A stretch of DNA of 64,000 nucleotides from the NCBI RefSeq assembly GCF_029962485.1, contig NZ_CP073638.1, positions 3,100,001 to 3,164,000 of the forward strand, given 5' to 3'. Below are positions 1 to 64,000 of the stretch, piece by piece (the first letter of the stretch is position 1; every line of letters starts with the position of its first letter). Source of the DNA: Burkholderia cepacia. GTDB lineage: Bacteria > Pseudomonadota > Gammaproteobacteria > Burkholderiales > Burkholderiaceae. The notes beneath the pieces are model-generated. The model was given only the letters and a program-made list of their open reading frames with translations, was not told the origin of the DNA and did no database searches. A program made the position numbers and the translations under genes.

Positions 1-111
1 CTGCGGATGCTTGTCGGGCGCGCAGGCCTTCAGCGTGACGCCGGTGGCGATCGCGACGACGGCAAGGGTAGCCAGCACGATGCGCCGGCGGCGATGGGTC
101 TTCTGGGCCAT
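1..111 (-). CDS. Partial membrane or secreted protein, N-terminus only
   Basis: Only the first 37 codons are inside the window; the gene runs off the left edge. The peptide starts MAQKTHRRRRIV, continues with one hydrophobic stretch at about residues 11-28, and then reads KACAPDKHP. A very basic N-terminus followed by a single hydrophobic segment indicates a signal peptide or signal anchor. The cysteine after it does not sit in a convincing lipobox. The 268 bases upstream, up to the end of the methyltransferase gene, should hold its promoter. The family cannot be told from this fragment. Confidence 0.55.
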   Translation of the reverse strand, partial: MAQKTHRRRRIVLATLAVVAIATGVTLKACAPDKHPQ

Positions 112-379
112 GAGAACACTGCGAGGATGAAGCGGCGCCGGCGATGCGTGCGGCCGAGCGGGACGATCCGGTCGGCGTCGCATGCCGGGCGTAGTGCCCG
201 CGACAGCATCCGCGTTCGCATCGCGCGGGCGTGCCGAGTCGAATCAGGCGCCCATGGTAAGCGAGGATTTCGCGACAAATCGTGTGGAAATTGTGCTGAA
301 TTGTGCGAATGCCGCGCGCGAGCGGGGGCGGGCGGCGTCGTGATGGCGGTTCCGGAAGGCGTCGCGCGCGGGCTCGTCG

Positions 380-1108
380 TTACCGCTGCGCGGCGACGAT
401 CGCCATCATCGGACGATCGCGCTCCTCGTCGAGTGCGGGCATCGCGTCGACTTGCTCGGGCGTCGGCCCCCATTCGTCCAGGTGCGTGAGCGTGAAGCCG
501 TTGCCGATCAGCAGGTTCACGAGCGTGCCGAGGGTGCGATGCTGCTTGACGATGCCCGGCGCGAGCCAGTCGGTCACGCGCTCGCCTTCGTGCTGGTACC
601 CGTCGACCGGCCAGGATCGCTTGCCTTGCGCGTCGACGACGAAGCCGGGCCGGCGCGGTGCCGTATAAATCGGATGCTCGATCGAGAACACGAGTTGCCC
701 GCCCGGCACGAGCGCGCGATGGATCGTGCGCAGCAGCGTGTCGAGATGCGCGATGTAGTGGAACGCGAGCGAGCTGTAGGCGAGATCGAACGCGGCGTCC
801 GGCAACGCGAGCGTTTCGAGGTCGGCGCGACGGTATGTGATCGCCGGATGCGCGGCAGTCGATGCCGCGCGTTCGAGCATGCGCTCCGATACGTCGACGC
901 CGAGTACGCTGGCCGCGCCGTGATCGGCCGCCCAGCGGCTGAACCAGCCGTAGCCGCAACCAAGGTCGAGCACGCTGCGGCCGCGCAGGTCGGGCAGCAA
1001 CGCACGCAGCGCGGGCCACTCGGGCGCACCGTCGAGCCCGAGAACCGAGCGGTTCAGGCGGCTGTAGCCTTCGAAGAAGGCCGGGTCGTCGTAGATGTTC
1101 TGCGTCAT
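380..1108 (-). CDS. Class I SAM-dependent methyltransferase
   Basis: This 242-residue protein has the SAM-binding motif I VLDLGCGYG at residues 46-54 and an acidic ribose-binding strand ending LGVDVS about 20 residues later. Further on come motif-like segments (AFDLAYSSLAFHYI, VPGGQLVFSIEHP) typical of the UbiE/Methyltransf_11 group. The start chosen is the ATG of MTQNIYDDPAFFEGY, because the upstream in-frame residues are arginine-rich and unlike the family. Members transfer methyl groups to small molecules; the substrate here is unknown. The HD-domain gene lies 55 bases upstream on the same strand, so the two may be co-transcribed. Confidence 0.85.
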   Translation of the reverse strand: MTQNIYDDPAFFEGYSRLNRSVLGLDGAPEWPALRALLPDLRGRSVLDLGCGYGWFSRWAADHGAASVLGVDVSERMLERAASTAAHPAITYRRADLETLALPDAAFDLAYSSLAFHYIAHLDTLLRTIHRALVPGGQLVFSIEHPIYTAPRRPGFVVDAQGKRSWPVDGYQHEGERVTDWLAPGIVKQHRTLGTLVNLLIGNGFTLTHLDEWGPTPEQVDAMPALDEERDRPMMAIVAAQR

Positions 1109-1163
1109 GCGTCGGGCCTCGTGCGAGCGGGGCGCGCGGTGCCGCGCGCCCGACACCGCGAGC

Positions 1164-1745
1164 TTACGCGTGCTGCCGATTCGCGTCGATCCTGCGCTGC
1201 GTGTCGGCGTCGACGATGGCGCGGATCGCGCTGAACAGCGGCGCGGCGTCGGTATGGCGGCGGCCGTAGTCGAGATTGAACGAGTAGTCGAAATCGGGCG
1301 GATTGCTGCCCTGGTTGTGCTGCAGGATTGTTTCGAGTTTGTCGAGCGCCTTCGCCGCGCGCGCTTCCGGCGACGCCGCTGCTTCGTATTCGTCCCACAG
1401 CGCGACGATCTCGTCGCGCCGTGCGCGGTCGAGCGATGCGGTCAGCGTCAGCAGGTCGTCGCGTTCGTGCGCGCTCTTGTCGGGGTGCGCGGCCTGCTCG
1501 ATCGCGGGGATGTCGCCATGCAGCGCCTCGCCGAGATCGTGGACGACGCACAGCTTCAGCAGCTTCAGCGTGTCGACGCCGGGCAGCGCGTCGGCGAACA
1601 CGAGCGCCATCAGGCATAGCCGCCAGCTGTGCTCGGCCGTGCTTTCGGGGCGGCCGCCCGATGTGTGGCCGCTGCGCAGCACGTCCTTCAGGCGTTCGGC
1701 TTCGCGCAGGAAATCGAGCCGCGCGTGGATCGTATCGGGGTTCAT
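1164..1745 (-). CDS. HD-domain phosphohydrolase (YfbR-like)
   Basis: The 193-residue protein carries the metal-binding pattern of HD hydrolases: H39 in TAEHSWR, H69-D70 in CVVHDLGE, and an aspartate in LDKLETI near residue 135. Length and spacing fit the HD_3 family, which includes the 5'-deoxynucleotidase YfbR and acts on nucleoside monophosphates in the cytoplasm. The region RSGHTSGGRPESTAEHSW is typical of the family. It precedes the methyltransferase on the same strand. Nucleotidase activity is an inference from the family; the exact substrate cannot be read from sequence. Confidence 0.8.
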   Translation of the reverse strand: MNPDTIHARLDFLREAERLKDVLRSGHTSGGRPESTAEHSWRLCLMALVFADALPGVDTLKLLKLCVVHDLGEALHGDIPAIEQAAHPDKSAHERDDLLTLTASLDRARRDEIVALWDEYEAAASPEARAAKALDKLETILQHNQGSNPPDFDYSFNLDYGRRHTDAAPLFSAIRAIVDADTQRRIDANRQHA

Positions 1746-1826
1746 GGTCGGCGTCCTTGCGATGAGCCGACCAGCGTACGCCGGCCGCGCGCGGTTCGTC
1801 CACGCATGAAATATGCGCGGTGCGCG

Positions 1827-2384
1827 CTAAAGCGTCTCGACGAGCCGCGCGGCCGAACCGTCCGACAGCGTCATTCGGGTCCACCGGCATAGGCTGCCGC
1901 GGATCGGCACGACGCGCGACGCGTTCGCGCCCGTGTCGAACTCGACGCTCGGCGGCCCCGCGCGGTCATGCCAGCCGAGCGGGTCGAGCGCGGCTTCCAT
2001 GCGGACGATCTCCGGCGTCGCGAAGCGCCACAGCGACGTACCGAGCAGCATCGACAGCGGTTGCGAGAATTCGGCTGTGCGCGCCGGCGAACAGGCGAGC
2101 AGGCGGTGCGTGAGATCGCACACGAGATGCATGCGGCCCGCGCTGCCCGCGATCAGCCGCGCGAGCGCGTGATCGCCGGCGGAATCGAGGCGCGCGGCGA
2201 GCAACCGCTCGGCCGTCGCGCGTTCGTCGGGCGACATCTGCTGGCGGCCGGCTTCCCAGCGCGAGATCGTCGACTGCGCGACGCCGAACAGTTCGGCCGC
2301 ATGGCTTTGCTTGACGCGATGCAGCGCGCGCCAGCGCTTGAGCTGCGGGCCGAGCGGCGGCGTGTGTAGCGGTGACGCGGTCAT
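1827..2384 (-). CDS. XRE-family helix-turn-helix transcriptional regulator
   Basis: This 185-residue protein has an N-terminal Cro/CI-type helix-turn-helix at about residues 13-45 (KRWRALHRVKQSHAAELF, then VAQSTISRWEAG). The C-terminal 110 residues (DLTHRLLACSPARTAEF, LGTSLWRFATPEI) look like a PAS-like or small-ligand sensing domain rather than an oligomerisation tail, but no ligand can be named. It is transcribed in the same direction as the HD and methyltransferase genes, 81 bases upstream of them, and may control the group. Start codon and length look normal. Confidence 0.75.
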   Translation of the reverse strand: MTASPLHTPPLGPQLKRWRALHRVKQSHAAELFGVAQSTISRWEAGRQQMSPDERATAERLLAARLDSAGDHALARLIAGSAGRMHLVCDLTHRLLACSPARTAEFSQPLSMLLGTSLWRFATPEIVRMEAALDPLGWHDRAGPPSVEFDTGANASRVVPIRGSLCRWTRMTLSDGSAARLVETL

Positions 2385-2468
2385 GGCGGCGCTCCGGTTG
2401 CGGTCGTGGGTTGCGCGCGCGTGCCGTGGTCTGGCGTCACCGGCGCAACGGCGGCGACGCTTGCACCG

Positions 2469-3107
2469 TTACATGATCTTGAGGCCGCCGTTTGCCTCGA
2501 TCGCGATGGCCGCGAACGGCACGAGCACGATGCCGCCCAGCACGAGCACGCCATCGGCTGCCACCGTGATCGGCGTGGCGAGGATCCGCAGGCCCATGCC
2601 GACGACGGACGGCGATTCCTTGATGTACACCGAGTACCGCTGGTTGAACGGTTGCGCGGCGCCCTTGTCCTTCTCGGCGAAACCTTCCGTCGAATAGCGC
2701 TTGCCTTCGATGTCGCCTTCGAGCACGAGGCCGGCCGGCTCGGCGGTGAATCCGTCGGTGCTTGCGGCCTGGCGGGCGTCGTCCGGCGCGTCCTTCGGCA
2801 AGACGATCCGGTAGTGCCCGGTGATGCTGCCGCCGCGCGCATGGAAGTCGGCAAACGTCGTATGCAGCGATTTCCGGTAGCCGGACAACAGTACCGGCCG
2901 CAATTGCGCCGGCAGATCGAAGATGTAGTGGTAGTCGGTGCCGAGAACGACCAGCTTCTTGCCGTCCTGGGTGATCATGAAGCTTGTGACGTATTCGCGG
3001 TATGCGTCGTCCTTGTACAGCTTCGGCGTGAAGCAGCCCGACAGCGCGAGGCTGCTCGCGGCCATGCCTGCGACCAGCAGGCGCCGGCGCGTGATGAATG
3101 TGCTCAT
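2469..3107 (-). CDS. Uncharacterised lipoprotein
   Basis: The 212-residue product has a twin-arginine-like start (TRRRLLVAG), a hydrophobic segment and a lipobox LSGC with Cys25, so it is probably a lipid-anchored envelope protein. The middle (residues about 40-150) is rich in short beta-like segments, and residues about 175-205 form a second hydrophobic stretch (ATPITVAADGVLVLGGIVL) that could be a transmembrane helix. I do not recognise a characterised family. It is transcribed divergently from the HdeD-like gene, and the 340-base gap between them holds a perfect 20-bp palindrome that might be an operator for both. Confidence 0.75.
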   Translation of the reverse strand: MSTFITRRRLLVAGMAASSLALSGCFTPKLYKDDAYREYVTSFMITQDGKKLVVLGTDYHYIFDLPAQLRPVLLSGYRKSLHTTFADFHARGGSITGHYRIVLPKDAPDDARQAASTDGFTAEPAGLVLEGDIEGKRYSTEGFAEKDKGAAQPFNQRYSVYIKESPSVVGMGLRILATPITVAADGVLVLGGIVLVPFAAIAIEANGGLKIM

Positions 3108-3447
3108 TTCTTGTTGTCCCGTCTGTGCGGTTCGGTTTAGTGGCTTTCGCCCTCGGAAGCTGGATTCTCGCGTATCCGCGGCAGGTTGTCGAACGGGAAA
3201 TCTGCCATGGCAGCGGCCGGCCGGACTGACCCGCGCCCGGACGAAAACGTTTTCGTCCCGCTTTCAACCGGCTCCGCCATATCTTATTATTCGGCCAGAG
3301 CGGCGCGTGCCGGCCGCCATCGGTCATGTCGAGGCATGACGCGCCGGCAACGATGACCGCCTTCCGGCCGCCGCGTCGCACGACGCCTGGCCGACATGAC
3401 CGGGAACGCAAGGCCGTGCGTATCCCGAAAAACGACACGAGGGTGCG
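3108..3447. other. Divergent intergenic region, no gene
   Basis: This 340-base gap separates the lipoprotein gene on the minus strand from the HdeD-like gene on the plus strand. I see no coding sequence with native codon use. It holds the perfect palindrome at 3239-3258, followed by an AT-rich stretch (ATATCTTATTATTCG) around 3281-3295 that is a plausible promoter region. Confidence 0.7.
3239..3258. promoter_or_regulatory. Perfect 20-bp palindrome, LacI/GalR-type operator candidate
   Basis: The sequence GGACGAAAACGTTTTCGTCC is identical to its own reverse complement. Its core GAAAACGTTTTC follows the pattern of LacI/GalR-family operators, which are palindromes centred on a CG step flanked by A and T tracts. 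It lies between divergent genes, 131 bases from the lipoprotein start and 189 bases from the HdeD-like start. The palindrome is seen directly; the operator role is inferred, and no LacI-family gene is present in this window. Confidence 0.5.
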
Positions 3448-4845
3448 ATGGTACGACTGGTGTTGCTGTTGCTGGGCATCGAATACTTGCGAACCCGCTG
3501 GCGCGGCCTGACCGTGCTCGGCTGGGTGTGGGTGGCAGCAGGCGTCGGCATTTTCGTCGACGCGCTCGACGGCGCGCTGCATTTCCCGATCGAGCTGTTC
3601 GCGTGGCTGTTCCTGATCGAGGGGCTCGCGACGCTCGCGGTGGCCGGCAGCGGCGTCGGCGGGCAGCGCATCCTGCGCTACGTGAAGGGCATCGTGGTCG
3701 TGGTGGCCGCGGGGCTCGTGTTCGCCGGCCATCACCACGGCCATTTCCTGCTGTCGATGATCTTCGGCACGCTGTTCCTCGTCGACGGGCTGCTGCAGTG
3801 CACGTCCGCATGGATGGTGCGCTACCGCCGCTGGAACGTCGCGTTCGCGTGGGGTGTCATCGAGATCCTGCTGGCGGTCTTTTTCTTCCAGCCGTACCCG
3901 ACGCATTACGTCGGCACCGTGCCGTACTGCCTCGGCCTGCTGCTGATGTTCGGCGGGATGCACATGCTGAGCCTCGCCGCGCGCGTGCGGCGGCTGACGC
4001 GCAATCCCGCGTTTGCGACCTCGCCCGCGCTCGTGCCCGATCTCGACGATGCACGTGACCGGCCGCGGTTCGCGCAATCCGAATGGGACGGCCCGCCGGC
4101 CGACAGCGAGCCTGCGCTCACCGTGCATGTGTGGACGCCGACCGGCACGTCGAAGGCGGAAGCACAGCGCTATCCGGTGATCGACCGCTATATCGCGGCG
4201 GTGGACGTCAACGGCGTGATCTCGACCGGGCATGCGGCGCTGGAGTCGCCCGAAGGTATCTATATCAGCCTGTACCCGGGCGTCGAAATCGATCGTTCTC
4301 CGGATGAATTCACGCGCATCCTGCGTGCGACGCGCGAGAACGACGTGCCGGGCCTGTTCCAGCCCGACTACGCGACCGAGTCGAACGCGTGGTGCCCGTC
4401 GACCGTGCGCGTGCGCATCCGCAACTACGATCCGGCGAAGCTCGGCGCATTCTGGTCGTCGTACCGGCAGGACGTCACGTACAACCTCACGCACCGCAAC
4501 TGCTCGAGCACCGTGTCGAATGCGCTCGAAGCCGCGCTCGACGGCGCGGTGTGGCGGCTGAAGGGCACGCGGGCCGGGTGGGGCGCGTTCGTGCGGCTGC
4601 TGCTGACGCCCGAGCTGTGGGTGGCCGCGCAGATCCGCAAGCGCGCGGTGACGATGGCGTGGACGCCCGGCCTCACGCTCGACTATGCACGCGCGCTCAG
4701 CATGCTCGCCGATCCGCGGCCGTTCGCGTGGTGGAAGGTCGCGCGCTCGGCGGTGAAGGCGATCATGGCGTCGCGCCGCGCGTGGCGCGAGCAGGACAGC
4801 GCGGCGCTGTCGCCCGGCGGATCGGAGGCGGCGTCGATGAAGTGA
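3448..4845 (+). CDS. HdeD-like membrane protein fused to a putative permuted papain-fold domain
   Basis: The 465-residue protein has two parts. Residues about 1-185 hold six or so hydrophobic helices arranged like HdeD/DUF308 acid-resistance membrane proteins (VRLVLLLLGIEYLRTRW, FAWLFLIEGLATLAVAG, FLLSMIFGTLFLVDGLL). After a soluble linker, residues about 225-400 contain STGHAALES and, about 100 residues later, THRNCSSTVSNALE. A histidine followed by a downstream Asn-Cys is the order seen in permuted papain-like folds such as LRAT and PPPDE proteins, so this part may be a cysteine hydrolase. The HdeD-like assignment is firm; the enzyme assignment is inferred. It starts at the ATG of MVRLVLLLLG. 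Confidence 0.7.
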   Translation: MVRLVLLLLGIEYLRTRWRGLTVLGWVWVAAGVGIFVDALDGALHFPIELFAWLFLIEGLATLAVAGSGVGGQRILRYVKGIVVVVAAGLVFAGHHHGHFLLSMIFGTLFLVDGLLQCTSAWMVRYRRWNVAFAWGVIEILLAVFFFQPYPTHYVGTVPYCLGLLLMFGGMHMLSLAARVRRLTRNPAFATSPALVPDLDDARDRPRFAQSEWDGPPADSEPALTVHVWTPTGTSKAEAQRYPVIDRYIAAVDVNGVISTGHAALESPEGIYISLYPGVEIDRSPDEFTRILRATRENDVPGLFQPDYATESNAWCPSTVRVRIRNYDPAKLGAFWSSYRQDVTYNLTHRNCSSTVSNALEAALDGAVWRLKGTRAGWGAFVRLLLTPELWVAAQIRKRAVTMAWTPGLTLDYARALSMLADPRPFAWWKVARSAVKAIMASRRAWREQDSAALSPGGSEAASMK

Positions 4846-4938
4846 TCGCGTGGCGCCGGACGAGGGCCCGGCGTTACAGGGGGCGCCACCGTGCGGCCCG
4901 GCGAGTGTGCCCGCCATAACAACCCACAGACGACGACA

Positions 4939-5517
4939 ATGAACGAGACGAGAGCTTTCCGTATCCTGATTCCCGCTGCGCTCGTGCTGGCCAGCACCGG
5001 CCTCGCGCAGGCGAGCACGGACGAAGTGCCGCGCATGAGCAACGACGTTTACCGGACGTCGGTATCGTTCTGCTCGAACGTCGCGGCCGCCGAGAAGATC
5101 GAGTGCCAGGGCGACATGATCGCCGCGGGCAGCCGGATCGTCGCGGCGATCGGCGGCCTGCCGCCGGCGTCCGCCACGGCGATCGACGAAGGCGCGCGCA
5201 ACAAGCTGCCGCCGGAGGAGCGCAAGGGGCTCGCGCCCGTCGAGCCGGGCGCGATCGACAAGGACGACGACGTGGCCGGACTCGCCGGCATGGTGCGCCT
5301 CTGCGACGTGCACGAATCCGAGCCGGCGTCGCGCGCGCGGCATCACGCGGCGCTGCAGCAGAAGGCGCCCGATGCCGCACCGCGCGTAGAAGCGTTGCTG
5401 GCCGATGCGTCGACGGCCGCGCGCCAGCGCGTCAGTATCGGCGTGTGGCAGATTCTCGCGCTCGAAGGCCCCGAAGCGTCTGCCCGCGCATGCACGCAGC
5501 TCGGCACCGGGTCGTGA
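4939..5517 (+). CDS. Uncharacterised exported protein with four cysteines
   Basis: The start is the ATG at MNETRAFRILIP, which gives a clean signal peptide (cleavage after TGLAQA, about residue 25) and a mature part of about 167 residues. The mature protein has four cysteines (FCSNV, IECQG, RLCDV, RACTQ), which suggests two disulfides in the periplasm. I cannot assign a family. Its size and cysteine pattern recall small periplasmic immunity-type proteins, but this is only a resemblance. It follows the HdeD-like gene by 93 bases on the same strand and could share its transcript. Confidence 0.65.
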   Translation: MNETRAFRILIPAALVLASTGLAQASTDEVPRMSNDVYRTSVSFCSNVAAAEKIECQGDMIAAGSRIVAAIGGLPPASATAIDEGARNKLPPEERKGLAPVEPGAIDKDDDVAGLAGMVRLCDVHESEPASRARHHAALQQKAPDAAPRVEALLADASTAARQRVSIGVWQILALEGPEASARACTQLGTGS

Positions 5518-5782
5518 GTGCCCGCTCGCCGCGGATGCGTGTCGCGCATCCGTTGACGTGCGGGCATCGATAGAGCGGTGCCCGGCGCGCGGCGGGACGG
5601 TCAGCCGCTCGCCATCGTGGCCGGCCTGACCCGTATCGGCTTGCCGAGTGTCCGGGCGACCCGCAAATTCTTTCGTCCACCTTCATATTCGTGCCACGTT
5701 GCGACAGCAACAATCGCGGGCAGACATTCGACAACCGTGCGGCGCATCCCGCGACCGCATGCCTTTTCCGAGGAAACACGCC

Positions 5783-6514
5783 ATGCTCAAGACGCTCGCC
5801 CGCGCCGCTGCCGCACTCGCCGTCGCTTCCGTGTCGCTGCACGCCGCCGCGCAGACCAGCTACGACTACCTGTTGCTCGCCGCATCGTGGGAGCCCGGCT
5901 TCTGCGCGTCGCACGACACGCCGGAATGCACGAACCTCGCCGGCTCGTATGCGGCGACGAGCCTGTCGCTGCATGGCCTGTGGCCGAACCGCTATGACGG
6001 CAACCAGCCGTTCTACTGCGGCGTGCCGCAGAACGACATCGACCTCGACAACGCGCACCAGTGGTGCAGCATGGACGCCTACCCGATCAGCAGCGCGACC
6101 CGCAATACGCTGTCGACGTACATGCCGGGCGTCGCGTCGTGCCTCGACAAGCACGAATGGTTCAAGCACGGCACCTGCTCGAATTCGGCGACGCCCGATG
6201 CTTACTGGAACCAGGCGTCGGGCATGATCAGCCGACTCGGCAATACGTCGTTCAACGCATTCCTGCAGGCGAACGCGGGCAAGACGGTTACGCGTAACCA
6301 GTTGCTGTCTGCATTCGAAGGCGCATTCGGCAGCAATACGCGCAGCGCGGTGTCGCTGAAGTGCACGAAGACGAACGGCGTGAGCTATTTCACCGAAGCC
6401 TGGATCGCGGTGAAGACGAACGCGGCCACGCAGTTCCCGAGCACGGCGTCGCTCGTGACGGACGGCAACACGCAGGGCACGTGCCCGACGTCGGGCGTGT
6501 ACATCGCGAAGTAA
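5783..6514 (+). CDS. Ribonuclease T2 family protein (RNase I-like)
   Basis: The 243-residue precursor has a signal peptide ending LHAAAQ (about residue 24) and both conserved active-site segments of the T2 family. CAS I is SLHGLWPN with His64, and CAS II is HEWFKHGTC with Glu125, Lys128 and His129. Cysteines at residues 41, 49, 79, 95, 120 and 132 fit the disulfides of the family. It should be a periplasmic endoribonuclease that cleaves single-stranded RNA through a 2',3'-cyclic phosphate. The ATG of MLKTLARAAA was chosen because it starts the signal peptide directly. It appears to be a single-gene unit. Confidence 0.92.
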   Translation: MLKTLARAAAALAVASVSLHAAAQTSYDYLLLAASWEPGFCASHDTPECTNLAGSYAATSLSLHGLWPNRYDGNQPFYCGVPQNDIDLDNAHQWCSMDAYPISSATRNTLSTYMPGVASCLDKHEWFKHGTCSNSATPDAYWNQASGMISRLGNTSFNAFLQANAGKTVTRNQLLSAFEGAFGSNTRSAVSLKCTKTNGVSYFTEAWIAVKTNAATQFPSTASLVTDGNTQGTCPTSGVYIAK

Positions 6515-6633
6515 CGGGGAGGGGGGCGGCGCGTGCGTCATCGCGCACGCCGTCGCCCGTTGCACCTTCGAGCAGCCGGGCCGGTTTCGGTGCGTCGCGC
6601 AGCGGCTCGGCTCGTGTGCGCGTACGCGTGCGC

Positions 6634-7269
6634 TTACGCGAGCAGCCGCAACGCGTCCTCGAGCGACAGCACCGTCGTGCGCGATTCGAAGGCGGTGGAG
6701 AACAGGTGCTCGTGAACCACCGGGTCCGGGTCGTAGCAGCAGTCCTTGACCGTATACAGGCGGAAGTCCGCGTCGCTCGCGTGGGCGATCGACGACAGCA
6801 TCACGCCCGTCGACGCGATGCCGATCATGATCAGCGAATCGACGCCTTGCTCAACCAGCCGCGCTTGCAGATCGGTACCGAAGAATACGCTGGCGCGGTG
6901 CGCGACGATCAGCGGCTCGTCGGCCTGCCGGCCGAGCTCCGGCGACGTGCCGTCGTTGATGAAGAGGCCGAGCTGTTTGATCCCCTGGCCGTTCTTGTTG
7001 CGCGGGCTGACTTCCGGATAGCCGGGGCTGAACCGGAGGTTCACGAACCAGACGCCGATGCCGCTTGCCCGCGCCGCATCGCAGAGTCGGCGCGTATTGG
7101 CGAGCAGCCCGGGCGCGACCGACGGAAAGAGGCCGAGGATGTCGGTCTGGTAGTGCATGACGAGCAGCGCCGTGCTTGACGGCACGATGGCGGGAATCGG
7201 CGCGGATGGGTTGTCGCCGGGGTTCGTGCGGGGTGTCGATGCGATATCCGGTGCGTTTTGCCGAGTCAT
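6634..7269 (-). CDS. Isochorismatase-fold protein lacking the catalytic residues
   Basis: The 211-residue protein follows the cysteine-hydrolase (isochorismatase) fold: strand 1 ALLVMHYQTDIL, then SVFFGTDLQARLVEQGV and LIMIGIASTGVMLSS. In active members the Asp-Lys-Cys triad sits at D in LLVxDMQ, K ahead of the SAFxxT segment, and C in TxxCV. Here these positions read H (MHYQ), Ala or His (VAHRAS) and Val (STGVML), so all three appear replaced. It is either a pseudoenzyme or a member with another mechanism. The N-terminal 30 residues are proline-rich and outside the fold. It is transcribed away from the VOC gene. Confidence 0.75.
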   Translation of the reverse strand: MTRQNAPDIASTPRTNPGDNPSAPIPAIVPSSTALLVMHYQTDILGLFPSVAPGLLANTRRLCDAARASGIGVWFVNLRFSPGYPEVSPRNKNGQGIKQLGLFINDGTSPELGRQADEPLIVAHRASVFFGTDLQARLVEQGVDSLIMIGIASTGVMLSSIAHASDADFRLYTVKDCCYDPDPVVHEHLFSTAFESRTTVLSLEDALRLLA

Positions 7270-7591
7270 GAGCGAGAGTCTCCGATAGCCCGCGGGGAAT
7301 TTCAGCGTTCCCGATTTGTACCGGAAAATCGGGGCGGCTGCCGATGCGATTTTCGTAGGGGCATTTTGCTGCGTCGCGCGGCGGTTTTCGTCATGGCGAC
7401 GCCAGGTTTGCGCACGGCCGCAATATACTGGCGAGCGCGTGATCGACCAACGGTCGGTCGCGGTAGCGCGACGCCGATGTTGATGGTCGGCTGCAACCGT
7501 TCGCCGCTGCCGGTTGGCCGGTTTCGCGTGGATCGTGTCTGAAGCGGCGATGCCATTTCATGTCACGTTGCGCCAACACGAGCGACACGTC
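7270..7591. other. Divergent intergenic region, no gene
   Basis: This 322-base gap lies between the isochorismatase-fold gene (minus) and the VOC gene (plus). No reading frame in it shows native codon bias. It includes a small inverted repeat CGACC-AAC-GGTCG at 7444-7456 that could be a regulator site, but five-base arms are weak evidence. Confidence 0.6.
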
Positions 7592-7978
7592 ATGCCAGTT
7601 ACCGGATTCAATCACTACAATCTGCGGGCGGATCGATCGACACGCGATGTGCTCCGCGATTTCCATGTCGACATCATCGGTTTGCAGGAAGGGTTTCGCC
7701 CGCCGTTCAAGCGCTTCGGGTATGGGTTGTATGCGGGTAAGCAGGACGTGCTGCATCTGACTGAAGCGCGGCCGGACGAGTCGCGTCCGCCGAACGTTGC
7801 CAATACGTTCGATCACGTCGCGTTTTCCTGCGCGGATGCCAGCGAAATGGCGCGTCACCTGACCGACGCCAACGTGGCATTCACACGCGAGTACGTTCCG
7901 CTCACGGGCCGGGTTCGGATTTTCTTCAACGATCCGTGCGGCAACGGCGTCGAGTTGAACTTCGCGCAAGCTGAATGA
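7592..7978 (+). CDS. VOC (glyoxalase/bleomycin resistance) family protein
   Basis: The 128-residue protein starts MPVTGFNHYNLRAD, a typical opening for a single vicinal-oxygen-chelate domain. It has the second-half elements NTFDHVAFSCADASEM and RIFFNDPCGNGVELNF, where His and Glu are the usual metal ligands. The ATG at 7592 was preferred over an in-frame one 14 codons upstream because the VOC fold begins immediately after it. VOC proteins include dioxygenases, glyoxalase-like enzymes and drug-binding proteins, so the reaction cannot be named. Codon bias is a little weaker than in the surrounding chromosome. Confidence 0.8.
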   Translation: MPVTGFNHYNLRADRSTRDVLRDFHVDIIGLQEGFRPPFKRFGYGLYAGKQDVLHLTEARPDESRPPNVANTFDHVAFSCADASEMARHLTDANVAFTREYVPLTGRVRIFFNDPCGNGVELNFAQAE

Positions 7979-8219
7979 GCGCGCAGGGCGTTTGCGTTCA
8001 AGCGACGCATGCCTCATTGGGTTTGCGTCGGGGCTGATCGTTTCGGAAGACCGAGCGCTTCGCCATGTTCGGCGGCCGCTCGAATTCAGAGTCGACGCGG
8101 ATGGTTGGACGGCGGCATCGAAATCAATGACATCCGGCGGTCGGGCCGTGCTGCCTCGACAACGCCGGACACAATAGCCAGGCGCCACTTTGGCGCTCGA
8201 CCTGGAGGAAGGGGAATTC

Positions 8220-8729
8220 ATGGGAGTGGTACATATCGTATTTGGGCCGCAAGGTGCCGGCAAGTCGACTTACGCGCGTACGCTCGCAGCCTCGTCCGGC
8301 GCGACGCGTTTCTCGATCGATGAATGGATGGCACAGCTGTACGGGCCGGATCTTCCGGAGCCGCTTCAATTGAGCTGGCTCATGGAGCGAGTGCAGCGCT
8401 GCGAGAGTCAAATCTGGCGCACTGCCGAGCAGATCGCGAAAAATGGCGGGAACGTCATTCTCGATCTCGGTTTCATGAAGGCGCGAAATCGTTCGGCGTT
8501 TGTCGATCGAGCCAGGGACGCTGGTATTTCGAGTGAATTGCACTTTGTCACCGCACCGCATGACATCCGCCGCGGTCGTGTTTTGGCGAGAAATTCAGAA
8601 AAGGGCGAGACGTTTTCGTTCGAGGTTTCGCCTGCCATGTTCGACTTCATGGAAAAGGAATTCGAAGAGCCGACGTCGCTCGAACTTGCATCGGCAATCG
8701 TGTTCAATTCTCATATCGCGGCTGCGTGA
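8220..8729 (+). CDS. P-loop kinase-like ATP-binding protein (AAA_33 type)
   Basis: The 169-residue protein has a Walker A motif GPQGAGKST at residues 9-17 and later segments GGNVILDLGFMKARNR and ELHFVTAPHDIRRGRVLARN. These fit the small P-loop kinases of the AAA_33/zeta-toxin-like group, in which the arginines of the last segment act as a lid. The ATG at 8220 has a strong ribosome site (GGAGGAAGGGG) just ahead of it, which decides against the in-frame ATG ten codons upstream. The substrate is unknown; phosphorylation of a small molecule or nucleotide is inferred. No antitoxin-like partner is adjacent. Confidence 0.75.
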   Translation: MGVVHIVFGPQGAGKSTYARTLAASSGATRFSIDEWMAQLYGPDLPEPLQLSWLMERVQRCESQIWRTAEQIAKNGGNVILDLGFMKARNRSAFVDRARDAGISSELHFVTAPHDIRRGRVLARNSEKGETFSFEVSPAMFDFMEKEFEEPTSLELASAIVFNSHIAAA

Positions 8730-8905
8730 CCGTGTGATCGGGCTGGCGCTTGCTTTTCGGGTACAGGTAGCGGAGCGGCAGGAGCTGGAGCGCTCGGCTC
8801 CTGCACTCGAAGGTGGTGCTTGAGTTTTCGAGCGCCCGATTCGCGGAAGGTCGATAGTTCGATTGTTTTGCGGAACGTTTGCGGTGGTGCCCACGATCAT
8901 CTCCG

Positions 8906-9466
8906 CTAGTGCACCAGATCACAATGAATCTGCAGGCTTTCCGTTGCGTTGCGGTGAATTTGAAACCCGTGCTGCATCAGCGCGGCCTGGATTTGCGCGA
9001 GGGCCGGCGCGCATCGCCGCACGCGGCGCCGCTGCCAGAAAGGCGGCGTGAATACGCCCAGCGGCAACATCCGTACGCGCCGACCGTTCAGACTGAATGA
9101 AACGTCGATATGCGTTCCGTCGACATCGTGTCCGTTGCTGCCGAAAATATCGGCCAGTTCGTCGCCTCTGGCGGGATAGAGCAAGCGGAACATGCCGATG
9201 CCCAATGCGCGAAACCCGCGACGCGCAAAGCCCAGGCCGGATGCTCGCGGCTCATAGCCGCGTGTCAGGATCAGGCTGATTTCCGCGGGTAACTCGGACC
9301 GGATCGCCTGCAGTTTCTCCAGCACGCGGGCCTCCACGCGGATATGTCGTGCGGGCCAGCGCGGCCGGATCTGCACACCCGATTGAACACCACGAGTCAG
9401 CGTAAGCAAATTTGAATGCATCGTGAGAATATCCGTGAGCGCGGCTGGCAACACGCAAGTCTTCAA
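8906..9466 (-). CDS. Uncharacterised protein, possible M15-like peptidase
   Basis: The 186-residue protein starts at a TTG whose last two bases are shared with the TGA stop of the cytochrome c gene upstream, so the two are likely coupled in translation. An in-frame ATG lies 15 codons later (MHSNLLTLTRG). The segment ISLILTRGYEPRASGLG followed by SNGHDVDGTHIDVSF recalls the His/Asp metal-binding region of D-Ala-D-Ala dipeptidases and other M15 peptidases, and LQIHCDLVH near the C-terminus could hold a third ligand. Spacing differs from the canonical motif by one residue, so the family assignment is tentative. Confidence 0.55.
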   Translation of the reverse strand: MKTCVLPAALTDILTMHSNLLTLTRGVQSGVQIRPRWPARHIRVEARVLEKLQAIRSELPAEISLILTRGYEPRASGLGFARRGFRALGIGMFRLLYPARGDELADIFGSNGHDVDGTHIDVSFSLNGRRVRMLPLGVFTPPFWQRRRVRRCAPALAQIQAALMQHGFQIHRNATESLQIHCDLVH

Positions 9467-9837
9467 TTTTTTAAAATCAGGCTGCTCAGATATTGATTCA
9501 AATCGCGAAAATCTTTAACCGACCAGGGGTGGGGCGGTAGTTTGATACCGTTTTCTCGCAAAGTTTTTGGAATCAGGTCGCCATTCGGGCGAAGTATGAT
9601 TGATGAAACGATGACGCCCGGATAGTCGCTGAGTCGTTTTTTGAAGGCGGGCGTCGTCAGGTCGGGGGTCGGCGGGCTGCTTTTGTTGGCCAATGGCCCT
9701 GTTCCTCTGGCATCTGCTCCGTGACACATGGCGCATCTCGCCAGGAAGATCTTTTTCCCGTTGTCACTATCCGCAAAGGTCGGTGACGTTTGGGAACACA
9801 ATAAAACCCCTAATGCGGCGACGAGGAATATTCTCAT
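9463..9837 (-). CDS. Small periplasmic c-type cytochrome
   Basis: The 124-residue precursor has a signal peptide (MRIFLVAALGVLLCS, cleavage after about TFA) and one haem-binding motif CAMCH near residue 35, followed by GADARGTGPLA, as in class I cytochromes c. A methionine ligand is not obvious. The usual late Met position may be taken by another residue in the IILRPNGDLIPKTLRENG region, so this cytochrome may be unusual. It overlaps the downstream gene by four bases. The gene and the 110 bases upstream are clearly more AT-rich than the surroundings, which suggests recent acquisition. Confidence 0.8.
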   Translation of the reverse strand: MRIFLVAALGVLLCSQTSPTFADSDNGKKIFLARCAMCHGADARGTGPLANKSSPPTPDLTTPAFKKRLSDYPGVIVSSIILRPNGDLIPKTLRENGIKLPPHPWSVKDFRDLNQYLSSLILKN

Positions 9838-9947
9838 CTTTTGGTATTTTTATAAACTTGTGAATGTCTCTTTGAGATCGCCTGCCGAGTGTGCCGATAT
9901 TCACCTGCCGCCGTCACACCAGATTAAGCACGCCAAACTTCCCCACC

Positions 9948-10862
9948 TCAAAAAATCGACCTTCCGGTATAAGTCGTCAACCACTCCAACGCCAACGTGC
10001 CGGCCAGCGAGTTCCCGTTCGCATCCAGCCCCGGCGCCCACACGCACACGGCCATCTCCCCCGGCAGCACCGCAACGATCCCGCCGCCGACGCCGCTCTT
10101 CGCCGGCAGCCCGACGCGATACACGAAATCGCCGGCTGCATCATAAGTGCCGCAGGTCAGCATCAGCGCCGACAGCCGCTTCGCCGAACTCGAATCGACG
10201 ATCCGCTCGCCCGTCACCGGCGCGACGCCGCCGTTCGCGAGGAACAGCGCGGCGCTGGCAAGTTCGACGCAGTTCATCGTGATCGCGCACTGGCGGCAAT
10301 ACGCGTCGATCACCGTGTCGGGCGGCATCTGCATGTTGCCGAAGCTCGCCATGAAATGCGCCATCGCGCGGTTGCGCTCGGCATGCTGCAACTCCGACTG
10401 CGCGACGCGCGAATCGTAGTCGATGTCGTTCGTGCCGATCATCCGCCGGACGAACTCGACGAGCGCCGTTTCGGCCTTCACGAAGCGGCGGCACAGCACA
10501 TCGGTGACGACCAGCGCGCCCGCGTTGATGAACGGATTGCGCGGTTTGCCGCGTTCGCTCTCGAGCTGGACCAGCGAATTGAACGCGTTGCCGGACGGCT
10601 CGCGGCCGACCCGTTCCCACAGGTCATCGCCCAGCAGCTGGAACGCGAGCGTGCATGCGAACAGCTTCGAGATGCTCTGGATCGAGAAACGCTCGTGCGC
10701 GTCGCCGACCGTGTAAACGTTCCCGTCGAGCGTCACGACGGCCATCCCGAACTTGTCGGCAGGTACTTTCGCGAGTTCGGGAATGTAGTCGGCAACCCGT
10801 CCCTGGCCAATCCAGGGGGCGAGTTCGGTGTGGATGCGTTCGAGGGTCGTCTGGTAATTCAT
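9948..10862 (-). CDS. glsA: Glutaminase
   Basis: The 304-residue protein is a full-length serine-dependent glutaminase. It has the beta-lactamase-like SxxK motif SISK at Ser63 to Lys66, NPFINAGALVVTD, and the late segments LPAKSGVGGGIVAVLPG and VWAPGLDANGNSLAG found in GlsA/YbaS-type enzymes. It hydrolyses L-glutamine to glutamate and ammonia in the cytoplasm. The start is the ATG of MNYQTTLERIH; upstream in-frame residues are arginine-rich and outside the family. It is divergent from a response-regulator gene, with a 220-base gap that should hold both promoters. Confidence 0.93.
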   Translation of the reverse strand: MNYQTTLERIHTELAPWIGQGRVADYIPELAKVPADKFGMAVVTLDGNVYTVGDAHERFSIQSISKLFACTLAFQLLGDDLWERVGREPSGNAFNSLVQLESERGKPRNPFINAGALVVTDVLCRRFVKAETALVEFVRRMIGTNDIDYDSRVAQSELQHAERNRAMAHFMASFGNMQMPPDTVIDAYCRQCAITMNCVELASAALFLANGGVAPVTGERIVDSSSAKRLSALMLTCGTYDAAGDFVYRVGLPAKSGVGGGIVAVLPGEMAVCVWAPGLDANGNSLAGTLALEWLTTYTGRSIF

Positions 10863-11082
10863 CACGTGAGGCAGGGTAGAGGCGCGGCCCGGATTCCGGC
10901 GAGCCCGTATGGAACCGTCCCGGCGCCGATTCGTCAAGCGCGGACGGTATCGCGCCCTTATTTTCAAGACCGTCAAACGGGCAAGCGGCGGTCGCAGTAT
11001 CATGCGGTACGTTTCGGCCGATGGCCGGCGTCCGGCACCGGCCGGCGCCGCCGCGGCCTACCTGATGATCCGACCGCTGCCC

Positions 11083-11793
11083 ATGTCTTTTCGTATCCTG
11101 CTCGTCGAAGACGACACCCGCCTGTCCACGCTGATCGCCGGCTACCTGCGCAAGAACGACTATGAAGTCGACACTGTGCTGCACGGCGACGCCGCGGTGC
11201 CGGCGATCCTGTCCCTTCGTCCCGATCTCGTCATCCTCGACGTGAACCTGCCGGGCAAGGACGGCTTCGAAATCTGCCGCGAGGCGCGCAAGCAGTACGA
11301 TGGCGTGATCATCATGGTGACGGCGCGCGACGAGCCCTTCGACGAGCTGCTTGGCCTCGAGTTCGGCGCGGACGACTATGTGCACAAGCCGGTCGAGCCG
11401 CGCATCCTGCTCGCGCGGATCAAGGCGCAGCTGCGCCGCGCGCCCGCGCGCGCGACCGAGAGCGCCGCGCCGCAGCCGGAGCGCTACGCGTTCGGCAAGT
11501 TCTCGATCGACCGTACCGACCGCACCGTCGTCTTGCCGGACGGCAGCACGCCCGACCTGACGTCGGCCGAATTCGACCTGCTGTGGGCGCTCGTGTGCCA
11601 TGCGGGCGAAGTCGTCAGCCGCGACGACCTGATGCTGCAGCTGCGCGGCGTCGAATTCGACGGCCTCGACCGTACGATCGACGGGCGCATCTCGAAGCTG
11701 CGCCGCAAGCTGCGCGACGACGCGAGCAACCCGCAGCGGATCAAGACGATCCGCAGCAAGGGTTATCAATTCAGCAAGCACGCGTGGGAATGA
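11083..11793 (+). CDS. OmpR-family response regulator (RstA-like)
   Basis: The 236-residue protein has a receiver domain (RILLVEDDTRL, phospho-acceptor Asp53 in LVILDVNLPG, conserved Thr in MVTARD, Lys in HKPVEP) followed by a winged-helix DNA-binding domain (EFDLLWALVCHAGEVVSRD and TIDGRISKLRRKLRDD). The start is the ATG of MSFRILLVEDD. It forms a two-gene unit with the sensor kinase 64 bases downstream and is divergent from glsA. It resembles RstA more than PhoB by eye; regulated genes cannot be told from this sequence. Confidence 0.9.
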   Translation: MSFRILLVEDDTRLSTLIAGYLRKNDYEVDTVLHGDAAVPAILSLRPDLVILDVNLPGKDGFEICREARKQYDGVIIMVTARDEPFDELLGLEFGADDYVHKPVEPRILLARIKAQLRRAPARATESAAPQPERYAFGKFSIDRTDRTVVLPDGSTPDLTSAEFDLLWALVCHAGEVVSRDDLMLQLRGVEFDGLDRTIDGRISKLRRKLRDDASNPQRIKTIRSKGYQFSKHAWE

Positions 11794-11857
11794 CGCGGCC
11801 CTCGGGCGACGTCGTCACGTTCCGCGCGGGCATTCCACCCGCCGGCCGGGAGCCGAG

Positions 11858-12988
11858 ATGATCCGACGAACCCGTTCGCACCCCGATGCACCGCCGCTGC
11901 CGACACTGCGCTACGTCAAATGGCGCTGGCTGCATTTCCGCCGCGCGTGGACCGACACGCGCGCCGACCGCATTCCGAGCTGGTCGCGCCTCTATGTGCG
12001 TACCTACCTGCACCTGCTTGGCCTCGTCCTGCTGACCGCGCTCGTGCCGGCGCTCGCGCTGTGCGTCGAATTGTCGCCGCAGGTCGTATGGCATGCGTTC
12101 GATTCGCTGCCGGGCGATATCTATATCGTGCTTGCGTTCGTGTTCGCCGCGCCCGCATTGGCGGCGTACCGGTGGATGCGGCCGGTCTGGTCGGATCTCG
12201 TGATGGTGCGCGAACGCGCGATCGACTTCACGGGCGGGCGCTTCAACACGCGTGCGCGGGAATCGCACAGCGTGATCATCGGCCCGCTCGCGCGCACGCT
12301 GAATGCGCTCGCGATGCGCATGGAGCGCTTGATCGCCGCGCAGCGCGACCTGACGAACGGCATCTCGCACGAGTTGCGCACGCCGCTCGCGCGCGTGCGC
12401 TTCGCGCTCGAAATGCTGCGCGAACCGGCGTCGGCCGCCGAATACCAGGGCGCGCTCGAGAGCATCGCGCAGGACGTGACCGAGCTTGAGGAATTGATCG
12501 ACATGAGTCTGACGTTCGCGCGGCTCGAATACAGTTCGCTGCAGTCGAACCTCGAGATGACCGCGCCCGTCGCGTGGTTCGAGCATCAGGTCAACGACGC
12601 GCAGCTGCTGTATCCGGAGCGCGCGATCGAGTCGCGCATCGCGATCGCATCGGACCTGCGCGTGAAGATGGACCGGCGGTTGATGTCGTACGCGATGCGC
12701 AACCTGTTGCGCAACGCGAGCAAGTACGCGAGATCGCGGATCGTCGTCGGGATCTCGCTCGTGCACGGCAACATCGGGATCTTCGTCGAGGACGACGGCC
12801 CCGGCGTGCCCGAGAGCGAGCGCGAACGGATCTTCGATGCCTTCGTGCGCCTCGACCGCCGCACCGGCGGCTACGGGCTCGGCCTGTCGATCACGCGGCA
12901 GGTGCTCCATGCGCACAACGGCCGGATCGCGGTCGTCGATCCAGTCGAACTCTGCGGCGCGCGCTTCGAAATCAGCTGGCCGGTCTAG
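11858..12988 (+). CDS. Sensor histidine kinase with a very short periplasmic loop (RstB-like)
   Basis: The 376-residue protein has two predicted transmembrane helices (about residues 51-70 and 87-105) separated by only about 17 residues. It therefore has almost no periplasmic sensor domain, unlike E. coli RstB. After a HAMP-like linker come the H box NGISHELRTPLARV with His171, the N box NLLRNASKYA, and the G boxes EDDGPGVPE and GGYGLGLSIT. A ribosome site GGGAG precedes the ATG. It should phosphorylate the regulator encoded just upstream. The signal may be sensed in the membrane, which is an inference from the topology. Confidence 0.9.
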   Translation: MIRRTRSHPDAPPLPTLRYVKWRWLHFRRAWTDTRADRIPSWSRLYVRTYLHLLGLVLLTALVPALALCVELSPQVVWHAFDSLPGDIYIVLAFVFAAPALAAYRWMRPVWSDLVMVRERAIDFTGGRFNTRARESHSVIIGPLARTLNALAMRMERLIAAQRDLTNGISHELRTPLARVRFALEMLREPASAAEYQGALESIAQDVTELEELIDMSLTFARLEYSSLQSNLEMTAPVAWFEHQVNDAQLLYPERAIESRIAIASDLRVKMDRRLMSYAMRNLLRNASKYARSRIVVGISLVHGNIGIFVEDDGPGVPESERERIFDAFVRLDRRTGGYGLGLSITRQVLHAHNGRIAVVDPVELCGARFEISWPV

Positions 12989-13144
12989 CCCATCCGTACA
13001 TGAGGTTCGATCCCCGATCGCCGCGATGGCGGCGCGCTGACACGCGGAACGCGAGGGCGCACGACAGCATCGCGCGTATGCAAGCGCGGGCGGTGGCGAT
13101 GGCCGGGGATTTCCGATCGGGAGTGCGAAGGCAGGACGGCAACA

Positions 13145-13168
13145 CGGATGCCGCCGAAGCGGCATCCG
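13145..13168 (-). terminator. Hairpin terminator with a UUCG tetraloop for the patatin gene
   Basis: On the minus strand a perfect 10-bp stem, CGGATGCCGC paired with GCGGCATCCG, closes a TTCG loop. As RNA this is the very stable C(UUCG)G tetraloop. It lies 7 bases past the stop of the patatin gene, between two convergent genes. No clear T-run follows, so it may protect the mRNA end or aid Rho-type termination. Confidence 0.55.
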
Positions 13169-13175
13169 CGCATGC

Positions 13176-15575
13176 TCAGTACGTGCGGCCGAGCTGCAGG
13201 TAGAAGTTGCGACGGCCGCCCGGCGCGAGCGCCACGCCGATGTAGACGGGCCCGAACGCGGTCGACAGGCTCGTGAAGAACGTATAGCTCTGCTTGAGCG
13301 CGCCGCCGCCGATCTGCTGCCCGCTCGACCACACGTTGCCGACTTCCGCGCTGGCGCCGACCGACAGCGCCTTGATCGGTGACGCGTTGAACGTCATCAG
13401 CTGGTTCATGTAGGTGATCTGGCCGTACGCGAGCTCGTTGCCGTTCAGCTGGTCGGCCGCATACGCGGACAGGTGCTGGAAGCCGCCGAGCGTGAAGTTG
13501 AACGCGTTGATCAGGTTGGTGCCCCCGATGCTCTTGCCGCCTTCGATCGTCGCGCTGACGCTGTGGCGGCCGAACTGCTGCGCCACCATCGCCTTGCCGT
13601 AGATCTCGGTGTAGGGCGCGTTGTTGATGCTGTCGTCGAATTGGCTCGCCGAGCCCCCGTTGCGCGACACCAGCGAGCGCTCGACGCGCAGTTCGGTGAA
13701 ATAGCCCTTGCGCGGGAACAGCGGATCGTCGAGCTGGTCGATGACGAGGCGTGCGCGCGCGGTCAGCGCCTGGGAGGTGAAGCTCGGCCACAGCAGGTTC
13801 TGGCCGCTGCCGTCGTCGAACGGCAGGTTGTAGGTCGGCGAGCCGTGCCCGGTCACGTAACCGATACCGATCCGGAAATCGCCGAGCCGCGCGATCGGCA
13901 GGCCGAAATCGATCCCGGCGCGCGCCGTCTGCATCAGGTACTGCGTGATCTTCACGTCGCCGGTGTCGTCGTACAGGTTCGCGTAGCGGCGCTGGTACTC
14001 CGCGTAGGGCGACAGGTAGACGCCGTAGGCCATCGACAGCGGCTGGCGGAATTCGATGCGCGCCGACTGCAGGTCGCTGCCGATCGTCGTGTCCGCGCGG
14101 AATTCGAGCCCCGATTCCGTCAGCCACGGCCGCCGGTAGCCGACGTGCAGGCGGAAACCGCCCTCGTCGGTCGAGCTGCTCGACATGCCGAGCCCGAACA
14201 GCAGGAAATTCGGTCCCCAGTACTTCTCGCGCGCGTTGATCTCGAGCACGTTGTCGTCGCCGTGGCTCACGATCTGCTGCGTGACGCTCTCGAAATTGCC
14301 GCCCGTCGTGAGGCCGAGCAGATCCTGACTGACGGTCTGCGGATCGTAGGTATCGCCGGGCTTCACGTGCAGCGCGTTGCTGACGACGCGCTTCGGCACG
14401 CCGCCGCTGGTCTTGATGTCGATGCGCGTGATCCGGATCGGCGGCGGCAGCGGCTGCGCGTGCGCGGACCGGTAGGCCGCGTACTGCTCCGGCGTGAGCG
14501 CGAATCGCTTCAGCTTCGGCAGCGCGGCGGTCGCGGCGGCTGCGCCGGCGGCGATCGCCTGCTTCGCGTTCTGGAAATCGGTAAACGCGAGCCCGCCGAG
14601 GTCCGGCGTGAGCAGCACGTCCTGTGCGTCGAGCTGCTTGCGCTGGGCGGTCACGTTCTGGCGGATCAGGATGCCGACCATCTGCTGCATCACGTCGGCG
14701 GGCGACGCAAGCGCGTCGAGCGGGCGCAGTTGCGAGCCGATGTCGACTGCGATCACGACGTTCGCGCCCATCTGCCGCGCGGTGTCGACGGGCAGGTTGC
14801 TGACGAGCCCGCCGTCCACGAGCGCGCGCCCGTTGATCTCGGCCGGGGCGAACAGGCCGGGCATCGCCATGCTCGCGCGGACCGCGAGCGGCAGCGAGCC
14901 GTGGTCGAGCACGACCATCTGGCCCGTCTGCAGGTCGGTCGCGACCGCACGGTACGGGATCGGCAGGTGGTCGAACGGCTGGTTGGTCGGCACGGCGGCC
15001 GTCCAGTTCGCGAGCAGCGCCTGCAGCCGGTTGCCCTGCACGAGGCCGACCGGCGCCTTCACGCCTTTCTTGCCGAACCCGAGCGTCAGCCCGTTGATGT
15101 ACAGCCGTTCGTCTTCCCGGCTGGTTTGCGGCAGGTCCGCGCGCTCGGTCACGTCGAACGCGATATCCGCGAGGTTGACCTCCGACAGCCGTTTTTGCAT
15201 CTCGTCGGCCGCCATCCCGCTCGCGTACAGGCCGCCGACGACGGCGCCCATGCTGGTGCCCGCGATGCAGTCGATCGGGATGCGGTTGTCTTCCAGCACC
15301 TTCAGGACACCGAGGTGCGCGTAGCCGCGCGCACCGCCGCCGGACAGCACGAGGCCGATCGACGGGCGGCCGGCCGGGCCGCCGTCGGCCGTGCAGGCGT
15401 TCGCCGGCGCAGCGGGCGCGGCAGCCGGCGCGGTGGCGGCAGCGGTGACGGCCGGGGCGGCGGCGGGGGCGGTGGCCGGCAGCGGCTGCGCGGCGACCGT
15501 GCAGCACCAGACGGCGACGAGCGTCGTGCAGAGCGGGCGCACCCGCGCCCAGCGGGAGGAAACGGTCGCTGTCAT
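13176..15575 (-). CDS. Patatin-like phospholipase autotransporter, type Vd (PlpD-like)
   Basis: The 799-residue protein combines a signal peptide, an Ala/Pro-rich linker (residues about 30-60), a patatin lipase domain, a POTRA-like segment and a C-terminal outer-membrane barrel. The lipase has the oxyanion-hole motif SGGGARGYAHLG at about 78-89, the nucleophile Ser108 in GTSMG, and the catalytic Asp254 in VDGGLVSNLP. RITRIDIKTSGGVPKRVVSN at about 390-410 starts the POTRA part, and the chain ends with the aromatic barrel strand YLQLGRTY. This is the domain order of P. aeruginosa PlpD, a surface or secreted lipase. It is divergent from the mreB-like gene. Confidence 0.9.
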   Translation of the reverse strand: MTATVSSRWARVRPLCTTLVAVWCCTVAAQPLPATAPAAAPAVTAAATAPAAAPAAPANACTADGGPAGRPSIGLVLSGGGARGYAHLGVLKVLEDNRIPIDCIAGTSMGAVVGGLYASGMAADEMQKRLSEVNLADIAFDVTERADLPQTSREDERLYINGLTLGFGKKGVKAPVGLVQGNRLQALLANWTAAVPTNQPFDHLPIPYRAVATDLQTGQMVVLDHGSLPLAVRASMAMPGLFAPAEINGRALVDGGLVSNLPVDTARQMGANVVIAVDIGSQLRPLDALASPADVMQQMVGILIRQNVTAQRKQLDAQDVLLTPDLGGLAFTDFQNAKQAIAAGAAAATAALPKLKRFALTPEQYAAYRSAHAQPLPPPIRITRIDIKTSGGVPKRVVSNALHVKPGDTYDPQTVSQDLLGLTTGGNFESVTQQIVSHGDDNVLEINAREKYWGPNFLLFGLGMSSSSTDEGGFRLHVGYRRPWLTESGLEFRADTTIGSDLQSARIEFRQPLSMAYGVYLSPYAEYQRRYANLYDDTGDVKITQYLMQTARAGIDFGLPIARLGDFRIGIGYVTGHGSPTYNLPFDDGSGQNLLWPSFTSQALTARARLVIDQLDDPLFPRKGYFTELRVERSLVSRNGGSASQFDDSINNAPYTEIYGKAMVAQQFGRHSVSATIEGGKSIGGTNLINAFNFTLGGFQHLSAYAADQLNGNELAYGQITYMNQLMTFNASPIKALSVGASAEVGNVWSSGQQIGGGALKQSYTFFTSLSTAFGPVYIGVALAPGGRRNFYLQLGRTY

Positions 15576-15845
15576 GGTGGAAATACCTGGCGTGATCGGG
15601 CGTCTGAGGCCTGCAGGGAGCAGGCAAGACCGAGAGATTACCGTGTTTTACAGAGGCAATGCGAGAGGCCGTTGCGTAGCCGGATGCGTCCGGGGCGGTA
15701 CATTTGACAATTGCGTCGCGAAAAAATCATCGGAATTGCCTAAAGTATCGGAACGATTTGCCGCTAAGCTCGTGATGGGGCGGCATGGACGCGCCACAAA
15801 AATGCGACGCGGCTCTCCCGGCCCGTTCGTTCACAAAGGTTTGAT

Positions 15846-16880
15846 ATGTCGACACCGCTGTTCGGAAAGTTGTTTGCGCAACCCGTTGCGATCGACCCTG
15901 GAACGGCGAGTACGCGGATTTATACGCACGAGCGGGGCGTGGTGCTGAACCAGCCGTCGGTCGTCTGCTTCCGCAAGGGCGGCGCGACTGACGCGCGGCC
16001 GACGCTCGAGGCGGTCGGCGAGCTCGCGAAGGCGCTGCTCGGCCGCGAACCGGGGCATCTCGAAGCCGTGCGGCCGATGCGGCATGGTGTGATCGCCGAC
16101 GCGCACGCGGCCGAGCAGATGATCCGCAGCTTCATCGACATGTCGCGCACGCGCTCGCGCTTCGGCCGCCGTGTCGAGGTCACGCTGTGCGTGCCGTCCG
16201 ACGCGACGGCCGTCGAGCGCCGCGCGATCCGCGAGGCCGCGTTCGCGGCCGGTGTATCGGACGTCGAACTGATCGAGGAGTCGCTCGCGGCCGGGCTCGG
16301 CGCCGGTCTGCCGGTAACGGAGCCGGTCGGCTCGATGGTCATCGACATCGGTGGCGGCACGACCGAAGTCGCGGTGATCGCGCTCGGCGGGATCGTCTAT
16401 CGCGAGGCGATCCGCGTCGGCGGCAGCCAGTTCGACGCGGCGATCGTCAACCACGTTCGCAACCTGTATGGCGTGCTGCTCGGCGAGCAGACGGCCGAGC
16501 ATGTGAAGAAGACGATCGGCTCGGCCACCAGCGCGGTGCCGCGCACGTCGACGCGCGCGGTCGGGCGCAGCATCGGCGACGGCCTGCCGCGCTCGGTCGA
16601 GCTGTCCAACCACGACGTCGCGGACGCGCTGGCCGCGCCGCTCAAGCAGGTGATCGGTGCGGTGAAGTCGGTGCTGGAAAACGCACCGGCCGAGCTCGTG
16701 ACCGACATCGCGCATCGCGGCGTGGTGCTGACGGGCGGCGGCGCGCTGCTCGCCGGTCTCGAACGCCTGCTGCACGACGAGACGGGGCTGGTCGCGCGGA
16801 TTGCCGACGAACCGGCCACCTGCGCGGTGCGCGGCGCCGGCGAGGCGATGGGGCGGCTCGCGATGTGTCCGGTCGACTGA
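15846..16880 (+). CDS. MreB-family actin-like protein, orphan paralogue
   Basis: The 344-residue protein has the MreB nucleotide-binding signature in slightly changed form. Phosphate 1 reads AIDPGTASTRIYTHERG (canonical DLGTANTLIY), phosphate 2 reads VIDIGGGTTEVAVIALGG, and the adenosine motif reads VLTGGGALLAGL. EESLAAGLGAGLP replaces the canonical EEPMAAAIGAGLP. No mreC, mreD or rodA gene follows, so it is not the housekeeping mreBCD locus. It should form filaments at the inner membrane and may affect shape or localise partners in certain conditions. A ribosome-site-like AAAGG precedes the ATG. Confidence 0.85.
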   Translation: MSTPLFGKLFAQPVAIDPGTASTRIYTHERGVVLNQPSVVCFRKGGATDARPTLEAVGELAKALLGREPGHLEAVRPMRHGVIADAHAAEQMIRSFIDMSRTRSRFGRRVEVTLCVPSDATAVERRAIREAAFAAGVSDVELIEESLAAGLGAGLPVTEPVGSMVIDIGGGTTEVAVIALGGIVYREAIRVGGSQFDAAIVNHVRNLYGVLLGEQTAEHVKKTIGSATSAVPRTSTRAVGRSIGDGLPRSVELSNHDVADALAAPLKQVIGAVKSVLENAPAELVTDIAHRGVVLTGGGALLAGLERLLHDETGLVARIADEPATCAVRGAGEAMGRLAMCPVD

Positions 16881-17139
16881 TCCGGGCCCTGCCGGGCCGT
16901 GCATCGCGGCGCGGCCGTTCACATTGTTTCGATCTCCGTAGATCTCCGCAGCCCTCCGTATTGCCTGCCCGCTGCGCCGGGCACGCGTCTCCGGCCGACT
17001 TGCCGCAAGGCAGGCCGCCGTCCGGCATCGGCCCGTCGCGTGGACACCCGAACACACACCGTGCTAGCGTTACGCGCCCGTGCGGGGCCGGGCAAGCCGA
17101 AACGCACGACGAGCCCGACGACCTGAGAGACCGAAAACC

Positions 17140-17799
17140 TTGAAAAACCACACCAAACGGGGCTTCCTTGCCCGAACGGGCCGCCTGCTGGCCGTCGTTG
17201 CCTGCCTCTGGATCGTCGCAGCCGTTGCGCTCGTCGCGTACGGGATGCGGATGCCGAGCGAGCCGGCCGATGTCGCCGTGATCTTTGGCAACGCGCTCGA
17301 CGAGACCGGCGCGCCGAAGCCGGTGCTCGCCGCCAGGCTCGATGTCGGCGTGCGCTGCTACCGCACGGGGCAGTGCCCGGCGTTCCTGGTCAGCGGCGCG
17401 ATTGACGGCCCCGGGCTCAACGAGGCGACCGCGATGCGCGACTATCTGGTGGCACACGGCGTGCCGGCCGACCGGATCGCCGTCGACGACCAGGGCGACA
17501 ACACGCTCGCGACGGCGCAGCACACGCTCGCGTACCTGCAGGCGCACAACGTGTCGCGCGTGCTGATCGTCAGCCAGTACTACCACCTCGCGCGAGCGCG
17601 CCTCGCATTCGAGCGCGTCGGCATCGCAAGGGCGAACATCTCCGCCGCGTATCCGGGCCGTTTCCAGTTGCGCGATGTCTATTCGAGCTGGCGCGAAGTG
17701 CCGGCCTACGCGGTGTATGCGGTGCGGTTGTGGGTGAACCCCGATGCGCGGCCCGTTTCGTTCCGGCCGATGCTTTATCTGATGCGCCTGTTTTCGTAA
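17140..17799 (+). CDS. YdcF family (DUF218) membrane-anchored protein
   Basis: The 219-residue protein has one N-terminal transmembrane segment (LLAVVACLWIVAAVALVAYG) and a DUF218 domain with AVIFGNALDETGAPKPVLAARLD, AIDGPGLNEATAMRDYLVAHGV, DNTLATAQHTLAYL and VLIVSQYYHLARARLAF. These are the conserved segments of YdcF/SanA/ElyC proteins, some of which act in envelope polysaccharide metabolism or vancomycin tolerance. I chose the TTG at 17140 because it gives the compact start (M)KNHTKRGFLARTGR; an ATG at 17080 in frame would add an arginine-rich stretch unlike the family. It is the last gene before the long gap upstream of the giant autotransporter. Confidence 0.75.
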   Translation: MKNHTKRGFLARTGRLLAVVACLWIVAAVALVAYGMRMPSEPADVAVIFGNALDETGAPKPVLAARLDVGVRCYRTGQCPAFLVSGAIDGPGLNEATAMRDYLVAHGVPADRIAVDDQGDNTLATAQHTLAYLQAHNVSRVLIVSQYYHLARARLAFERVGIARANISAAYPGRFQLRDVYSSWREVPAYAVYAVRLWVNPDARPVSFRPMLYLMRLFS

Positions 17800-18513
17800 C
17801 ACGCCGCGGGGCGAATGCTTCCGCGTGCGCGTGGTGCTCTTTTTCCTTTCGGTTTCGGCCGCTTCCTGCCCGCAGCCCGAATGTTTTCGACATTGGGCAA
17901 GCGATAACGATTCGCATTGCAGTTTCGATGCGAGGCGTAAATCGAAGTAAATTCGTAAGGCATTCGAAAATCCAGGTTTAATCCATTTATTAAGTGGGTG
18001 CTGATTATTCGTGTCAGCGATTTGTGAGAATTAAAATATTGCACTGCGGGATTCATATACCTTGAATCAAGGCTGCGCATCAGCGTTTTCACGGATACGG
18101 TGATTCCGTTGTTTTTGCGAAAAATCAAATCAAAAAGACGAAAAACTTGCGGAGCCTCGTCGCCGGACGTCTTTTGCCAAGTAAAAAATACATGCCCGCC
18201 AACCCTTGATCCGATGGGTAAATATCGACTGGAAAACGGTTTGAGTTTGATATAGCCTTGTCTGATAAAAGCAGGGCAGTAATCAAATCAACCAGAAAGT
18301 CGCTGCAGAAAAACAGGGGCCGCCATCATGTCGTTCGACTAGTCTTGCGTCTGCAATCCCGATCCCGGGCTGATTAAAAAACCCATCCTTGAATAAACCG
18401 ACGTCGCATCGCGATTGCCGGGGCGGACGCTTTTGTCCGTGATTTTCTGCTGCGCGCCGTCCGGTGCGGCCGCAATGCCAATACCAAAACCAAAGCCAAA
18501 AACGAGGGAAAGC
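17800..18513. other. Long AT-rich intergenic region upstream of the giant autotransporter
   Basis: This 714-base gap has no credible gene. From about 17,880 to 18,300 it is markedly AT-rich compared with the chromosome (for example AAATCAAATCAAAAAG near 18,120), a common feature of silenced or H-NS-bound promoters of surface proteins. The only longer frame runs into the autotransporter start and lacks a signal. A possible sigma-70 promoter is listed separately. Confidence 0.65.
18241..18268 (+). promoter_or_regulatory. Possible sigma-70 promoter of the autotransporter gene
   Basis: A -35-like TTGAGT at 18241-18246 and a -10-like TGATAA at 18263-18268 are spaced by 16 bases in the AT-rich leader, 246 bases upstream of the autotransporter ATG. 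Neither hexamer is perfect and other AT-rich boxes are present, so this is a candidate only. Confidence 0.3.
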
Positions 18514-21500
18514 ATGAACCTTGCGCGTTCGAAAAAAGCCGGTGAGCCGTTTCCGAGACTGCTGTTACCCACGGGCGTTTTCCTGGCATTGTCCGGCGCG
18601 GGTATCGTGCCTGCCAATGCGACCTGCAGCACGGCAGGCACGACGGTGACCTGCTCCGGGATCGCCAATCCGCTTGCGCCGAGCTATTCGAACAGCGCGA
18701 ACAACATCAACGCCACCGTCAATCCCGGTGCGAGCGTCGGCGTGCTGCTCGGCGTCGGCGGCACCGCGATGTCGCTGACGGGCAACGGCGTCACGCTGAC
18801 CAACAACGGCACGATCGACCCTTCCGCGCTTGGTAGCGGGCTCGGCGTGCTGTCGAGCGGCGCGGTCGTCGGCAATGCATCGGCGAGCGCGAATACCACC
18901 GTCGTCAACAACGGCACGATGAACGGTTCGACCGGCGTGGCGATCAGCGGCGTGACGGGCATGGCGCTGTCGGTCCAGAACGGCACGGGCGGCACCTCGA
19001 ACATTACGAACACCGGCACGATCGGGTCCAACCCGCTGGTCGGTGCGACCCTCGTCGGCGCGGACTCGCCCGTGGTCGCCGCATACGGCGGCGCCGCGGT
19101 CAACATGTCGAACAGCGGAACGATCAACGGTCGCGTCGCGTTCGGCTCGAGCGGCACGCCCGGGCAGGGCAATACGTTTACCAACTCGGGCACGATCAAC
19201 GGCGGCGTGTCGATGGGCGCGAACAGCAACAACACGTTCAATGCCGTGACGGGCTCGTCGGTCAACTCGGCGGGCGGCACCGGCGGCTCGTTCAACATCA
19301 CGGTCGGCCCGAATACGCTCAACGTCGCGGCGACGGGTATCGTCGACGGCGGCGCGGGCGGCAACAACACGCTCAACCTGCAGCAGGGCACCAGCGCGAA
19401 CGGCACGATCGCGGTCAACAACTACGTCAACTTCAATCACCTCGGCGTCAACAGCGGCAACTGGACGATCAACGGTGCGTCCACCGCGCAGGACGCGACG
19501 CTGAACGGCGGTGTCGCGATCATCGGCAACAACGCGTCGCTCGGCACCGGCAACGTCACGGCCAATGGCGGTGCGCTGCAGGCGGGTGTGGCCGGGCTCA
19601 ATGTCGGCAACACCGTGACCCTCGGCGGCGGCGGATTGACGGTGCAGGGTGCGACCGGGCTCACGCTGTCGGGCACGGTGACGGGCGGCGGCGCGCTGAC
19701 GAAGAACGACGGCGGCACGCTGACGTTGACGGGCGCGAACAGCTACACGGGCGGCACGAACCTGAACGCCGGCGGCATCGTCGTCGGCAACAACGCATCG
19801 CTCGGCAGCGGTGCGCTGAACGTCAACGGCTCGGCCTCGCTCGACACGAGCACGAACACGACGCTCGGCAACACGGTCAATCTCACCAACAATTCGACGC
19901 TGACGGTCGGCGGCAGCAACAACCTCGGGCTGGCCGGCGCCATCAACGGCAACGGCGGCCTCGTGAAGAACGGCGTGGCGACGCTGACGCTGACCGGCAC
20001 GAATACCTACACCGGCGACACGACGATCAACAGCGGCACGCTCGCGCTGGGCGCGGGCGGCAGCCTGGCCTCGACCGGCACGGTGAGCCTGACCGGCGCC
20101 GGCGCGACGTTCGACCTGAGCAACGCAACGGGTGCGCAGGCGATCGGTGCGCTGGCGGGCTCGGCCGGTACCAGCGTGAACCTCGGCGGCAATTCGCTGA
20201 CGCTGAACGGCAGCGTCAACGCGACGTACGCCGGCTCGATCGGCGGCACGGGCGGCGTCACGCTGGCCGGCACCGGCACGCAAACGCTGACGGGCGCGAA
20301 CACGTACTCGGGCGGCACGAACCTGAACGGTGGCACCCTCGTGGTCGGCAGCAATACGGCGCTCGGCACGGGCGCGATGAACGTCAACGGCTCGGCGTCG
20401 CTCGATGCGACCACCAACGCGTCGCTCGCGAACAATGTCAACATCGCCACCGGCACGACGCTGACGCTCGGCGGCACCACCAATCTGGGCCTGAGCGGCG
20501 CGGTCTCGGGCGGCGGCGGTCTCGTGAAGAACGGCGCGGCGACCGTGACGTTGTCCGGGGCGAACAACTACAGCGGCGGCACGACGCTGAATGCCGGCGG
20601 CCTCGTGCTCGGCAACAACGCGGCGCTCGGCACGGGCGCGTTGACCGTCGGCGGCGCGGCGACGCTCGACACGAGCACGAACCTGTCGGTCAACAACGCG
20701 GTCAACCTCGCGACCGGTTCGACGCTGACACTGGGCGGCAGCAATGCGCTCACGCTGAACGGCGGCATCACCGGCGCGGGCGGCCTCGTGAAGGACGGCG
20801 CGGCGACCACGACGTTGACGGCCGCGAACACCTATACGGGCGGCACGACGATCAACGCGGGCACGCTGGCGATCAGCGGGGCCGGCAGCCTGGCGGCGAC
20901 CGGTGCGGTGAACCTGGCCGGCGCGGGCGCGGCGCTCGACCTGAGCGGCGCGGCCGGTGCCCAGTCGATCGGCGCGCTGTCGGGGGTGGCCGGGACGAAT
21001 GTCGCGCTGGGCAACAACGGGCTGACGCTGGGCGGAACCGCCAGCGGCGCCTTCAGCGGCGCGATCGGCGGTACCGGCAGCCTGACGCTGGCCGGTACCG
21101 GCACGCAGACGCTGAACGGCGCGAGCACCTACTCGGGCGGCACCAACCTGAACGGCGGCAGCAGCGTGGTGCTCGGCAACAATGCGGCGCTCGGCACGGG
21201 CGCGCTGAACGTCGCAGGCGCTGCAGCGCTCGACACGAACGCGAGCCTGTCGGTCGCCAACGCGGTCAATCTTGGCAACGGTTCGACGCTGACGCTCGGC
21301 GGCAGCAATGCGCTCACACTCGGCGGCGGCATTGCCGGTGCGGGCGGTCTCGTGAAGAACGGCGCGGCGACCACCACGTTGACGGGCACGAACACCTATA
21401 CGGGCGGCACGACGATCAATGCCGGCACGCTGGCGGTGGGCGCGGGCGGCAGCCTGGCGGCGACCGGTGCGGTGAACCTGGCCAACGCGGGCGCGGCGCT

Positions 21501-24500
21501 CGACCTGAGCGGCGCGACGAGCGCGCAGACGATCGGCGCGCTGTCGGGTGTCGCCGGGACGAACGTCAACATGGGTGGCAACGGGCTGACGCTGGGCGGC
21601 ACCGCCAGCGGCACCTTCGGCGGCGTGATCGGCGGGGCGGGCAGCCTGACGCTGGCCGGTACCGGCACGCAGACACTGACGGGCGCGAACGTCTATACGG
21701 GCGGCACGAATCTGAACAGCGGCGGCGTCGTGCTCGGCAATGGCGGGGCGCTCGGTTCCGGCGCGCTGAACGTCGGCGGCGCGGCGACGCTCGACACGAC
21801 CGCGAGCCTGTCGGTCAACAACGCGGTCAATCTCGGCGCGGGCGCGACGCTGACGCTCGGCGGCAGCAACGCGCTCACGCTGAACGGCGGCATTGCTGGC
21901 ACGGGCGGCCTCGTGAAGGACGGCGCGGCGACCACGACGTTGACGGCCGCGAACACCTACACGGGCGGCACGACGATCAACGCCGGCACGCTGGCGCTCG
22001 GTGCCGGCGGCAGCCTCGCGGCGACGGGCGCGGTGAACGTGGCCGGCGCGGGCGCGACATTCGACCTGAGCGGTGCGACGGGTGCGCAGACGATCGGCGC
22101 ACTGAGCGGCGTTGCCGGCGCGGCCGTGAACCTCGGTGCGAACGGCCTGACGCTGAGCGGGACGGCCAGCGGCAATTTCGGCGGCACGATCGGCGGCACC
22201 GGCGGCCTGACAGTGGCCGGCACGGGCACGCAGACGCTGTCCGGCACGAACACGTACACGGGCGGCACGACGATCAACGGCGGCAGCACGCTGGCGCTCG
22301 GCACGGGCGGCAGTCTCGCGGCGACCGGGACGGTGAACCTCGCCGCTGCGGGCGCGACGTTCAACCTGGGCGGCGCATCGGGCGCGCAGACGATCGGCGC
22401 GCTGAGCGGTGCGGCCGGCACGAACGTGAACCTCGGCGCGAACGCGCTGACATTGAGCGGCAACGGCAACCATACGTTCGGCGGGACGATCGACGGTACC
22501 GCTGGCGTGACGTTCGCGGGTACCGGCACGCAAACGCTGACGGGCACGAACACCTACACGGGCGGTACGACGATCGGCGCCGGCGGCACGCTGGCGCTCG
22601 GTGCGGGCGGTAGCCTGGCCTCGACAGGGGCGGTGAATCTCGCTGGCGCCGGCGCGACGTTCAACCTGAGCGGCGCATCGGGCACGCAGACGATCGGCGC
22701 GTTGAACGGCGCGGCCAGTACGAACGTGGATCTTGGCGCGAACGGGCTGACGCTGAGCGGGACCGCCAGCGGCACGTTCGGCGGCGCGATCGGCGGCACG
22801 GGCAGCGTGACGTACGCGGGTACCGGCACGCAGACGCTGACGGGTGCGAACACGTACACGGGCGGCACGACGATCAACGGCGGCAGCACGCTTGCGCTTG
22901 TCGCGGGCGGCAGCCTGGCTTCGGGTAGCGCAGTGAATCTTGCAGGCACGGGTGCGACGTTCGACGTGAGCGGCGCATCGGGCGCGCAGACGCTCGGCAC
23001 GCTGAGCGGCATCGGCGGCACGAACGTGAACCTCGGCGCGAACGCGCTGACGCTGAACGGCAGCACCAACGGTACGTTCGCCGGTGCGATTGGCGGCACG
23101 GGCGGCGTGACGTTCGCGGGCACGGGTACGCAAACACTGACGGGTGCGAACACCTACACGGGTGGCACGACCATCAACGGCGGCAGCACGCTGGCGCTGG
23201 GTGCGGGTGGCAGCCTGGCTACCGGCGGTTCCGTGAACCTTGCCGGAGCAGGCGCAACGTTCAACCTGAGCGGTGCGTCGGGCGCGCAGACGATCGGCGC
23301 GTTGAACGGCGCGGCTGGCACGAACGTGGATCTTGGCGCGAACGGACTGACGCTGAGCGGAACCGCCAGCGGCACGTTCGGCGGTGCGATCGGCGGCACG
23401 GGCAGCGTGACGTTCGCGGGCACCGGGACGCAAACGCTGACCGGCGCGAACACCTATACCGGTGGCACGACGATCAACGGCGGCAGTACGCTCGCGCTGG
23501 GCGCAGGCGGCAGCCTGGCTTCCGGCAGTGCCGTGAACCTTGCCGGCACAGGCGCGACGTTCAACCTGAGCGGTGCATCGGGCGCACAGACGCTCGGCAC
23601 GCTGAGTGGCGCCACCGGCACGAACGTGAACCTCGGCGCGAATGCGCTGACGTTGAACGGCAGCACCAACGGCACGTTTGGCGGCGTGATCGCCGGCACC
23701 AGTGGCGTGACGTTCGCGGGCAGCGGCACGCAGACGCTGACCGGCGCGAACACGTACACGGGCGGCACGACGATCAACGGCGGCAGCACACTCGCGCTGG
23801 GCGCGGGCGGCAGCCTCGCGCCCAGCGCGGTGAACCTCGCCGGCACGGGCGCGACGTTCAACCTCAGCGGCGCGACGGGCGCGCAGACGCTTGGCACGCT
23901 GACCGGCGCGACCGGCACGAACGTAAACCTCGGCGCGAATGCGCTGACGTTGAACGGCAGCGGCAATAACACGTTCGGCGGCGCGATCGGCGGCACGGGT
24001 GGTGTGACGTTCGCAGGTGCCGGCACGCAAACGCTGACGGGCGCGAATACCTACACGGGTGGCACGACGATCAACGGCGGCAGCACACTCGCGCTGGGCG
24101 CCGGCGGCAGCCTTGCGTCGGGCAGCGCGGTGAATCTCGCCGGCACGGGCGCGACGCTCAACCTGGGCGGCGCGACGGGCGCGCAGACGCTCGGCACGCT
24201 GACCGGCGCGACCGGCACGAACGTAAACCTCGGCGCGAACGCGCTGACGTTGAACGGCAGCGGCGGCACATTTGGCGGTGCGATTGGCGGCACGGGCGGC
24301 GTGACGTTCGCGGGTGCCGGCACGCAAACGCTGACGGGCGCGAACACCTTCACGGGTGGCACGACCATCAACGGCGGCAGCACGCTGGCGTTGGGTGCGG
24401 GCGGCAGCCTCGCATCGGGCAGCGCGATGAATCTCGCCGGCACGGGCGCTACGTTCAACCTGAGCGGTGCATCGGGCGCGCAGACGCTCGGCTCGCTGTC

Positions 24501-27117
24501 CGGCGGCGCCGGTACGAACGTGACCCTCGGCGCGAACGCACTGACGCTGAATGGCAGCGGCAATGGCACGTTCGGCGGTGCGATCGGCGGCACGGGCGGT
24601 GTGACGTTCGCGGGCACCGGTACGCAGACGTTGACGGGCGCTAACACCTACACGGGTGGCACGACGATCGGCACCGGCAGCACGCTCGCGCTGGGTGCGG
24701 GCGGCAGCCTCGCGTCGGGCAGCGCGGTGAATCTCGCCGGCACGGGCGCGACGTTCAACGTCGGGGGCGCGACGGGCGCACAGACGATTGGCGCGCTGTC
24801 CGGCGGCATCGGCACCAGCGTGAATCTGGGCACGAATGCGCTGACGCTGAACGGCAGCGGCAACGCAGCGTTCGGCGGGACGATCGGCGGTGCGGGCGGC
24901 GTGACGGTTGCCGGTAGCGGCACGCAAACGCTGACGGGCGCGAACACCTACACCGGCGGCACGACCATCAACGGCGGCAGCACGCTGGAGCTCGGCGCGG
25001 GCGGCGGCCTCGCGTCGACGGGCGCGGTGAATCTCGCGGGCACGGGTGCGACGTTCGATGTCAGTGGTGCGTCGGGCGCGCAGACGATCGGCACGTTGAA
25101 CGGCGCGACCGGCGCGACCGTCAATCTCGGCGCGAATGCGCTGACGTTGAACGGCAGCGGCAACGGCACGTTCGGCGGCGCGATCGGCGGCGCGGGCGGT
25201 GTGACGATCGCCGGCACGGGTGTTCAGACGCTGACGGGCGCGAATACCTACACGGGCGGCACCACGATCGCGGTCGGTGGCGCGCTGCAACTCGGCAACG
25301 GCGGCGCGTCGGGCAGCATCGCCGGCAATGTCGTCGACAACGGCGCGCTGATCGTCAATCAATCCGGCAACGTGACGATTGCAAGCGTGCTGTCGGGCGC
25401 GGGCTCGCTGACGCAGGCCGGCAGCGGGCAACTGACGTTGACGGGCGCCAGCACCTTGAGCGGCCCGACCACGGTCAACGCGGGCACGCTCGCGGTCAAC
25501 GGGTCGCTCGGCCAGTCGACCGTGACCGTGCAGAACGGTGCGACGGTCACGGGCACCGGCACGATCGGCGGCCTCGTGGTGCAGGGCGGTGCGACGGCGG
25601 CCGCGTCGCAGCCGGGCGCGGCGCTGAACGTGGGCGGCAATGTCACGTTCCAGCCGGGTTCGACGTTCCAGGTCGCGGCCTCGCCGCAGCAAAGCGGCAG
25701 CCTCGCGGCGGGCGGTACGGCGACGCTGAACGGCGGCACCGTGCAGGTGATCGCGAACCAGAGCGGCTACCAGCCGAGCACGACCTACACGATCGTGACG
25801 GCGGCATCGGGCGTGCAGGGCGCGTTCAGCCAGGTGAATGCGAACTACGCGTTCCTGATGCCGACGCTCAGCTACGACCCGAATCACGTGTACCTGCGAC
25901 TCGTCGAAAACGGCACGTCGCTGCCGGACGTCGCGACGACGCCGAACCAGCGGTCGGTCGCGACCGCGCTCGGCGGGCTCGGCGCCGGCAACCCGCTGTA
26001 CGACGCGGTGCTGACGACCGACGCGCCCACCGCACGCCGCGCGTACGGGATGCTCGACGGCGAACTGCAGGCCAGCATGAAGAGCATGCTGCTGCTCGAT
26101 AGCCGCTATGTGCGCGATGCGGTGACCGATCGCGTCCGCCAGGGCCTCGCGCCCGGATCGGGCCCGCTCGCCGCGCTGTCGTCGGGCGGCGCCGCGCTGT
26201 GCGGCGACAACACGGCCGGCGCGGTCGACCCGACGCTGCCGCCGGAACGCCGGATCGGTTCGCGCGAGGGGTGCTACGGCGGCACGCCTTATCAACCGGT
26301 CGTCTGGGGGCAGGCGTTCGGCGGCCGCAGCCGGCTTACCGGCGACGGCAACGCGTCGACGATCAACCGCAGCATGACGGGCTTCATCGCCGGCGCCGAC
26401 ATGGCGCTCAACGACAAGTGGCGCGCGGGTCTGGCCGCGGGCGTTACGCATAGCTCGCTCGACAATGACCAGAGCTCGTCGGCGGCGGTGAACAGCTACT
26501 ACCTGTCGCTGTACGGCGGCGCGCAGTACGGTGCGCTCGGCGTGCGCGGTGGCGCGTCGTACACGTGGTACCGGATCAACAGCGATCGCAATCCGGGCTT
26601 CGCGGGATTCTCGGATCACGATTCGGCCGGCTACGACGCGAATTCGGCGCAGGTGTTCGGCGAAGTCGGCTACGCGCTGCCGGTCGGGCCCGTGGCGATC
26701 GAACCGTTCGCGGGCCTCGCGTATGTGAACCTGCATACCGACGGCTATACGGAAACGGGTGGCGCGGCCGCGCTGCGTGCCGGCGGCGAGACGACTCACG
26801 TCGGCTTCTCGACCCTCGGTTTGCGCGCGGCGTCGCAGCTCGGCTCGATTGCGAGCGGCACGTTCACCGCGCGCGGGACGGTCGGCTGGCGGCATGCGTT
26901 CGGCAACGTGCGGCCGTCGTCGGCGTTCACGTTCGCGAACGGCGGCACGTCGTTCCAGGTGTCGGGTGTGCCGATTGCTCGCGACAGCGCGGTGCTCGAA
27001 GCCGGTATCGACGCGAACATCACGAAGCGCCTGACGCTCGGCCTCACGTACAGCGGCCAGTACGGCAGCGGCGTGCGCGACAACGCAATCCTCGGCAACA
27101 TCCTGTGGAAGTTCTGA
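18514..27117 (+). CDS. Giant autotransporter adhesin-like protein with passenger repeats
   Basis: This 2867-residue protein starts at MNLARSKKAGEPFPR with a good ribosome site (GAGGGAA) and an extended signal peptide ending VPANA (about residue 36). The passenger is a Gly/Thr/Asn/Ala-rich beta-helix built from PATR-type repeats of the form TLTGANTYTGGTTINGG. Residues about 2598-2867 are a typical autotransporter beta-barrel (QAFGGRSRLTGDGNAST, GFIAGADMALNDKW) ending in NILWKF with the terminal aromatic residue. It is a type Va secreted or surface-displayed protein, probably an adhesin. It is monocistronic after a 714-base AT-rich leader. Confidence 0.93.
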   Translation: MNLARSKKAGEPFPRLLLPTGVFLALSGAGIVPANATCSTAGTTVTCSGIANPLAPSYSNSANNINATVNPGASVGVLLGVGGTAMSLTGNGVTLTNNGTIDPSALGSGLGVLSSGAVVGNASASANTTVVNNGTMNGSTGVAISGVTGMALSVQNGTGGTSNITNTGTIGSNPLVGATLVGADSPVVAAYGGAAVNMSNSGTINGRVAFGSSGTPGQGNTFTNSGTINGGVSMGANSNNTFNAVTGSSVNSAGGTGGSFNITVGPNTLNVAATGIVDGGAGGNNTLNLQQGTSANGTIAVNNYVNFNHLGVNSGNWTINGASTAQDATLNGGVAIIGNNASLGTGNVTANGGALQAGVAGLNVGNTVTLGGGGLTVQGATGLTLSGTVTGGGALTKNDGGTLTLTGANSYTGGTNLNAGGIVVGNNASLGSGALNVNGSASLDTSTNTTLGNTVNLTNNSTLTVGGSNNLGLAGAINGNGGLVKNGVATLTLTGTNTYTGDTTINSGTLALGAGGSLASTGTVSLTGAGATFDLSNATGAQAIGALAGSAGTSVNLGGNSLTLNGSVNATYAGSIGGTGGVTLAGTGTQTLTGANTYSGGTNLNGGTLVVGSNTALGTGAMNVNGSASLDATTNASLANNVNIATGTTLTLGGTTNLGLSGAVSGGGGLVKNGAATVTLSGANNYSGGTTLNAGGLVLGNNAALGTGALTVGGAATLDTSTNLSVNNAVNLATGSTLTLGGSNALTLNGGITGAGGLVKDGAATTTLTAANTYTGGTTINAGTLAISGAGSLAATGAVNLAGAGAALDLSGAAGAQSIGALSGVAGTNVALGNNGLTLGGTASGAFSGAIGGTGSLTLAGTGTQTLNGASTYSGGTNLNGGSSVVLGNNAALGTGALNVAGAAALDTNASLSVANAVNLGNGSTLTLGGSNALTLGGGIAGAGGLVKNGAATTTLTGTNTYTGGTTINAGTLAVGAGGSLAATGAVNLANAGAALDLSGATSAQTIGALSGVAGTNVNMGGNGLTLGGTASGTFGGVIGGAGSLTLAGTGTQTLTGANVYTGGTNLNSGGVVLGNGGALGSGALNVGGAATLDTTASLSVNNAVNLGAGATLTLGGSNALTLNGGIAGTGGLVKDGAATTTLTAANTYTGGTTINAGTLALGAGGSLAATGAVNVAGAGATFDLSGATGAQTIGALSGVAGAAVNLGANGLTLSGTASGNFGGTIGGTGGLTVAGTGTQTLSGTNTYTGGTTINGGSTLALGTGGSLAATGTVNLAAAGATFNLGGASGAQTIGALSGAAGTNVNLGANALTLSGNGNHTFGGTIDGTAGVTFAGTGTQTLTGTNTYTGGTTIGAGGTLALGAGGSLASTGAVNLAGAGATFNLSGASGTQTIGALNGAASTNVDLGANGLTLSGTASGTFGGAIGGTGSVTYAGTGTQTLTGANTYTGGTTINGGSTLALVAGGSLASGSAVNLAGTGATFDVSGASGAQTLGTLSGIGGTNVNLGANALTLNGSTNGTFAGAIGGTGGVTFAGTGTQTLTGANTYTGGTTINGGSTLALGAGGSLATGGSVNLAGAGATFNLSGASGAQTIGALNGAAGTNVDLGANGLTLSGTASGTFGGAIGGTGSVTFAGTGTQTLTGANTYTGGTTINGGSTLALGAGGSLASGSAVNLAGTGATFNLSGASGAQTLGTLSGATGTNVNLGANALTLNGSTNGTFGGVIAGTSGVTFAGSGTQTLTGANTYTGGTTINGGSTLALGAGGSLAPSAVNLAGTGATFNLSGATGAQTLGTLTGATGTNVNLGANALTLNGSGNNTFGGAIGGTGGVTFAGAGTQTLTGANTYTGGTTINGGSTLALGAGGSLASGSAVNLAGTGATLNLGGATGAQTLGTLTGATGTNVNLGANALTLNGSGGTFGGAIGGTGGVTFAGAGTQTLTGANTFTGGTTINGGSTLALGAGGSLASGSAMNLAGTGATFNLSGASGAQTLGSLSGGAGTNVTLGANALTLNGSGNGTFGGAIGGTGGVTFAGTGTQTLTGANTYTGGTTIGTGSTLALGAGGSLASGSAVNLAGTGATFNVGGATGAQTIGALSGGIGTSVNLGTNALTLNGSGNAAFGGTIGGAGGVTVAGSGTQTLTGANTYTGGTTINGGSTLELGAGGGLASTGAVNLAGTGATFDVSGASGAQTIGTLNGATGATVNLGANALTLNGSGNGTFGGAIGGAGGVTIAGTGVQTLTGANTYTGGTTIAVGGALQLGNGGASGSIAGNVVDNGALIVNQSGNVTIASVLSGAGSLTQAGSGQLTLTGASTLSGPTTVNAGTLAVNGSLGQSTVTVQNGATVTGTGTIGGLVVQGGATAAASQPGAALNVGGNVTFQPGSTFQVAASPQQSGSLAAGGTATLNGGTVQVIANQSGYQPSTTYTIVTAASGVQGAFSQVNANYAFLMPTLSYDPNHVYLRLVENGTSLPDVATTPNQRSVATALGGLGAGNPLYDAVLTTDAPTARRAYGMLDGELQASMKSMLLLDSRYVRDAVTDRVRQGLAPGSGPLAALSSGGAALCGDNTAGAVDPTLPPERRIGSREGCYGGTPYQPVVWGQAFGGRSRLTGDGNASTINRSMTGFIAGADMALNDKWRAGLAAGVTHSSLDNDQSSSAAVNSYYLSLYGGAQYGALGVRGGASYTWYRINSDRNPGFAGFSDHDSAGYDANSAQVFGEVGYALPVGPVAIEPFAGLAYVNLHTDGYTETGGAAALRAGGETTHVGFSTLGLRAASQLGSIASGTFTARGTVGWRHAFGNVRPSSAFTFANGGTSFQVSGVPIARDSAVLEAGIDANITKRLTLGLTYSGQYGSGVRDNAILGNILWKF
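19750..22260 (+). repeat. Mixed array of two passenger repeat types inside the autotransporter gene
   Basis: Two related units alternate here. Type B is about 264-267 bp (88-89 residues) and starts GGTNLN or GGTTLN, then has LGNNAALGTGALNV. Type A is about 297 bp (99 residues) and starts GGTTIN or DTTIN, then has LALGAGGSLAATGAVN. The order read from the protein is B, A, B, B, A, B, A, B, A, so a B+A pair of about 561 bp recurs. This indicates growth by duplication of pairs. Confidence 0.85.
22261..25254 (+). repeat. Ten tandem 294-300-bp repeats in the autotransporter gene
   Basis: Ten consecutive type A units begin near 22261, 22561, 22861, 23161, 23461, 23761, 24058, 24355, 24655 and 24955. 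Each encodes about 98-100 residues with GGTTINGGSTLALGAGG, VNLAGTGATFNLSGASGAQ, NVNLGANALTLNG and GGVTFAGTGTQTLTGANT. The copies differ mainly at a few positions and by single-codon indels, so the array is prone to recombination and to assembly errors in short reads. Confidence 0.9.
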
Positions 27118-27150
27118 GCTGCACGTGATGTGCCTGTGCGCGATGCCTGG

Positions 27151-27186
27151 CGGCGACGGTAACGTCGCCGGGCGTCGCGTCTTTTT
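27151..27186 (+). terminator. Hairpin downstream of the autotransporter gene
   Basis: CGGCGACG at 27151-27158 pairs perfectly with CGTCGCCG at 27163-27170 around a GTAA loop, and a run of five T follows at 27182-27186. The T-run is 11 bases past the stem, so the intrinsic terminator is imperfect, but it sits 34 bases after the autotransporter stop, where one is expected. Confidence 0.5.
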
Positions 27187-27273
27187 CGTCGCTGCGCACG
27201 TACCCCGTTCTGGCCTATCCTGTGCGAAATACGCGACGCGCGCCGCGCGTTGCGCCTCGACACAGGAGCATCG

Positions 27274-29496
27274 ATGCCGAATCACGCCGAAGCCGCCACG
27301 ACGCAGGCGCCGCAAGTCGCGCCTGCTGCCCCGACCGCCGCGTCGGGTCCCGCCTTCATCGCGCCCGAAGCCGATCCACAGGCCCTCGCGCGCAACAACC
27401 AGTACGTACTGAAATCCGGCGACGCGTTCGTGGTCAGCGACGCGCTCGGCGACATCGGCGGGCATGACGACGGCCTGTTCGTCGACGACATGCGCGTGCT
27501 GTCGAAATGGCGCCTGACGTTCGGCGGCCGCGCGCCGTCGCTGCTGTCGGGCGCGACGAGCGCCGACAACGCGTCGTTCACCGCGCACCTGACCAACCGC
27601 CCGTTGCCGCCGCTCGGCGGCCACGAGACACCCGAGGGCGTGATCCATATCGAGCGGATGCGCGTGCTCGCGGGCGACGTGCTTTATGAAGCGCTGACGC
27701 TGACGAACTACGGTGCGAGCGAAGCCGAGGTGCCGCTGTCGCTGTCGTTCGCGGCCGATTTCAAGGACATGTTCGAGGTGCGCGGCACGCAGCGCCCGAA
27801 GCGCGGCACGGTCGTTGCTCCGCGCGTCGATGCAGGCGCGGTGCGGCTGCGTTACGACGGCCTCGACAGCGTCGAGCGCAACGTGACCGTGCATTTCTCG
27901 CCGGCGCCCGACGCGCTGTCGGTCGATCGCGCCGACTACACGCTGACGATCGCCGCGCAGGCCTGTGTGTCGATCTACCTGACCGTCGATGCGACGCTCG
28001 GCCCGGCGCATGTCGAAGGGCCCGGATGCGGTCGCGTCGCGCTGCGCACTGCGCTTGTCGGCGTGCATCGCGAGATGCGCGCGCGGCGCGAATCGATGGC
28101 GCGCGTGAACACCGGAAATCCGCTGTTCGACGCGTGGCTCGACCGCTCGCTCGCGGATCTCGGGCTCCTCACGACGCAGCTCGACACGGGGCCGTACCCA
28201 TATGCGGGCATTCCGTGGTTCTCGACGCCGTTCGGCCGCGACGCGGTGATCACGTCGCTGCAGATGCTGTGGCTGCAGCCGTCGCTCGCGCGCGGCGTGC
28301 TGCGGTTTCTGGCCGAGCACCAGGCGCGCGAAACGTCCGCGTTCCGCGACGCGGAGCCCGGCAAGATCATGCACGAGTTCCGCCGCAGCGAGATGGCCGC
28401 GACGGGCGAAGTACCGTTCGCGCTGTACTACGGCGGTGTCGACACGACGCCGCTGTTCATCGTGCTGGCCGGCGCCTATGTCGAACGCACCGGCGACGAT
28501 GCGTTGATCGACGAGCTGTGGCCCGCGCTCGAACGCGCCGCGCAATGGGTGATCGACAAGTGCGACCGCAATCCGTACGGACTCCTCGATTACCAGCGCA
28601 CGTCGGAGCGCGGCCTCGCGAACCAGGGCTGGAAGGACAGCCACGATTCGGTGTTCCATGCGGACGGTCGCTTCCCCGACGGGCCGATCGCGCTCGTCGA
28701 AGTACAGGCCTATGCGTGCGCGGCGCTCGATGCGATGTCGGCGTGCTCGCACCGGCGCGGCCACGCAGCCGATGCGACGCGCTATGCCCTGCGCGCGAAG
28801 ACGCTGCGCGAACAGGTCGACGCGCTGTTCTGGATGCCGGAAGGCGATTTCTACGGGATCGCGCTCGACGGTCATGGCGATTTGTGTCGTGTGTTCGCGT
28901 CGAACGCGGGGCACCTGCTCGCGTTCGGGCTGCCCGACGCCGAGCGCGGCGCGGCGGTGGCCGGCGTGCTCGGCTCGGCGCTGTTCCAGACGGGGTGGGG
29001 CATCCGCACGCTCGCGGCCGGCCAGCCGCGCTTCAACCCGATGGCCTATCACAATGGCTCGGTATGGCCGCACGACAATGCGCTCATCGCACGCGGGCTC
29101 GCACGCTACGGCGACAAGACGGCCGCGGTGAACCTGCTGCGCGCGCTGTTCGAGGCGGCGGTGAGTTTCGAGATGCGCTTGCCGGAGCTGTTCTGCGGGT
29201 TCCCGCGCCGGCGCGGCGAACCGCCGACCGCGTATCCGGTGGCCTGCCTGCCGCAGGCATGGGCGGCCGGTGCGCCGTTCATGATGCTGCAGGCGTGCCT
29301 CGGCGTGAGCATCGACGCGTCGCGCCACGAGGTGCGCGTCGAGCGCCCGGCGCTGCCGGAAGGCGTCGACTGGCTGCGGATCGACGCGCTGCGCGTCGGC
29401 GACGAAACCGTGTCGCTGACGTTCCGCCGGGTCGACGGCCAGGTCGTCGCGGCGGCGGAGCAGCCGGGCCGCGTGAAGGTGGTCGCGGTGCTGTAG
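27274..29496 (+). CDS. Amylo-alpha-1,6-glucosidase (glycogen debranching type)
   Basis: The 740-residue protein has an N-terminal debranching-enzyme domain (GDE_N_bis type: VSDALGDIGGHDDGLFVDDMR, about 55-75) and a C-terminal (alpha/alpha)6-barrel of the amylo-alpha-1,6-glucosidase type. The barrel includes AGIPWFSTPFGRDAVITSLQ, GLANQGWKDSHDSVFHADG and WPHDNALIARGLARYGDK, where acidic residues serve catalysis. Such proteins trim alpha-1,6 branches of glycogen-like glucans or act in stress-related sugar storage. The ATG at 27274 has the ribosome site AGGAG seven bases ahead. No signal peptide is seen, so it is cytoplasmic. Confidence 0.88.
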   Translation: MPNHAEAATTQAPQVAPAAPTAASGPAFIAPEADPQALARNNQYVLKSGDAFVVSDALGDIGGHDDGLFVDDMRVLSKWRLTFGGRAPSLLSGATSADNASFTAHLTNRPLPPLGGHETPEGVIHIERMRVLAGDVLYEALTLTNYGASEAEVPLSLSFAADFKDMFEVRGTQRPKRGTVVAPRVDAGAVRLRYDGLDSVERNVTVHFSPAPDALSVDRADYTLTIAAQACVSIYLTVDATLGPAHVEGPGCGRVALRTALVGVHREMRARRESMARVNTGNPLFDAWLDRSLADLGLLTTQLDTGPYPYAGIPWFSTPFGRDAVITSLQMLWLQPSLARGVLRFLAEHQARETSAFRDAEPGKIMHEFRRSEMAATGEVPFALYYGGVDTTPLFIVLAGAYVERTGDDALIDELWPALERAAQWVIDKCDRNPYGLLDYQRTSERGLANQGWKDSHDSVFHADGRFPDGPIALVEVQAYACAALDAMSACSHRRGHAADATRYALRAKTLREQVDALFWMPEGDFYGIALDGHGDLCRVFASNAGHLLAFGLPDAERGAAVAGVLGSALFQTGWGIRTLAAGQPRFNPMAYHNGSVWPHDNALIARGLARYGDKTAAVNLLRALFEAAVSFEMRLPELFCGFPRRRGEPPTAYPVACLPQAWAAGAPFMMLQACLGVSIDASRHEVRVERPALPEGVDWLRIDALRVGDETVSLTFRRVDGQVVAAAEQPGRVKVVAVL

Positions 29497-29592
29497 CGCC
29501 GTGCTGCGCGAACGTTGCGCGATGTCGCGCCACGTTCGCGCGCAGCGGCATAGAATCGTGACATGACCCTTGAACGATGGCGGAGGTAGACG

Positions 29593-29844
29593 ATGACGAC
29601 CGACAACCGGCCCGACGACGGCGAGCACAAGCTCGAGAATCTCGAAGCGGCGGTCGACCACCTGCACAAGTCGATCGAATCGCAGAGCATCGCGGTCGGC
29701 GCGGCGAAGGGCATTTTGTTCAGCCTGATCGAAACGCTCGGCGCACTGATCGGCGATCCCGACCTGCCCGAGCATGCGCGCTCGGGTTACGAAGCGCTGC
29801 GCGACAAGGCCAGCGAACTGCGCGGCGGGCTCGACCGGCATTGA
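29593..29844 (+). CDS. Small conserved-looking protein of unknown function
   Basis: The 83-residue product (MTTDNRPDDGEHKLENLEAA at the start) is acidic at the N-terminus and predicted to be mostly helical, with LENLEAAVDHLHKSIE giving a short amphipathic helix. It has a good ribosome site (GGAGG) and native codon bias, which support it as real. It follows the debranching enzyme by 96 bases on the same strand, and a strong hairpin follows it. I cannot assign a function. Confidence 0.7.
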   Translation: MTTDNRPDDGEHKLENLEAAVDHLHKSIESQSIAVGAAKGILFSLIETLGALIGDPDLPEHARSGYEALRDKASELRGGLDRH

Positions 29845-29854
29845 GGCACGGCTT

Positions 29855-29888
29855 GCGCCGGCGCCAGCCGCACGGGCTGCGCCGGCGC
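29855..29888 (+). terminator. Long GC-rich hairpin after the 83-residue protein gene
   Basis: GCGCCGGCG pairs with CGCCGGCGC and, past one bulged C, CAGCC pairs with GGCTG around a five-base loop, giving 14 base pairs. It begins 11 bases after the stop codon. There is no T-run, so it may work as an mRNA 3' end structure rather than as a classic intrinsic terminator. Confidence 0.5.
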
Positions 29889-29924
29889 TGCCCGATTCTG
29901 CAGATGAAGCACAAAACCCCGTGC

Positions 29925-29990
29925 GCTCAATGAGTTAGGTGGCCGGTGCGCAGGATATCCACAAGCTTGCCAACACAATCTGTGGAGAAC
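29925..29990 (+). repeat. Dispersed repeat element, copy 1
   Basis: Copy 1 reads GCTCAATGAGTTAGG, a short variable stretch, and then GCGCAGGATATCCACAAG, CTTGCCAACACAATC and TGTGGAGAAC. The arms TCCACA and TGTGGA are inverted relative to each other. It lies in the convergent gap downstream of the 83-residue protein gene. Confidence 0.85.
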
Positions 29991-30137
29991 TGCCCGGCCT
30001 TCGATCACGCGCGCGGCGCGTGCCTGGAGGTTGTCCGGAGTGCGGTGCGAATGCCTTTCCGGTGCCACACCATTGACCGGTCAAGGTCCGGATATTGAAT
30101 CCCCTTGTGTATCAATATGTTACGCGCCGGATCTGAT

Positions 30138-30175
30138 GGATATCCACAGGCTTGCCAACATATTCTGTGGACAAC
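30138..30175 (+). repeat. Dispersed repeat element, copy 2 (core only)
   Basis: This copy has the core GGATATCCACAGG, CTTGCCAACATATTC and TGTGGACAAC, but the usual GATCAA...TTAGG leader is degraded (CGCCGGATCTGAT lies in its place). The TCCACA/TGTGGA arms are intact. Confidence 0.8.
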
Positions 30176-30285
30176 TCGCAATCGATTGCGTCGCATTGGT
30201 TGAGTATCGGGCCCGAATGCGACAGGCGTGCGAAGCCCGTGCACAAAGGCTGCCCGATGTGTGTGTCGGAAAGTAAATTCGTGCA

Positions 30286-30352
30286 CGATCAATGGCTTAG
30301 GTGCCGGGTGCCCAGGATATCCACATCCTTGCCAACACTTTCTGTGGACAAG
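30286..30352 (+). repeat. Dispersed repeat element, copy 3
   Basis: The leader CGATCAATGGCTTAGG is followed after a variable stretch by CAGGATATCCACATC, CTTGCCAACACTTTC and TGTGGACAAG. It ends only seven bases before the penR stop codon. Confidence 0.85.
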
Positions 30353-30358
30353 CGCGCG

Positions 30359-31249
30359 TTACGCGCCCGGCATCGTGCCGGCCGCTTCGGCCACGATCCA
30401 GTCGCGAAACAGCGTCATCGCGGGTGTCAGCGGTTTCGATTTCAGCGACGTGATCCAGTAACCGCCCGCACACACGTCGATGTCGAGCGGCCGCGCGAGC
30501 AGGCCGAGCTGCAGTTCGCGCGCGAACATGCAGGCCGGCGCGAGCGCGACCCCCGCACCCTGCATCGCGGCCTCGACCATCAGCCGGGACGAATCGAACA
30601 CGGGCCCGTTGGCCGCCCATGGCTCGAGCTGCGCGGCGTCGAACCAGCCGTGCCATTCGTCGGTGCGGTACGAGCGCAGCAGCGTTTCGTTCGCGAGATC
30701 GGCCGGCTGCGCGAGGCGCCGCGCGATCTCCGGCGCGCACAGCGCGGTGAGCGGCGCGTCGAGCAAGCGCTCGTTGCGCGTCGCCGGCCAGTTGCCTTCT
30801 CCGAAGCGGATCGCGAAGTCGAGGCCCTCGGCGGCGAGATCGACGACGTTGTTGTTGGTGCGCAGCCGCAGCTCGACGAACGGGTGCGTATCGCCGAACT
30901 GCTTCAGCCGCGGCATTAGCCAGCCTAGGGCAAAGGTGCCGACGACGCCGAGCGTCAGCACCTCGCGGAAGCGCCCGCCGTCGAACTGCTTGAGCACCGT
31001 CTCGATGCGGCTGAACGCGTCGCTCAGCACGGGCAGCAGCGCACGGCCCTCGTCGGTGAGCCCGAGGCCACGCGGCAGCCGTGTAAACAGCGTACAGCCG
31101 AGCCGTTCCTCGAGCGAGCGCACCTGCTGGCTGACCGCGGCCTGGGTCACGCTCAGCTCGAGGCCGGCGCGTGTGAAGTTCAGGTGGCGCGCCGACGATT
31201 CGAACGCGCGCAACGCATTGAGCGGAAGATGCGGGCGGAGCTTAGTCAT
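30359..31249 (-). CDS. penR: LysR-family regulator of the beta-lactamase (PenR/AmpR type)
   Basis: The 296-residue protein has an N-terminal LysR helix-turn-helix (LPLNALRAFESSARHLNFTRA then LELSVTQAAVSQQVRSLEERL) and an effector domain with WLMPRLKQFGDTHPFVELRL. This is the AmpR subgroup pattern, which binds muropeptide or UDP-MurNAc-pentapeptide signals. It is divergent from the class A beta-lactamase gene, which is the arrangement known for penR-penA in Burkholderia. It should activate penA when beta-lactams perturb cell-wall recycling. The 128-base gap between them holds the shared control region. Confidence 0.9.
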   Translation of the reverse strand: MTKLRPHLPLNALRAFESSARHLNFTRAGLELSVTQAAVSQQVRSLEERLGCTLFTRLPRGLGLTDEGRALLPVLSDAFSRIETVLKQFDGGRFREVLTLGVVGTFALGWLMPRLKQFGDTHPFVELRLRTNNNVVDLAAEGLDFAIRFGEGNWPATRNERLLDAPLTALCAPEIARRLAQPADLANETLLRSYRTDEWHGWFDAAQLEPWAANGPVFDSSRLMVEAAMQGAGVALAPACMFARELQLGLLARPLDIDVCAGGYWITSLKSKPLTPAMTLFRDWIVAEAAGTMPGA

Positions 31250-31284
31250 AAGATTTTCTTTTGTCAGCGCTCAATTATCGTTGC

Positions 31285-31313
31285 TTGTCAGTCAACCGTA
31301 AAGTCCCGATAGT
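31285..31313 (+). promoter_or_regulatory. Candidate penA promoter
   Basis: TTGTCA at 31285-31290 and GATAGT at 31308-31313 are separated by exactly 17 bases and lie 65 bases upstream of the penA ATG. A second TTGTCA occurs 24 bases upstream at 31261-31266. The sequence between them is AT-rich and is the expected LysR-type binding zone. Promoter strength and the exact operator are not shown by sequence alone. Confidence 0.5.
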
Positions 31314-31377
31314 GCTGTCTCGGCGGCCGGCCGTTTTCAACATCGATTCGCCTCCATTCCACCACGAGACAACCGAC

Positions 31378-32313
31378 ATGACCTACTCATCGAAACGTCG
31401 AACCCTGTTGCTGGCCGCCGCGACGGCGCCGCTCGTTCTTACCGTCACCGCGTGCGCGTCGCGAGCCGCCGTGCCGGGTGAGGCCAATTCGGCAGCGGCG
31501 GCTGCCGCGGACGCCGTGGCGCCGGCGGCAGCCGCGGCGGCGATTGCCGATCTCGAGCGCGGCGCGGGCGGCCGTCTCGGCGTGTGCGCGATCGATACCG
31601 CGAGCGGCCGGATCATCGAGCATCGCTCGGGCGAGCGCTTTCCGTTCTGCAGTACGTTCAAGGCGATGCTGAGCGCGGCGGTGCTTGCGCAGAGCGTCGA
31701 TCGCCCGGGCCTGCTGCAACAGCGCGTGACCTACACGAAGGCCGACCTCGTCAACTATTCGCCGGTGTCGGAGAAGCATGTCGGCGCGGGCATGACGGTC
31801 GCCGCGCTGTGCGAGGCCGCGATCCAGTACAGCGACAACTCGGCCGCGAACCTGCTGATGAAGCTGATCGGCGGTCCGTCCGCCGTGACCGCGTTCGCGC
31901 GCTCGATCGGCGACGACACGTTCCGGCTCGATCGATGGGAGACCGAACTGAATACCGCGCTGCCGGGCGACCCGCGCGACACGACGACGCCTGCCGCGAT
32001 GGCCGCGAGCATGCGTGCGCTCACGCTCGGCGAGGCGCTCCCGGCCGCGCAGCGTGCGCAGCTCGTTACCTGGCTGCGCGGCAACAAGGTCGGCGACAAG
32101 CGGATCCGCGCGGGCGTGCCGGCCGGGTGGCAGGTGGGCGACAAGACAGGTACCGGCGACTACGGGACGACGAACGATGCCGGCGTGATCTGGCCGGCGT
32201 CGGGCGCACCGATCGTGCTGGTCGTGTACTACACGCAGGCGCAAGCCGATGCGCGTGCGAAGGACGATGTGATCGCGTCGGTCGCCCGCATCGTCGCGCA
32301 GACGCTCGGCTGA
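31378..32313 (+). CDS. penA: Class A beta-lactamase, PenA/PenB family
   Basis: The 311-residue precursor has all class A motifs: Ser92-Thr-Phe-Lys95 (Ambler S70xxK) preceded by Cys91, SDN at 152-154, Glu188 in RWETELN (Ambler E166), and KTG at 256-258. The N-terminus [15 protein letters not shown] has a twin-arginine pair and ends in VTAC with Cys26, so it is probably a Tat-exported lipoprotein, as reported for Burkholderia PenA. Then comes an Ala-rich linker. It hydrolyses penicillins and cephalosporins in the periplasm. Members are named PenA, PenB and so on by species, so the symbol is by family. All catalytic residues are intact. Confidence 0.94.
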
Positions 32314-32391
32314 GCCGGGCGGTGCGGCGTGCGCGGCGCGATCCGCCTGCACGCCGTGCCGCAGTCGTGATCCGCCTGACCAAACGTTGTG

Positions 32392-32457
32392 CGATCAACG
32401 ACTTAGGTCACGCATGCTCAGGATATCCACATGCTTGCCAACAAAAATTGTGGACAA
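32392..32457 (+). repeat. Dispersed repeat element, copy 4
   Basis: The leader CGATCAACGACTTAGG is followed by CAGGATATCCACATG, CTTGCCAACAAAAAT and TGTGGACAAG. It lies 78 bases after the penA stop. Confidence 0.85.
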
Positions 32458-32495
32458 GCCAGCGTGCTGCCGTGTTCGCCGTGGCGCGAGCGGTC

Positions 32496-32598
32496 GTGCC
32501 GCGTTTGAAGCGGCGCGGACAAAGTCTTTCGGATCAAGCGCTTGGCTGCGGTATGCGCAGGCTATCCACATGCTTGCCAACAAAATCTGTGGACAAGC
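32496..32598 (+). repeat. 103-bp direct duplication, left copy, containing repeat element 5
   Basis: This block starts GTGCCGCGTTTGAAGCGG, continues CGCGGACAAAGTCTTTCGG and then holds the dispersed element (GATCAAGCGCTTGG, CAGGCTATCCACATG, TGTGGACAAGC). It matches the block at 32668-32770 at an offset of 172 bases with only a few differences. Confidence 0.85.
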
Positions 32599-32667
32599 GG
32601 GCAGGCCGGCGCGGCGGGCGACTCGTCACGCCACGGAAGGGCACGCAACCGGCGATTTACCGGCCGT

Positions 32668-32770
32668 GTGCCGCATTCGAAGCGGCGCGGACAAAGTCTT
32701 TCGGATCAAGCGCTTGGTCGCGGTATGCGCAGGCTATCCACATGCTTGCCAACAAAATCTGTGGACAAGC
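32668..32770 (+). repeat. 103-bp direct duplication, right copy, containing repeat element 6
   Basis: This is the second copy of the block at 32496-32598. The differences I can see are GTT TGA versus ATT CGA near the start and GCTGCG versus GTCGCG in the variable stretch. It includes CAGGCTATCCACATG and ends TGTGGACAAGC, 22 bases before the small membrane-protein stop. Confidence 0.85.
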
Positions 32771-32792
32771 CCGCGGGCCGTCGCCGCGACGT

Positions 32793-32993
32793 TCAGCGCT
32801 GCCGATCGTCGACCGTGGGCCAGCGCGCAAACGCGAACACCCACAGCATGATGAAGTTCAGGACCGGGACGAACATCGTCAGGATCCACCAGCCCGAATG
32901 TCCGGTGCGCCGGACGATGCGAACGTACGGATAGACGACGATGGCGACGAGCACGAGCGAGACGAGCAACTGCCACGCGGTGAAGTGTTCCAT
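32793..32993 (-). CDS. Small two-helix membrane protein
   Basis: The 66-residue protein MEHFTAWQLLVSLVLVAIVV has two hydrophobic helices (about 5-24 and 33-55) around the loop RIVRRTGHSGWW, ending in AFARWPTVDD. This pattern occurs in many short bacterial membrane proteins annotated as hypothetical. A good ribosome site (AGGAAGACC) precedes the ATG. The function is unknown. Repeat elements flank it on both sides. Confidence 0.65.
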   Translation of the reverse strand: MEHFTAWQLLVSLVLVAIVVYPYVRIVRRTGHSGWWILTMFVPVLNFIMLWVFAFARWPTVDDRQR

Positions 32994-33225
32994 GGTCTTC
33001 CTCGGAGTGATGTGTCGTGGTGCGGCGCCGGCGCAGCGGCCGGCCCGCCAGGCCGGCGCGCGACGCCGACGATGCGCGGCCGCGTGCGGCTCGCATGATC
33101 TTGATGCGTGACGTGCACGGGCGTCAAGGCGCGGGCGGATGGTGTCGTAGCGTCGGGTCGTCCGCTTCCGCACACGCTTGCGCCGCGCGTTGCTGAAACG
33201 GTGGCAGGGCGCACGAATGGCAGAC

Positions 33226-33291
33226 CGATCAACGGGTTAGCGCACGCTTGCGCAGGATATCCACAAGCTTGCCAACACAATCTGTGGGTAA
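33226..33291 (+). repeat. Dispersed repeat element, copy 7
   Basis: The leader CGATCAACGGGTTAGC is followed by GCGCAGGATATCCACAAG, CTTGCCAACACAATC and TGTGGGTAAG. The right arm is altered by one base (TGTGGG instead of TGTGGA). Confidence 0.85.
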
Positions 33292-33429
33292 GTGGCGCGG
33301 CAGCCGGCCGACCCGCGTGGGGCGGTCGCGGCGTGCATCGCCGTGGCGTCGTGATGCGAACTGGGGCGAAGCGACATGCGTGACGGCCAGCGCCCGGGCC
33401 TCGTCTGCATCACGCGTGCCTAAGTCCAT

Positions 33430-33496
33430 CGGATCAAGGGTTTAGCGACGCGGTGCGCAGGATATCCACAAGCTTGCCAACATTTTCTGTGGAGAA
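33430..33496 (+). repeat. Dispersed repeat element, copy 8
   Basis: The leader CGGATCAAGGGTTTAGC is followed by GCGCAGGATATCCACAAG, CTTGCCAACATTTTC and TGTGGAGAAG. Both arms are intact. It ends 68 bases before the monooxygenase stop. Confidence 0.85.
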
Positions 33497-33564
33497 GTCC
33501 GCGTTCGCGATGGGTCGGTGCGGCACCGATGGATGCCACGCGCTGCCACGTCGCGCACGCGCAC

Positions 33565-33933
33565 TTACGCGGTGCAGATACCGGCGACGCCGACTTTCTG
33601 GAACAGGTGCGGGCTGGCGACCGCGGACGACGGATAGGCCGACAGCTTGGCGACGAACTCCGGATGCGTGAAGGCCGCGCGAAACGTTTCGGTCGATTCC
33701 CAGATCGCGTAGTTCAGGTAGGTCGGACTGTCGCCAAGCGCGCGATGAAGCTGGGTCGAGATGAAGCCCGGCTGCCGCTTCATGAATTCCGCGTCGTCCT
33801 TCCATACGGCGAGAAAGTCGGCTTCTTCCGCAGGTTCCAGTGTGAACACGTTGACGAGAACGACCGGCTCCGCGTCGATCGTTATCTGTTGTTGGATCGG
33901 AAAGGCCGGATCCATCGGCTTGAAGTGAGGCAT
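33565..33933 (-). CDS. Antibiotic biosynthesis monooxygenase (ABM) family protein
   Basis: The 122-residue protein shows the dimeric alpha-beta barrel pattern of ABM proteins: VVLVNVFTLEPAEEADFLAV, then FMKRQPGFISTQLHRAL, YLNYAIWESTETFRAAF and the C-terminal segment VASPHLFQKVGVAG. The ATG of MPHFKPMDPAF has the ribosome site AGGAG. ABM proteins are cofactor-free monooxygenases or haem- and quinone-related enzymes; the substrate here is unknown. It follows the MarR-type gene by 35 bases on the same strand and is probably its target. Confidence 0.85.
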   Translation of the reverse strand: MPHFKPMDPAFPIQQQITIDAEPVVLVNVFTLEPAEEADFLAVWKDDAEFMKRQPGFISTQLHRALGDSPTYLNYAIWESTETFRAAFTHPEFVAKLSAYPSSAVASPHLFQKVGVAGICTA

Positions 33934-33968
33934 GGGAACTCCTGGTGAGGTAGCGGGCTGGCGGGTGG

Positions 33969-34415
33969 TTACACGTGGCCGTCCTGGCCATGTGCGCTGG
34001 ACATCGCCGACAGCACGCGAATGGCGGCATCGAGGTCGGCCGAGCTGAATTCGCCCGCGATGTCGCGGACATGCTGTTGCCACTGCTCGACCACGGCCTG
34101 ATAGGCCGCTTCGCCGCGCGGCGTCAGCGCATAAAGGGGCGAGCGCTTGTGCGCCGGGTTGGGCAAGGACAGGACCAGCCCTTCTTCGGTCAGCACGTTG
34201 ATCTGTTTCAGCACCGCTTGCCGCGTGATACCCATCGCATCGGCAATCTGCGGGATGTTCGGCGCGTCCGGCGCCATCGAGATCGCGCCCAGCACCTGCC
34301 AGCGCGCACTGGTCAGGCCATGTGGCCCGGAAAAGGCGTTGCCCCATTCGATCAGCAACCCGTTCAACCGGAATACGGACAGCGCGACGGCGGTCAACTT
34401 CGCGGATTTCGTCAT
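33969..34415 (-). CDS. MarR-family transcriptional regulator
   Basis: The 148-residue protein has a winged helix-turn-helix with LTSARWQVLGAISMAP, IPQIADAMGITRQAVLKQI and the wing NPAHKRSPLYALTPRG, as in MarR proteins. The start is the ATG of MTKSAKLTAVALSVFRLNG; residues further upstream would be read from the palindromic control region. It probably represses its own operon with the ABM gene and responds to a phenolic or antibiotic-like ligand. Inverted GACAAC/GTTGTC sites lie just upstream, in the position expected for an autoregulatory operator. Confidence 0.87.
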   Translation of the reverse strand: MTKSAKLTAVALSVFRLNGLLIEWGNAFSGPHGLTSARWQVLGAISMAPDAPNIPQIADAMGITRQAVLKQINVLTEEGLVLSLPNPAHKRSPLYALTPRGEAAYQAVVEQWQQHVRDIAGEFSSADLDAAIRVLSAMSSAHGQDGHV

Positions 34416-34434
34416 GTCCCACTCGCATCGTAAA

Positions 34435-34472
34435 TTGACAACCACTTTACGTAATGGACAACTGGTTGTCAA
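34435..34472. promoter_or_regulatory. Candidate MarR operator region
   Basis: TTGACAAC at 34435-34442 and GTTGTCAA at 34465-34472 are perfect inverted arms, and an inner palindrome GACAACTGGTTGTC occupies 34457-34470. The sites lie 20-57 bases upstream of the marR-like ATG, over the likely promoter. Binding by the adjacent MarR protein is inferred from position. Confidence 0.5.
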
Positions 34473-34591
34473 GTTGATGGATGAACGTCGCCACACGACG
34501 ATGGATCGGTACACTTGGGGCGCGATCCGGCACCGAAAGCATCGGTTGCGACGGATTGCTGGCCAACAACAAGGAACCTGGAGAGAAATCA

Positions 34592-35098
34592 GTGAGTACG
34601 ATCAGGAAGATGATCGCCGTGCCGTTGCTGGCGGTGGTATGCGGCACGAGTGCCCATGCGTGTATCCCGGCCAACTATCGGACCGCGTATTTTGGCAAGG
34701 CCCAGCACATGAGCGACGAACTCCGTGACAAGGTGATCGACGACATCCGTGCCAATCACTACACGATCATCGAATCGAAAATCGGCTTGTTGTTCTTCCC
34801 GATCGTCAGGAAGGGGGAGGCGATCTATCTCCGCGACAAGCCGATCGCAACGGGAAAGGATTCGTTCTGGTACCTCGGGCAGGGCTATTACCAGTTGAAC
34901 GGTCAGCTCTATTACATGGGCGAACATGTCGGTGCCTTTCCGAGCGACGGGACCGTCGTCGTTCACGTCGAGGATCGCACGCGCCCGAAGCCGGACGACT
35001 ATCCGAAAGGGCGTCTGTATTGCCGCGTGGCGCAGCACGCCAGCATTCTCGAAACCTCGACCGGCCTGCGGGTCGAACAGATCGTTGACGACAATTGA
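34592..35098 (+). CDS. Exported protein of unknown function
   Basis: The 168-residue product begins at a GTG (ribosome site GGAG ten bases ahead) with the signal peptide IRKMIAVPLLAVVCGTSAHA and a mature start CIPANYRTAYFG. The central part has tyrosine-rich beta segments (FWYLGQGYYQLNGQLYYMG) reminiscent of DKNYY-type repeats. A second cysteine occurs in LYCRVAQHAS. I do not recognise a named family. Codon bias is weaker than in neighbours (for example ATT and TTG codons), which hints at acquisition. It is divergent from the marR-like gene. Confidence 0.65.
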   Translation: MSTIRKMIAVPLLAVVCGTSAHACIPANYRTAYFGKAQHMSDELRDKVIDDIRANHYTIIESKIGLLFFPIVRKGEAIYLRDKPIATGKDSFWYLGQGYYQLNGQLYYMGEHVGAFPSDGTVVVHVEDRTRPKPDDYPKGRLYCRVAQHASILETSTGLRVEQIVDDN

Positions 35099-35192
35099 GT
35101 CGCGCGAGGTGCGTGGCTGACCGGGCGCGGTGCATCACGCACCGGTTTGCGGCCACCTGGCGCATTTGCCGCGCAGCCCCGACAAACCCTTT

Positions 35193-35260
35193 CCGATCAA
35201 GGGCTTGGTGCCGTTAATGGAAGGTTGTCCACAAGCTTGCCAACATAATCTGTGGAAAAG
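35193..35260 (+). repeat. Dispersed repeat element, copy 9
   Basis: The leader CCGATCAAGGGCTTGG is followed by a diverged stretch and then AAGGTTGTCCACAAG, CTTGCCAACATAATC and TGTGGAAAAG. In the left arm TTGTCCACA replaces ATATCCACA. It fills the convergent gap between the exported-protein gene and qseC. Confidence 0.8.
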
Positions 35261-35278
35261 CCGGCGGTCACGCGTGCA

Positions 35279-36655
35279 TCAGGCCGGTGCGGGAAACCGC
35301 ACCGTGACGGTCAGCCCGCGTCCGCCTTGCGTGGTGCCGAGTGCAACCGTCGCGCGATGCTGTTCGGCGATCCGCTTGACGATCGACAGCCCGAGCCCGC
35401 TGCCCGACGACGTGACGGCTTGCGCCCCTTCGCCGCGATAGAAGCGTTCCCACACGTCCGTGCGTTCGGCTTCCGGAATCCCGGGGCCGTCGTCGGCGAC
35501 TTCGAGCACGGGCGTCGTGCCGTCGATGCGCGCGGACACGTCGACACGCGAGCCGTCGCCCGCATAGCGGATCGCATTGTCGACGAGGTTGTTCAGCAGC
35601 ACGCGCAGCGTGTCGGCGTTGCCTGCCGCCATCACGGGCGCGGCGACGATCGCACCGAGATCGATCCGGTGCGCGTCGGCGACGCGTGCGCGGTCCGACA
35701 CCACCGACCGGCACAGCGCGGCGAGATCGACGGGCGCCGACGCCGATGCGGCCGCTTGCGCATCGGGTTCGAGGCGCGCGAGCGTCAGCAACTGCTCGGC
35801 GAGATGGCCGAGGCGTGTCGTGCCCGCATGGATCTGCGCGAGGATATGTTCGCGTTCCTCCGCGGTCGCCGCGCGTCGCAGCAGCTGCGACTGGATCGAC
35901 AACCCCATGATCGGCGTGCGCAACTCGTGCGCGGCATCGGCGATGAAGTGCCGCTGCAGCGTGAACGAGCGGTCGAGCCGCGTGAGCAGGTCGTTGATCG
36001 CCTCCGCGAGCGGGCGGACCTCGTTCGGCATCGATGCGACGTCGACCGGTTCGAGGTTGTTCGCATTCCTGCGTTTCAGGCCTGATGCGATCGTGCGCAG
36101 CGGCCGCAGCCCCGCGCCGATGCCGAACCACAGTCCGATGGCGAGCAGCGGCAGCATCGAGAACACCGGCCACAGCAGGTGCACGGCGATGCCGGCGATC
36201 GCTTCCCAGCGCGCATGTCGAGCCTGCGCGAGCCGGATCGTCGTGCCGCCGCGTTCGGTCACATAGGTGCGCCACGGCTGGCCGCCGACGTCGACGCTCG
36301 CGATGCCCTTCTGCTCGGGCGGCGGCAGCTTCGATTCGCGGTCGGTCGAATACATCAGCGTGCCGTTGCGCCACACCTGCAGCAGCACTGCATCGGGGTC
36401 GCTCGCCTCGAAGCCGTGCTTGCCGTTCGCATGGTCGCTGAACGACAGCTCGCCGTTCGGGCCGACGACGATTTGCCTCGACATGCTGCGCATCTGGTCG
36501 TCGAGCAGGTCGTCGAGTTCGCGCAGCGCACCCCAGTAGGTGCCGGCGCTCGCGACCAGGCCGATCACGCACGCGGCCGGCAACAGCCACGTCAGCAGGC
36601 GCCGCCGCAGCGACGCGTTGCGCCAGCGCGCGATCGCGCGTTGCACGTGCGTCAT
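35279..36655 (-). CDS. qseC: Sensor histidine kinase, QseC/PmrB-like
   Basis: The 458-residue kinase has transmembrane helices at about 20-42 and 155-178 around a 110-residue periplasmic domain. A HAMP linker (GLRPLRTIASGLKRR) follows, then the H box DAAHELRTPIMGLS with His243, an N box NNLVDNAIRYA, and G boxes DDGPGIPE and GSGLGLSIV. Its ATG overlaps the regulator's stop (ATGA), so the pair is translationally coupled. Synteny with a ygiW-like gene supports QseC, which in E. coli senses signals such as catecholamines, although the ligand is not conserved with certainty. Confidence 0.88.
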   Translation of the reverse strand: MTHVQRAIARWRNASLRRRLLTWLLPAACVIGLVASAGTYWGALRELDDLLDDQMRSMSRQIVVGPNGELSFSDHANGKHGFEASDPDAVLLQVWRNGTLMYSTDRESKLPPPEQKGIASVDVGGQPWRTYVTERGGTTIRLAQARHARWEAIAGIAVHLLWPVFSMLPLLAIGLWFGIGAGLRPLRTIASGLKRRNANNLEPVDVASMPNEVRPLAEAINDLLTRLDRSFTLQRHFIADAAHELRTPIMGLSIQSQLLRRAATAEEREHILAQIHAGTTRLGHLAEQLLTLARLEPDAQAAASASAPVDLAALCRSVVSDRARVADAHRIDLGAIVAAPVMAAGNADTLRVLLNNLVDNAIRYAGDGSRVDVSARIDGTTPVLEVADDGPGIPEAERTDVWERFYRGEGAQAVTSSGSGLGLSIVKRIAEQHRATVALGTTQGGRGLTVTVRFPAPA

Positions 36656-37314
36656 GTGCCGTCACCGATCCGGTAGCCGACGCCGCGCACCGTGCGGATC
36701 ATGTCGTGGCCGAGCTTCTTGCGCAGGTTGTGGATGTGCACCTGCACCGCGTTGCTCTCGATTTCCTCGCCCCAGCTGTACAGCCGCTCCTCGAACTGCT
36801 CGCGCGAAATCACCGCGCCGGGTTCGCGCATCAGCTCGTGCAGCAGCACGAACTCCTTCGGCGACAGCGGCACTTCGTCATCGTCGAGCCAGACGAGGTG
36901 CTTGACGGGATCGAGCCGCAGCGGGCCGATCGCGAGCGTCGTCTGCGCGCGGCCCGCGTGGCGGCGGTTGACCGCGCGGATGCGGGCGAGCAGTTCGTCG
37001 AGCTCGAACGGCTTGACGAGATAGTCGTCCGCGCCGCTGTCGAGCCCTGCGATGCGGTCGGGCACGCCGTCGCGCGCGGTGATGATGATCGCGGGCAGGT
37101 TTTCGTCGCGGCGGCGCAGCGCCGCGAGCACCGACAGGCCGTCGCGGTTCGGCAGCCCGAGATCGAGCAACAGCAGGCCGTAGCCGGTCGAGCGCAGCGC
37201 GAGCGACGCGGCATCGCCATCCTTCACCCAGTCGACCGCGAAGCCTTCCTGTTTGAGGCCCTGTTCGAGCCCGCTGCCGATCAGCGGATCGTCCTCGACG
37301 AGCAGTACGCGCAT
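36652..37314 (-). CDS. qseB: OmpR-family response regulator, QseB-like
   Basis: The 220-residue protein has a receiver domain (MRVLLVEDDPLIGSG, Asp51 in LLLLDLGLPNRDG, IITARD, and Lys in LVKPFELDELLARI) and a winged-helix output domain (LSPKEFVLLHELMREPG, NAVQVHIHNLRKKLG). It starts the two-gene operon with qseC and is divergent from ygiW, which in enterobacteria is a QseB-controlled neighbour. The 232-base gap to ygiW is where autoregulatory sites should lie. Confidence 0.9.
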   Translation of the reverse strand: MRVLLVEDDPLIGSGLEQGLKQEGFAVDWVKDGDAASLALRSTGYGLLLLDLGLPNRDGLSVLAALRRRDENLPAIIITARDGVPDRIAGLDSGADDYLVKPFELDELLARIRAVNRRHAGRAQTTLAIGPLRLDPVKHLVWLDDDEVPLSPKEFVLLHELMREPGAVISREQFEERLYSWGEEIESNAVQVHIHNLRKKLGHDMIRTVRGVGYRIGDGT

Positions 37315-37546
37315 GGATTCATGTCTCTTCAGCAGGGCGCGGCAACGCCCGGGGTTCCCATGATAAGCGCGCGTGCCTTAGCGGGAGCTTAAACGCCGGT
37401 GCCCCGGTGCGTTGGCGCACCGTTTCGGTCCGGCCACGCGCCGCTTCGGGGCGACCTTCAGGTTTGCTTAATCTTACGCTCCGTAATCTCGGGCCGTCGC
37501 GCTCAAGAGGGGCGCGGCGCACGACCAAAACCGGAGGAACAAGACC

Positions 37547-37900
37547 ATGAAACACCTGACGAGAATCCTGGCAGTTGCGCTTGCCGTGCTGCCCGCCGCC
37601 GTTTACGCGGAATATACCGGGCCGTCCACGCTGACCACGACGACCGTGAAGGAGCTGCTCGCCAACGGCAAGGACGACCAGCACGTGCAGTTGCAGGGGC
37701 GCCTCGTCAAGCACGTCGGCGGCGAGGACTACGAGTTCGCCGATGCGACCGGCACGATCCGCGTCGAGATCGACCGCAAGCTGTGGGCGGCCGGCCAGCC
37801 CGTCAGCGACAAGAGCGAAGTGAAGGTGACCGGCGAATTCGAGCGCAAATGGTCGGGCAGCGTGAAGGTCGACGCCGATCACGTCGAAGTGCTGCGCTGA
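37547..37900 (+). CDS. ygiW: YgiW/YdeI family periplasmic OB-fold protein
   Basis: The 117-residue precursor has a signal peptide ending VYAEY (about residue 21) and a bacterial OB-fold (BOF) domain with TVKELLANGKDDQHVQLQGR, EDYEFADATGTIRVEID and KVTGEFERKWSGSVKVDAD. This is the size and pattern of YgiW/YdeI stress proteins. A strong ribosome site (GGAGG) precedes the ATG. Its position divergent from qseBC matches the ygiW-qseBC locus of enterobacteria and supports a role in the envelope stress or signal response controlled by QseB. Confidence 0.88.
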   Translation: MKHLTRILAVALAVLPAAVYAEYTGPSTLTTTTVKELLANGKDDQHVQLQGRLVKHVGGEDYEFADATGTIRVEIDRKLWAAGQPVSDKSEVKVTGEFERKWSGSVKVDADHVEVLR

Positions 37901-37955
37901 CCGGTGCGTGCGGGGCCGGTGATACCATGGACGACCGGTTCCCGTTCCCACCAAG

Positions 37956-38816
37956 ATGGCCGCCAATTTCGACGAACTCGCGTCCCGGATCCGGGCGCAA
38001 TTTTCCGAGCTGAGCCCGCAATTCCAGGCGGGCGCTGCCTTCCTGCTCGATCATCCCGACGAGGTCGCCACGTCGTCGATGCGCAAGGTCGCGCAGCGCG
38101 CGCAGGTGCAGCCTGCGTCGCTCGTGCGGCTCGCGCAGCAATTCGGTTTCCCCGGCTGGAACGAGTTGCGCGATCTGTGCGTCGCGCGCGTGCGCACGCG
38201 CCCCGAGCCGCTCACGCAGCGCGCGCGCTCGCTCGTGCGACCCGACGCGAAGGCGTCGCTCGCGCATGACCTGCTCGCCGCGCAGCAGCACAACCTGTCG
38301 GCCACCGCCGCGCAGAACGAGCACGCGCTCGCGGACGCGGCCAGGCTGATCCGCAAGGCATCGCATGTGCATGTGGCGGGGTTCCGCTCGTGCTATCCGG
38401 TCGCGTTCGGGTTCGTGTACGGCTACCGGCTGTTCCGCCCGACCGTGTCGCTGCTCAACGGCGTCGCCGGTTCGCTCGAGATGGAACTGCGGACGATCGC
38501 GAAGCAGAGCGTGACCGTGGTCGTCAGCTTCGCGCCGTACTCGGCGGAAGCGACGCGTGTCGCGCAGGCCGCGAAAGCGCAGGGCAGCAAGATCGTCGCG
38601 ATTACCGACAGCGCGGTGTCGCCGATCGCGCTGCACGCGGACGCGCAACTGATCTTCACGCACGACAGCCCGTCGTTCTTCCCGTCGCTGGTGGCCGCGC
38701 ATGCGATGGCCGAGGCGCTGGTCGCGCAGTTGCTCGCGCTCGAAGGCAGCGATGCGATCGCGGCGCTCGAGCGTACCGAAGCGGAACTGCACGCGAAGGG
38801 CGCCTACGTCGTTTGA
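37956..38816 (+). CDS. MurR/RpiR family transcriptional regulator
   Basis: The 286-residue protein has the N-terminal RpiR helix-turn-helix (LSPQFQAGAAFLLDHPDEVA, then MRKVAQRAQVQPASLVRLAQQFGF). A C-terminal SIS sugar-phosphate-binding domain follows (VHVAGFRSCYPVAFGFVYG, VVVSFAPYSAEATRVAQAAKAQG, IVAITDSAVSPIA). Members sense phosphosugars and control sugar or amino-sugar genes. It starts 55 bases after ygiW on the same strand and is followed after 59 bases by a GNAT gene. No sugar catabolic gene is adjacent, so the regulon is unclear. Confidence 0.88.
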   Translation: MAANFDELASRIRAQFSELSPQFQAGAAFLLDHPDEVATSSMRKVAQRAQVQPASLVRLAQQFGFPGWNELRDLCVARVRTRPEPLTQRARSLVRPDAKASLAHDLLAAQQHNLSATAAQNEHALADAARLIRKASHVHVAGFRSCYPVAFGFVYGYRLFRPTVSLLNGVAGSLEMELRTIAKQSVTVVVSFAPYSAEATRVAQAAKAQGSKIVAITDSAVSPIALHADAQLIFTHDSPSFFPSLVAAHAMAEALVAQLLALEGSDAIAALERTEAELHAKGAYVV

Positions 38817-38875
38817 CGCGCGCGGCGCGTGCGGCTTCGGCCGATTCCCTTTCAAGATTCAACCCGACGCAACCG

Positions 38876-39301
38876 ATGACGTTCACGTACGAAGTGACCG
38901 ACGCGGGCGACGCGGACATACGCAAGCAGATCGTCGCGCCGCTCGTTCGATTCAACGAAAGTCAGGCCGGCCCGGCCGGGTTCCGGCCGCTGGCCGTGGT
39001 CGTGACCGACGACACAGGGGCGGTGATCGGCGGCCTGTGGGGCGGCACGGCGTTCGGCTGGCTGCACGTCGACCTGCTCGTGGTGCCAGAGGCCGCGCGC
39101 GGCCAGGGCGCCGGCACGCGCATCATGGATCTCGCCGAAGCCGAGGCCGTCGCGCGCGGCTGCCACAGCGCGTGGCTCGACACGTTCGATTTCCAGGCGC
39201 GGCCGTTCTACGAGAAACGCGGCTACGTCCGCTTCGGCGAACTGCCGGACTATCCGGTCGGGCACACGCGTATTTTCCTGACGAAGAAACTCGCGGGCTG
39301 A
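38876..39301 (+). CDS. GNAT family N-acetyltransferase
   Basis: The 141-residue protein has the acetyl-CoA-binding motif A segment LLVVPEAARGQGAGTRIMD (Q/RxxGxG/A as RGQGAG) and the later segment GCHSAWLDTFDFQARPFYEKRGY typical of GNAT enzymes. The ATG of MTFTYEVTDAGDADIRKQIV was chosen as the start. The substrate is unknown. It lies directly after the RpiR-type regulator and may form a unit with it; a stem-loop follows at 39310-39339. Confidence 0.87.
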   Translation: MTFTYEVTDAGDADIRKQIVAPLVRFNESQAGPAGFRPLAVVVTDDTGAVIGGLWGGTAFGWLHVDLLVVPEAARGQGAGTRIMDLAEAEAVARGCHSAWLDTFDFQARPFYEKRGYVRFGELPDYPVGHTRIFLTKKLAG

Positions 39302-39309
39302 GTGGCGGC

Positions 39310-39339
39310 GCCGGCGGCACGGTTGACGATGCCGCCGGC
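39310..39339 (+). terminator. Stem-loop after the GNAT gene
   Basis: GCCGGCGGC at 39310-39318 pairs perfectly with GCCGCCGGC at 39331-39339 around a 12-base loop, 8 bases after the stop codon. There is no T-run, so termination is only probable. Confidence 0.4.
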
Positions 39340-39485
39340 CGTCGCCTACGATACCGGGCAGCGATGCAGGTCGCTTCCGGGTCCGCGGAAAGGGTTGAAC
39401 CCACCTGTCGCATCGACTCCAGTCTTCCCCATCCTTTGTGCTGGCGGTATTGCGGACCTTCGGCCATGACTGCACGAGGATTCGC

Positions 39486-41153
39486 ATGAAAAAGCTGCCT
39501 CCCAGGGCCAATCCCGATCATCTGAAAAAGCAGGCCAAGGAATTGTTGCGCCTGTACCGACAGGGTGACGCCGATGCCGTCGCGCGCTTTGTCCGGTTTC
39601 TCCCTGCCGCGACGAACCGCACGCACGACGAAGCGCTCGCGCTCGGGCTCCGGTTGCACGACGCGCAGTCGTGCATTGCGCGCGAGTACGGCTTTGCATC
39701 ATGGGCCGATCTCGGCGCGTTCGTCGAAACCCATGCGCTTGGCGCGCAACCGAGGTCGCAGTTGATCCGGCGCTGGCTCGACCTCGCCTACGGCGGCGAT
39801 GTGACCGGCGGCTTCGGCGCGTCGCGGCCGCGCGTCGCCGCACAATTGTTGCTCGATCATCCCGATCTCGTTTCGGCCGATCCGGCCATCGCGTGCGCGG
39901 CGGGCGATCTCGACGCGGTGAAGGCGGCACTGGCCGCCGATCCCGGCTGGATCGCGCGCGCCGGCGGTGCGTTGAAGCTGCCGCCGCTGGTCGCCGTCAC
40001 GCATTCGCGGCTCGGGCAGATTCCCGGGTTCGCCGTCAGGTTGCGCGCCTGCGCACGTCATCTGCTCGATGCCGGCGCGGATCCGAACCAGCGGATCGGC
40101 AACCGGTTTCCGCCGGCTTCGCTCGCCGAGCCCGACGAGTCGGGGCCGCTGTCGGCGTTGTACGGTGCCGCGGGCGTCAATCGCGATCTGGCACTCACGG
40201 CGATGTTGCTGGAAGCCGGCGCCGACCCGAACGACGGCGAATCGCTGTATCACTCGGTGGAAAACCCGGCGTGCACGCGTCTGCTGCTCGAGCACGGCGC
40301 ACGGGTGGACGGGACGAATGCACTGCGGCGCGCACTCGACGTGCCGGACGCAACCGCGCTCGAACTGCTGCTCGCACATGGAGGCGACCCGAACGAGCCG
40401 GCCGGGGAAGGGCCGACGAAGATGTGGGGCGCGCCGTTGTTGCGCGCGATCGCCGTGCGTTGCCCGGCGCGCCATGTCGCCGCGCTGCTGGCGGCCGGCG
40501 CCGATCCCCGCGCATGCACGCAGGCGGGTGTCAGTGCGTACCGGCTGGCCATGCAGGCCGGATTGACCGACGTCGCGGCGCTGTTGCGCGCCGCCGGCGC
40601 GCAAGAGGCGCTCGGCGCGGACGACGCGTTCGTGGCAGCTTGCGCGCGTGCCGACGCCGACGACGCACGGCGTATCCAGGCGCGCCATCCCGAACTGCCC
40701 GGCGCGCTGACCGGGGACCGGCTGCGGCAACTGCCGGATGCCGCCGCGTGGGGTTCGCGCGACGCGGTGAAGGTCATGGTCGAGCTGGGCTGGCCGATTG
40801 CCGCGCGCGGCGGCGACTGGGACGCGAGTGCGCTCAATCATGCGGTGTTCCGTGGCGATGCCGATCTGCTGGCGTTCCTGCTTGCGCACGGCGCCAGCTG
40901 GCGCGAGCCGCACGGATTCGGGAGCGACGCGCTCGGCACGTTGTCGTGGGCGTCCGTCAACGAACCGGAGGGTGTCGACGTACCCGACTGGGAGGCGTGC
41001 GCGCGCGTGCTGATCGCACATGGCGTGCCACAGGCGGTGCGCGATCCGTCGCATCCGGCCGCCGTGCTGATCGACGGCCGCACGATGCAGTTTTCCGAGG
41101 CTGTCACCGACGTGTTGCTCGGCATCGACGGCGGGGCGCCTGCATCGACGTAA
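39486..41153 (+). CDS. Ankyrin-repeat protein
   Basis: The 555-residue protein begins MKKLPPRANPDHLKKQAKEL, an N-terminal helical module (about residues 1-80) common in bacterial ankyrin proteins. At least five ankyrin-like units follow, recognisable as ARHLLDAGADPNQ, TAMLLEAGADPNDG, TRLLLEHGARVDG, LELLLAHGGDPNE and VAALLAAGADPRA, with more degenerate ones near the C-terminus (LLAFLLAHGASWRE). No signal peptide or membrane helix is seen, so it is cytoplasmic unless exported by a specialised system. It is a protein-binding scaffold by family; the partner is unknown. Confidence 0.85.
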   Translation: MKKLPPRANPDHLKKQAKELLRLYRQGDADAVARFVRFLPAATNRTHDEALALGLRLHDAQSCIAREYGFASWADLGAFVETHALGAQPRSQLIRRWLDLAYGGDVTGGFGASRPRVAAQLLLDHPDLVSADPAIACAAGDLDAVKAALAADPGWIARAGGALKLPPLVAVTHSRLGQIPGFAVRLRACARHLLDAGADPNQRIGNRFPPASLAEPDESGPLSALYGAAGVNRDLALTAMLLEAGADPNDGESLYHSVENPACTRLLLEHGARVDGTNALRRALDVPDATALELLLAHGGDPNEPAGEGPTKMWGAPLLRAIAVRCPARHVAALLAAGADPRACTQAGVSAYRLAMQAGLTDVAALLRAAGAQEALGADDAFVAACARADADDARRIQARHPELPGALTGDRLRQLPDAAAWGSRDAVKVMVELGWPIAARGGDWDASALNHAVFRGDADLLAFLLAHGASWREPHGFGSDALGTLSWASVNEPEGVDVPDWEACARVLIAHGVPQAVRDPSHPAAVLIDGRTMQFSEAVTDVLLGIDGGAPAST

Positions 41154-41286
41154 GCGAAGGCGGCCGGCGGCGTGCACCCGGCGCCTCGGACTTTTTCCGG
41201 TCGCGCGACGACATTTCGGCCCATGCTGAAACGTCGCGCGCACGACCGGCGTAAGCTCATCCGTCATCACCATCCGGGAGTCCACG

Positions 41287-42147
41287 ATGACCCGCTCCGA
41301 CCTGCAGGCCCGTCACGCCGAAGCTTTCCGATCGCTGCACACGCGCCCCGGTGCGTTCATCATCCCGAACCCGTGGGACGCCGGCACCGCGCGCCTGCTG
41401 GCGATGGCCGGTTTCGAGGCGCTCGCCACCACGAGCGCCGGCTACGCATTTTCGAAAGGGCAGCCCGACAACGCGATCGACCGCGACGCGATGCTCGACC
41501 ATATTGCCGATCTCGTCGCCGCGGGCGGCCTGCCGGTGAGCGCCGATCTCGAGAACGGCTTCGGCGACGCGCCCGACACGGTGGCCGAAACGATCCGGCT
41601 GGCGGCCGAGGCCGGTGCGGTCGGCGGCTCGATCGAGGACGCGACGGGCCGTGCCGATGCGCCGATCTACGCGCGCGACGCGTCGGTCGAGCGCATCGCG
41701 GCGGCCGTCGACGCGGCGCGTGCGCTGCCGTTTCCGTTCACGTTGACCGCGCGCTGCGAAAACTACCTGCACGGCCGCCGCGACCTCGACGACACGATCG
41801 CACGGCTCGTCGCCTATCGCGACGCGGGCGCCGACGTGCTGTATGCGCCGGGTATCACCGATGCCGACGAAATTGCGGCGGTGACGCGTGCGGTCGGCGC
41901 GCCCGTGAACGTCGTGATGGGGCTGCAGGGCGGGTTGCTGAGCCTGGACGAACTGGCGGCGCTCGGCGTGAAGCGTGTCAGCGTCGGCGGCGCGCTGGCA
42001 CGGGCCGCGCTCGGCGCATTCCTGCGCGCCGCGACCGAGATGGTGCGCGACGGCACGTTCACGTTCACGCAGGCGGCCGTGCCGGGGCGCGACATCAACC
42101 GCTGGTTTGCGGCACCCGATAATTCGCCGGTTTTGTTCGGGGAATGA
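41287..42147 (+). CDS. Isocitrate lyase/PEP mutase family protein
   Basis: The 286-residue protein follows the PEP-mutase/isocitrate-lyase barrel: FIIPNPWDAGTARLLAMAGF, TTSAGYAFSKGQPDN, the metal-binding VSADLENGFGD, GGSIEDATG and APGITDADEIAAV. Short members like this one are usually annotated as phosphonomutase-like or carboxyphosphonoenolpyruvate-type enzymes. The exact reaction (C-C or C-P bond) is not resolvable here, and no phosphonate genes are adjacent. A GGGAG ribosome site precedes the ATG. An inverted repeat lies 20 bases after the stop. Confidence 0.87.
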   Translation: MTRSDLQARHAEAFRSLHTRPGAFIIPNPWDAGTARLLAMAGFEALATTSAGYAFSKGQPDNAIDRDAMLDHIADLVAAGGLPVSADLENGFGDAPDTVAETIRLAAEAGAVGGSIEDATGRADAPIYARDASVERIAAAVDAARALPFPFTLTARCENYLHGRRDLDDTIARLVAYRDAGADVLYAPGITDADEIAAVTRAVGAPVNVVMGLQGGLLSLDELAALGVKRVSVGGALARAALGAFLRAATEMVRDGTFTFTQAAVPGRDINRWFAAPDNSPVLFGE

Positions 42148-42482
42148 CCGTCAATAAAACATGGGATCGTTTCCAGTGGAAACGTCGATTGACAATAATC
42201 AAGCTATTTCGCGTCTGAATTAACCGACGATGACGGCGCGAAAACCATCGGCTATTCTCCGCATTTTCCCCGCTTGACCCGATCCGCCGTGCCAGCCCCG
42301 CCGGATCGGGCGATCGGCGGCCCGCCGAGCGTACCGGTGGCGCGCATCGTTGCATTTTCCCGAGCAGTGCATTTTTATGCGTGGCAGTTGCCGGCCGGTT
42401 TTTTGATTGATAATCTGCGGCACACTCAAATGACCGGTCGGTGGGCCGCCGGGAATATCAATATATAAAATCCGAGAGAGCG
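42148..42482. other. Intergenic region, no gene, with a short perfect inverted repeat
   Basis: This 335-base gap is more AT-rich than its surroundings. It contains the CGTTTCC-AGT-GGAAACG repeat at 42168-42184 followed by ATTGACAATAATCAAGC, which could include a -35-like TTGACA. I see no coding sequence before the YodC-like gene. Confidence 0.65.
42168..42184. promoter_or_regulatory. Inverted repeat CGTTTCC-AGT-GGAAACG
   Basis: Seven-base perfect arms flank a three-base spacer, 20 bases after the PEP-mutase-family stop. A loop of three bases and lack of a T-run argue for a protein-binding site as much as for a terminator. The site is seen directly; its role is not known. Confidence 0.4.
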
Positions 42483-42749
42483 ATGACGATCCGAGAAAAT
42501 CAGCGCGTCAGGTTTCGCGTCGGCGATGTGGTGACGCTGAAAACGGGCGGGCCGCGCATGACCGTCACCTATGCGGGGCCGGTCGTATTCGACGACGGCG
42601 ACTGGCTGATCTGCCAGTGGTTCGACGAAAACGGCGAATTCCGGCAGGAAATGTTCCATCACGACACGGTGGCGCCCGAGCCGCGCGCGATTTCGGCCGG
42701 GCGCGTCCGGATGCGCATGCAGTCGCATCGCTACCGTTCGGCCGCCTGA
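42483..42749 (+). CDS. YodC/DUF2158 family small protein
   Basis: The 88-residue protein has the DUF2158 core FRVGDVVTLKTGGPRMTV, followed by VVFDDGDWLICQWFDENGE and FRQEMFHHDTVAP, an SH3-like small fold found in YodC of E. coli. The start is the ATG after a weak GAGAG ribosome site; an in-frame ATG 14 codons upstream gives a sequence unlike the family. The function is unknown. Its end lies 86 bases before the P450 start, so they may be on one transcript. Confidence 0.82.
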   Translation: MTIRENQRVRFRVGDVVTLKTGGPRMTVTYAGPVVFDDGDWLICQWFDENGEFRQEMFHHDTVAPEPRAISAGRVRMRMQSHRYRSAA

Positions 42750-42835
42750 CCTTTGTCCGTCGTTGCGGCGTCCGCGCCGCGACATTTCACGTGAACCCGA
42801 AACATGCGGCGGTGCACTGCATCGATACTGGGCGC

Positions 42836-44005
42836 ATGAACCCGACCGATCCCATTGCAGCGGTGACGCACCGCGATCCCTACCCCTACTACGCGACGCT
42901 CGTCGACGGGCCGCCGCTCGCGTTCGACGCCTCGCTCGGCCTGTGGGTCGCGAGCCGCGCGTCGGCGGTGACGGCCGTGCTCGGCCATCCCGCTTGCCGC
43001 GTACGCCCGCTCGACACACCGGTGCCGCCCGCGTTGCGAGGCACGACGGCCGGCGCGCTGTTCGGCGAGCTGGTGCGCATGAACGACGGCGCGTCGAGGC
43101 ACGACGTGCCGAAGCAGGCGCTGCGCGCGGCGTTCGCGCCGATCGACACGGATGCGCTGCGCGATCGCGCGGCGCAGCTTGCCGAGCGACGGTTGCCGGC
43201 GCCGGGCGATGCCGACGCGCTGAATGCGTGGTGCATGACCGTGCCCGTCTGCGCGGTGGCCGATCTGCTCGGCTTCGATGAAGCGCAGCTCGACGACATC
43301 GCGGCGCGGGTCGTCGACTTCGTCGCCGCGCTGTCGCCGTTGTCGGACACGCAGGCGCTGGCGCGTGCGAGCGAAGCCGCGCGGCAATTGCTCGACCGGA
43401 TGACCGAGCGCGTCGCGCAGACGCATGCGCACGACGGCACGCTCGTCGCCGCCGTGCAGCAGGCGGCCCGCGTGTCGGGCTGGCAGGCGAGCGGCGGACT
43501 GGTTGCGAATCTCGTCGGGTTGCTGTCGCAGACGTGCGAGGCGACGGCCGCGTGGCTCGGCAACGCGCTGGTGGCATGGAACGGGGACGCACAGGCCGCA
43601 CAAGCCGTGCCGGACGACACCGCGCTCGACGCATTCGTCGCTGAAGTCGGGCGCTTCGATTCACCGGTGCAGAACACGCGCCGTTTCGTCGCGGCGCGCA
43701 CGACGATCGACGGCGTGAGCGTCGAAGCCGGCGACGCGATCCTCGTCGTGCTCGCCGCGGCGAACCGCGACCCGGCCGTGCATCGCGAGCCGCACCGGCT
43801 ACTGCCCGGCCGCGCAGCGGCACCGAATTTCGGTTTCGGCACGGGGCCGCATGGCTGCCCGGGCGAGCGGATCGCGCGGGCGGTGACGGCGGGGGCGTTC
43901 GGGGCGTGCTTGCGCGCAGGCGGCTGGCCGCCGCGCGAGGGACTGAACTGGGATTACCGCGCGTCGACCAACGTCAGGATGCCGAAGTTCGACGCGGCAC
44001 GGTGA
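42836..44005 (+). CDS. Cytochrome P450
   Basis: The 389-residue protein has the haem-binding loop FGTGPHGCPGER with the ligand Cys341, the ExxR motif EVGR at 270-273, and an I-helix segment VGLLSQTCEATAAW. In the I-helix the usual AGxxT oxygen-activation motif is changed, because acidic Asp/Glu before Thr is not present in the standard place. Length is typical of soluble bacterial class I P450s, which need separate ferredoxin and reductase. None is encoded next to it. The substrate is unknown. The ATG chosen opens MNPTDPIAAVTHRDPYPYYA. Confidence 0.88.
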   Translation: MNPTDPIAAVTHRDPYPYYATLVDGPPLAFDASLGLWVASRASAVTAVLGHPACRVRPLDTPVPPALRGTTAGALFGELVRMNDGASRHDVPKQALRAAFAPIDTDALRDRAAQLAERRLPAPGDADALNAWCMTVPVCAVADLLGFDEAQLDDIAARVVDFVAALSPLSDTQALARASEAARQLLDRMTERVAQTHAHDGTLVAAVQQAARVSGWQASGGLVANLVGLLSQTCEATAAWLGNALVAWNGDAQAAQAVPDDTALDAFVAEVGRFDSPVQNTRRFVAARTTIDGVSVEAGDAILVVLAAANRDPAVHREPHRLLPGRAAAPNFGFGTGPHGCPGERIARAVTAGAFGACLRAGGWPPREGLNWDYRASTNVRMPKFDAAR

Positions 44006-44020
44006 AGGGGAAAAAGGGAC

Positions 44021-44347
44021 TTAACGGCAGCCTTGCTTCTCGGCCCATTGCTCCTGGGCGGCGACGCGGCGTTGCACGCGTTCGACGAGGCCGGTCGAGA
44101 AGGTCCGCATGCTGACGCCGCGGCGCTTTGCGAGGATCGTCTGCGCGACGTCGGTGCGCGGGTTCGGCTGGCACGCCCAGTAGAGCGTCATCAGCCAGCC
44201 GATGCCGGTCCACGCGAACAGGGCGTTGAACATCGCGATCGTCAGCTTGTCTTGTCGGCCGCGCCTGTCGGCAATGACGGCCGGCAGAAAATAGATCGCG
44301 ATCGCGGCAACTGAACCGGCCACTTGAATCAGGACTTCATCATGCAT
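44021..44347 (-). CDS. Superinfection-immunity-like small membrane protein
   Basis: The 108-residue protein has two hydrophobic helices, VAGSVAAIAIYFLPAVIA (about 7-24) and FNALFAWTGIGWLMTLYWAC (about 38-57). Between them is RRGRQDKLTIAM, matching the Imm_superinfect pattern (PxxxA, N at the start of helix 2, GWxxxLxWA). After helix 2 comes a basic soluble tail of about 50 residues with one cysteine near the end. The family is named after phage T4 Imm, which blocks DNA entry, but most bacterial members have unknown function. The ATG used has GGAG upstream; it converges with the P450 gene. Confidence 0.75.
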   Translation of the reverse strand: MHDEVLIQVAGSVAAIAIYFLPAVIADRRGRQDKLTIAMFNALFAWTGIGWLMTLYWACQPNPRTDVAQTILAKRRGVSMRTFSTGLVERVQRRVAAQEQWAEKQGCR

Positions 44348-44437
44348 GGTGCTGCTCCGTCCGAACTGCAATGGGGCTGATTGTCGCGCTTTTTCCGTTC
44401 GTGTGCCGGCAATTGATTGTTGCGCTTTTAATGACGA

Positions 44438-44857
44438 TCAGCCGGCTTCGGCGTCCATCGGCTGCGCTTCGTTGCTCAACGCGAAACCTTCGTCGCGCCA
44501 GCCCGTCACGCCGCCGATCATCAGCTTGACCGGCCGGCCGAGGCGCGCCAGCCGGATCGCCGCGCGCGCGGCGCCGTTGCAGTGCGGGCCCGCGCAGTAG
44601 ACGACGAACAGCGTGTCGGCCGGATAGCCGGCGAGCTTGCTCTCGATGATCTTGCGGCGCGGCAGGTTGTGTGCGCCGGGCACGTGGCCGGCGGCGAACT
44701 GGTCGGGGCCGCGCACGTCGAGCAGCACGAAGTCGGGCGCGCCTGACGCGAACGCGTCGTGCACGTCCCAGCAATCGGTCTCGAATCGCAGCGATGCCTC
44801 GAAATGCGCGAGGGCGGCGGGGCTGTCGGCGGCGGGCACGTCGGTGACGTAGGACAT
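44438..44857 (-). CDS. Rhodanese-like sulfurtransferase
   Basis: The 139-residue protein is a single rhodanese domain with an N-terminal helix. It has FVLLDVRGPDQFAAGHVPGAHNLP, then the active-site loop VVYCAGPHCNGAARAAI and LMIGGVTGWRDEGFAL. The loop cysteine should carry the persulfide. The variant CAGPHCNGA with two cysteines is typical of one rhodanese subgroup. It is divergent from the ftrA-like regulator gene, so it is probably that protein's target. Confidence 0.88.
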   Translation of the reverse strand: MSYVTDVPAADSPAALAHFEASLRFETDCWDVHDAFASGAPDFVLLDVRGPDQFAAGHVPGAHNLPRRKIIESKLAGYPADTLFVVYCAGPHCNGAARAAIRLARLGRPVKLMIGGVTGWRDEGFALSNEAQPMDAEAG

Positions 44858-44971
44858 GGGCAGGTTCTCCGGGTCGAAGGGGCGCGAAACGCGCCGGGAT
44901 GAAGGGCAGTATCGCGGTTCGGCCCGTTTTGCGGCAGTGGCGCGATCGACAAGTTCCGGTAACATCGCGCC

Positions 44972-45934
44972 ATGCACAATCATCTCGTCGTCGCGCTCGC
45001 CTACGATCGCCTCTGCACGTTCGAATTCGGCTGCGTGGTCGAACTATTCGCGCTCGAGCGCCCGGAACTCGGCGTCGACTGGTATCGCTTCGCGGTATGC
45101 GCCAGCGAGCCGGGGCCCGTGCGCGCGGCGGGCGGCATCACGGTCGCCGCGCCGTATCGGCTCGCGACGCTCGATCGCGCGGATACCATCGTGATTCCCG
45201 GCTGGCGCGATCCGGACGAGCTGCCGCCCGAGCCGTTGCTGAAGAAGCTGCGGGCCGCGCATCGACGCGGCGCGCGGCTCTGCTCGATCTGTTCGGGCGT
45301 GTTCGTGCTCGCGGCGGCCGGCGTGCTCGACGGGCTCACGGTGACGACCCACTGGCGTTATGCGGAACGCCTGCAGGCGCGCTATCCGGCGCTGCGTGTG
45401 AATCCCGATGCGCTGTACGTCGACGAAGGGCAGATCGTCACGTCGGCCGGTTCGGCGGCGGGGCTCGACATGCTGCTGCATCTGGTGCGCCGCGATCACG
45501 GCGGCGCGATCGCGAACCGTGTCGCCCAGCGCCTCGTGCTGCCGCCGCACCGCGATGGCGGGCAGGCGCAGTTCGTGCCGCGCCCGGTCGCGCCGGGCGG
45601 CACCGACCGGCTTGCGAAGCTGATCGACTGGATGCGCGCCCATGCAGCCGAGCCGCACACGCTGGCGTCGCTCGCCGCGCAGGCCGCGATGAGCACGCGC
45701 ACGCTGCAGCGTCAGTTCGCGGATGCGACGGGGATGTCGCCGCTCACGTGGCTGATCCGCGAGCGCGTGAACGTCGCGAAGGACATGCTCGAGGCGCAGC
45801 CCGCGTTGTCGCTCGCGCAGGTCGCGGCGCGCGCGGGGTTCGGCTCGGAGGAATCGTTGCGCCGCCATTTCCGGCGTATCGCGGCGACCAGCCCGGCCGC
45901 GTACCGGCGCGGGATGGATCGCGGCGGAAGCTAG
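44972..45934 (+). CDS. ftrA: GlxA-family transcriptional regulator, FtrA-like
   Basis: The 320-residue protein has an N-terminal DJ-1/PfpI-like domain (HLVVALAYDRLCTFEFGCVV, IVIPGWRDPDE, with the nucleophile-elbow cysteine in LCSICSGVFVLAAAG). Its C-terminal AraC domain carries two helix-turn-helix motifs (LASLAAQAAMSTRTLQRQF and LAQVAARAGFGSEESLRRHF). This is the FtrA/GlxA architecture. It is divergent from the rhodanese gene, with about 114 bases between the starts, and probably activates it. Confidence 0.88.
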   Translation: MHNHLVVALAYDRLCTFEFGCVVELFALERPELGVDWYRFAVCASEPGPVRAAGGITVAAPYRLATLDRADTIVIPGWRDPDELPPEPLLKKLRAAHRRGARLCSICSGVFVLAAAGVLDGLTVTTHWRYAERLQARYPALRVNPDALYVDEGQIVTSAGSAAGLDMLLHLVRRDHGGAIANRVAQRLVLPPHRDGGQAQFVPRPVAPGGTDRLAKLIDWMRAHAAEPHTLASLAAQAAMSTRTLQRQFADATGMSPLTWLIRERVNVAKDMLEAQPALSLAQVAARAGFGSEESLRRHFRRIAATSPAAYRRGMDRGGS

Positions 45935-46025
45935 CGCGCGCCGGACGGAGCGGTTCGTGCGCGACGACGACAAGAACAAGAACGACCAACGTGGCGATGG
46001 CCACGCATTCCGGACAAGGATTCCG

Positions 46026-47096
46026 ATGACGACACTGCCTTCCCGTTTGCCGCTGATCCAGGCCCCGATGGTGGGCTCGCTGAGCCCGCTCGCGATCGCC
46101 GTGTGCGAAGCCGGCGGCCTCGGCTCGCTCGCGTGCGCTGCGCTCGGCCCGCAGCAGTTGCGCGACGAGATCGCGGCGATCCGCGCGCGCACGTCCGCAC
46201 CGTTCAACGTGAACTTCTTCTGCCACACGCCGCCCGCGCCCGACGCCGAGGTCGATGCGCGCTGGCGCGCGGCACTCGCCGGCTACTACGCGGAAGCCGG
46301 GCTCGATCCGGCCGGCGTGAAGGGCGGCCCCGGCCGCGCGCCGTTCGACGACGCGATGTGCGCGGTTGTCGAGGAGTTGCGGCCGGCTGTCGTGAGTTTT
46401 CATTTCGGGTTGCCGGACGATACGTTGCTCGAGCGTGTGCGATGCACGGGCGCGTTGGTTGTTTCGTCCGCGACGACCGTCGAGGAAGCGCGCTGGCTCG
46501 ATGCGCGTGGCGTCGACGCGATCGTCGCGCAGGGTGCGGAGGCCGGCGGCCATCGCGGGATGTTCCTGACCGACGACATCCATGCGCAACCGGGCCTGTT
46601 CGCGTTGCTGCCGCAGATCGTCGACGCGGTGCACGCGCCGGTGATCGCGGCCGGTGCGATCGCCGACGGGCGCGGCATCGCGGCCGCGTTCGCGCTCGGC
46701 GCACGCGCGGTGCAGATCGGCACCGCTTACCTGCTGACGCCGCAGGCCGGCCGCTCGGCCCAGCATCGCGCGGCGGTGCGTGCCGCACGCGACGACGGCA
46801 CGCGCATGACCAACCTGTACACGGGCCGCCCCGCGCGCGGGCTGCTGACGCGCTTCATGCGCGAGCAGGGGCCGATGAGCGCGCTCGCGCCGGCGTTTCC
46901 GCTCGCGACGGCCGCGGTCGATCCGCTGCGCGGCGCGTTCGAGCGGCAGGGCCGCGACGATTTCTCGCTGCTATGGTCGGGCGAGGCCGCGGCGCTCGCA
47001 CGCGAAGAGGATGCCGGTGCACTGACGCGTCGCCTGTGGGACGACGCGCTGGCCTGCGCGGCAGGGCTGAGCGACGCGTTCCCGAAGGTCGTCTGA
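46026..47096 (+). CDS. Nitronate monooxygenase family flavoprotein
   Basis: The 356-residue protein is an FMN-dependent TIM barrel of the nitronate monooxygenase family. It starts LPLIQAPMVGSLSPLAIAVCEAGGLGSLACAA and has IVAQGAEAGGHRGMF with the expected active-site histidine, VIAAGAIADGRGIAAAFALGA, and VQIGTAYLLTPQ. It oxidises propionate-3-nitronate or alkyl nitronates in the cytoplasm, a detoxification function by family. The start is the ATG of MTTLPSRLPLIQAPM. It lies 91 bases after ftrA on the same strand. Confidence 0.9.
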   Translation: MTTLPSRLPLIQAPMVGSLSPLAIAVCEAGGLGSLACAALGPQQLRDEIAAIRARTSAPFNVNFFCHTPPAPDAEVDARWRAALAGYYAEAGLDPAGVKGGPGRAPFDDAMCAVVEELRPAVVSFHFGLPDDTLLERVRCTGALVVSSATTVEEARWLDARGVDAIVAQGAEAGGHRGMFLTDDIHAQPGLFALLPQIVDAVHAPVIAAGAIADGRGIAAAFALGARAVQIGTAYLLTPQAGRSAQHRAAVRAARDDGTRMTNLYTGRPARGLLTRFMREQGPMSALAPAFPLATAAVDPLRGAFERQGRDDFSLLWSGEAAALAREEDAGALTRRLWDDALACAAGLSDAFPKVV

Positions 47097-47175
47097 ACGG
47101 CCAGGAGGGGGCGCCGGCGGGGGAGCATCGGCGTATGATCTGGGTTTTCGTCAGCCCGATCCAGGCACCCCCACC

Positions 47176-48630
47176 ATGACTTCCGTCGACACTACCCCCG
47201 TCCTCGACCATGACAAGCTCGTTACCTTCATCGAGCGCAAGTGGAACGATGAAATCCTCCACGCCCTGACCGACTACATCGCGATTCCCGCGAAGAGCCC
47301 CGCATTCGACCCCGACTGGGAAAAGCGCGGCTATCTCGAGCGCGTCGTCACCGACGCCGCGCAGTGGGCCGAGCGACAGCCCGTGAAGGGTCTGAAGCTC
47401 GAGATCGTGCGCCTGCCGGGCCGTACGCCGGTGATCTTCTTCGAGTCGCCCGCCACACGCTCGGGCAGCACCGACACGATCCTGCTGTACGGCCACCTCG
47501 ACAAGCAACCCGAATTCGACGGCTGGCGCGCGGATCTCGGCCCCTGGACGCCGAAGTTCGAGAACGGCAAGCTGTACGGCCGCGGCGGCGCGGACGACGG
47601 CTATGCGATCTACGCGAGCCTCGCGGCGCTCGGCGCGCTCGACGAGCAGGGCATCGAGCGGCCGCGCTGCGTCGGCCTGATCGAGACCTGCGAAGAGTCG
47701 GGCAGCTACGACCTGCTGCCGTACGTCGATGCATTGCGCGACCGGCTCGGCCAGGTGTCGCTCGTCGTGTGTCTCGATTCGGGCGCCGGCAACTACGACC
47801 AGATGTGGCTCACCACGTCGCTGCGCGGCCTCGTGTCCGGCGACCTGCAAGTCGAGGTGCTGGAAGAAGGCATCCACTCGGGTGTCTACGGCGGCATCGC
47901 GCCGTCGAGCTTCCGCGTGATGCGCCAGTTGTTCGAACGCCTCGAGGATGCGAAGAACGGCAACCTGCTGCCGGGCGTGTTCCATTGCGAGATTCCGTCG
48001 AGCCGCGTGCGCGAAGCCGAGGCGGCCGCCTCGATTCTCGGCGACATGGTGTGGAAGGGGCTGCCATGGGCGTGCGGCGCGGACGGCAAGCCCGTGCTGC
48101 CGACCACGACCGATCCGCGCGAGGCACTGCTGAATTCGACGTGGCGTCCGTCGCTGTCGGTCACGGGCGCGGCCGGCATGCCGGCACTCGCCGATGCCGG
48201 CAACGTGCTGCGTCCGCGCACCGCGTTCAAGTTGTCGCTGCGGCTGCCGCCGCTCGTCGACGCCGCGCAGGCCGTACAGCAACTGAAAGAGCTGCTCGAA
48301 CTCGATCCGCCGTACAACGCGAAGGTCACGTTCAAGCCGGACGCGGGCGCCGCGACGGGCTGGAGCGCACCGGATCTCGCGCCGTGGCTCGCGTCGTCGC
48401 TCGACGCTGCCTCGCGCCGCCACTTCGGCGCCGACTGCGCATACATGGGCCTGGGCGGCACGATCCCGCTGATGAACGTGCTGCAGGAAGGCTTCCCGTC
48501 CGCGCAGTTCATGGTGTGCGGCGTGCTCGGGCCGAAGTCGAACGCGCACGGCCCGAACGAGTTCCTGCACGTGCCATATGCGAAGAAACTGACCGCGGCC
48601 GTTGCCGACGTGATCGCAACCGCGCGCTGA
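47176..48630 (+). CDS. M20 family metallopeptidase (dipeptidase/carboxypeptidase type)
   Basis: The 484-residue protein has the di-zinc ligand order of M20 peptidases: His in LLYGHLDKQPEFDGW, Asp in YGRGGADDGYAIYA, Glu-Glu in LIETCEESGSYDL and Asp in VVCLDSGAGNYDQMW. A dimerisation-domain insertion follows, with VLEEGIHSGVYGGIAPSSFR. Long members like this one resemble carnosinase-like dipeptidases. It starts MTSVDTTPVLDHDKLVTFIE and has no signal peptide. It is followed after 60 bases by an Ldh-family dehydrogenase gene, so they may be co-expressed. Confidence 0.9.
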   Translation: MTSVDTTPVLDHDKLVTFIERKWNDEILHALTDYIAIPAKSPAFDPDWEKRGYLERVVTDAAQWAERQPVKGLKLEIVRLPGRTPVIFFESPATRSGSTDTILLYGHLDKQPEFDGWRADLGPWTPKFENGKLYGRGGADDGYAIYASLAALGALDEQGIERPRCVGLIETCEESGSYDLLPYVDALRDRLGQVSLVVCLDSGAGNYDQMWLTTSLRGLVSGDLQVEVLEEGIHSGVYGGIAPSSFRVMRQLFERLEDAKNGNLLPGVFHCEIPSSRVREAEAAASILGDMVWKGLPWACGADGKPVLPTTTDPREALLNSTWRPSLSVTGAAGMPALADAGNVLRPRTAFKLSLRLPPLVDAAQAVQQLKELLELDPPYNAKVTFKPDAGAATGWSAPDLAPWLASSLDAASRRHFGADCAYMGLGGTIPLMNVLQEGFPSAQFMVCGVLGPKSNAHGPNEFLHVPYAKKLTAAVADVIATAR

Positions 48631-48690
48631 TCGTCGCTGCGCCTGAAGTCCCGATTGCCCGACCCGATCCGACCTGATGGAGTGTTGCCG

Positions 48691-49800
48691 ATGACCGCAC
48701 TGCCGACGCCCGATACCGAACCGCTGCGCATGCGCGCCGAACCGCTGCATGCATTCGTCGCGGCACTCTGGGAACGGGCCGGCAGCAGCGAGCGCGAGGC
48801 ACGGCTCGTCGCCGATCATCTGGTCGGCGCGAATCTCGCGGGCCACGATTCGCACGGGATCGGGATGATCCCGAACTACGTCGCGTCGTGGCGGGAAGGG
48901 CAATTGCAATTGAACGGGCACGCGTCGATCGTCCGCGACGGTGGCGCGGTGCTGACGATCGACGGCGGGCGCGGCTTCGGCCAGGTGATCGCGTTCGAGG
49001 CGATGGTCGAAGGGATCGAGCGCGCGCGGCGCATGGGGATCTGCGCGATCGGGCTGCGCGATGTCCACCACCTCGGCCGTATCGGGCACTGGGCCGAGCA
49101 GTGCGCGCGCTCGGGGCTCGTGTCGTTCCATTTCGTCAACGTGCCGGGCGACCTGCTGGTCGCGCCGCTGCACGGCACCGATCCGCGCTTCGGCACGAAT
49201 CCGTTCTGCGCGGCCTACCCGCGGGCGGGCAAGCCGCCGCTGCTGCTCGATTTCGCGACGAGCGCGATCGCGTACGGCAAGACGCGGGTTGCCTACAACC
49301 AGGGCAAGCGCGTACCGGCCGGGTCGCTGATCGACCATCGCGGCCAGCCTACCGACGATCCGGCCGTGATGCACGAGCAGCCGTTCGGCGCACTGCTGCC
49401 GTTCGGGCTGCACAAGGGGTATGCGCTCGCGGCGATGTGCGAGATCTTCGGCGGCGCGCTGGTCGGCGGGCATACGACGTACGGCGACACGCTGCAGAAG
49501 ACGAGTGCGATCGTCAACGGGATGCTGTCGGTGCTGATCGACCCGAACGCGTTCGACGCGGCCGACGCCGAGCGCGAGGCCGATGCGTTCGTCGCATGGG
49601 CCAAGGCGTCGCCGCAGGCCGGCGATGCGCCGGTGCAGGTGCCCGGCGAGCCGGAGGACGCGAGCCGCGCCGCACGCGGGGCCGCCGGCATTCCGGTCGA
49701 CCGCGCGACGTGGCGGCAGATTCGCGAGAGTGCGACGGCTGTCGGTTTCGACGTCGTCGAACTCGATGCATGGACGCAGCGCTGCGAGGCGGCTGCATGA
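48691..49800 (+). CDS. Malate/L-lactate dehydrogenase family oxidoreductase (Ldh_2)
   Basis: The 369-residue protein belongs to the NAD(P)-dependent Ldh_2 family, which includes malate, ureidoglycolate and related dehydrogenases. It has VGANLAGHDSHGIGMIPNYV, AIGLRDVHHLGRIGHW, PLLLDFATSAIAYGKTRVA and LPFGLHKGYALAAMCEIFGG. The acid-base His sits in DSHGIG. The ATG has GGAG upstream. The stop overlaps the start of the next gene by four bases (ATGA). The substrate is unknown among 2-hydroxyacids and ketols. Confidence 0.9.
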   Translation: MTALPTPDTEPLRMRAEPLHAFVAALWERAGSSEREARLVADHLVGANLAGHDSHGIGMIPNYVASWREGQLQLNGHASIVRDGGAVLTIDGGRGFGQVIAFEAMVEGIERARRMGICAIGLRDVHHLGRIGHWAEQCARSGLVSFHFVNVPGDLLVAPLHGTDPRFGTNPFCAAYPRAGKPPLLLDFATSAIAYGKTRVAYNQGKRVPAGSLIDHRGQPTDDPAVMHEQPFGALLPFGLHKGYALAAMCEIFGGALVGGHTTYGDTLQKTSAIVNGMLSVLIDPNAFDAADAEREADAFVAWAKASPQAGDAPVQVPGEPEDASRAARGAAGIPVDRATWRQIRESATAVGFDVVELDAWTQRCEAAA

Positions 49801-50384
49801 GCTGGCAGTCGGAGAAGGCGCACGGCGAGGAGATCGCGTACCAGCTTGCTCCGCTCGGCGTGGTCGGGGTCGCGCGGTTCTTCAGCGGGGCGGCGCTGCG
49901 GCTCGATGGCGTGATGTTCGGCTTCATGTCGCGCGGGTCGCTGTTCCTGCGTGTCGACGACGTGAATCGTCCGGCATTCGTCGCGGCGGGCATGGGGCCG
50001 TTCTCGTATGCAAGGCCGACGCGTACCGTTGCGCTCGAGGGCTACTACGAAACGCCGGCCGACGTGCTCGAGGATGCGGGCGCGCTGTTCGACTGGTGCC
50101 GCAGCGCGTATCGCGCGGCGCTGCTGGCGGGGCCGCCGAAGCGCAAGGCGAGGTCCGCCCCCAAGCCGGTGTCGACGACGGGATCCGCGGCGGCGCCGAA
50201 ATCCGCATCGAAGCGTTCGGTGAAACCGGCGCCGAAGACGGCATCCGGGGCGGCAGCGAAAGCCACGCCGAAGTCTGCGCCTAAACCGGCGCCGAAGCCG
50301 GCGCCGAAGCCGAAAGCGATAGCGGTATCGAAACCTTCGCCGAAACCGGCTTCGAAACTCCCGGCCAAGCGCAAACCGGCATAG
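49797..50384 (+). CDS. TfoX/Sxy N-terminal domain protein with Ala/Lys/Pro-rich tail
   Basis: The 195-residue protein has a TfoX_N domain at about residues 1-115 (EIAYQLAPLGVVGVARFFSG, LRLDGVMFGFMSRGSLFLRV, GPFSYARPTRTVALEGYYETP). A low-complexity tail of about 80 residues follows, made of repeated APKPA, APKTA and PKSA units. Such tails resemble histone-H1-like and nucleoid-associated extensions and may bind DNA. Sxy/TfoX proteins are competence co-regulators in gammaproteobacteria, but this domain alone is common and its role here is unknown. Its ATG overlaps the dehydrogenase stop. Confidence 0.8.
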   Translation: MSWQSEKAHGEEIAYQLAPLGVVGVARFFSGAALRLDGVMFGFMSRGSLFLRVDDVNRPAFVAAGMGPFSYARPTRTVALEGYYETPADVLEDAGALFDWCRSAYRAALLAGPPKRKARSAPKPVSTTGSAAAPKSASKRSVKPAPKTASGAAAKATPKSAPKPAPKPAPKPKAIAVSKPSPKPASKLPAKRKPA

Positions 50385-50394
50385 CGCCGGTCTT

Positions 50395-50412
50395 GCGAGG
50401 CGATCGCCTCGC
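50395..50412 (+). terminator. Perfect 18-bp palindrome downstream of the TfoX-like gene
   Basis: GCGAGGCGATCGCCTCGC is its own reverse complement and is followed within ten bases by a pyrimidine-rich stretch (TTCCCTTTCCTTTCTTTC). It is 10 bases after the stop codon, so a terminator role is likely, although the hairpin has no spare loop bases and would open at its centre. Confidence 0.5.
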
Positions 50413-50653
50413 GACGTTCCCTTTCCTTTCTTTCAGGCGCGCCCATCGGCGCGCGACGGGTGCGCGAAAGCGCCAGGCTTGATGCACCGCACATCCTGCG
50501 TGCTTCACAACGGCAGCCTTGGCGTTTATGATCGGCGCGGGTTGCGCCCGTGCCTGGCGCGGCCCGCGCCGGCCTCGCCGCCGGCTCCGTGAACGGCGCA
50601 TCGTACGCCGCGCGGGACGTTCCCCCACTCATCATTCCAGACGGAGACAGTCG

Positions 50654-51232
50654 ATGCTCGTCCTGATTCTCGGTTTAGCGATCTTCCTCGGTGTGCACTC
50701 GATCCGGATCGTCGCCGACGGCTGGCGCTCCGCGACGATCGAGCGGATCGGCGAGAAGGGCTGGAAGGGTGGTTATTCGATCGCGTCGATCGTCGGCTTC
50801 GTGCTGATCATCTGGGGGTACGGGATCGCCCGCGCGGGCGCGACGCTGCTGTGGGTGTCGCCGGTCGGCGTGCGCCACCTGACGGGCATGCTGACTGCGG
50901 TCGCGTTCGTGCTGATCGCCGCGTCGTACGTGCCGCGCAACCGGATCAAGACGCTCGTCGGACATCCGATGCTGGCCGGCGTGATGGTCTGGTCGGTTGC
51001 GCACCTGCTCGTGAACGGCACCGTGCATGCGGTCGTGCTGTTCGGCGCGTTCTTCGTGTGGTCGATCGTCGATTTCGTCGTGTCGCGTGCGCGCGACCGC
51101 CGCGACGGTGTCCGCTATCCGGCCGGCGGGCTGTCGGGCGACGTCGTCGCCGTGCTGGGCGGACTCGTCGTCTGGGCCGTGTTCGCGCTGTTCCTGCATG
51201 GCCTGCTGATCGGCGTGCGGCCGTTCGGCTGA
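50654..51232 (+). CDS. NnrU family membrane protein
   Basis: The 192-residue protein has five or six hydrophobic helices (MLVLILGLAIFLGVHSIRIV, SIASIVGFVLIIWGYG, HPMLAGVMVWSVAHLLVNGT, AVVLFGAFFVWSIVDFVV, VVAVLGGLVVWAVFALF) and the histidine-containing segments (LFLGVHS, GHPML, AHLLVNG) typical of NnrU. NnrU is linked to nitric oxide reduction and carotenoid or isoprenoid-like membrane enzymes in other bacteria. No nor or nir genes are near, so its job here is unknown. The ATG has GGAG eight bases upstream. Confidence 0.88.
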   Translation: MLVLILGLAIFLGVHSIRIVADGWRSATIERIGEKGWKGGYSIASIVGFVLIIWGYGIARAGATLLWVSPVGVRHLTGMLTAVAFVLIAASYVPRNRIKTLVGHPMLAGVMVWSVAHLLVNGTVHAVVLFGAFFVWSIVDFVVSRARDRRDGVRYPAGGLSGDVVAVLGGLVVWAVFALFLHGLLIGVRPFG

Positions 51233-51260
51233 ACGCGCACGCCGAGTAGCTGGCCGCCGC

Positions 51261-52640
51261 TCAACGCACCTTCGCGCCGGACGCCTGCCCGAACGACGGT
51301 TGCCTGCGCCGCAGGAAGTACGCCGCGACGATCGCGAGCGCCGTCGACACCGTGAACCAGAACTGGAAGCGCGAATCCGGGTTGAATGCCTGCGACCCGA
51401 GCACGGCGACGAGCGCCAGCAGCGCGACCCAGTTGGATACCGGATAGAACCACGCGCGGAATGCCGTCGGGTCAGGTTGCTCGTGCTTCATCTGCCGGCG
51501 CATCGCGAAGTGCGCGGCGATGATGAAGATCCACACGATCATCACGAACGCGCCGCTGCTCTTCGCGAGCATCAGGAACAGGTCGCCGCCGCTCACGAAG
51601 TGTACGCCGAGGATCGACACGCAGATCGCGAGGCACAGCACGAGCGCGTTCATCGGCACGCCCTTCGCGTTGGTGCGGCCGAACATCGCCGGCGCGTGAC
51701 CGCGCTGGCTGAGCGAGAACAGCATGCGCGAGTTCGAGAACAGGAACGAGTTCATCACCGACATGAACGACACGAACAGCACGATCTTCATCGCAACGGC
51801 CGCCCCCGTGAAGCCGGCCATGCTGAACAGCGACACGTACGGCGATTTCAGGTTGGCCTTGTCGGTCCACGGCATGCACAGGATCAGGATCGACACCGAG
51901 CCGACGTAGAACACCATCACGCGCACGATCACGCTCTTGATCGCGCGGATCACGTTCTTGCTCGGGTTCTCCGATTCGCCCGCGGCCACGGCCGCGATTT
52001 CGCTACCGCCGAGCGAGAAGATCACGACCATCACGCCGGCGAGCACGGGCGAGATGCCGTTCGGCATGAAGCCGCCGTGATCCGTCAGGTTCACGAGTCC
52101 TGGTGCGGGAATGCGCGGCTGGAAGCCGAGCAGGATCGACGCGCCGAGTGCCATGAACACGATGATCGTCGCGACCTTCGCGAACGACAGCCAGTATTCG
52201 GCTTCACCGAACGAGCGCACCGAGTACGCGTTGCTCGCGATCAGCGTGACGAGCATGAACAGCGCACCGCCCCAGATCGGCAGCCATGGCAGGAAATCGT
52301 GGAGGATCGCGCCGAGCAGGATCGCCTCGACGGTGATCGTCATCATCGACTTGAACCAGTACAGCCAGCCGACCGCGAAGCCGGCCCATTCGCCGAGATA
52401 GCTGCTCGCATACGTGGAGAACGATCCGCTGTCGGGATTGCGCGACGCCATTTCGCCGAGCATGAACATGACCAGCGTGACGATCACGCCGCCGATCAGG
52501 TACGACAGAATGGCCGCGGGGCCGGCGGTCGCGATGATGGCGCCGGAGCCGACGAACAGGCCCGCGCCGATCACGCCGCCAAGCGCGATCATCGTGATGT
52601 GCCGTTGCTTGAGGCTTTGCCTCAAAGAATTGTCCTGCAT
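51261..52640 (-). CDS. gabP: Amino acid permease, GABA permease-like
   Basis: The 459-residue protein has 12 predicted transmembrane helices and the APC-family opening LKQRHITMIALGGVIGAGLFVGSG. It shares with E. coli GabP the segments GSFSTYASSYLGEWAGFAVGWLYW, GGFMPNGISPVLAGVMV and SRMLFSLSQRGHAPA. It should import GABA or a similar amino acid with protons. It is divergent from the Rieske oxygenase operon across a 411-base gap, which raises the chance of shared control and a shared substrate, but that is an inference. The GabP label is by similarity and not certain. Confidence 0.85.
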   Translation of the reverse strand: MQDNSLRQSLKQRHITMIALGGVIGAGLFVGSGAIIATAGPAAILSYLIGGVIVTLVMFMLGEMASRNPDSGSFSTYASSYLGEWAGFAVGWLYWFKSMMTITVEAILLGAILHDFLPWLPIWGGALFMLVTLIASNAYSVRSFGEAEYWLSFAKVATIIVFMALGASILLGFQPRIPAPGLVNLTDHGGFMPNGISPVLAGVMVVIFSLGGSEIAAVAAGESENPSKNVIRAIKSVIVRVMVFYVGSVSILILCMPWTDKANLKSPYVSLFSMAGFTGAAVAMKIVLFVSFMSVMNSFLFSNSRMLFSLSQRGHAPAMFGRTNAKGVPMNALVLCLAICVSILGVHFVSGGDLFLMLAKSSGAFVMIVWIFIIAAHFAMRRQMKHEQPDPTAFRAWFYPVSNWVALLALVAVLGSQAFNPDSRFQFWFTVSTALAIVAAYFLRRRQPSFGQASGAKVR

Positions 52641-53051
52641 CTCCTACCTCTAGTTATTGTTGGCCGGGAACGCATCGCGCGGTGCGGCGGCAACGTTGTG
52701 CCGCCGCGGGGGCGCCGATGTCGGGGGAGCGTGTGTGACGCGATGTGCCGGGCCGCCGGCGGTGAATCGGAATGACGGCCACGGTGTGCCGGTCGGTGCC
52801 CGCGAGAGGGCGATGACGATGGCAGCCCCCGATTGTGGGCGGACACCGCCGCGACGGCAAACGAGATATGCGAAAGACGTCTTGCGGTTTGCTCATCAAT
52901 TGCCGGATCGTCCATGCCCGCGTCGACATGAACTACATGGACGCGCGGCGATGGGCGCGGCGGCGGTCTCTCTATATCGTTGTTTCCACGCGGTGACGTC
53001 GGCAGGTTCGACGGTGGCCGCGTCGACGACAACGCTTCCATGGAGACACGA
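52641..53051. other. Divergent control region between gabP-like and Rieske genes
   Basis: This 411-base gap has no gene. It includes the palindrome AAGACGTCTT at 52874-52883 and inverted arms GCAAAC/GTTTGC at 52857-52862 and 52887-52892. Either could be a regulator site, for instance for the LysR protein encoded beyond the operon. Both are short, so the evidence is weak. Confidence 0.6.
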
Positions 53052-54107
53052 ATGACGCCTACCCAGGTCGTGCCGCTGACGCGGTCACGCGCGCCGGTTC
53101 CACCCCGCCATTGCACGTTCGACGTGCGCGATTGGGAAATCCTGAGCCGCTACTGGCATCCGGTCGCATTCGCGAGCGACGTGACCGACCGTCCGCTCGC
53201 CGTGACGCTGCTCGACGAGCGCGTCGTGCTGTTTCGCTCCGGCGGCGCGATCGTCGCCGCGCGCGACGTGTGTCCGCACCGCGGCGCGCCGCTGAGCCGC
53301 GGCTGGGTGGTCGACGACCGGCTCGTGTGCCCGTATCACGGCCTCGAATACGCGGCAGACGGCCAATGCGTGCGCATTCCGTCGCAGCCCGACGGCCCGA
53401 TTCCGGAGCGCCTGTGCCTGACGACCTATGCGGCGCAGCAGGCATACGGGCTCGTGTGGGTGTCGCTGGGCGGCGGCGAACTGCCGCTGCCGGATTTCCC
53501 CGCGTGGGACACGGAGGGCTTCCAGCAGATCCTGCCGCCGTCGATCGATATCCGCGCGTCGGCCGGCCGGCAGACCGAAGGCTTCATCGATGTCGCGCAC
53601 TTCGCATGGATTCATCACGAGAGCTTTGCCGACCGCCGCAATCCCGTCGTGCCGCAGTACTCGGTGGAGCGGCGCGACAACGGTCTGCATGCGGAATACG
53701 TCAGCACGGTCAGCAATTTTCCGAAGTCGATGCAGCATCGTGCGCCCGAGGGTTTTCTGTGGCGACGCGTATTCGAGGTCGACGTGCCGTTTTTCGCGCG
53801 CCTCACCGTGCATTTTCCGGAAGGCGGCCGGCTTGCGATCCTGAACGCGGCCAGCCCCGTTTCGGCGCGCCTCACGCGCCTGTTCGTGCCGATCGCGCGC
53901 AACTTCGATCACGATCTGCCGCTCGATGACGTCTATGCGTTCAATCGCCAGGTCTTCGAGGAGGATCGCGAGATCGTCGAGCAGCAGTGCCCGGAAGATC
54001 TGCCGATCGATCGCGCACACGAAGCGCCGATCCTCGCCGATCGTTCGTCGGGCGCGTATCGGCGCGCGCTCGGCGAGATCGGGCTTGGCCAGGCTTATGC
54101 GCGCTGA
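53052..54107 (+). CDS. Rieske non-haem iron oxygenase, alpha subunit
   Basis: The 351-residue protein has a Rieske [2Fe-2S] site (CPHRGAP with Cys74 and His76, then CPYHGLEY with Cys93 and His96). Its catalytic domain has TEGFIDVAHFAWIHHESF, supplying Asp180, His183 and His188 for the mononuclear iron. It fits the small vanillate-demethylase/PaO-like subgroup of aromatic ring and N- or O-demethylating oxygenases. The second ATG at 53052 has GGAG six bases ahead. The next genes encode a rubredoxin and an FAD reductase, which are probably its electron donors. The substrate is unknown. Confidence 0.9.
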   Translation: MTPTQVVPLTRSRAPVPPRHCTFDVRDWEILSRYWHPVAFASDVTDRPLAVTLLDERVVLFRSGGAIVAARDVCPHRGAPLSRGWVVDDRLVCPYHGLEYAADGQCVRIPSQPDGPIPERLCLTTYAAQQAYGLVWVSLGGGELPLPDFPAWDTEGFQQILPPSIDIRASAGRQTEGFIDVAHFAWIHHESFADRRNPVVPQYSVERRDNGLHAEYVSTVSNFPKSMQHRAPEGFLWRRVFEVDVPFFARLTVHFPEGGRLAILNAASPVSARLTRLFVPIARNFDHDLPLDDVYAFNRQVFEEDREIVEQQCPEDLPIDRAHEAPILADRSSGAYRRALGEIGLGQAYAR

Positions 54108-54126
54108 GCCGCGCACGGGAGAGACG

Positions 54127-54297
54127 ATGAAGATCTGGGAATGCGTGATCTGCGGGTTTCGATACGACGAGGCCGAAGGCCTGCCGCAGCACGGGATCGC
54201 GCCCGGCACACGCTGGGAAGACGTGCCGGACGACTGGATGTGCCCGGACTGCGCAACCGGCAAGCACGATTTCGACATGCAGGTGGTGCCGGCATGA
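54127..54297 (+). CDS. Rubredoxin
   Basis: The 56-residue protein is a complete rubredoxin with the FeCys4 ligands Cys6, Cys9, Cys39 and Cys42 in CVICG and CPDC, and the conserved EDVPDDWMCPDC segment. It is a one-electron carrier in the cytoplasm. It lies 19 bases after the Rieske gene and its stop overlaps the reductase start (ATGA), so all three are translated together. Rubredoxins usually serve alkane hydroxylases; here it is placed to feed a Rieske oxygenase, which is unusual. Confidence 0.92.
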   Translation: MKIWECVICGFRYDEAEGLPQHGIAPGTRWEDVPDDWMCPDCATGKHDFDMQVVPA

Positions 54298-55484
54298 ATG
54301 CAAACGCAACCTCGGTGAACGGGGGCGATCCGGTCGTGATCGTCGGCACGGGCCTCGCTGGCTATACGGTCGCGCGCGAGTGGCGCAAGCTCGACGGCGA
54401 CACGGCGCTGGTGATGATCAGTCGCGACGACGGCAGTTTCTATTCGAAGCCGGCGCTGTCGAACGCGCTCGCGCAGCGCAAGACACCCGAGCAGCTGGCG
54501 ATGTCCGACGCGCAGGCGATGGCGGACCAGTTGCGCGCCACCATCCGGACGCACTGCGCGGTGACGCGGATCGATTCGGCGAAGCACGAGATCGTGCTCG
54601 ACGACGGCGGTGTGCAGCGTTATCGCGCGCTCGTTCTGGCGACCGGTGCGGACGCGCGGCGTGTGCGTTGCGAAGGCGACGGCGTGGCCGATGTCCTGTC
54701 GATCAACGACCTGGCCGACTACGCACGTTTTCACGGCGGCCTGCGCGACTGCCGCTCGGTCGCGATGCTCGGCGCGGGGCTCATCGGTTGCGAGTTCGCG
54801 AACGACATGATCGCGGCGGGGCTGACGGTCACCGTGATCGACCCCGCCGACACGCCGCTGTCGCGTCTGCTGCCGGCAGAGGCCGGGCGCGTGTTCGGAC
54901 AGGCGCTGCGCGACGCGGGCGTGCACCTGCGGCTCGGCACGGGCGTGCAGTCGATTGCCCGTCTGGCGCGCGGCTACCGGCTCGCGCTGACGGACGGCGG
55001 GCACGTCGAGGCCGACCTCGTGATATCGGCGATTGGACTCGCGCCGAGGATCGCGCTGGCGCAGGATGCGGGGCTCGACGTCGCGGACGGGATCGTGACC
55101 GACGCGTGGTGCCGTACCAGCGCACCGGACATTTTCGCGCTCGGCGACTGTGCCGCGATCGACGGGCGTGTCCGGCCCTATGTGCTGCCGATCATGCACG
55201 CGGCCCGTGCGCTCGCGCAATGCCTGCACGGCACGCCGACCCGCGTCGCATTTCCGGTGATGCCGATCGTCGTCAAGACGCCGGCAATTCCTGCGGTGGT
55301 CGTCGCAGCGGATGGCGGCGGACGCTGGACCACGGAGGTCGGGATTGGCGATGTGCCGCACGCGACACGGGCACGCTGCACGGATCCCGACTCCGGGCGT
55401 CTCACGGGCTTCGCGCTGCTCGCGGCGGCAACGGCGGAAAAAGCCGCGCTGCTGAAGACGATGGCCGGCGACGCGGCGAATTAG
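54294..55484 (+). CDS. FAD-dependent rubredoxin reductase-like protein
   Basis: The 396-residue protein has an FAD Rossmann motif VVIVGTGLAGYTVAREW at about 14-30, an NAD motif VAMLGAGLIGCEFANDMIAAG, and the second FAD signature DIFALGDCAAIDG. This order is typical of NADH-rubredoxin reductases (AlkT/RubB type) and related small oxidoreductases. It should pass electrons from NADH to the rubredoxin encoded just upstream, completing a three-part oxygenase system. It is followed by a strong bidirectional terminator. Confidence 0.9.
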   Translation: MNANATSVNGGDPVVIVGTGLAGYTVAREWRKLDGDTALVMISRDDGSFYSKPALSNALAQRKTPEQLAMSDAQAMADQLRATIRTHCAVTRIDSAKHEIVLDDGGVQRYRALVLATGADARRVRCEGDGVADVLSINDLADYARFHGGLRDCRSVAMLGAGLIGCEFANDMIAAGLTVTVIDPADTPLSRLLPAEAGRVFGQALRDAGVHLRLGTGVQSIARLARGYRLALTDGGHVEADLVISAIGLAPRIALAQDAGLDVADGIVTDAWCRTSAPDIFALGDCAAIDGRVRPYVLPIMHAARALAQCLHGTPTRVAFPVMPIVVKTPAIPAVVVAADGGGRWTTEVGIGDVPHATRARCTDPDSGRLTGFALLAAATAEKAALLKTMAGDAAN

Positions 55485-55608
55485 CCCGCGCGTCGCGCCG
55501 ATCCTGACAGGGCGCTTCTCCAGGTGCGCCTTCGACAGGCAGCCCCTCGCTGACCGACCCCTGTCGCGGACGCGGCCCGCACGATGTTGCGCGGATCCGT
55601 TCGTTCTT

Positions 55609-55637
55609 CGCCGCGAGCGCTTGCTCGCGGCGTTTTT
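55609..55637. terminator. Strong bidirectional terminator between the reductase and LysR genes
   Basis: CGCCGCGAGC at 55609-55618 pairs perfectly with GCTCGCGGCG at 55623-55632 around the loop GCTT, and five T follow at 55633-55637. It lies between convergent genes, 6 bases from the LysR stop. A ten-pair GC-rich stem with a T-run is a classic intrinsic terminator for the plus-strand operon. Confidence 0.8.
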
Positions 55638-55642
55638 GTCTT

Positions 55643-56584
55643 TCAATGCGGATGGCGTGCGCTTTCGGGCACCAGCTTTTTCGCGACGCCGGACACGAGG
55701 CGCCGCAACCAGACGGCGGCGGCGCTACGATGCGTGCGGTCGTGCCAGAGCTGGTAGTAGGTCAACGCCTGCGGCGCGCACGGAATCGGTTCGATGCGCA
55801 GCGGCAGCAGGCTGCAGAAGTGCATCGCGAGCGTGCGCGTCGTCGTGAACAGCAGGTTCGAGCGCATCAGCACATAGGGCGCCATGCCGAAATAGGGCAT
55901 TGTCGTCGTGACGTTTCTCGACAGGCCGCCGCGCGCGAGTTCGCGGTCGATGGTGCCGAGCCCGGTCGCATGGTGGGTGGTCACGCCGAGGTGGTCGGCT
56001 TCACGGTAGACGTCCGCGGTGAGGCGGCCGCACCCGATCGGGTGATCGTCTCGCAATACGCACACGAGATCGTCGCGGCACAGCGGCTGCAGATGCAGCT
56101 GCTGCGGTGGCGTGCTCCAGTTGCCGACCGCCAGGTCGAGCGTGCCGCTTTCGAGCGCGTGTTCGTATCCGCCATCGACGGTCATCAGGTGCTGGAACTC
56201 GATGCGCGCGCCCGGCGCCTCGTGCTTGAACGCATCGACGATCGCGGGCAGGAAGAACACGTCGAGATAGTCGGGGGAGCCAATGCGGAACGTGCGGTGT
56301 GTCGTGGCAGGATCGAACGTGCTCGCGGGATTCAGCACGGCCGCGATGCCGGCGAGCGCCTGGTCGAGCGGCTCGACGAGCGTCAGCGCATGACTGGTCG
56401 GCACCATCCGGCTGCCGCTGCGCACCAGCAGCGGGTCACCGGTGATCGCGCGCAGCCGTCGCAATGCGACGCTGATGGTCGGTTGCGATTGCCCGAGCAG
56501 GACAGCGGTTCGCGAGACGCTCGATTCGGTGATGAGCGTATGAAGAATCTTCAGGAGATGTGCGTCGATGACGTATCGGGACAT
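55643..56584 (-). CDS. LysR-family transcriptional regulator
   Basis: The 313-residue protein has a LysR helix-turn-helix (HLLKILHTLITESSVSRTA, then LLGQSQPTISVALRRLR) and an effector domain with FRIGSPDYLDVFFLPAIVDAF, as in the NodD/LinR-like subgroup. The ATG of MSRYVIDAHLLKIL is chosen because the helix-turn-helix then begins at the usual position; a GTG at 56611 would add nine residues. It converges with the Rieske operon and is a candidate regulator of it or of the gabP-like gene, but it is separated from them by a terminator. Confidence 0.85.
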   Translation of the reverse strand: MSRYVIDAHLLKILHTLITESSVSRTAVLLGQSQPTISVALRRLRAITGDPLLVRSGSRMVPTSHALTLVEPLDQALAGIAAVLNPASTFDPATTHRTFRIGSPDYLDVFFLPAIVDAFKHEAPGARIEFQHLMTVDGGYEHALESGTLDLAVGNWSTPPQQLHLQPLCRDDLVCVLRDDHPIGCGRLTADVYREADHLGVTTHHATGLGTIDRELARGGLSRNVTTTMPYFGMAPYVLMRSNLLFTTTRTLAMHFCSLLPLRIEPIPCAPQALTYYQLWHDRTHRSAAAVWLRRLVSGVAKKLVPESARHPH

Positions 56585-56783
56585 GCCGGCTGCCGTGGGG
56601 ATATCGTTCACCGATGTATATGTAGCGATATTTCGACCGTCAATCGAGCGAATCGCCGAGGCGGCCCTGGCGGCCCTTGCGCGGCGGACCTCATAACGGA
56701 TCGGATATCGCGTCTATGTTCGCGACGCCATGGCAGCGGAGCGGTTGCCGGTGCGCCGGGGCCGGCGCCGGCGCGTTTGCGCG

Positions 56784-57521
56784 TCAGATCGGCTTGACGA
56801 ACAACCCGATGGTCAGCACGACACCGATGCAGACGATCCCGATGCGAAGGATGCGTTCGTTCACGCGATGCAGCGCCCACGTGCCGAGCAGCCCGCCGAC
56901 GATCGCGCCGCCGCCGAGTGCAAGCGCCGAGCGCCAGTGCAGGTGCGGCGACGTCAGGAACAGCACGACGGCCGATGCGTTCATCACGCCCGCGAGTGCG
57001 TTCTTCGTCGACATCGCGTGACGCGGCGACAAACCGGCCATCGTCAGCACGGCCATCATCAGGAAGCCGAGCCCGCCGCCGAAGTAGCCTCCGTAGATCG
57101 CGATCATGAACTGCGAGATCGCGGCGGGGACGGTGCCGAGATGCGCCGCGCCTTCGCGCTGCTTGCGGAAGAAGCTGCCCCATGCGAACACGATCGTCGC
57201 GAACAGCACGAGCCACGGTACGAGGCGCGAGAAGATCGACGAAGGTGTTTTCAGCAACAGCAACCCGCCGAGCGCACCGCCGATCACGCTGATGACGAAC
57301 AGCGCGCGAAACGACAGCTTGCCCGCGCCGCGCACCATTTTCCGGCTCGCCCAGCCGGTCGTGACCTGCGCGGGAAACAGCGCGACCGTCGACGTGATGT
57401 TCGCCGCGAGCGGCGACATGCCCGACACGATCAGCGCGGGCAACGTGACGAACGAGCCGCCGCCGGCGAGGGTGTTCTGCAGTCCGGCCCAGAGACCGGC
57501 GAGGATGACGAGAGCGAGCAT
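56784..57521 (-). CDS. TauE/SafE family sulfite/organosulfur exporter-like permease
   Basis: The 245-residue protein has about eight hydrophobic helices in two halves, with the family motifs GLQNTLAGGGSFVTLPALIV in the first and GGYFGGGLGFLMMAVL in the second. This matches TauE/SafE (DUF81) membrane proteins, which export sulfite, sulfoacetate and related anions. It is divergent from the glycine-zipper gene. No sulfonate catabolism gene is adjacent, so the substrate is unclear. Confidence 0.87.
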   Translation of the reverse strand: MLALVILAGLWAGLQNTLAGGGSFVTLPALIVSGMSPLAANITSTVALFPAQVTTGWASRKMVRGAGKLSFRALFVISVIGGALGGLLLLKTPSSIFSRLVPWLVLFATIVFAWGSFFRKQREGAAHLGTVPAAISQFMIAIYGGYFGGGLGFLMMAVLTMAGLSPRHAMSTKNALAGVMNASAVVLFLTSPHLHWRSALALGGGAIVGGLLGTWALHRVNERILRIGIVCIGVVLTIGLFVKPI

Positions 57522-57766
57522 CGGTGCGCAACGAGAGAGGTGGCGGGCTCGCGTGCCGGATGCGGGCAGGCGCGGTGGACGCCCGATGGTAATGCAGGAT
57601 CGCGTTCTGCGCTGAACCGTGGTGCAAGAGCGGCCCGGCGCGGGGGGAAGCGGTGCGCGTGACGGTCGCCCGGGAAAACGCCCCGATTTAACGCTTCATT
57701 ACGATAGGCTTAACGGAATGGTGCTAAATTCCCCGTCGATATCTCGAAAATAGGAAGGGCAGACAG

Positions 57767-58201
57767 ATGCTGAAGAAACTGGGTGTGATGGTGGTGATGG
57801 CCGGCGCAACGGCGGTGGTGTCGTTGCCTGCCGTGGCAGGCGACACGAATAACGCACTGGGCGGTGCATTGGGCGGCGTCGCGGGTGCGGCGGTCGGCAA
57901 TGCGATCGGCGGCAGCACGGGCACGGTCATCGGCGGTGCGGTAGGCGGCGGCGCAGGCGGTGCGGTCACGTCGAACAAGCGCGAGCGCACGGGTGCCGTT
58001 GTCGGCGGCGCACTGGGCGGCGGCGCGGGCGCCGCAGCGGGCAATGCGATGGGCGGTACGGCCGGCGGCCTCGTCGGCGCAGCCGTGGGTGGCGGCGCGG
58101 GCGCGGCGCTGGGCGGCCACGTGTCGCGCAACAACTCCCGTTCCAACGATCACTATCACGGCAACAAGCACAAGAAGAAGCGCAACAAGCACAACGACTG
58201 A
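57767..58201 (+). CDS. Glycine-zipper envelope protein
   Basis: The 144-residue precursor has a signal peptide ending PAVAG (about residue 25) and about 85 residues of glycine-zipper repeats (NALGGALGGVAGAAVGNAIG, TGAVVGGALGGGAGAAAGNA). The C-terminus is basic and His/Lys-rich (NDHYHGNKHKKKRNKHND). Glycine-zipper proteins insert into or coat membranes, and the basic tail may bind lipopolysaccharide, nucleic acid or metal. The function is unknown. A ribosome site is not strong (GGAAGGG some 15 bases ahead of the ATG). Confidence 0.8.
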   Translation: MLKKLGVMVVMAGATAVVSLPAVAGDTNNALGGALGGVAGAAVGNAIGGSTGTVIGGAVGGGAGGAVTSNKRERTGAVVGGALGGGAGAAAGNAMGGTAGGLVGAAVGGGAGAALGGHVSRNNSRSNDHYHGNKHKKKRNKHND

Positions 58202-58340
58202 GCGTCGGTTTCCCGGTGCGTGCCGATGGCGCCGGGTAACCAGCCGAGTATGAGCGGTGCTGGCGGTGCTGGCGGTGCTGGCGGTGGTCCGGCGGTCGAT
58301 CCGTCTTTCCGCCTCCGTTGCGCTGCGAATCGCAAACGCG

Positions 58341-58712
58341 AATTCGGTGACCACGCTCGGTCAGCGCGCTGCGCCGAAGCTGCTGACCCTGCCCCAGGTC
58401 GAGTTCAACGATTTCGAAGCCGTCCTCAAGCGCTCGTTCAAACAGATGCACGAGAACGCAGGTGCGTTGGTCAAGGCGCACATGGAGAGTCACGGCGGCT
58501 CGGACTCAGAGTGGTGGATTGGCGATGGTCAGCGTTTCGTCAAGAACGACAACTGCCCGTTCTGCGGCCAATCGACGAAAGGCCTGGACATCATCCGGCC
58601 TGATCCCTGCGCCGATTGGGGGTTCGCTCTGAATTGGGCGGCCGGCGCATCGCCCGTCGCTCATCATCTTCGCTGCGCGCGCGGCGGCGGCGCCGTATCT
58701 TCGTACAAATAG
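58341..58712 (+). pseudogene. Remnant of an AAA-family ATPase (AAA_13-like)
   Basis: The frame encodes LLTLPQVEFNDFEAVLKRSF, a helical stretch ending VKAHMESHGG, and WIGDGQRFVKNDNCPFCGQS, which resembles the region ahead of the CPFCGQ zinc-like motif in large AAA_13 ATPases. After TKGLDIIR the sequence becomes unrelated and stops at 58712. There is no P-loop and no plausible start, so this is a fragment of about 90 residues of a much larger protein. Some relatives act in phage defence or tRNA cleavage, but that is family knowledge only. Confidence 0.5.
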
Positions 58713-58966
58713 TCGCGCCAGTCAGGCGCTCAGAGACGCGGATGTGAGATCCGTTTCCTTGCTGCTCACGCGTTAGACCGAACGGAAGAAGCCGGGTGCT
58801 ACACGCGGCCGCACATGGGTTGTCTTGAATTCATTTTTAGATTTAAGACTTGTCCTATACCGTCGGCAGGCCGGCTCGCGCATACTGCCGTCTGCTGTAT
58901 TTCGAAGACGACAGATGTCTCGCCAAGTGGTGTAGCGACCACGGAACTACCCTCGCTCGCTGAAAG

Positions 58967-58998
58967 CGCCGAGTACCGCTCCGGAGCGGTACTCGGCG
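58967..58998. repeat. Perfect 32-bp palindrome
   Basis: The arm CGCCGAGTACCGCTCC is followed directly by its exact reverse complement GGAGCGGTACTCGGCG, with no spacer. It lies in a decayed region without neighbouring genes. No T-run follows, so it is not a standard terminator. It could be a recombination or protein-binding site, or the fused ends of a lost element. Confidence 0.8.
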
Positions 58999-59479
58999 GA
59001 GTTGCTCGTGCGGCCGAGCAAATGTCCGTCGATTTCCACGCCGTGCGATATACCGCGATCGTTGCAACGCGGGTGGCATCCGCGCCAACTGGGCAGGCTT
59101 GCTCGCAGTTGTATCTTTCGCCGCGTAACTGAAAGTCGAACAGGGCCAGGCCGTTTGCGGTTCCACTCGGCGGGATGTCGAGTCACCACTCACACTTTTG
59201 ATTGCTGGTCACGGCAAGCCCGCTCGGAACGCTGCCGTCCGGCTTCGGCTTGGCCCCGCGCCCCGCCGGCACACACGATCGTGACCGTACCGATGGTGCG
59301 GCGCCACTCATGGCTCGAGAAGCGCTCGATCCCATCGACGATGTGCAGACGCCGGAATACCGAATGCAGCGCCGCGGTTTTGCCGCATGCGTCGGTGCAC
59401 CTCCACGACAACACCGCCGTCTCGGGCGAGGTTCGCCACGAGACCGACCATTCAACATATCAACCGTGAATTAAATAAT

Positions 59480-61108
59480 ATGGACACCTTAATTGTAAAT
59501 CTGATGCGATCTCGAACGTTGAAAGGAATGACCGTCGGGCTACTCCCGGCGTTGTTGGTCGCATGCGGGGGTGGTGGTGGGGACGGCGGCGACTCGACCG
59601 TAGCAACCGAAACTCCAGCGGTCCAGGAGCCCGCCCCGCCCGAAGGCGGCTCCGGCGAGCATGTCGCCGACGACACGTGGTACCGACAGTGCTACGCCGA
59701 CGACACGTCAATGGTGGCGGCAGAAGGGCCGGAGCTGATCGCGTCCAATAATCAGCTGGTTGTGAAGATGCGCTCGCATGCGTCCGTCAGTGCTTCCGGG
59801 CATGACCGCGGGCTGCGCAACACGTCGATCGACGTCGACGTGCTGACGCGTGTCGTCGATCGAATCAATTCACGCGCTGACGCGAACGCATCGCGCGGGC
59901 TCCCGGTGCGGATCGGCATCAAGCGATTGATGTCCGGTGGCAGTGCAGTCCTGTTCACCACTGGCACGGAACAATCCGTGGCCCCCCTGGCCGCCGAGCT
60001 CATGCGCGAGCCTGAAGTCGATTATGCTGAACCGGATGTCCAGGTGCGCGCCAGTGCGCAACCGCTCGACCCTCGATTCGGCGACACCTGGTACCTGCAC
60101 GACAGCGACGTTGCCATCCGCATGCACGGTGCGTGGGACGTGACGCAAGGCAGCAGGGACATTGTCACCGCGGTGCTCGACTCGGGCGTCACGCCCCATC
60201 CAGACCTGGCGGCGAACCTGCTGCCCGGATACAGCTTCGTCAGTAGCGCGCTCTCAGCCAACGGCGTACCGCGCGGGCCGGATGCCGGCGACCCGGGCGA
60301 CTGGTTGACCGCGGAAGAAACGACGGCCGGCGGGCCGTTCCACGGAATGCCCGTGCAAAACAGCAGCTGGCACGGGACCCGCGTCGCGGGCATCATCGGC
60401 GCGGTCGCAAACAACGGGATCGGCATGGCAGGAGTCAGCTGGTACGGCGGGATCCTTCCGGTTCGCGTGCTCGGCAAGGGCGGCGGATCGACCAGCGACG
60501 TGGTCGACGGCATGCGCTGGTCCGCGGGCATACCTGTCGCCGGCGCGCCCGCGAATCCGCATCCCGCGCGGATCGTGAATCTCAGCCTCGGGTCGATCGG
60601 AAAGTGCAGCCGTGCGTTCCAGGATGCGGTCGACGATCTGACCGCGAAAGGCGTGACCGTCGTCGCGGCCGCAGGTAACCACGGAAGCAATGCGATCGAC
60701 ATGCCGGCCAACTGCCGTGGCGTGATTTCGGTCGGCGCGAGCGACGAAACCGGCCGGCGCGCGTTCGACAGCAATACGCATGCGCGCGTGACACTCAGCG
60801 CGCCGGGAGCGGGGATTCTTTCGCTGACCAATGACGGTACCCGTGCGCCGGGCACTGCCAGTTACGGCGTCGCACGCGGCACCAGTTTCGCGGCCCCGCA
60901 GGTGTCCGGCGTGGTGTCGCTCATGCTGTCAGCCAACCCGCGTCTGTCGCCGCGCGACATAGCGGACATTCTGAAGAACACGGCCCGCTTCTCCGCAATC
61001 GCGCAGACGACGCGCTCGTGCCGCGTCATTCCTTCCGGACGAGGCATCGTTGACGCCCGGGCGGCTGTCAACGCGGCGGCGCGCACACGAACGGGTAGCC
61101 CTTCATAA
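59480..61108 (+). CDS. Subtilisin-like serine protease lipoprotein (S8 family)
   Basis: The 542-residue protein has a lipobox LVAC with Cys29 after a hydrophobic signal, a glycine-rich linker, and a propeptide region at about residues 85-195. The S8 catalytic domain has Asp234 in VLDSGVTPHPDL, His298 in WHGTRVAGI, the oxyanion Asn400 in AAAGNHGS, and Ser469 in GTSFAAPQVSG. All triad residues are intact. It should be a surface or periplasmic protease. The start MDTLIVNLMRSRTLKGMTVG was chosen to give the signal. The preceding region is decayed, so its promoter is unclear. Confidence 0.92.
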   Translation: MDTLIVNLMRSRTLKGMTVGLLPALLVACGGGGGDGGDSTVATETPAVQEPAPPEGGSGEHVADDTWYRQCYADDTSMVAAEGPELIASNNQLVVKMRSHASVSASGHDRGLRNTSIDVDVLTRVVDRINSRADANASRGLPVRIGIKRLMSGGSAVLFTTGTEQSVAPLAAELMREPEVDYAEPDVQVRASAQPLDPRFGDTWYLHDSDVAIRMHGAWDVTQGSRDIVTAVLDSGVTPHPDLAANLLPGYSFVSSALSANGVPRGPDAGDPGDWLTAEETTAGGPFHGMPVQNSSWHGTRVAGIIGAVANNGIGMAGVSWYGGILPVRVLGKGGGSTSDVVDGMRWSAGIPVAGAPANPHPARIVNLSLGSIGKCSRAFQDAVDDLTAKGVTVVAAAGNHGSNAIDMPANCRGVISVGASDETGRRAFDSNTHARVTLSAPGAGILSLTNDGTRAPGTASYGVARGTSFAAPQVSGVVSLMLSANPRLSPRDIADILKNTARFSAIAQTTRSCRVIPSGRGIVDARAAVNAAARTRTGSPS

Positions 61109-61494
61109 GCCGTTCCATCGTACCGGCGTCGCGTGGTGCATCCGAACCGTGCGATGTCGCCAACCTGCTCGCCCGGCCACGGGATTCCGATTTGCATAGG
61201 CGTGACGTGTCGTGCGCCCGATGCGGGTTTACTTTTTATATAGCGCGGTGGCAGTTGGTGTGCGCGTAAATTAATTATTTCGTCGATGCATGTTATGTGC
61301 TGAGTTTTGAACTTATCCGTTCTCTACGGTTGTTTTTTTATTAGTAAGACGAAACATGTGCCATGACTTAAAGACATACCGACCATGAAGAAAATTCGAT
61401 TGTTCGCAAGAATTGGCTCGGGCTAAATCATGCGGCAGATGCTGGGCCGCGCATGTCGCGCGAGCCAGTCCGAAAGACAATAAAAGGAGGAGTC
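61109..61494. other. AT-rich intergenic region upstream of the aminotransferase gene
   Basis: This 386-base gap has no gene. From about 61,230 to 61,400 it is AT-rich (ATTAATTATTTCG, TTTTTTTATTAG). CCGT-TCTCT-ACGG at 61317-61329 followed by seven T at 61333-61339 could be a weak terminator for the protease gene. Promoter elements for the aminotransferase are probably further right. Confidence 0.6.
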
Positions 61495-62649
61495 ATGCGA
61501 AGCGCCACCGCGCCCCGTTCGAAATTGCCCGACGTCGGAACGACGATCTTCACGGTGATTGGCCAGCTGGCCGCTCAGCACGATGCGTTGAACCTGTCGC
61601 AGGGCGCGCCGAATTTCGCGCCCGATCCGGCGCTCGTCGAAGGCGTCGCGCGCGCGATGCGCGACGGCCACAACCAGTACGCGCCGATGGCCGGCGTGAT
61701 GGCGCTGCGCGAACGGCTCGCCGAGAAGACGGAAGCGCTGTACGGCACGCGCTACGACCCGGCCACCGAGATCACGGTGATCGCGAGCGCGAGCGAAGGG
61801 CTGTACGCGGCGATCAGCGCACTCGTGCATCCGGGCGACGAGGTGATCTACTTCGAGCCGTCGTTCGACAGCTATGCGCCGATCGTGCGGTTGCAGGGCG
61901 CGACGCCGGTGGCGATCAAGCTGTCGCCCGAGCATTTCCGCGTGAACTGGGATGAAGTGGCGGCCGCCATCACGCCGCGCACACGGATGATCATCGTCAA
62001 CTCGCCGCACAACCCGACCGCGACCGTGTTCTCGGCCGACGATCTCGAGCGGCTCGCGCAGCTCACGCGCGACACGGGCATCGTCGTGCTGTCCGACGAA
62101 GTCTACGAGCACGTCGTGTTCGACGGCGCGCAGCACCAGAGCGTCGCGCGCCATCGCGAGCTGGCCGAGCGCAGCGTGATCGTGTCGTCGTTCGGCAAGT
62201 CGTTCCACGTGACGGGCTGGCGGGTCGGCTATTGCCTCGCGCCGGCCGAACTGATGGACGAGATCCGCAAGGTGCACCAGTTCATGGTGTTTTCGGCCGA
62301 TACGCCGATGCAGATCGCGTTCGCGGAGATCCTCGCGCGGCCGGACAGCTATCTCGGCCTGTCGGCGTTCTACCAGGCCAAGCGCGACCTGCTCGCGCGC
62401 GAGCTGGCCGATTCGCGTTTCGAGTTGCTGCCGAGCGAAGGCTCGTTCTTCATGCTCGCGCGCTTCCGGCACTTCTCGAACGAAAGTGACAGCGATTTCG
62501 TGCTGCGCCTGATCCGCGACGCGCGCGTCGCGACGATTCCGCTGTCGGCGTTCTATACCGACGGCACCGATGCCGGCGTGATCCGGCTCAGTTTTTCGAA
62601 GGACGACGCGACGCTGGTCGAAGGCGCGCGGCGGCTGCGTTCGCTGTAA
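61495..62649 (+). CDS. PLP-dependent aminotransferase, methionine aminotransferase-like
   Basis: The 384-residue protein is a fold-type I class I/II aminotransferase. It has NLSQGAPNFAPDPALVEGV near the start, NSPHNPTATVFSADD at 169-183, Asp201 in LSDEVYEHVVF, and the PLP-binding Lys235 in SSFGKSFHVTGWRVGY. The sequence resembles YbdL/MtnE and kynurenine-type aminotransferases that use methionine or aromatic amino acids with 2-oxo acids. It has a strong ribosome site (AAAGGAGG). An amino-acid binding protein gene follows 77 bases later, so they may share regulation. Confidence 0.9.
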   Translation: MRSATAPRSKLPDVGTTIFTVIGQLAAQHDALNLSQGAPNFAPDPALVEGVARAMRDGHNQYAPMAGVMALRERLAEKTEALYGTRYDPATEITVIASASEGLYAAISALVHPGDEVIYFEPSFDSYAPIVRLQGATPVAIKLSPEHFRVNWDEVAAAITPRTRMIIVNSPHNPTATVFSADDLERLAQLTRDTGIVVLSDEVYEHVVFDGAQHQSVARHRELAERSVIVSSFGKSFHVTGWRVGYCLAPAELMDEIRKVHQFMVFSADTPMQIAFAEILARPDSYLGLSAFYQAKRDLLARELADSRFELLPSEGSFFMLARFRHFSNESDSDFVLRLIRDARVATIPLSAFYTDGTDAGVIRLSFSKDDATLVEGARRLRSL

Positions 62650-62726
62650 GAAACCGGCGACGGGCACCCGGGGCGACGGGCATCCGGCGACGGGCGCGTC
62701 GCATCGACCAATCACAGGAGATCACG

Positions 62727-63515
62727 ATGAAGCACACGGCTACCCTGAAACTCGCGTTTGCACTCGCATGCGCAATCGGCTCCGGCGCGGCGCTCGCCGA
62801 CGCACAGACGCTGCGTTTCGGCCTCGAAGCGCAATACCCGCCGTTCGAATCGAAAGCGCCGAACGGCGACCTGCAGGGCTTCGACATCGACATCGGCAAT
62901 GCCGTCTGCCAGACGGCGAAGCTGTCGTGCAAATGGGTCGAGACGTCGTTCGACGGACTGATTCCCGCGCTGAAGGGCCGCAAATTCGACGCGATCAACT
63001 CGGCGATGCATGTAACAGCAAAGCGCGTTGAAGCGATCGATTTCACAACGATCATTTATCAGACGCCATCCCGCTTGGTTGCTCGTTCGAACAGTGGGTT
63101 GGTGCCTACGATTCAATCGCTAAAGGGCAAGCAGATAGGCGTATTGCAGGGATCCATTCACGAAAATTACGCCCGAACCCGTTGGGAACCATTCGGAACT
63201 CGGGTCGTTCCGTATCAAGATCAAAATCAGATTTACGCAGACCTCATCACCGGCAGGTTGGATGCCACTTTTGCTGAGGAAATCACTGTTCAGAAGGGTT
63301 TTCTATCGAGGGCGGAAGGCCGTGGATTTGGTTTCTCTGGTGGGGCGATCGTCGACGATAGCATTATGGGGCCTGGCGTCGCATTTGGAATTAGAAAGGG
63401 CGATGAGGTTCTGAAGCTTCGTTTGAATGAGGCAATAAAAAATATAAAAAATAACGGGACCCTGGATCTGCTGGCTAAGAAATATTTTCCCGCTGGAGGG
63501 GTCGTAATTAAATAG
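62727..63515 (+). CDS. Polar amino acid ABC transporter substrate-binding protein, mosaic gene
   Basis: The 262-residue precursor has a signal peptide ending ALADA and a SBP_bac_3 domain: LRFGLEAQYPPFESKAPNGD, GFDIDIGNAVCQTAKLSCKW, FDGLIPALKGRKFDAINSAM, and later IGVLQGSIHENYARTRW and IVDDSIMGPGVAFGIRKGDE. It should bind a polar amino acid such as lysine or histidine in the periplasm. Codons up to residue about 95 are strongly GC-ending, while from about position 63,010 onward they are AT-richer (GTA, ACA, ATA, TTG, AAA). The gene is therefore a join of two DNA types. The permease and ATPase genes are not seen next to it. Confidence 0.88.
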   Translation: MKHTATLKLAFALACAIGSGAALADAQTLRFGLEAQYPPFESKAPNGDLQGFDIDIGNAVCQTAKLSCKWVETSFDGLIPALKGRKFDAINSAMHVTAKRVEAIDFTTIIYQTPSRLVARSNSGLVPTIQSLKGKQIGVLQGSIHENYARTRWEPFGTRVVPYQDQNQIYADLITGRLDATFAEEITVQKGFLSRAEGRGFGFSGGAIVDDSIMGPGVAFGIRKGDEVLKLRLNEAIKNIKNNGTLDLLAKKYFPAGGVVIK

Positions 63516-63616
63516 GGATATTTCCTGCGGGAAGCGGGGTTGCGACAATCAAGGCGGTCCGCGGTGCTGCGATCGCCACATAAGTCAATTCATATTTAAT
63601 CTGGATTATTAAATTT

Positions 63617-64000
63617 ATGGATACGAGTAAATCTCAGAATAGAAAATTCAATAGCAAGGATTCTATTCTGGAGCGTGTAAACAAAGAATTTGACAAGGAG
63701 ATTCGTCGCAATTCAGAGTGGACGATTCGCGAAAAATTTTCTGCGGCGGCGCACATACTGGCCGCTGAAGGTCATAGTCCTGGGCTGGCGGGGCAGATAA
63801 CAGCCCGAATTGACAATCAACAATTCTTGACGCTCCCTGTTAGCCTTGGATTTGACGAAGCCGCGACATCAAATTTAATCGTGATTGACGATGACCTTCA
63901 TGTAATTGAAGGGAATGGAATGGCGAATGAGGCGGTGCGTTTCCATTTGTGGATTTATGATGCGCGACCGGATGTTTGTGCAATCGTACACACCCACGCA
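63617..64000 (+). CDS. Class II aldolase/adducin family protein, partial
   Basis: The first 128 codons are in the window; the gene runs off the right edge. It starts MDTSKSQNRKFNSKDSILER and, after a helical start, has the family segments AAAHILAAEGHSPGLAGQIT and AVRFHLWIYDARPDVCAIV. It ends at HTHA with the metal-binding His-x-His. Members include fuculose and rhamnulose aldolases and ribulose epimerases, which use zinc. Codon use is AT-rich compared with the chromosome to the left. The substrate cannot be told from the N-terminal part. Confidence 0.8.
   Translation, partial: MDTSKSQNRKFNSKDSILERVNKEFDKEIRRNSEWTIREKFSAAAHILAAEGHSPGLAGQITARIDNQQFLTLPVSLGFDEAATSNLIVIDDDLHVIEGNGMANEAVRFHLWIYDARPDVCAIVHTHA

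Follow-up and report, generated by a model that had tools for sequence, protein, structure and literature searches.

A run of nine short units within 5.4 kb of chromosome 2 of Burkholderia cepacia is, as judged from its sequence, probably a DnaA control locus composed of IHF-assisted, DARS-type sites that resemble DARS2. DnaA is the protein that starts replication, and in Escherichia coli the sites DARS1 and DARS2 recharge ADP-DnaA; IHF is a DNA-bending protein. All nine units lie on the + strand of the window (the whole stretch of 64,000 nucleotides analysed here), they align in one ungapped register and all are intergenic, just as the earlier note on this DNA had reported for nine copies in the same orientation. 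From its list of starts a single one was off, as 30138 is the core of the second copy and the leader of this copy is found at 30111. The element with leader and core that it described is real, with the leader now recognized as an IHF-type site and the core as a DnaA-type site whose three boxes are arranged as in DARS. From 5' to 3' the order is a short A-run, the IHF-type site ATCAANNNNTTR, a 17-bp spacer and the three-box core, the latter reading on the + strand DnaA box III ATATCCACA, 3 bp, a weak box II TTGCCAACA, 5 bp and the inverted box I TGTGGACAA (Table 1). TCAA, TT, GG, most of box III, CTTGCCAACA and most of box I are invariant in all nine copies.

Table 1: Positions of the nine units and of their predicted protein-binding sites in the window.
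Unit	Span	Strand	IHF-type site	Box III	Box II	Inverted box I
1	29914..29989	+	A-run; IHF-like CTCAATGAGTTA 29926-29937 (1 mismatch)	29955-29963	29967-29975	29981-29989
2	30099..30174	+	ATCAATATGTTA 30111-30122	30140-30148	30152-30160	30166-30174
3	30276..30351	+	30288-30299	30317-30325	30329-30337	30343-30351
4	32382..32457	+	32394-32405	32423-32431	32435-32443	32449-32457
5	32521..32596	+	32533-32544	32562-32570	32574-32582	32588-32596
6	32693..32768	+	32705-32716	32734-32742	32746-32754	32760-32768
7	33216..33291	+	33228-33239	33257-33265	33269-33277	33283-33291
8	33421..33496	+	33433-33444	33462-33470	33474-33482	33488-33496
9	35184..35259	+	35196-35207	TTGTCCACA 35225-35233	35237-35245	35251-35259

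Read on the opposite strand, each of the nine units has the arrangement I> N5 <II N3 <III, with box I opposed to II and III and gaps of 5 bp (I-II) and 3 bp (II-III). The same spacing and orientation are found in E. coli K-12 at DARS1 (positions 1108, 1122 and 1134 of locus L065) and at DARS2 (1636, 1650 and 1662 of L066), where the labels I-III were assigned to these places in our analysis. An excerpt from PMC5742627 also describes an equal spacing at both sites, with box I of DARS running opposite to the other two. DARS1 from the bioD-uvrB gap shares the spacing and orientation of its core with the array, and DARS2 from the rppH-mutH gap shares the intergenic place and three boxes in identical order and spacing. 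Both differ from the array in being present as a single copy, compared to nine units here, and DARS2 sits on the only chromosome of its host. The array is not located beside uvrB or mutH, which concerns position and not mechanism. Boxes I and III show at most one mismatch in all nine units and box II has three mismatches to TTATCCACA; in E. coli, box II is perfect in DARS1 and has one mismatch in DARS2, which weighs against the DARS reading. DARS2 combines a strong II with a weaker III and the array a weak II with a strong III. According to excerpts of PMC11317965, DnaA favours double boxes separated by 2-3 bp in E. coli cells, and the datA pair given there with TTGTAAACA is similar in form to box II of the array. 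Independently of the array core, we searched 16 Burkholderia genomes for TTWTCCACA/TGTGGAWAA as inverted pairs, allowing every gap from 0 to 25 bp, and obtained 17 places, all of them with a gap of exactly 5 (reversed control: 0 places).

DnaA boxes TTATCCACA with up to one mismatch occur 18 times in the 5.4 kb of the array and not once in the remaining 58.6 kb of the window. As 200 runs of an order-2 Markov model for this same stretch gave 0.33 boxes on average and never more than 4, chance can be excluded as the cause of these 18 boxes. A composite IHF and DnaA pattern has 9 matches in the window and none in 2 Mb of sequence simulated from the window; the spacer of this pattern is fixed at 17 and it therefore says nothing on spacing, which was scanned separately from 0 to 39. 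With up to three mismatches the core pattern matches these nine places alone in the 7.70 Mb genome (reversed-pattern control: 0), and a looser core pattern gave four more matches, each of them alone and away from the array (control: 0). The earlier note had seen no copy in the rest of the window, which holds for the whole genome at this stringency, and nine copies at a single locus rule out dispersed repeats of the REP, BIME or MITE kind. Its impression that the element looks selected is supported.

The IHF-type sequence ATCAANNNNTTR is present in 8/9 units, unit 1 having one mismatch. In favour of IHF, TCAA and TT do not vary among the nine copies, and the A-run precedes the 13-bp IHF consensus by 8 bp, a distance also seen at one attP site of lambda that served as yardstick. 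Against it, where the consensus begins with A or T the copies mostly have G (0.84 of 238). To look beyond Burkholderia we took loci of 17 genomes that had been picked for an earlier core match, in which perfect DnaA boxes do occur in such units. Here the DnaA core was the sole criterion of selection and gave 47 units, 26 of them from a single genus; 37 of the 47 also carry the IHF consensus with at most one mismatch, and 10 show no match at this threshold (the L203 unit, near a contig end, was left unscored). The distance between the IHF consensus and the core is 17 bp in 25 units and 18 bp in 12 units of one genus, with no other value from 0 to 39. The strict IHF pattern matches the datA site and has three further matches elsewhere in the window; it gave no match in the gaps of E. 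coli DARS2 and DARS1, and as it misses the published DARS2 sites, motif matches should not be equated with binding data. DARS2 activity requires IHF sites and also Fis according to the excerpts of the DARS2 literature, with the IHF site of the array differing from DARS2 in its placement 17 bp from the core. The genome encodes DnaA as well as an IHF-alpha protein scoring above the curated cut-off, and we are rather confident from the motifs that both proteins would bind to the units.

Following this reading, IHF on ATCAANNNNTTR would bend the DNA beside the core, boxes II and III (3-bp spacing, same direction) would be bound by DnaA as a double box and box I would be bound head-to-head at a spacing of 5 bp. 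By analogy to the description of E. coli DARS2, the head-to-head contact might loosen ADP from ADP-DnaA and the released DnaA would then reload with ATP, with nine units providing a high capacity. Reactivation of DnaA appears somewhat more plausible to us than its mere titration. It could also be that the array works like datA, mainly titrating DnaA or promoting ATP hydrolysis together with IHF and in this way restraining initiation, although we regard this as rather unlikely. With 27 potential DnaA positions (18 good and 9 weak) within 5.4 kb, in addition to 9 IHF-type sites, the array would be a large sink. Moreover, in the excerpted literature datA is likewise intergenic and combines DnaA boxes with a single IHF site; it also contains the ATATCCACA box variant together with a TTG...ACA partner, and its double box resembles II-III of the array. 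In the same excerpts, however, the essential boxes of the single-copy datA all point in one direction and IHF looping joins boxes 2 and 3, whereas in the array box I faces the other way at a constant distance of 5 bp and the IHF-type site flanks the core, an arrangement that DARS would predict.

The core was found in 64/65 Burkholderia genomes with at most two mismatches (one genome per species, counted from the full tables), a count that does not represent independent events because the genomes are related by descent. This is the search of Burkholderia genomes that the earlier note had called for, and the mapping by replicon and strand it had also proposed places the array on chromosome 2 at 0.41–0.69 of the replichore, pointing away from ori2 and co-directional, in 15/15 genomes measured. 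The sample comprises 15 of 16 genomes considered, including our own and leaving out G028, for which no iteron positions were listed, with hand-copied, rounded coordinates and contigs of 2.3-3.9 Mb taken as closed circles. DARS2 is similarly located at ~0.41 of a replichore from oriC, as computed here from map positions in the available part of PMC4585315.

As the array is about halfway along a chromosome-2 replichore, its dose would double a fixed interval after initiation at ori2, and in this way the replication of chromosome 2 would be linked to the supply of ATP-DnaA for oriC1. That the two chromosomes are indeed coupled by the array is a tentative idea. Equally speculative is a larger scheme in which the array is the main DnaA-recharging station of Burkholderia and an inter-chromosome timer: ATP-DnaA might become sufficient for the next round at oriC1 only once the chromosome-2 fork has passed the array, and a circuit of three points might be completed by a smaller paralogue of the locus on chromosome 1 and by a core in DARS geometry some 6-7 kb from ori2. 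What is known of replication timing in multi-chromosome bacteria comes mostly from Vibrio cholerae. There, crtS (chrI-4) is also a site outside an origin that is thought to link two chromosomes, and its authors liken it to DARS in the sections available; crtS differs from the array in binding RctB, in being located on chromosome 1 and, as stated there, in showing no similarity to the initiator sites of the origin.

Could the array instead be a replication or segregation site of chromosome 2 itself (RepA iterons, parS or crtS-like) and no DnaA site at all? It is arrayed and shares the replicon with the ori2 iterons in the 15 genomes measured, but the chromosome-2 iteron given in the published excerpt is unrelated in sequence and the main iteron cluster is ~0.78 Mb away. 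Iterons are thus ruled out by sequence and place, and with perfect DnaA boxes in the units of other genera and a related unit on the dnaA-carrying replicon this explanation is very improbable. A conserved DnaA–IHF array that occupies comparable relative positions on chromosome 2 offers a concrete candidate for timing control in multi-chromosome bacteria, and our data suggest that it is an unstudied control point of this process. DARS2 has been described, in the literature excerpts, from gammaproteobacteria related to E. coli; if our assignment is true, DARS-type control extends beyond gammaproteobacteria and occurs in arrays. The units are short and well-bounded pieces of DNA and suited to tests with purified proteins.

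The array begins beside a gene similar to glycogen debranching enzymes and ends before a two-component system, the kinase of which was matched in 24/31 stretches, some of them short. Copies 1-3, 4-6 and 9 are located between convergent genes and copies 7-8 downstream of a gene for an ABM-domain monooxygenase, so the gene setting in non-coding gaps is as noted before (seven and two copies, respectively). Two flanking genes (29593-29844 and 34592-35098) are predicted frames without a Pfam match; in the neighbourhood comparison their queries began at 29592 and 34593, one base out of frame, and L064 covers only the end of an array. Across the loci the genes between the units come and go and the units stay. 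That the array surrounds penA, as the earlier note described, is incidental, since at six fetched loci where penA gave no match the neighbourhood is the same and 3-7 units are still present; a penA-specific regulation is rejected on the same grounds. An element organising the nucleoid or acting on local transcription (an IHF/DnaA anchor, an insulator or a regulator of penA and its neighbours) would fit with the bending of DNA by IHF and with 7/9 units between convergent genes. Such gaps, however, are poor places for promoters, and with units that persist while the intervening genes vary, including the loci without penA, we consider this explanation improbable.

Finally, the TCCACA...TGTGGA ends could pair, as in an RNA-level element or an intrinsic terminator, yet the five of the nine copies that were folded gave z-scores from 0.07 to -0.72, none with a clear advantage over shuffled sequence, so that there is no need to invoke RNA. 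Covariation had been proposed as a check, and a look at the profile shows arms with hardly any variation instead of paired changes. Rfam gave no match at gathering score for the window positions 29000-36000. Taken together, an RNA function has next to no probability. The same Rfam result agrees with the undescribed look of the element, and our literature searches, which covered DARS, datA and DnaA-box clusters of Burkholderia and of betaproteobacteria as well as intergenic repeats at penA, likewise found no description of it. In a looser search, matches on the other strand appeared in four Burkholderia genomes (G011, G017, G036 and G043), those of G011 and G017 being on other contigs, and a separate profile of the copies includes one other-strand match with 5 mismatches, in L063, that overlaps a unit read backwards. 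The related unit on the replicon carrying dnaA has the same layout as the units of the array.

The repeated element is present in the window in nine copies, all in one ungapped register on the + strand, which agrees with the nine same-orientation copies of the earlier note. In line with its statement that none lie in the other roughly 58 kb, a search of all 7,704,383 bases with the core pattern (≤3 mismatches) matched just these nine, all carried by replicon C2 (3,267,341 bases), and a reversed control pattern gave no matches. The claimed non-coding placement was likewise found for 9/9 copies: the seven copies 1–3, 4–6 and 9 are flanked by convergent gene pairs and copies 7–8 lie downstream of a gene with an antibiotic-biosynthesis-monooxygenase domain. 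The start of copy 2 has to be corrected, since 30138 is the position of its core and its leader is found at 30111.

In + orientation each unit consists of a short A-run, 8 bp, a 13-bp IHF-type site in which ATCAANNNNTTR follows a first base that is mostly G, a 17-bp spacer and a core of three DnaA-type boxes, namely ATATCCACA (box III), 3 bp, TTGCCAACA (box II), 5 bp and TGTGGACAA (inverted box I). The spacer accounts for most of the free variation that had been claimed for the middle of the element, but the bases at its end, GCGCAGG, show fair conservation. The outer nine-mers of the core are DnaA boxes with ≤1 mismatch to TTATCCACA in all nine units; the array has 18 such boxes in 5.4 kb and the window's remaining 58.6 kb has 0. 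A Markov model of the array stretch, run 200 times, gave 0.33 boxes on average and at most 4. ATCAANNNNTTR is exact in eight units and has one mismatch in unit 1, with three further matches of this 12-mer pattern elsewhere within the window. An A-run 8 bp upstream of the 13-bp IHF consensus was also seen at one lambda attP match used as a yardstick. When 238 copies with ≤4 mismatches, taken from the window and from 30 loci in further Burkholderia genomes, were combined into a profile, the information was concentrated in the A-run, in TCAA and TT and in the box region; it falls off within two bases past box I and shows a minor peak 69–66 bases upstream of the core. Judged from these motifs, the units are very probably bound by DnaA and IHF. 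An element acting at the RNA level is disfavoured, because five folded copies gave z-scores of only 0.07 to −0.72 and Rfam had no match at the gathering score in window 29000–36000.

Read on the opposite strand the array core is I> N5 <II N3 <III, and the E. coli K-12 sequence has I> N5 <II N3 <III at both DARS1 and DARS2, the sites recharging ADP-DnaA, with box labels that we assigned by orientation and spacing. The II–III pairs assigned in this way match double boxes given in a table of PMC11317965, excerpts of which also state that E. coli DnaA prefers double boxes 2–3 bp apart in vivo. According to passages of the review PMC5742627, box I is opposite to II and III with equal spacing at both loci, and an excerpt of PMC8682772 ascribes the release of ADP to DnaA molecules on boxes I and II touching head to head. 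A putative DnaA–IHF control array of the DARS type is the best-supported reading of the array, which resembles DARS2 in core geometry and in the presence of an IHF site (in the array a motif match). The array and DARS2 differ in copy number, in the strengths of the boxes and in where the IHF site is placed, and also in replicon and lineage. Several points count against this reading: box II is weak and box III strong in the array whereas E. coli DARS show the reverse, the IHF-type site is near the core unlike at DARS2, G mostly stands at the first position of its consensus, and a strict IHF pattern applied to E. coli found the datA site and missed the published DARS2 sites. In passages of PMC4245941 conservation of the DARS2 core, as of Fis, is described as specific to those gammaproteobacteria that are related to E. 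coli, and the consulted parts of the open-licence papers searched gave no description of such sites in Burkholderia. The main rival is a sink like datA, the E. coli locus of DnaA boxes and IHF, and a datA pair listed in the excerpts of PMC11317965 contains TTGTAAACA, similar in form to array box II. This rival is weaker because the essential boxes of datA all face the same way and IHF forms a loop between two of these boxes, as given in passages of a review. The putative DARS-type array would, somewhat probably, reactivate DnaA, and a coupling of the chromosomes by it is a tentative and rather doubtful idea.

The 5-bp gap between boxes I and II is supported by a search independent of the array core, in which inverted pairs of TTWTCCACA/TGTGGAWAA with gaps of 0–25 bp were found at 17 places in 16 Burkholderia genomes, the gap being 5 at all 17 (reversed control: 0). 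Each genome has one place and G002 an extra one at C1:3025. In 15/16 genomes it lies about 5–10 kb from the main cluster of ori2 iterons, the repeats at the chromosome-2 origin; the pair of the sixteenth, G028, is without placement as its iteron rows were absent among the matches listed. In the window's own genome box III is present at the ori2-side place too, at N3. A second small iteron cluster was also observed there (see table), and one is mentioned for its strain in a passage of a Burkholderia cenocepacia paper.

The IHF-type site at a fixed distance, a prediction from the array, held in other genera. Using the DnaA core only, we searched 17 genomes of six other genera, chosen for matching a looser core search, and found the IHF consensus (≤1 mismatch) beside 37 of 47 distinct units, which are not independent because orthologous units are included. 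The spacing was 17 in 25 units and 18 in 12, with no other value among the 0–39 scanned, and ten units had no match with ≤1 mismatch at these spacings. By genus, matches were found for g8 in 2/4, g10 4/5, g11 21/26, g13 1/2, g20 9/9 and g25 0/1 units, and all 12 of the 18-bp spacers belong to g11. In many of these units one outer box, or each of the two, is a perfect match to TTATCCACA or TGTGGATAA, in support of their assignment to DnaA. In the related genus g11 (loci L187–L192, L204–L209) the units are grouped into two clusters with two to three members each, about 86–90 kb apart in the two genomes with both on one contig, and in one of the clusters the IHF spacer is 18 bp, not 17.

At ≤2 mismatches the core occurs in 64/65 Burkholderia genomes with 2–10 copies per genome, all on one strand within each, and in G017, the sole genome lacking it at this threshold, the array locus carries three composite units. 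The looser search gave an other-strand match in four Burkholderia genomes (G011, G017, G036, G043), those of G011 and G017 being on other contigs, and family-wide at least one match in 218/398 genomes and 10/25 genera. An exact core scan of one genome per species (84,980 species), which misses degenerate copies, returned 67 stretches, 55 from Burkholderia and 12 from Paraburkholderia, Caballeronia, Trinickia and Pararobbsia together; many of the 8-kb loci around these 12 contain further, less exact units. In 15 genomes having both array and ori2 iterons on one 2.3–3.9 Mb contig, the array is 0.41–0.69 of the replichore away from the iterons (mean 0.52) and the units are directed away from ori2 in 15/15, also in G008 and G021, whose arrays lie on the opposite side with respect to the strand of the iterons. 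Common to the neighbourhood across 31 stretches are a glycogen-debranching-enzyme-like gene (30/31) and a two-component kinase (24/31), and penR, penA, the monooxygenase and the MarR gene are variable; a gene search of these stretches gave no penA match in six bearing 3–7 units, with a seventh, L064, cut short.

A related form, TTATCAACA N3 CTGTCAACA N5 TG[TG]GGATAA, has 1–3 matches in 62/65 Burkholderia genomes, including one chromosome-2-type unit (G041:C136) among the matches listed, and in the window's own genome it is located on the replicon carrying dnaA. Examination of three loci gave seven units of this form that fit the composite; their spacer is 17 bp and their IHF-type sites have 0–2 mismatches.

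Positions of the array, related units, single cores and further features in the window and its own genome (G000; C1 and C2, replicons)
Feature	Position	Extracted locus	Remarks
Array of nine units	window 29914-35259		
Related unit	G000:C1:2185765-2185799	L177	IHF-type site, 1 mismatch, at 17-bp spacing
DARS-geometry core	G000:C1:2686654-2686685	L175:6655-6686	no fixed-distance IHF site; directly upstream of a parE-like gene, presumably for a topoisomerase IV subunit
DARS-geometry core, 2 mismatches	G000:C1:3226763-3226794	L176:6764	between a gene we take to be comM-like and a convergent open frame
Single DARS-geometry core, near-perfect boxes	G000:C2:2361910-2361941	L174:6911-6942	in a gap, ~6.6 kb from ori2 iteron cluster
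Second small c2-type iteron cluster	G000:C2:2492533-2496010		~140 kb from main cluster
Open frame, 2900 residues	window 18415-27117		many near-identical repeats; perhaps an autotransporter, judged by eye
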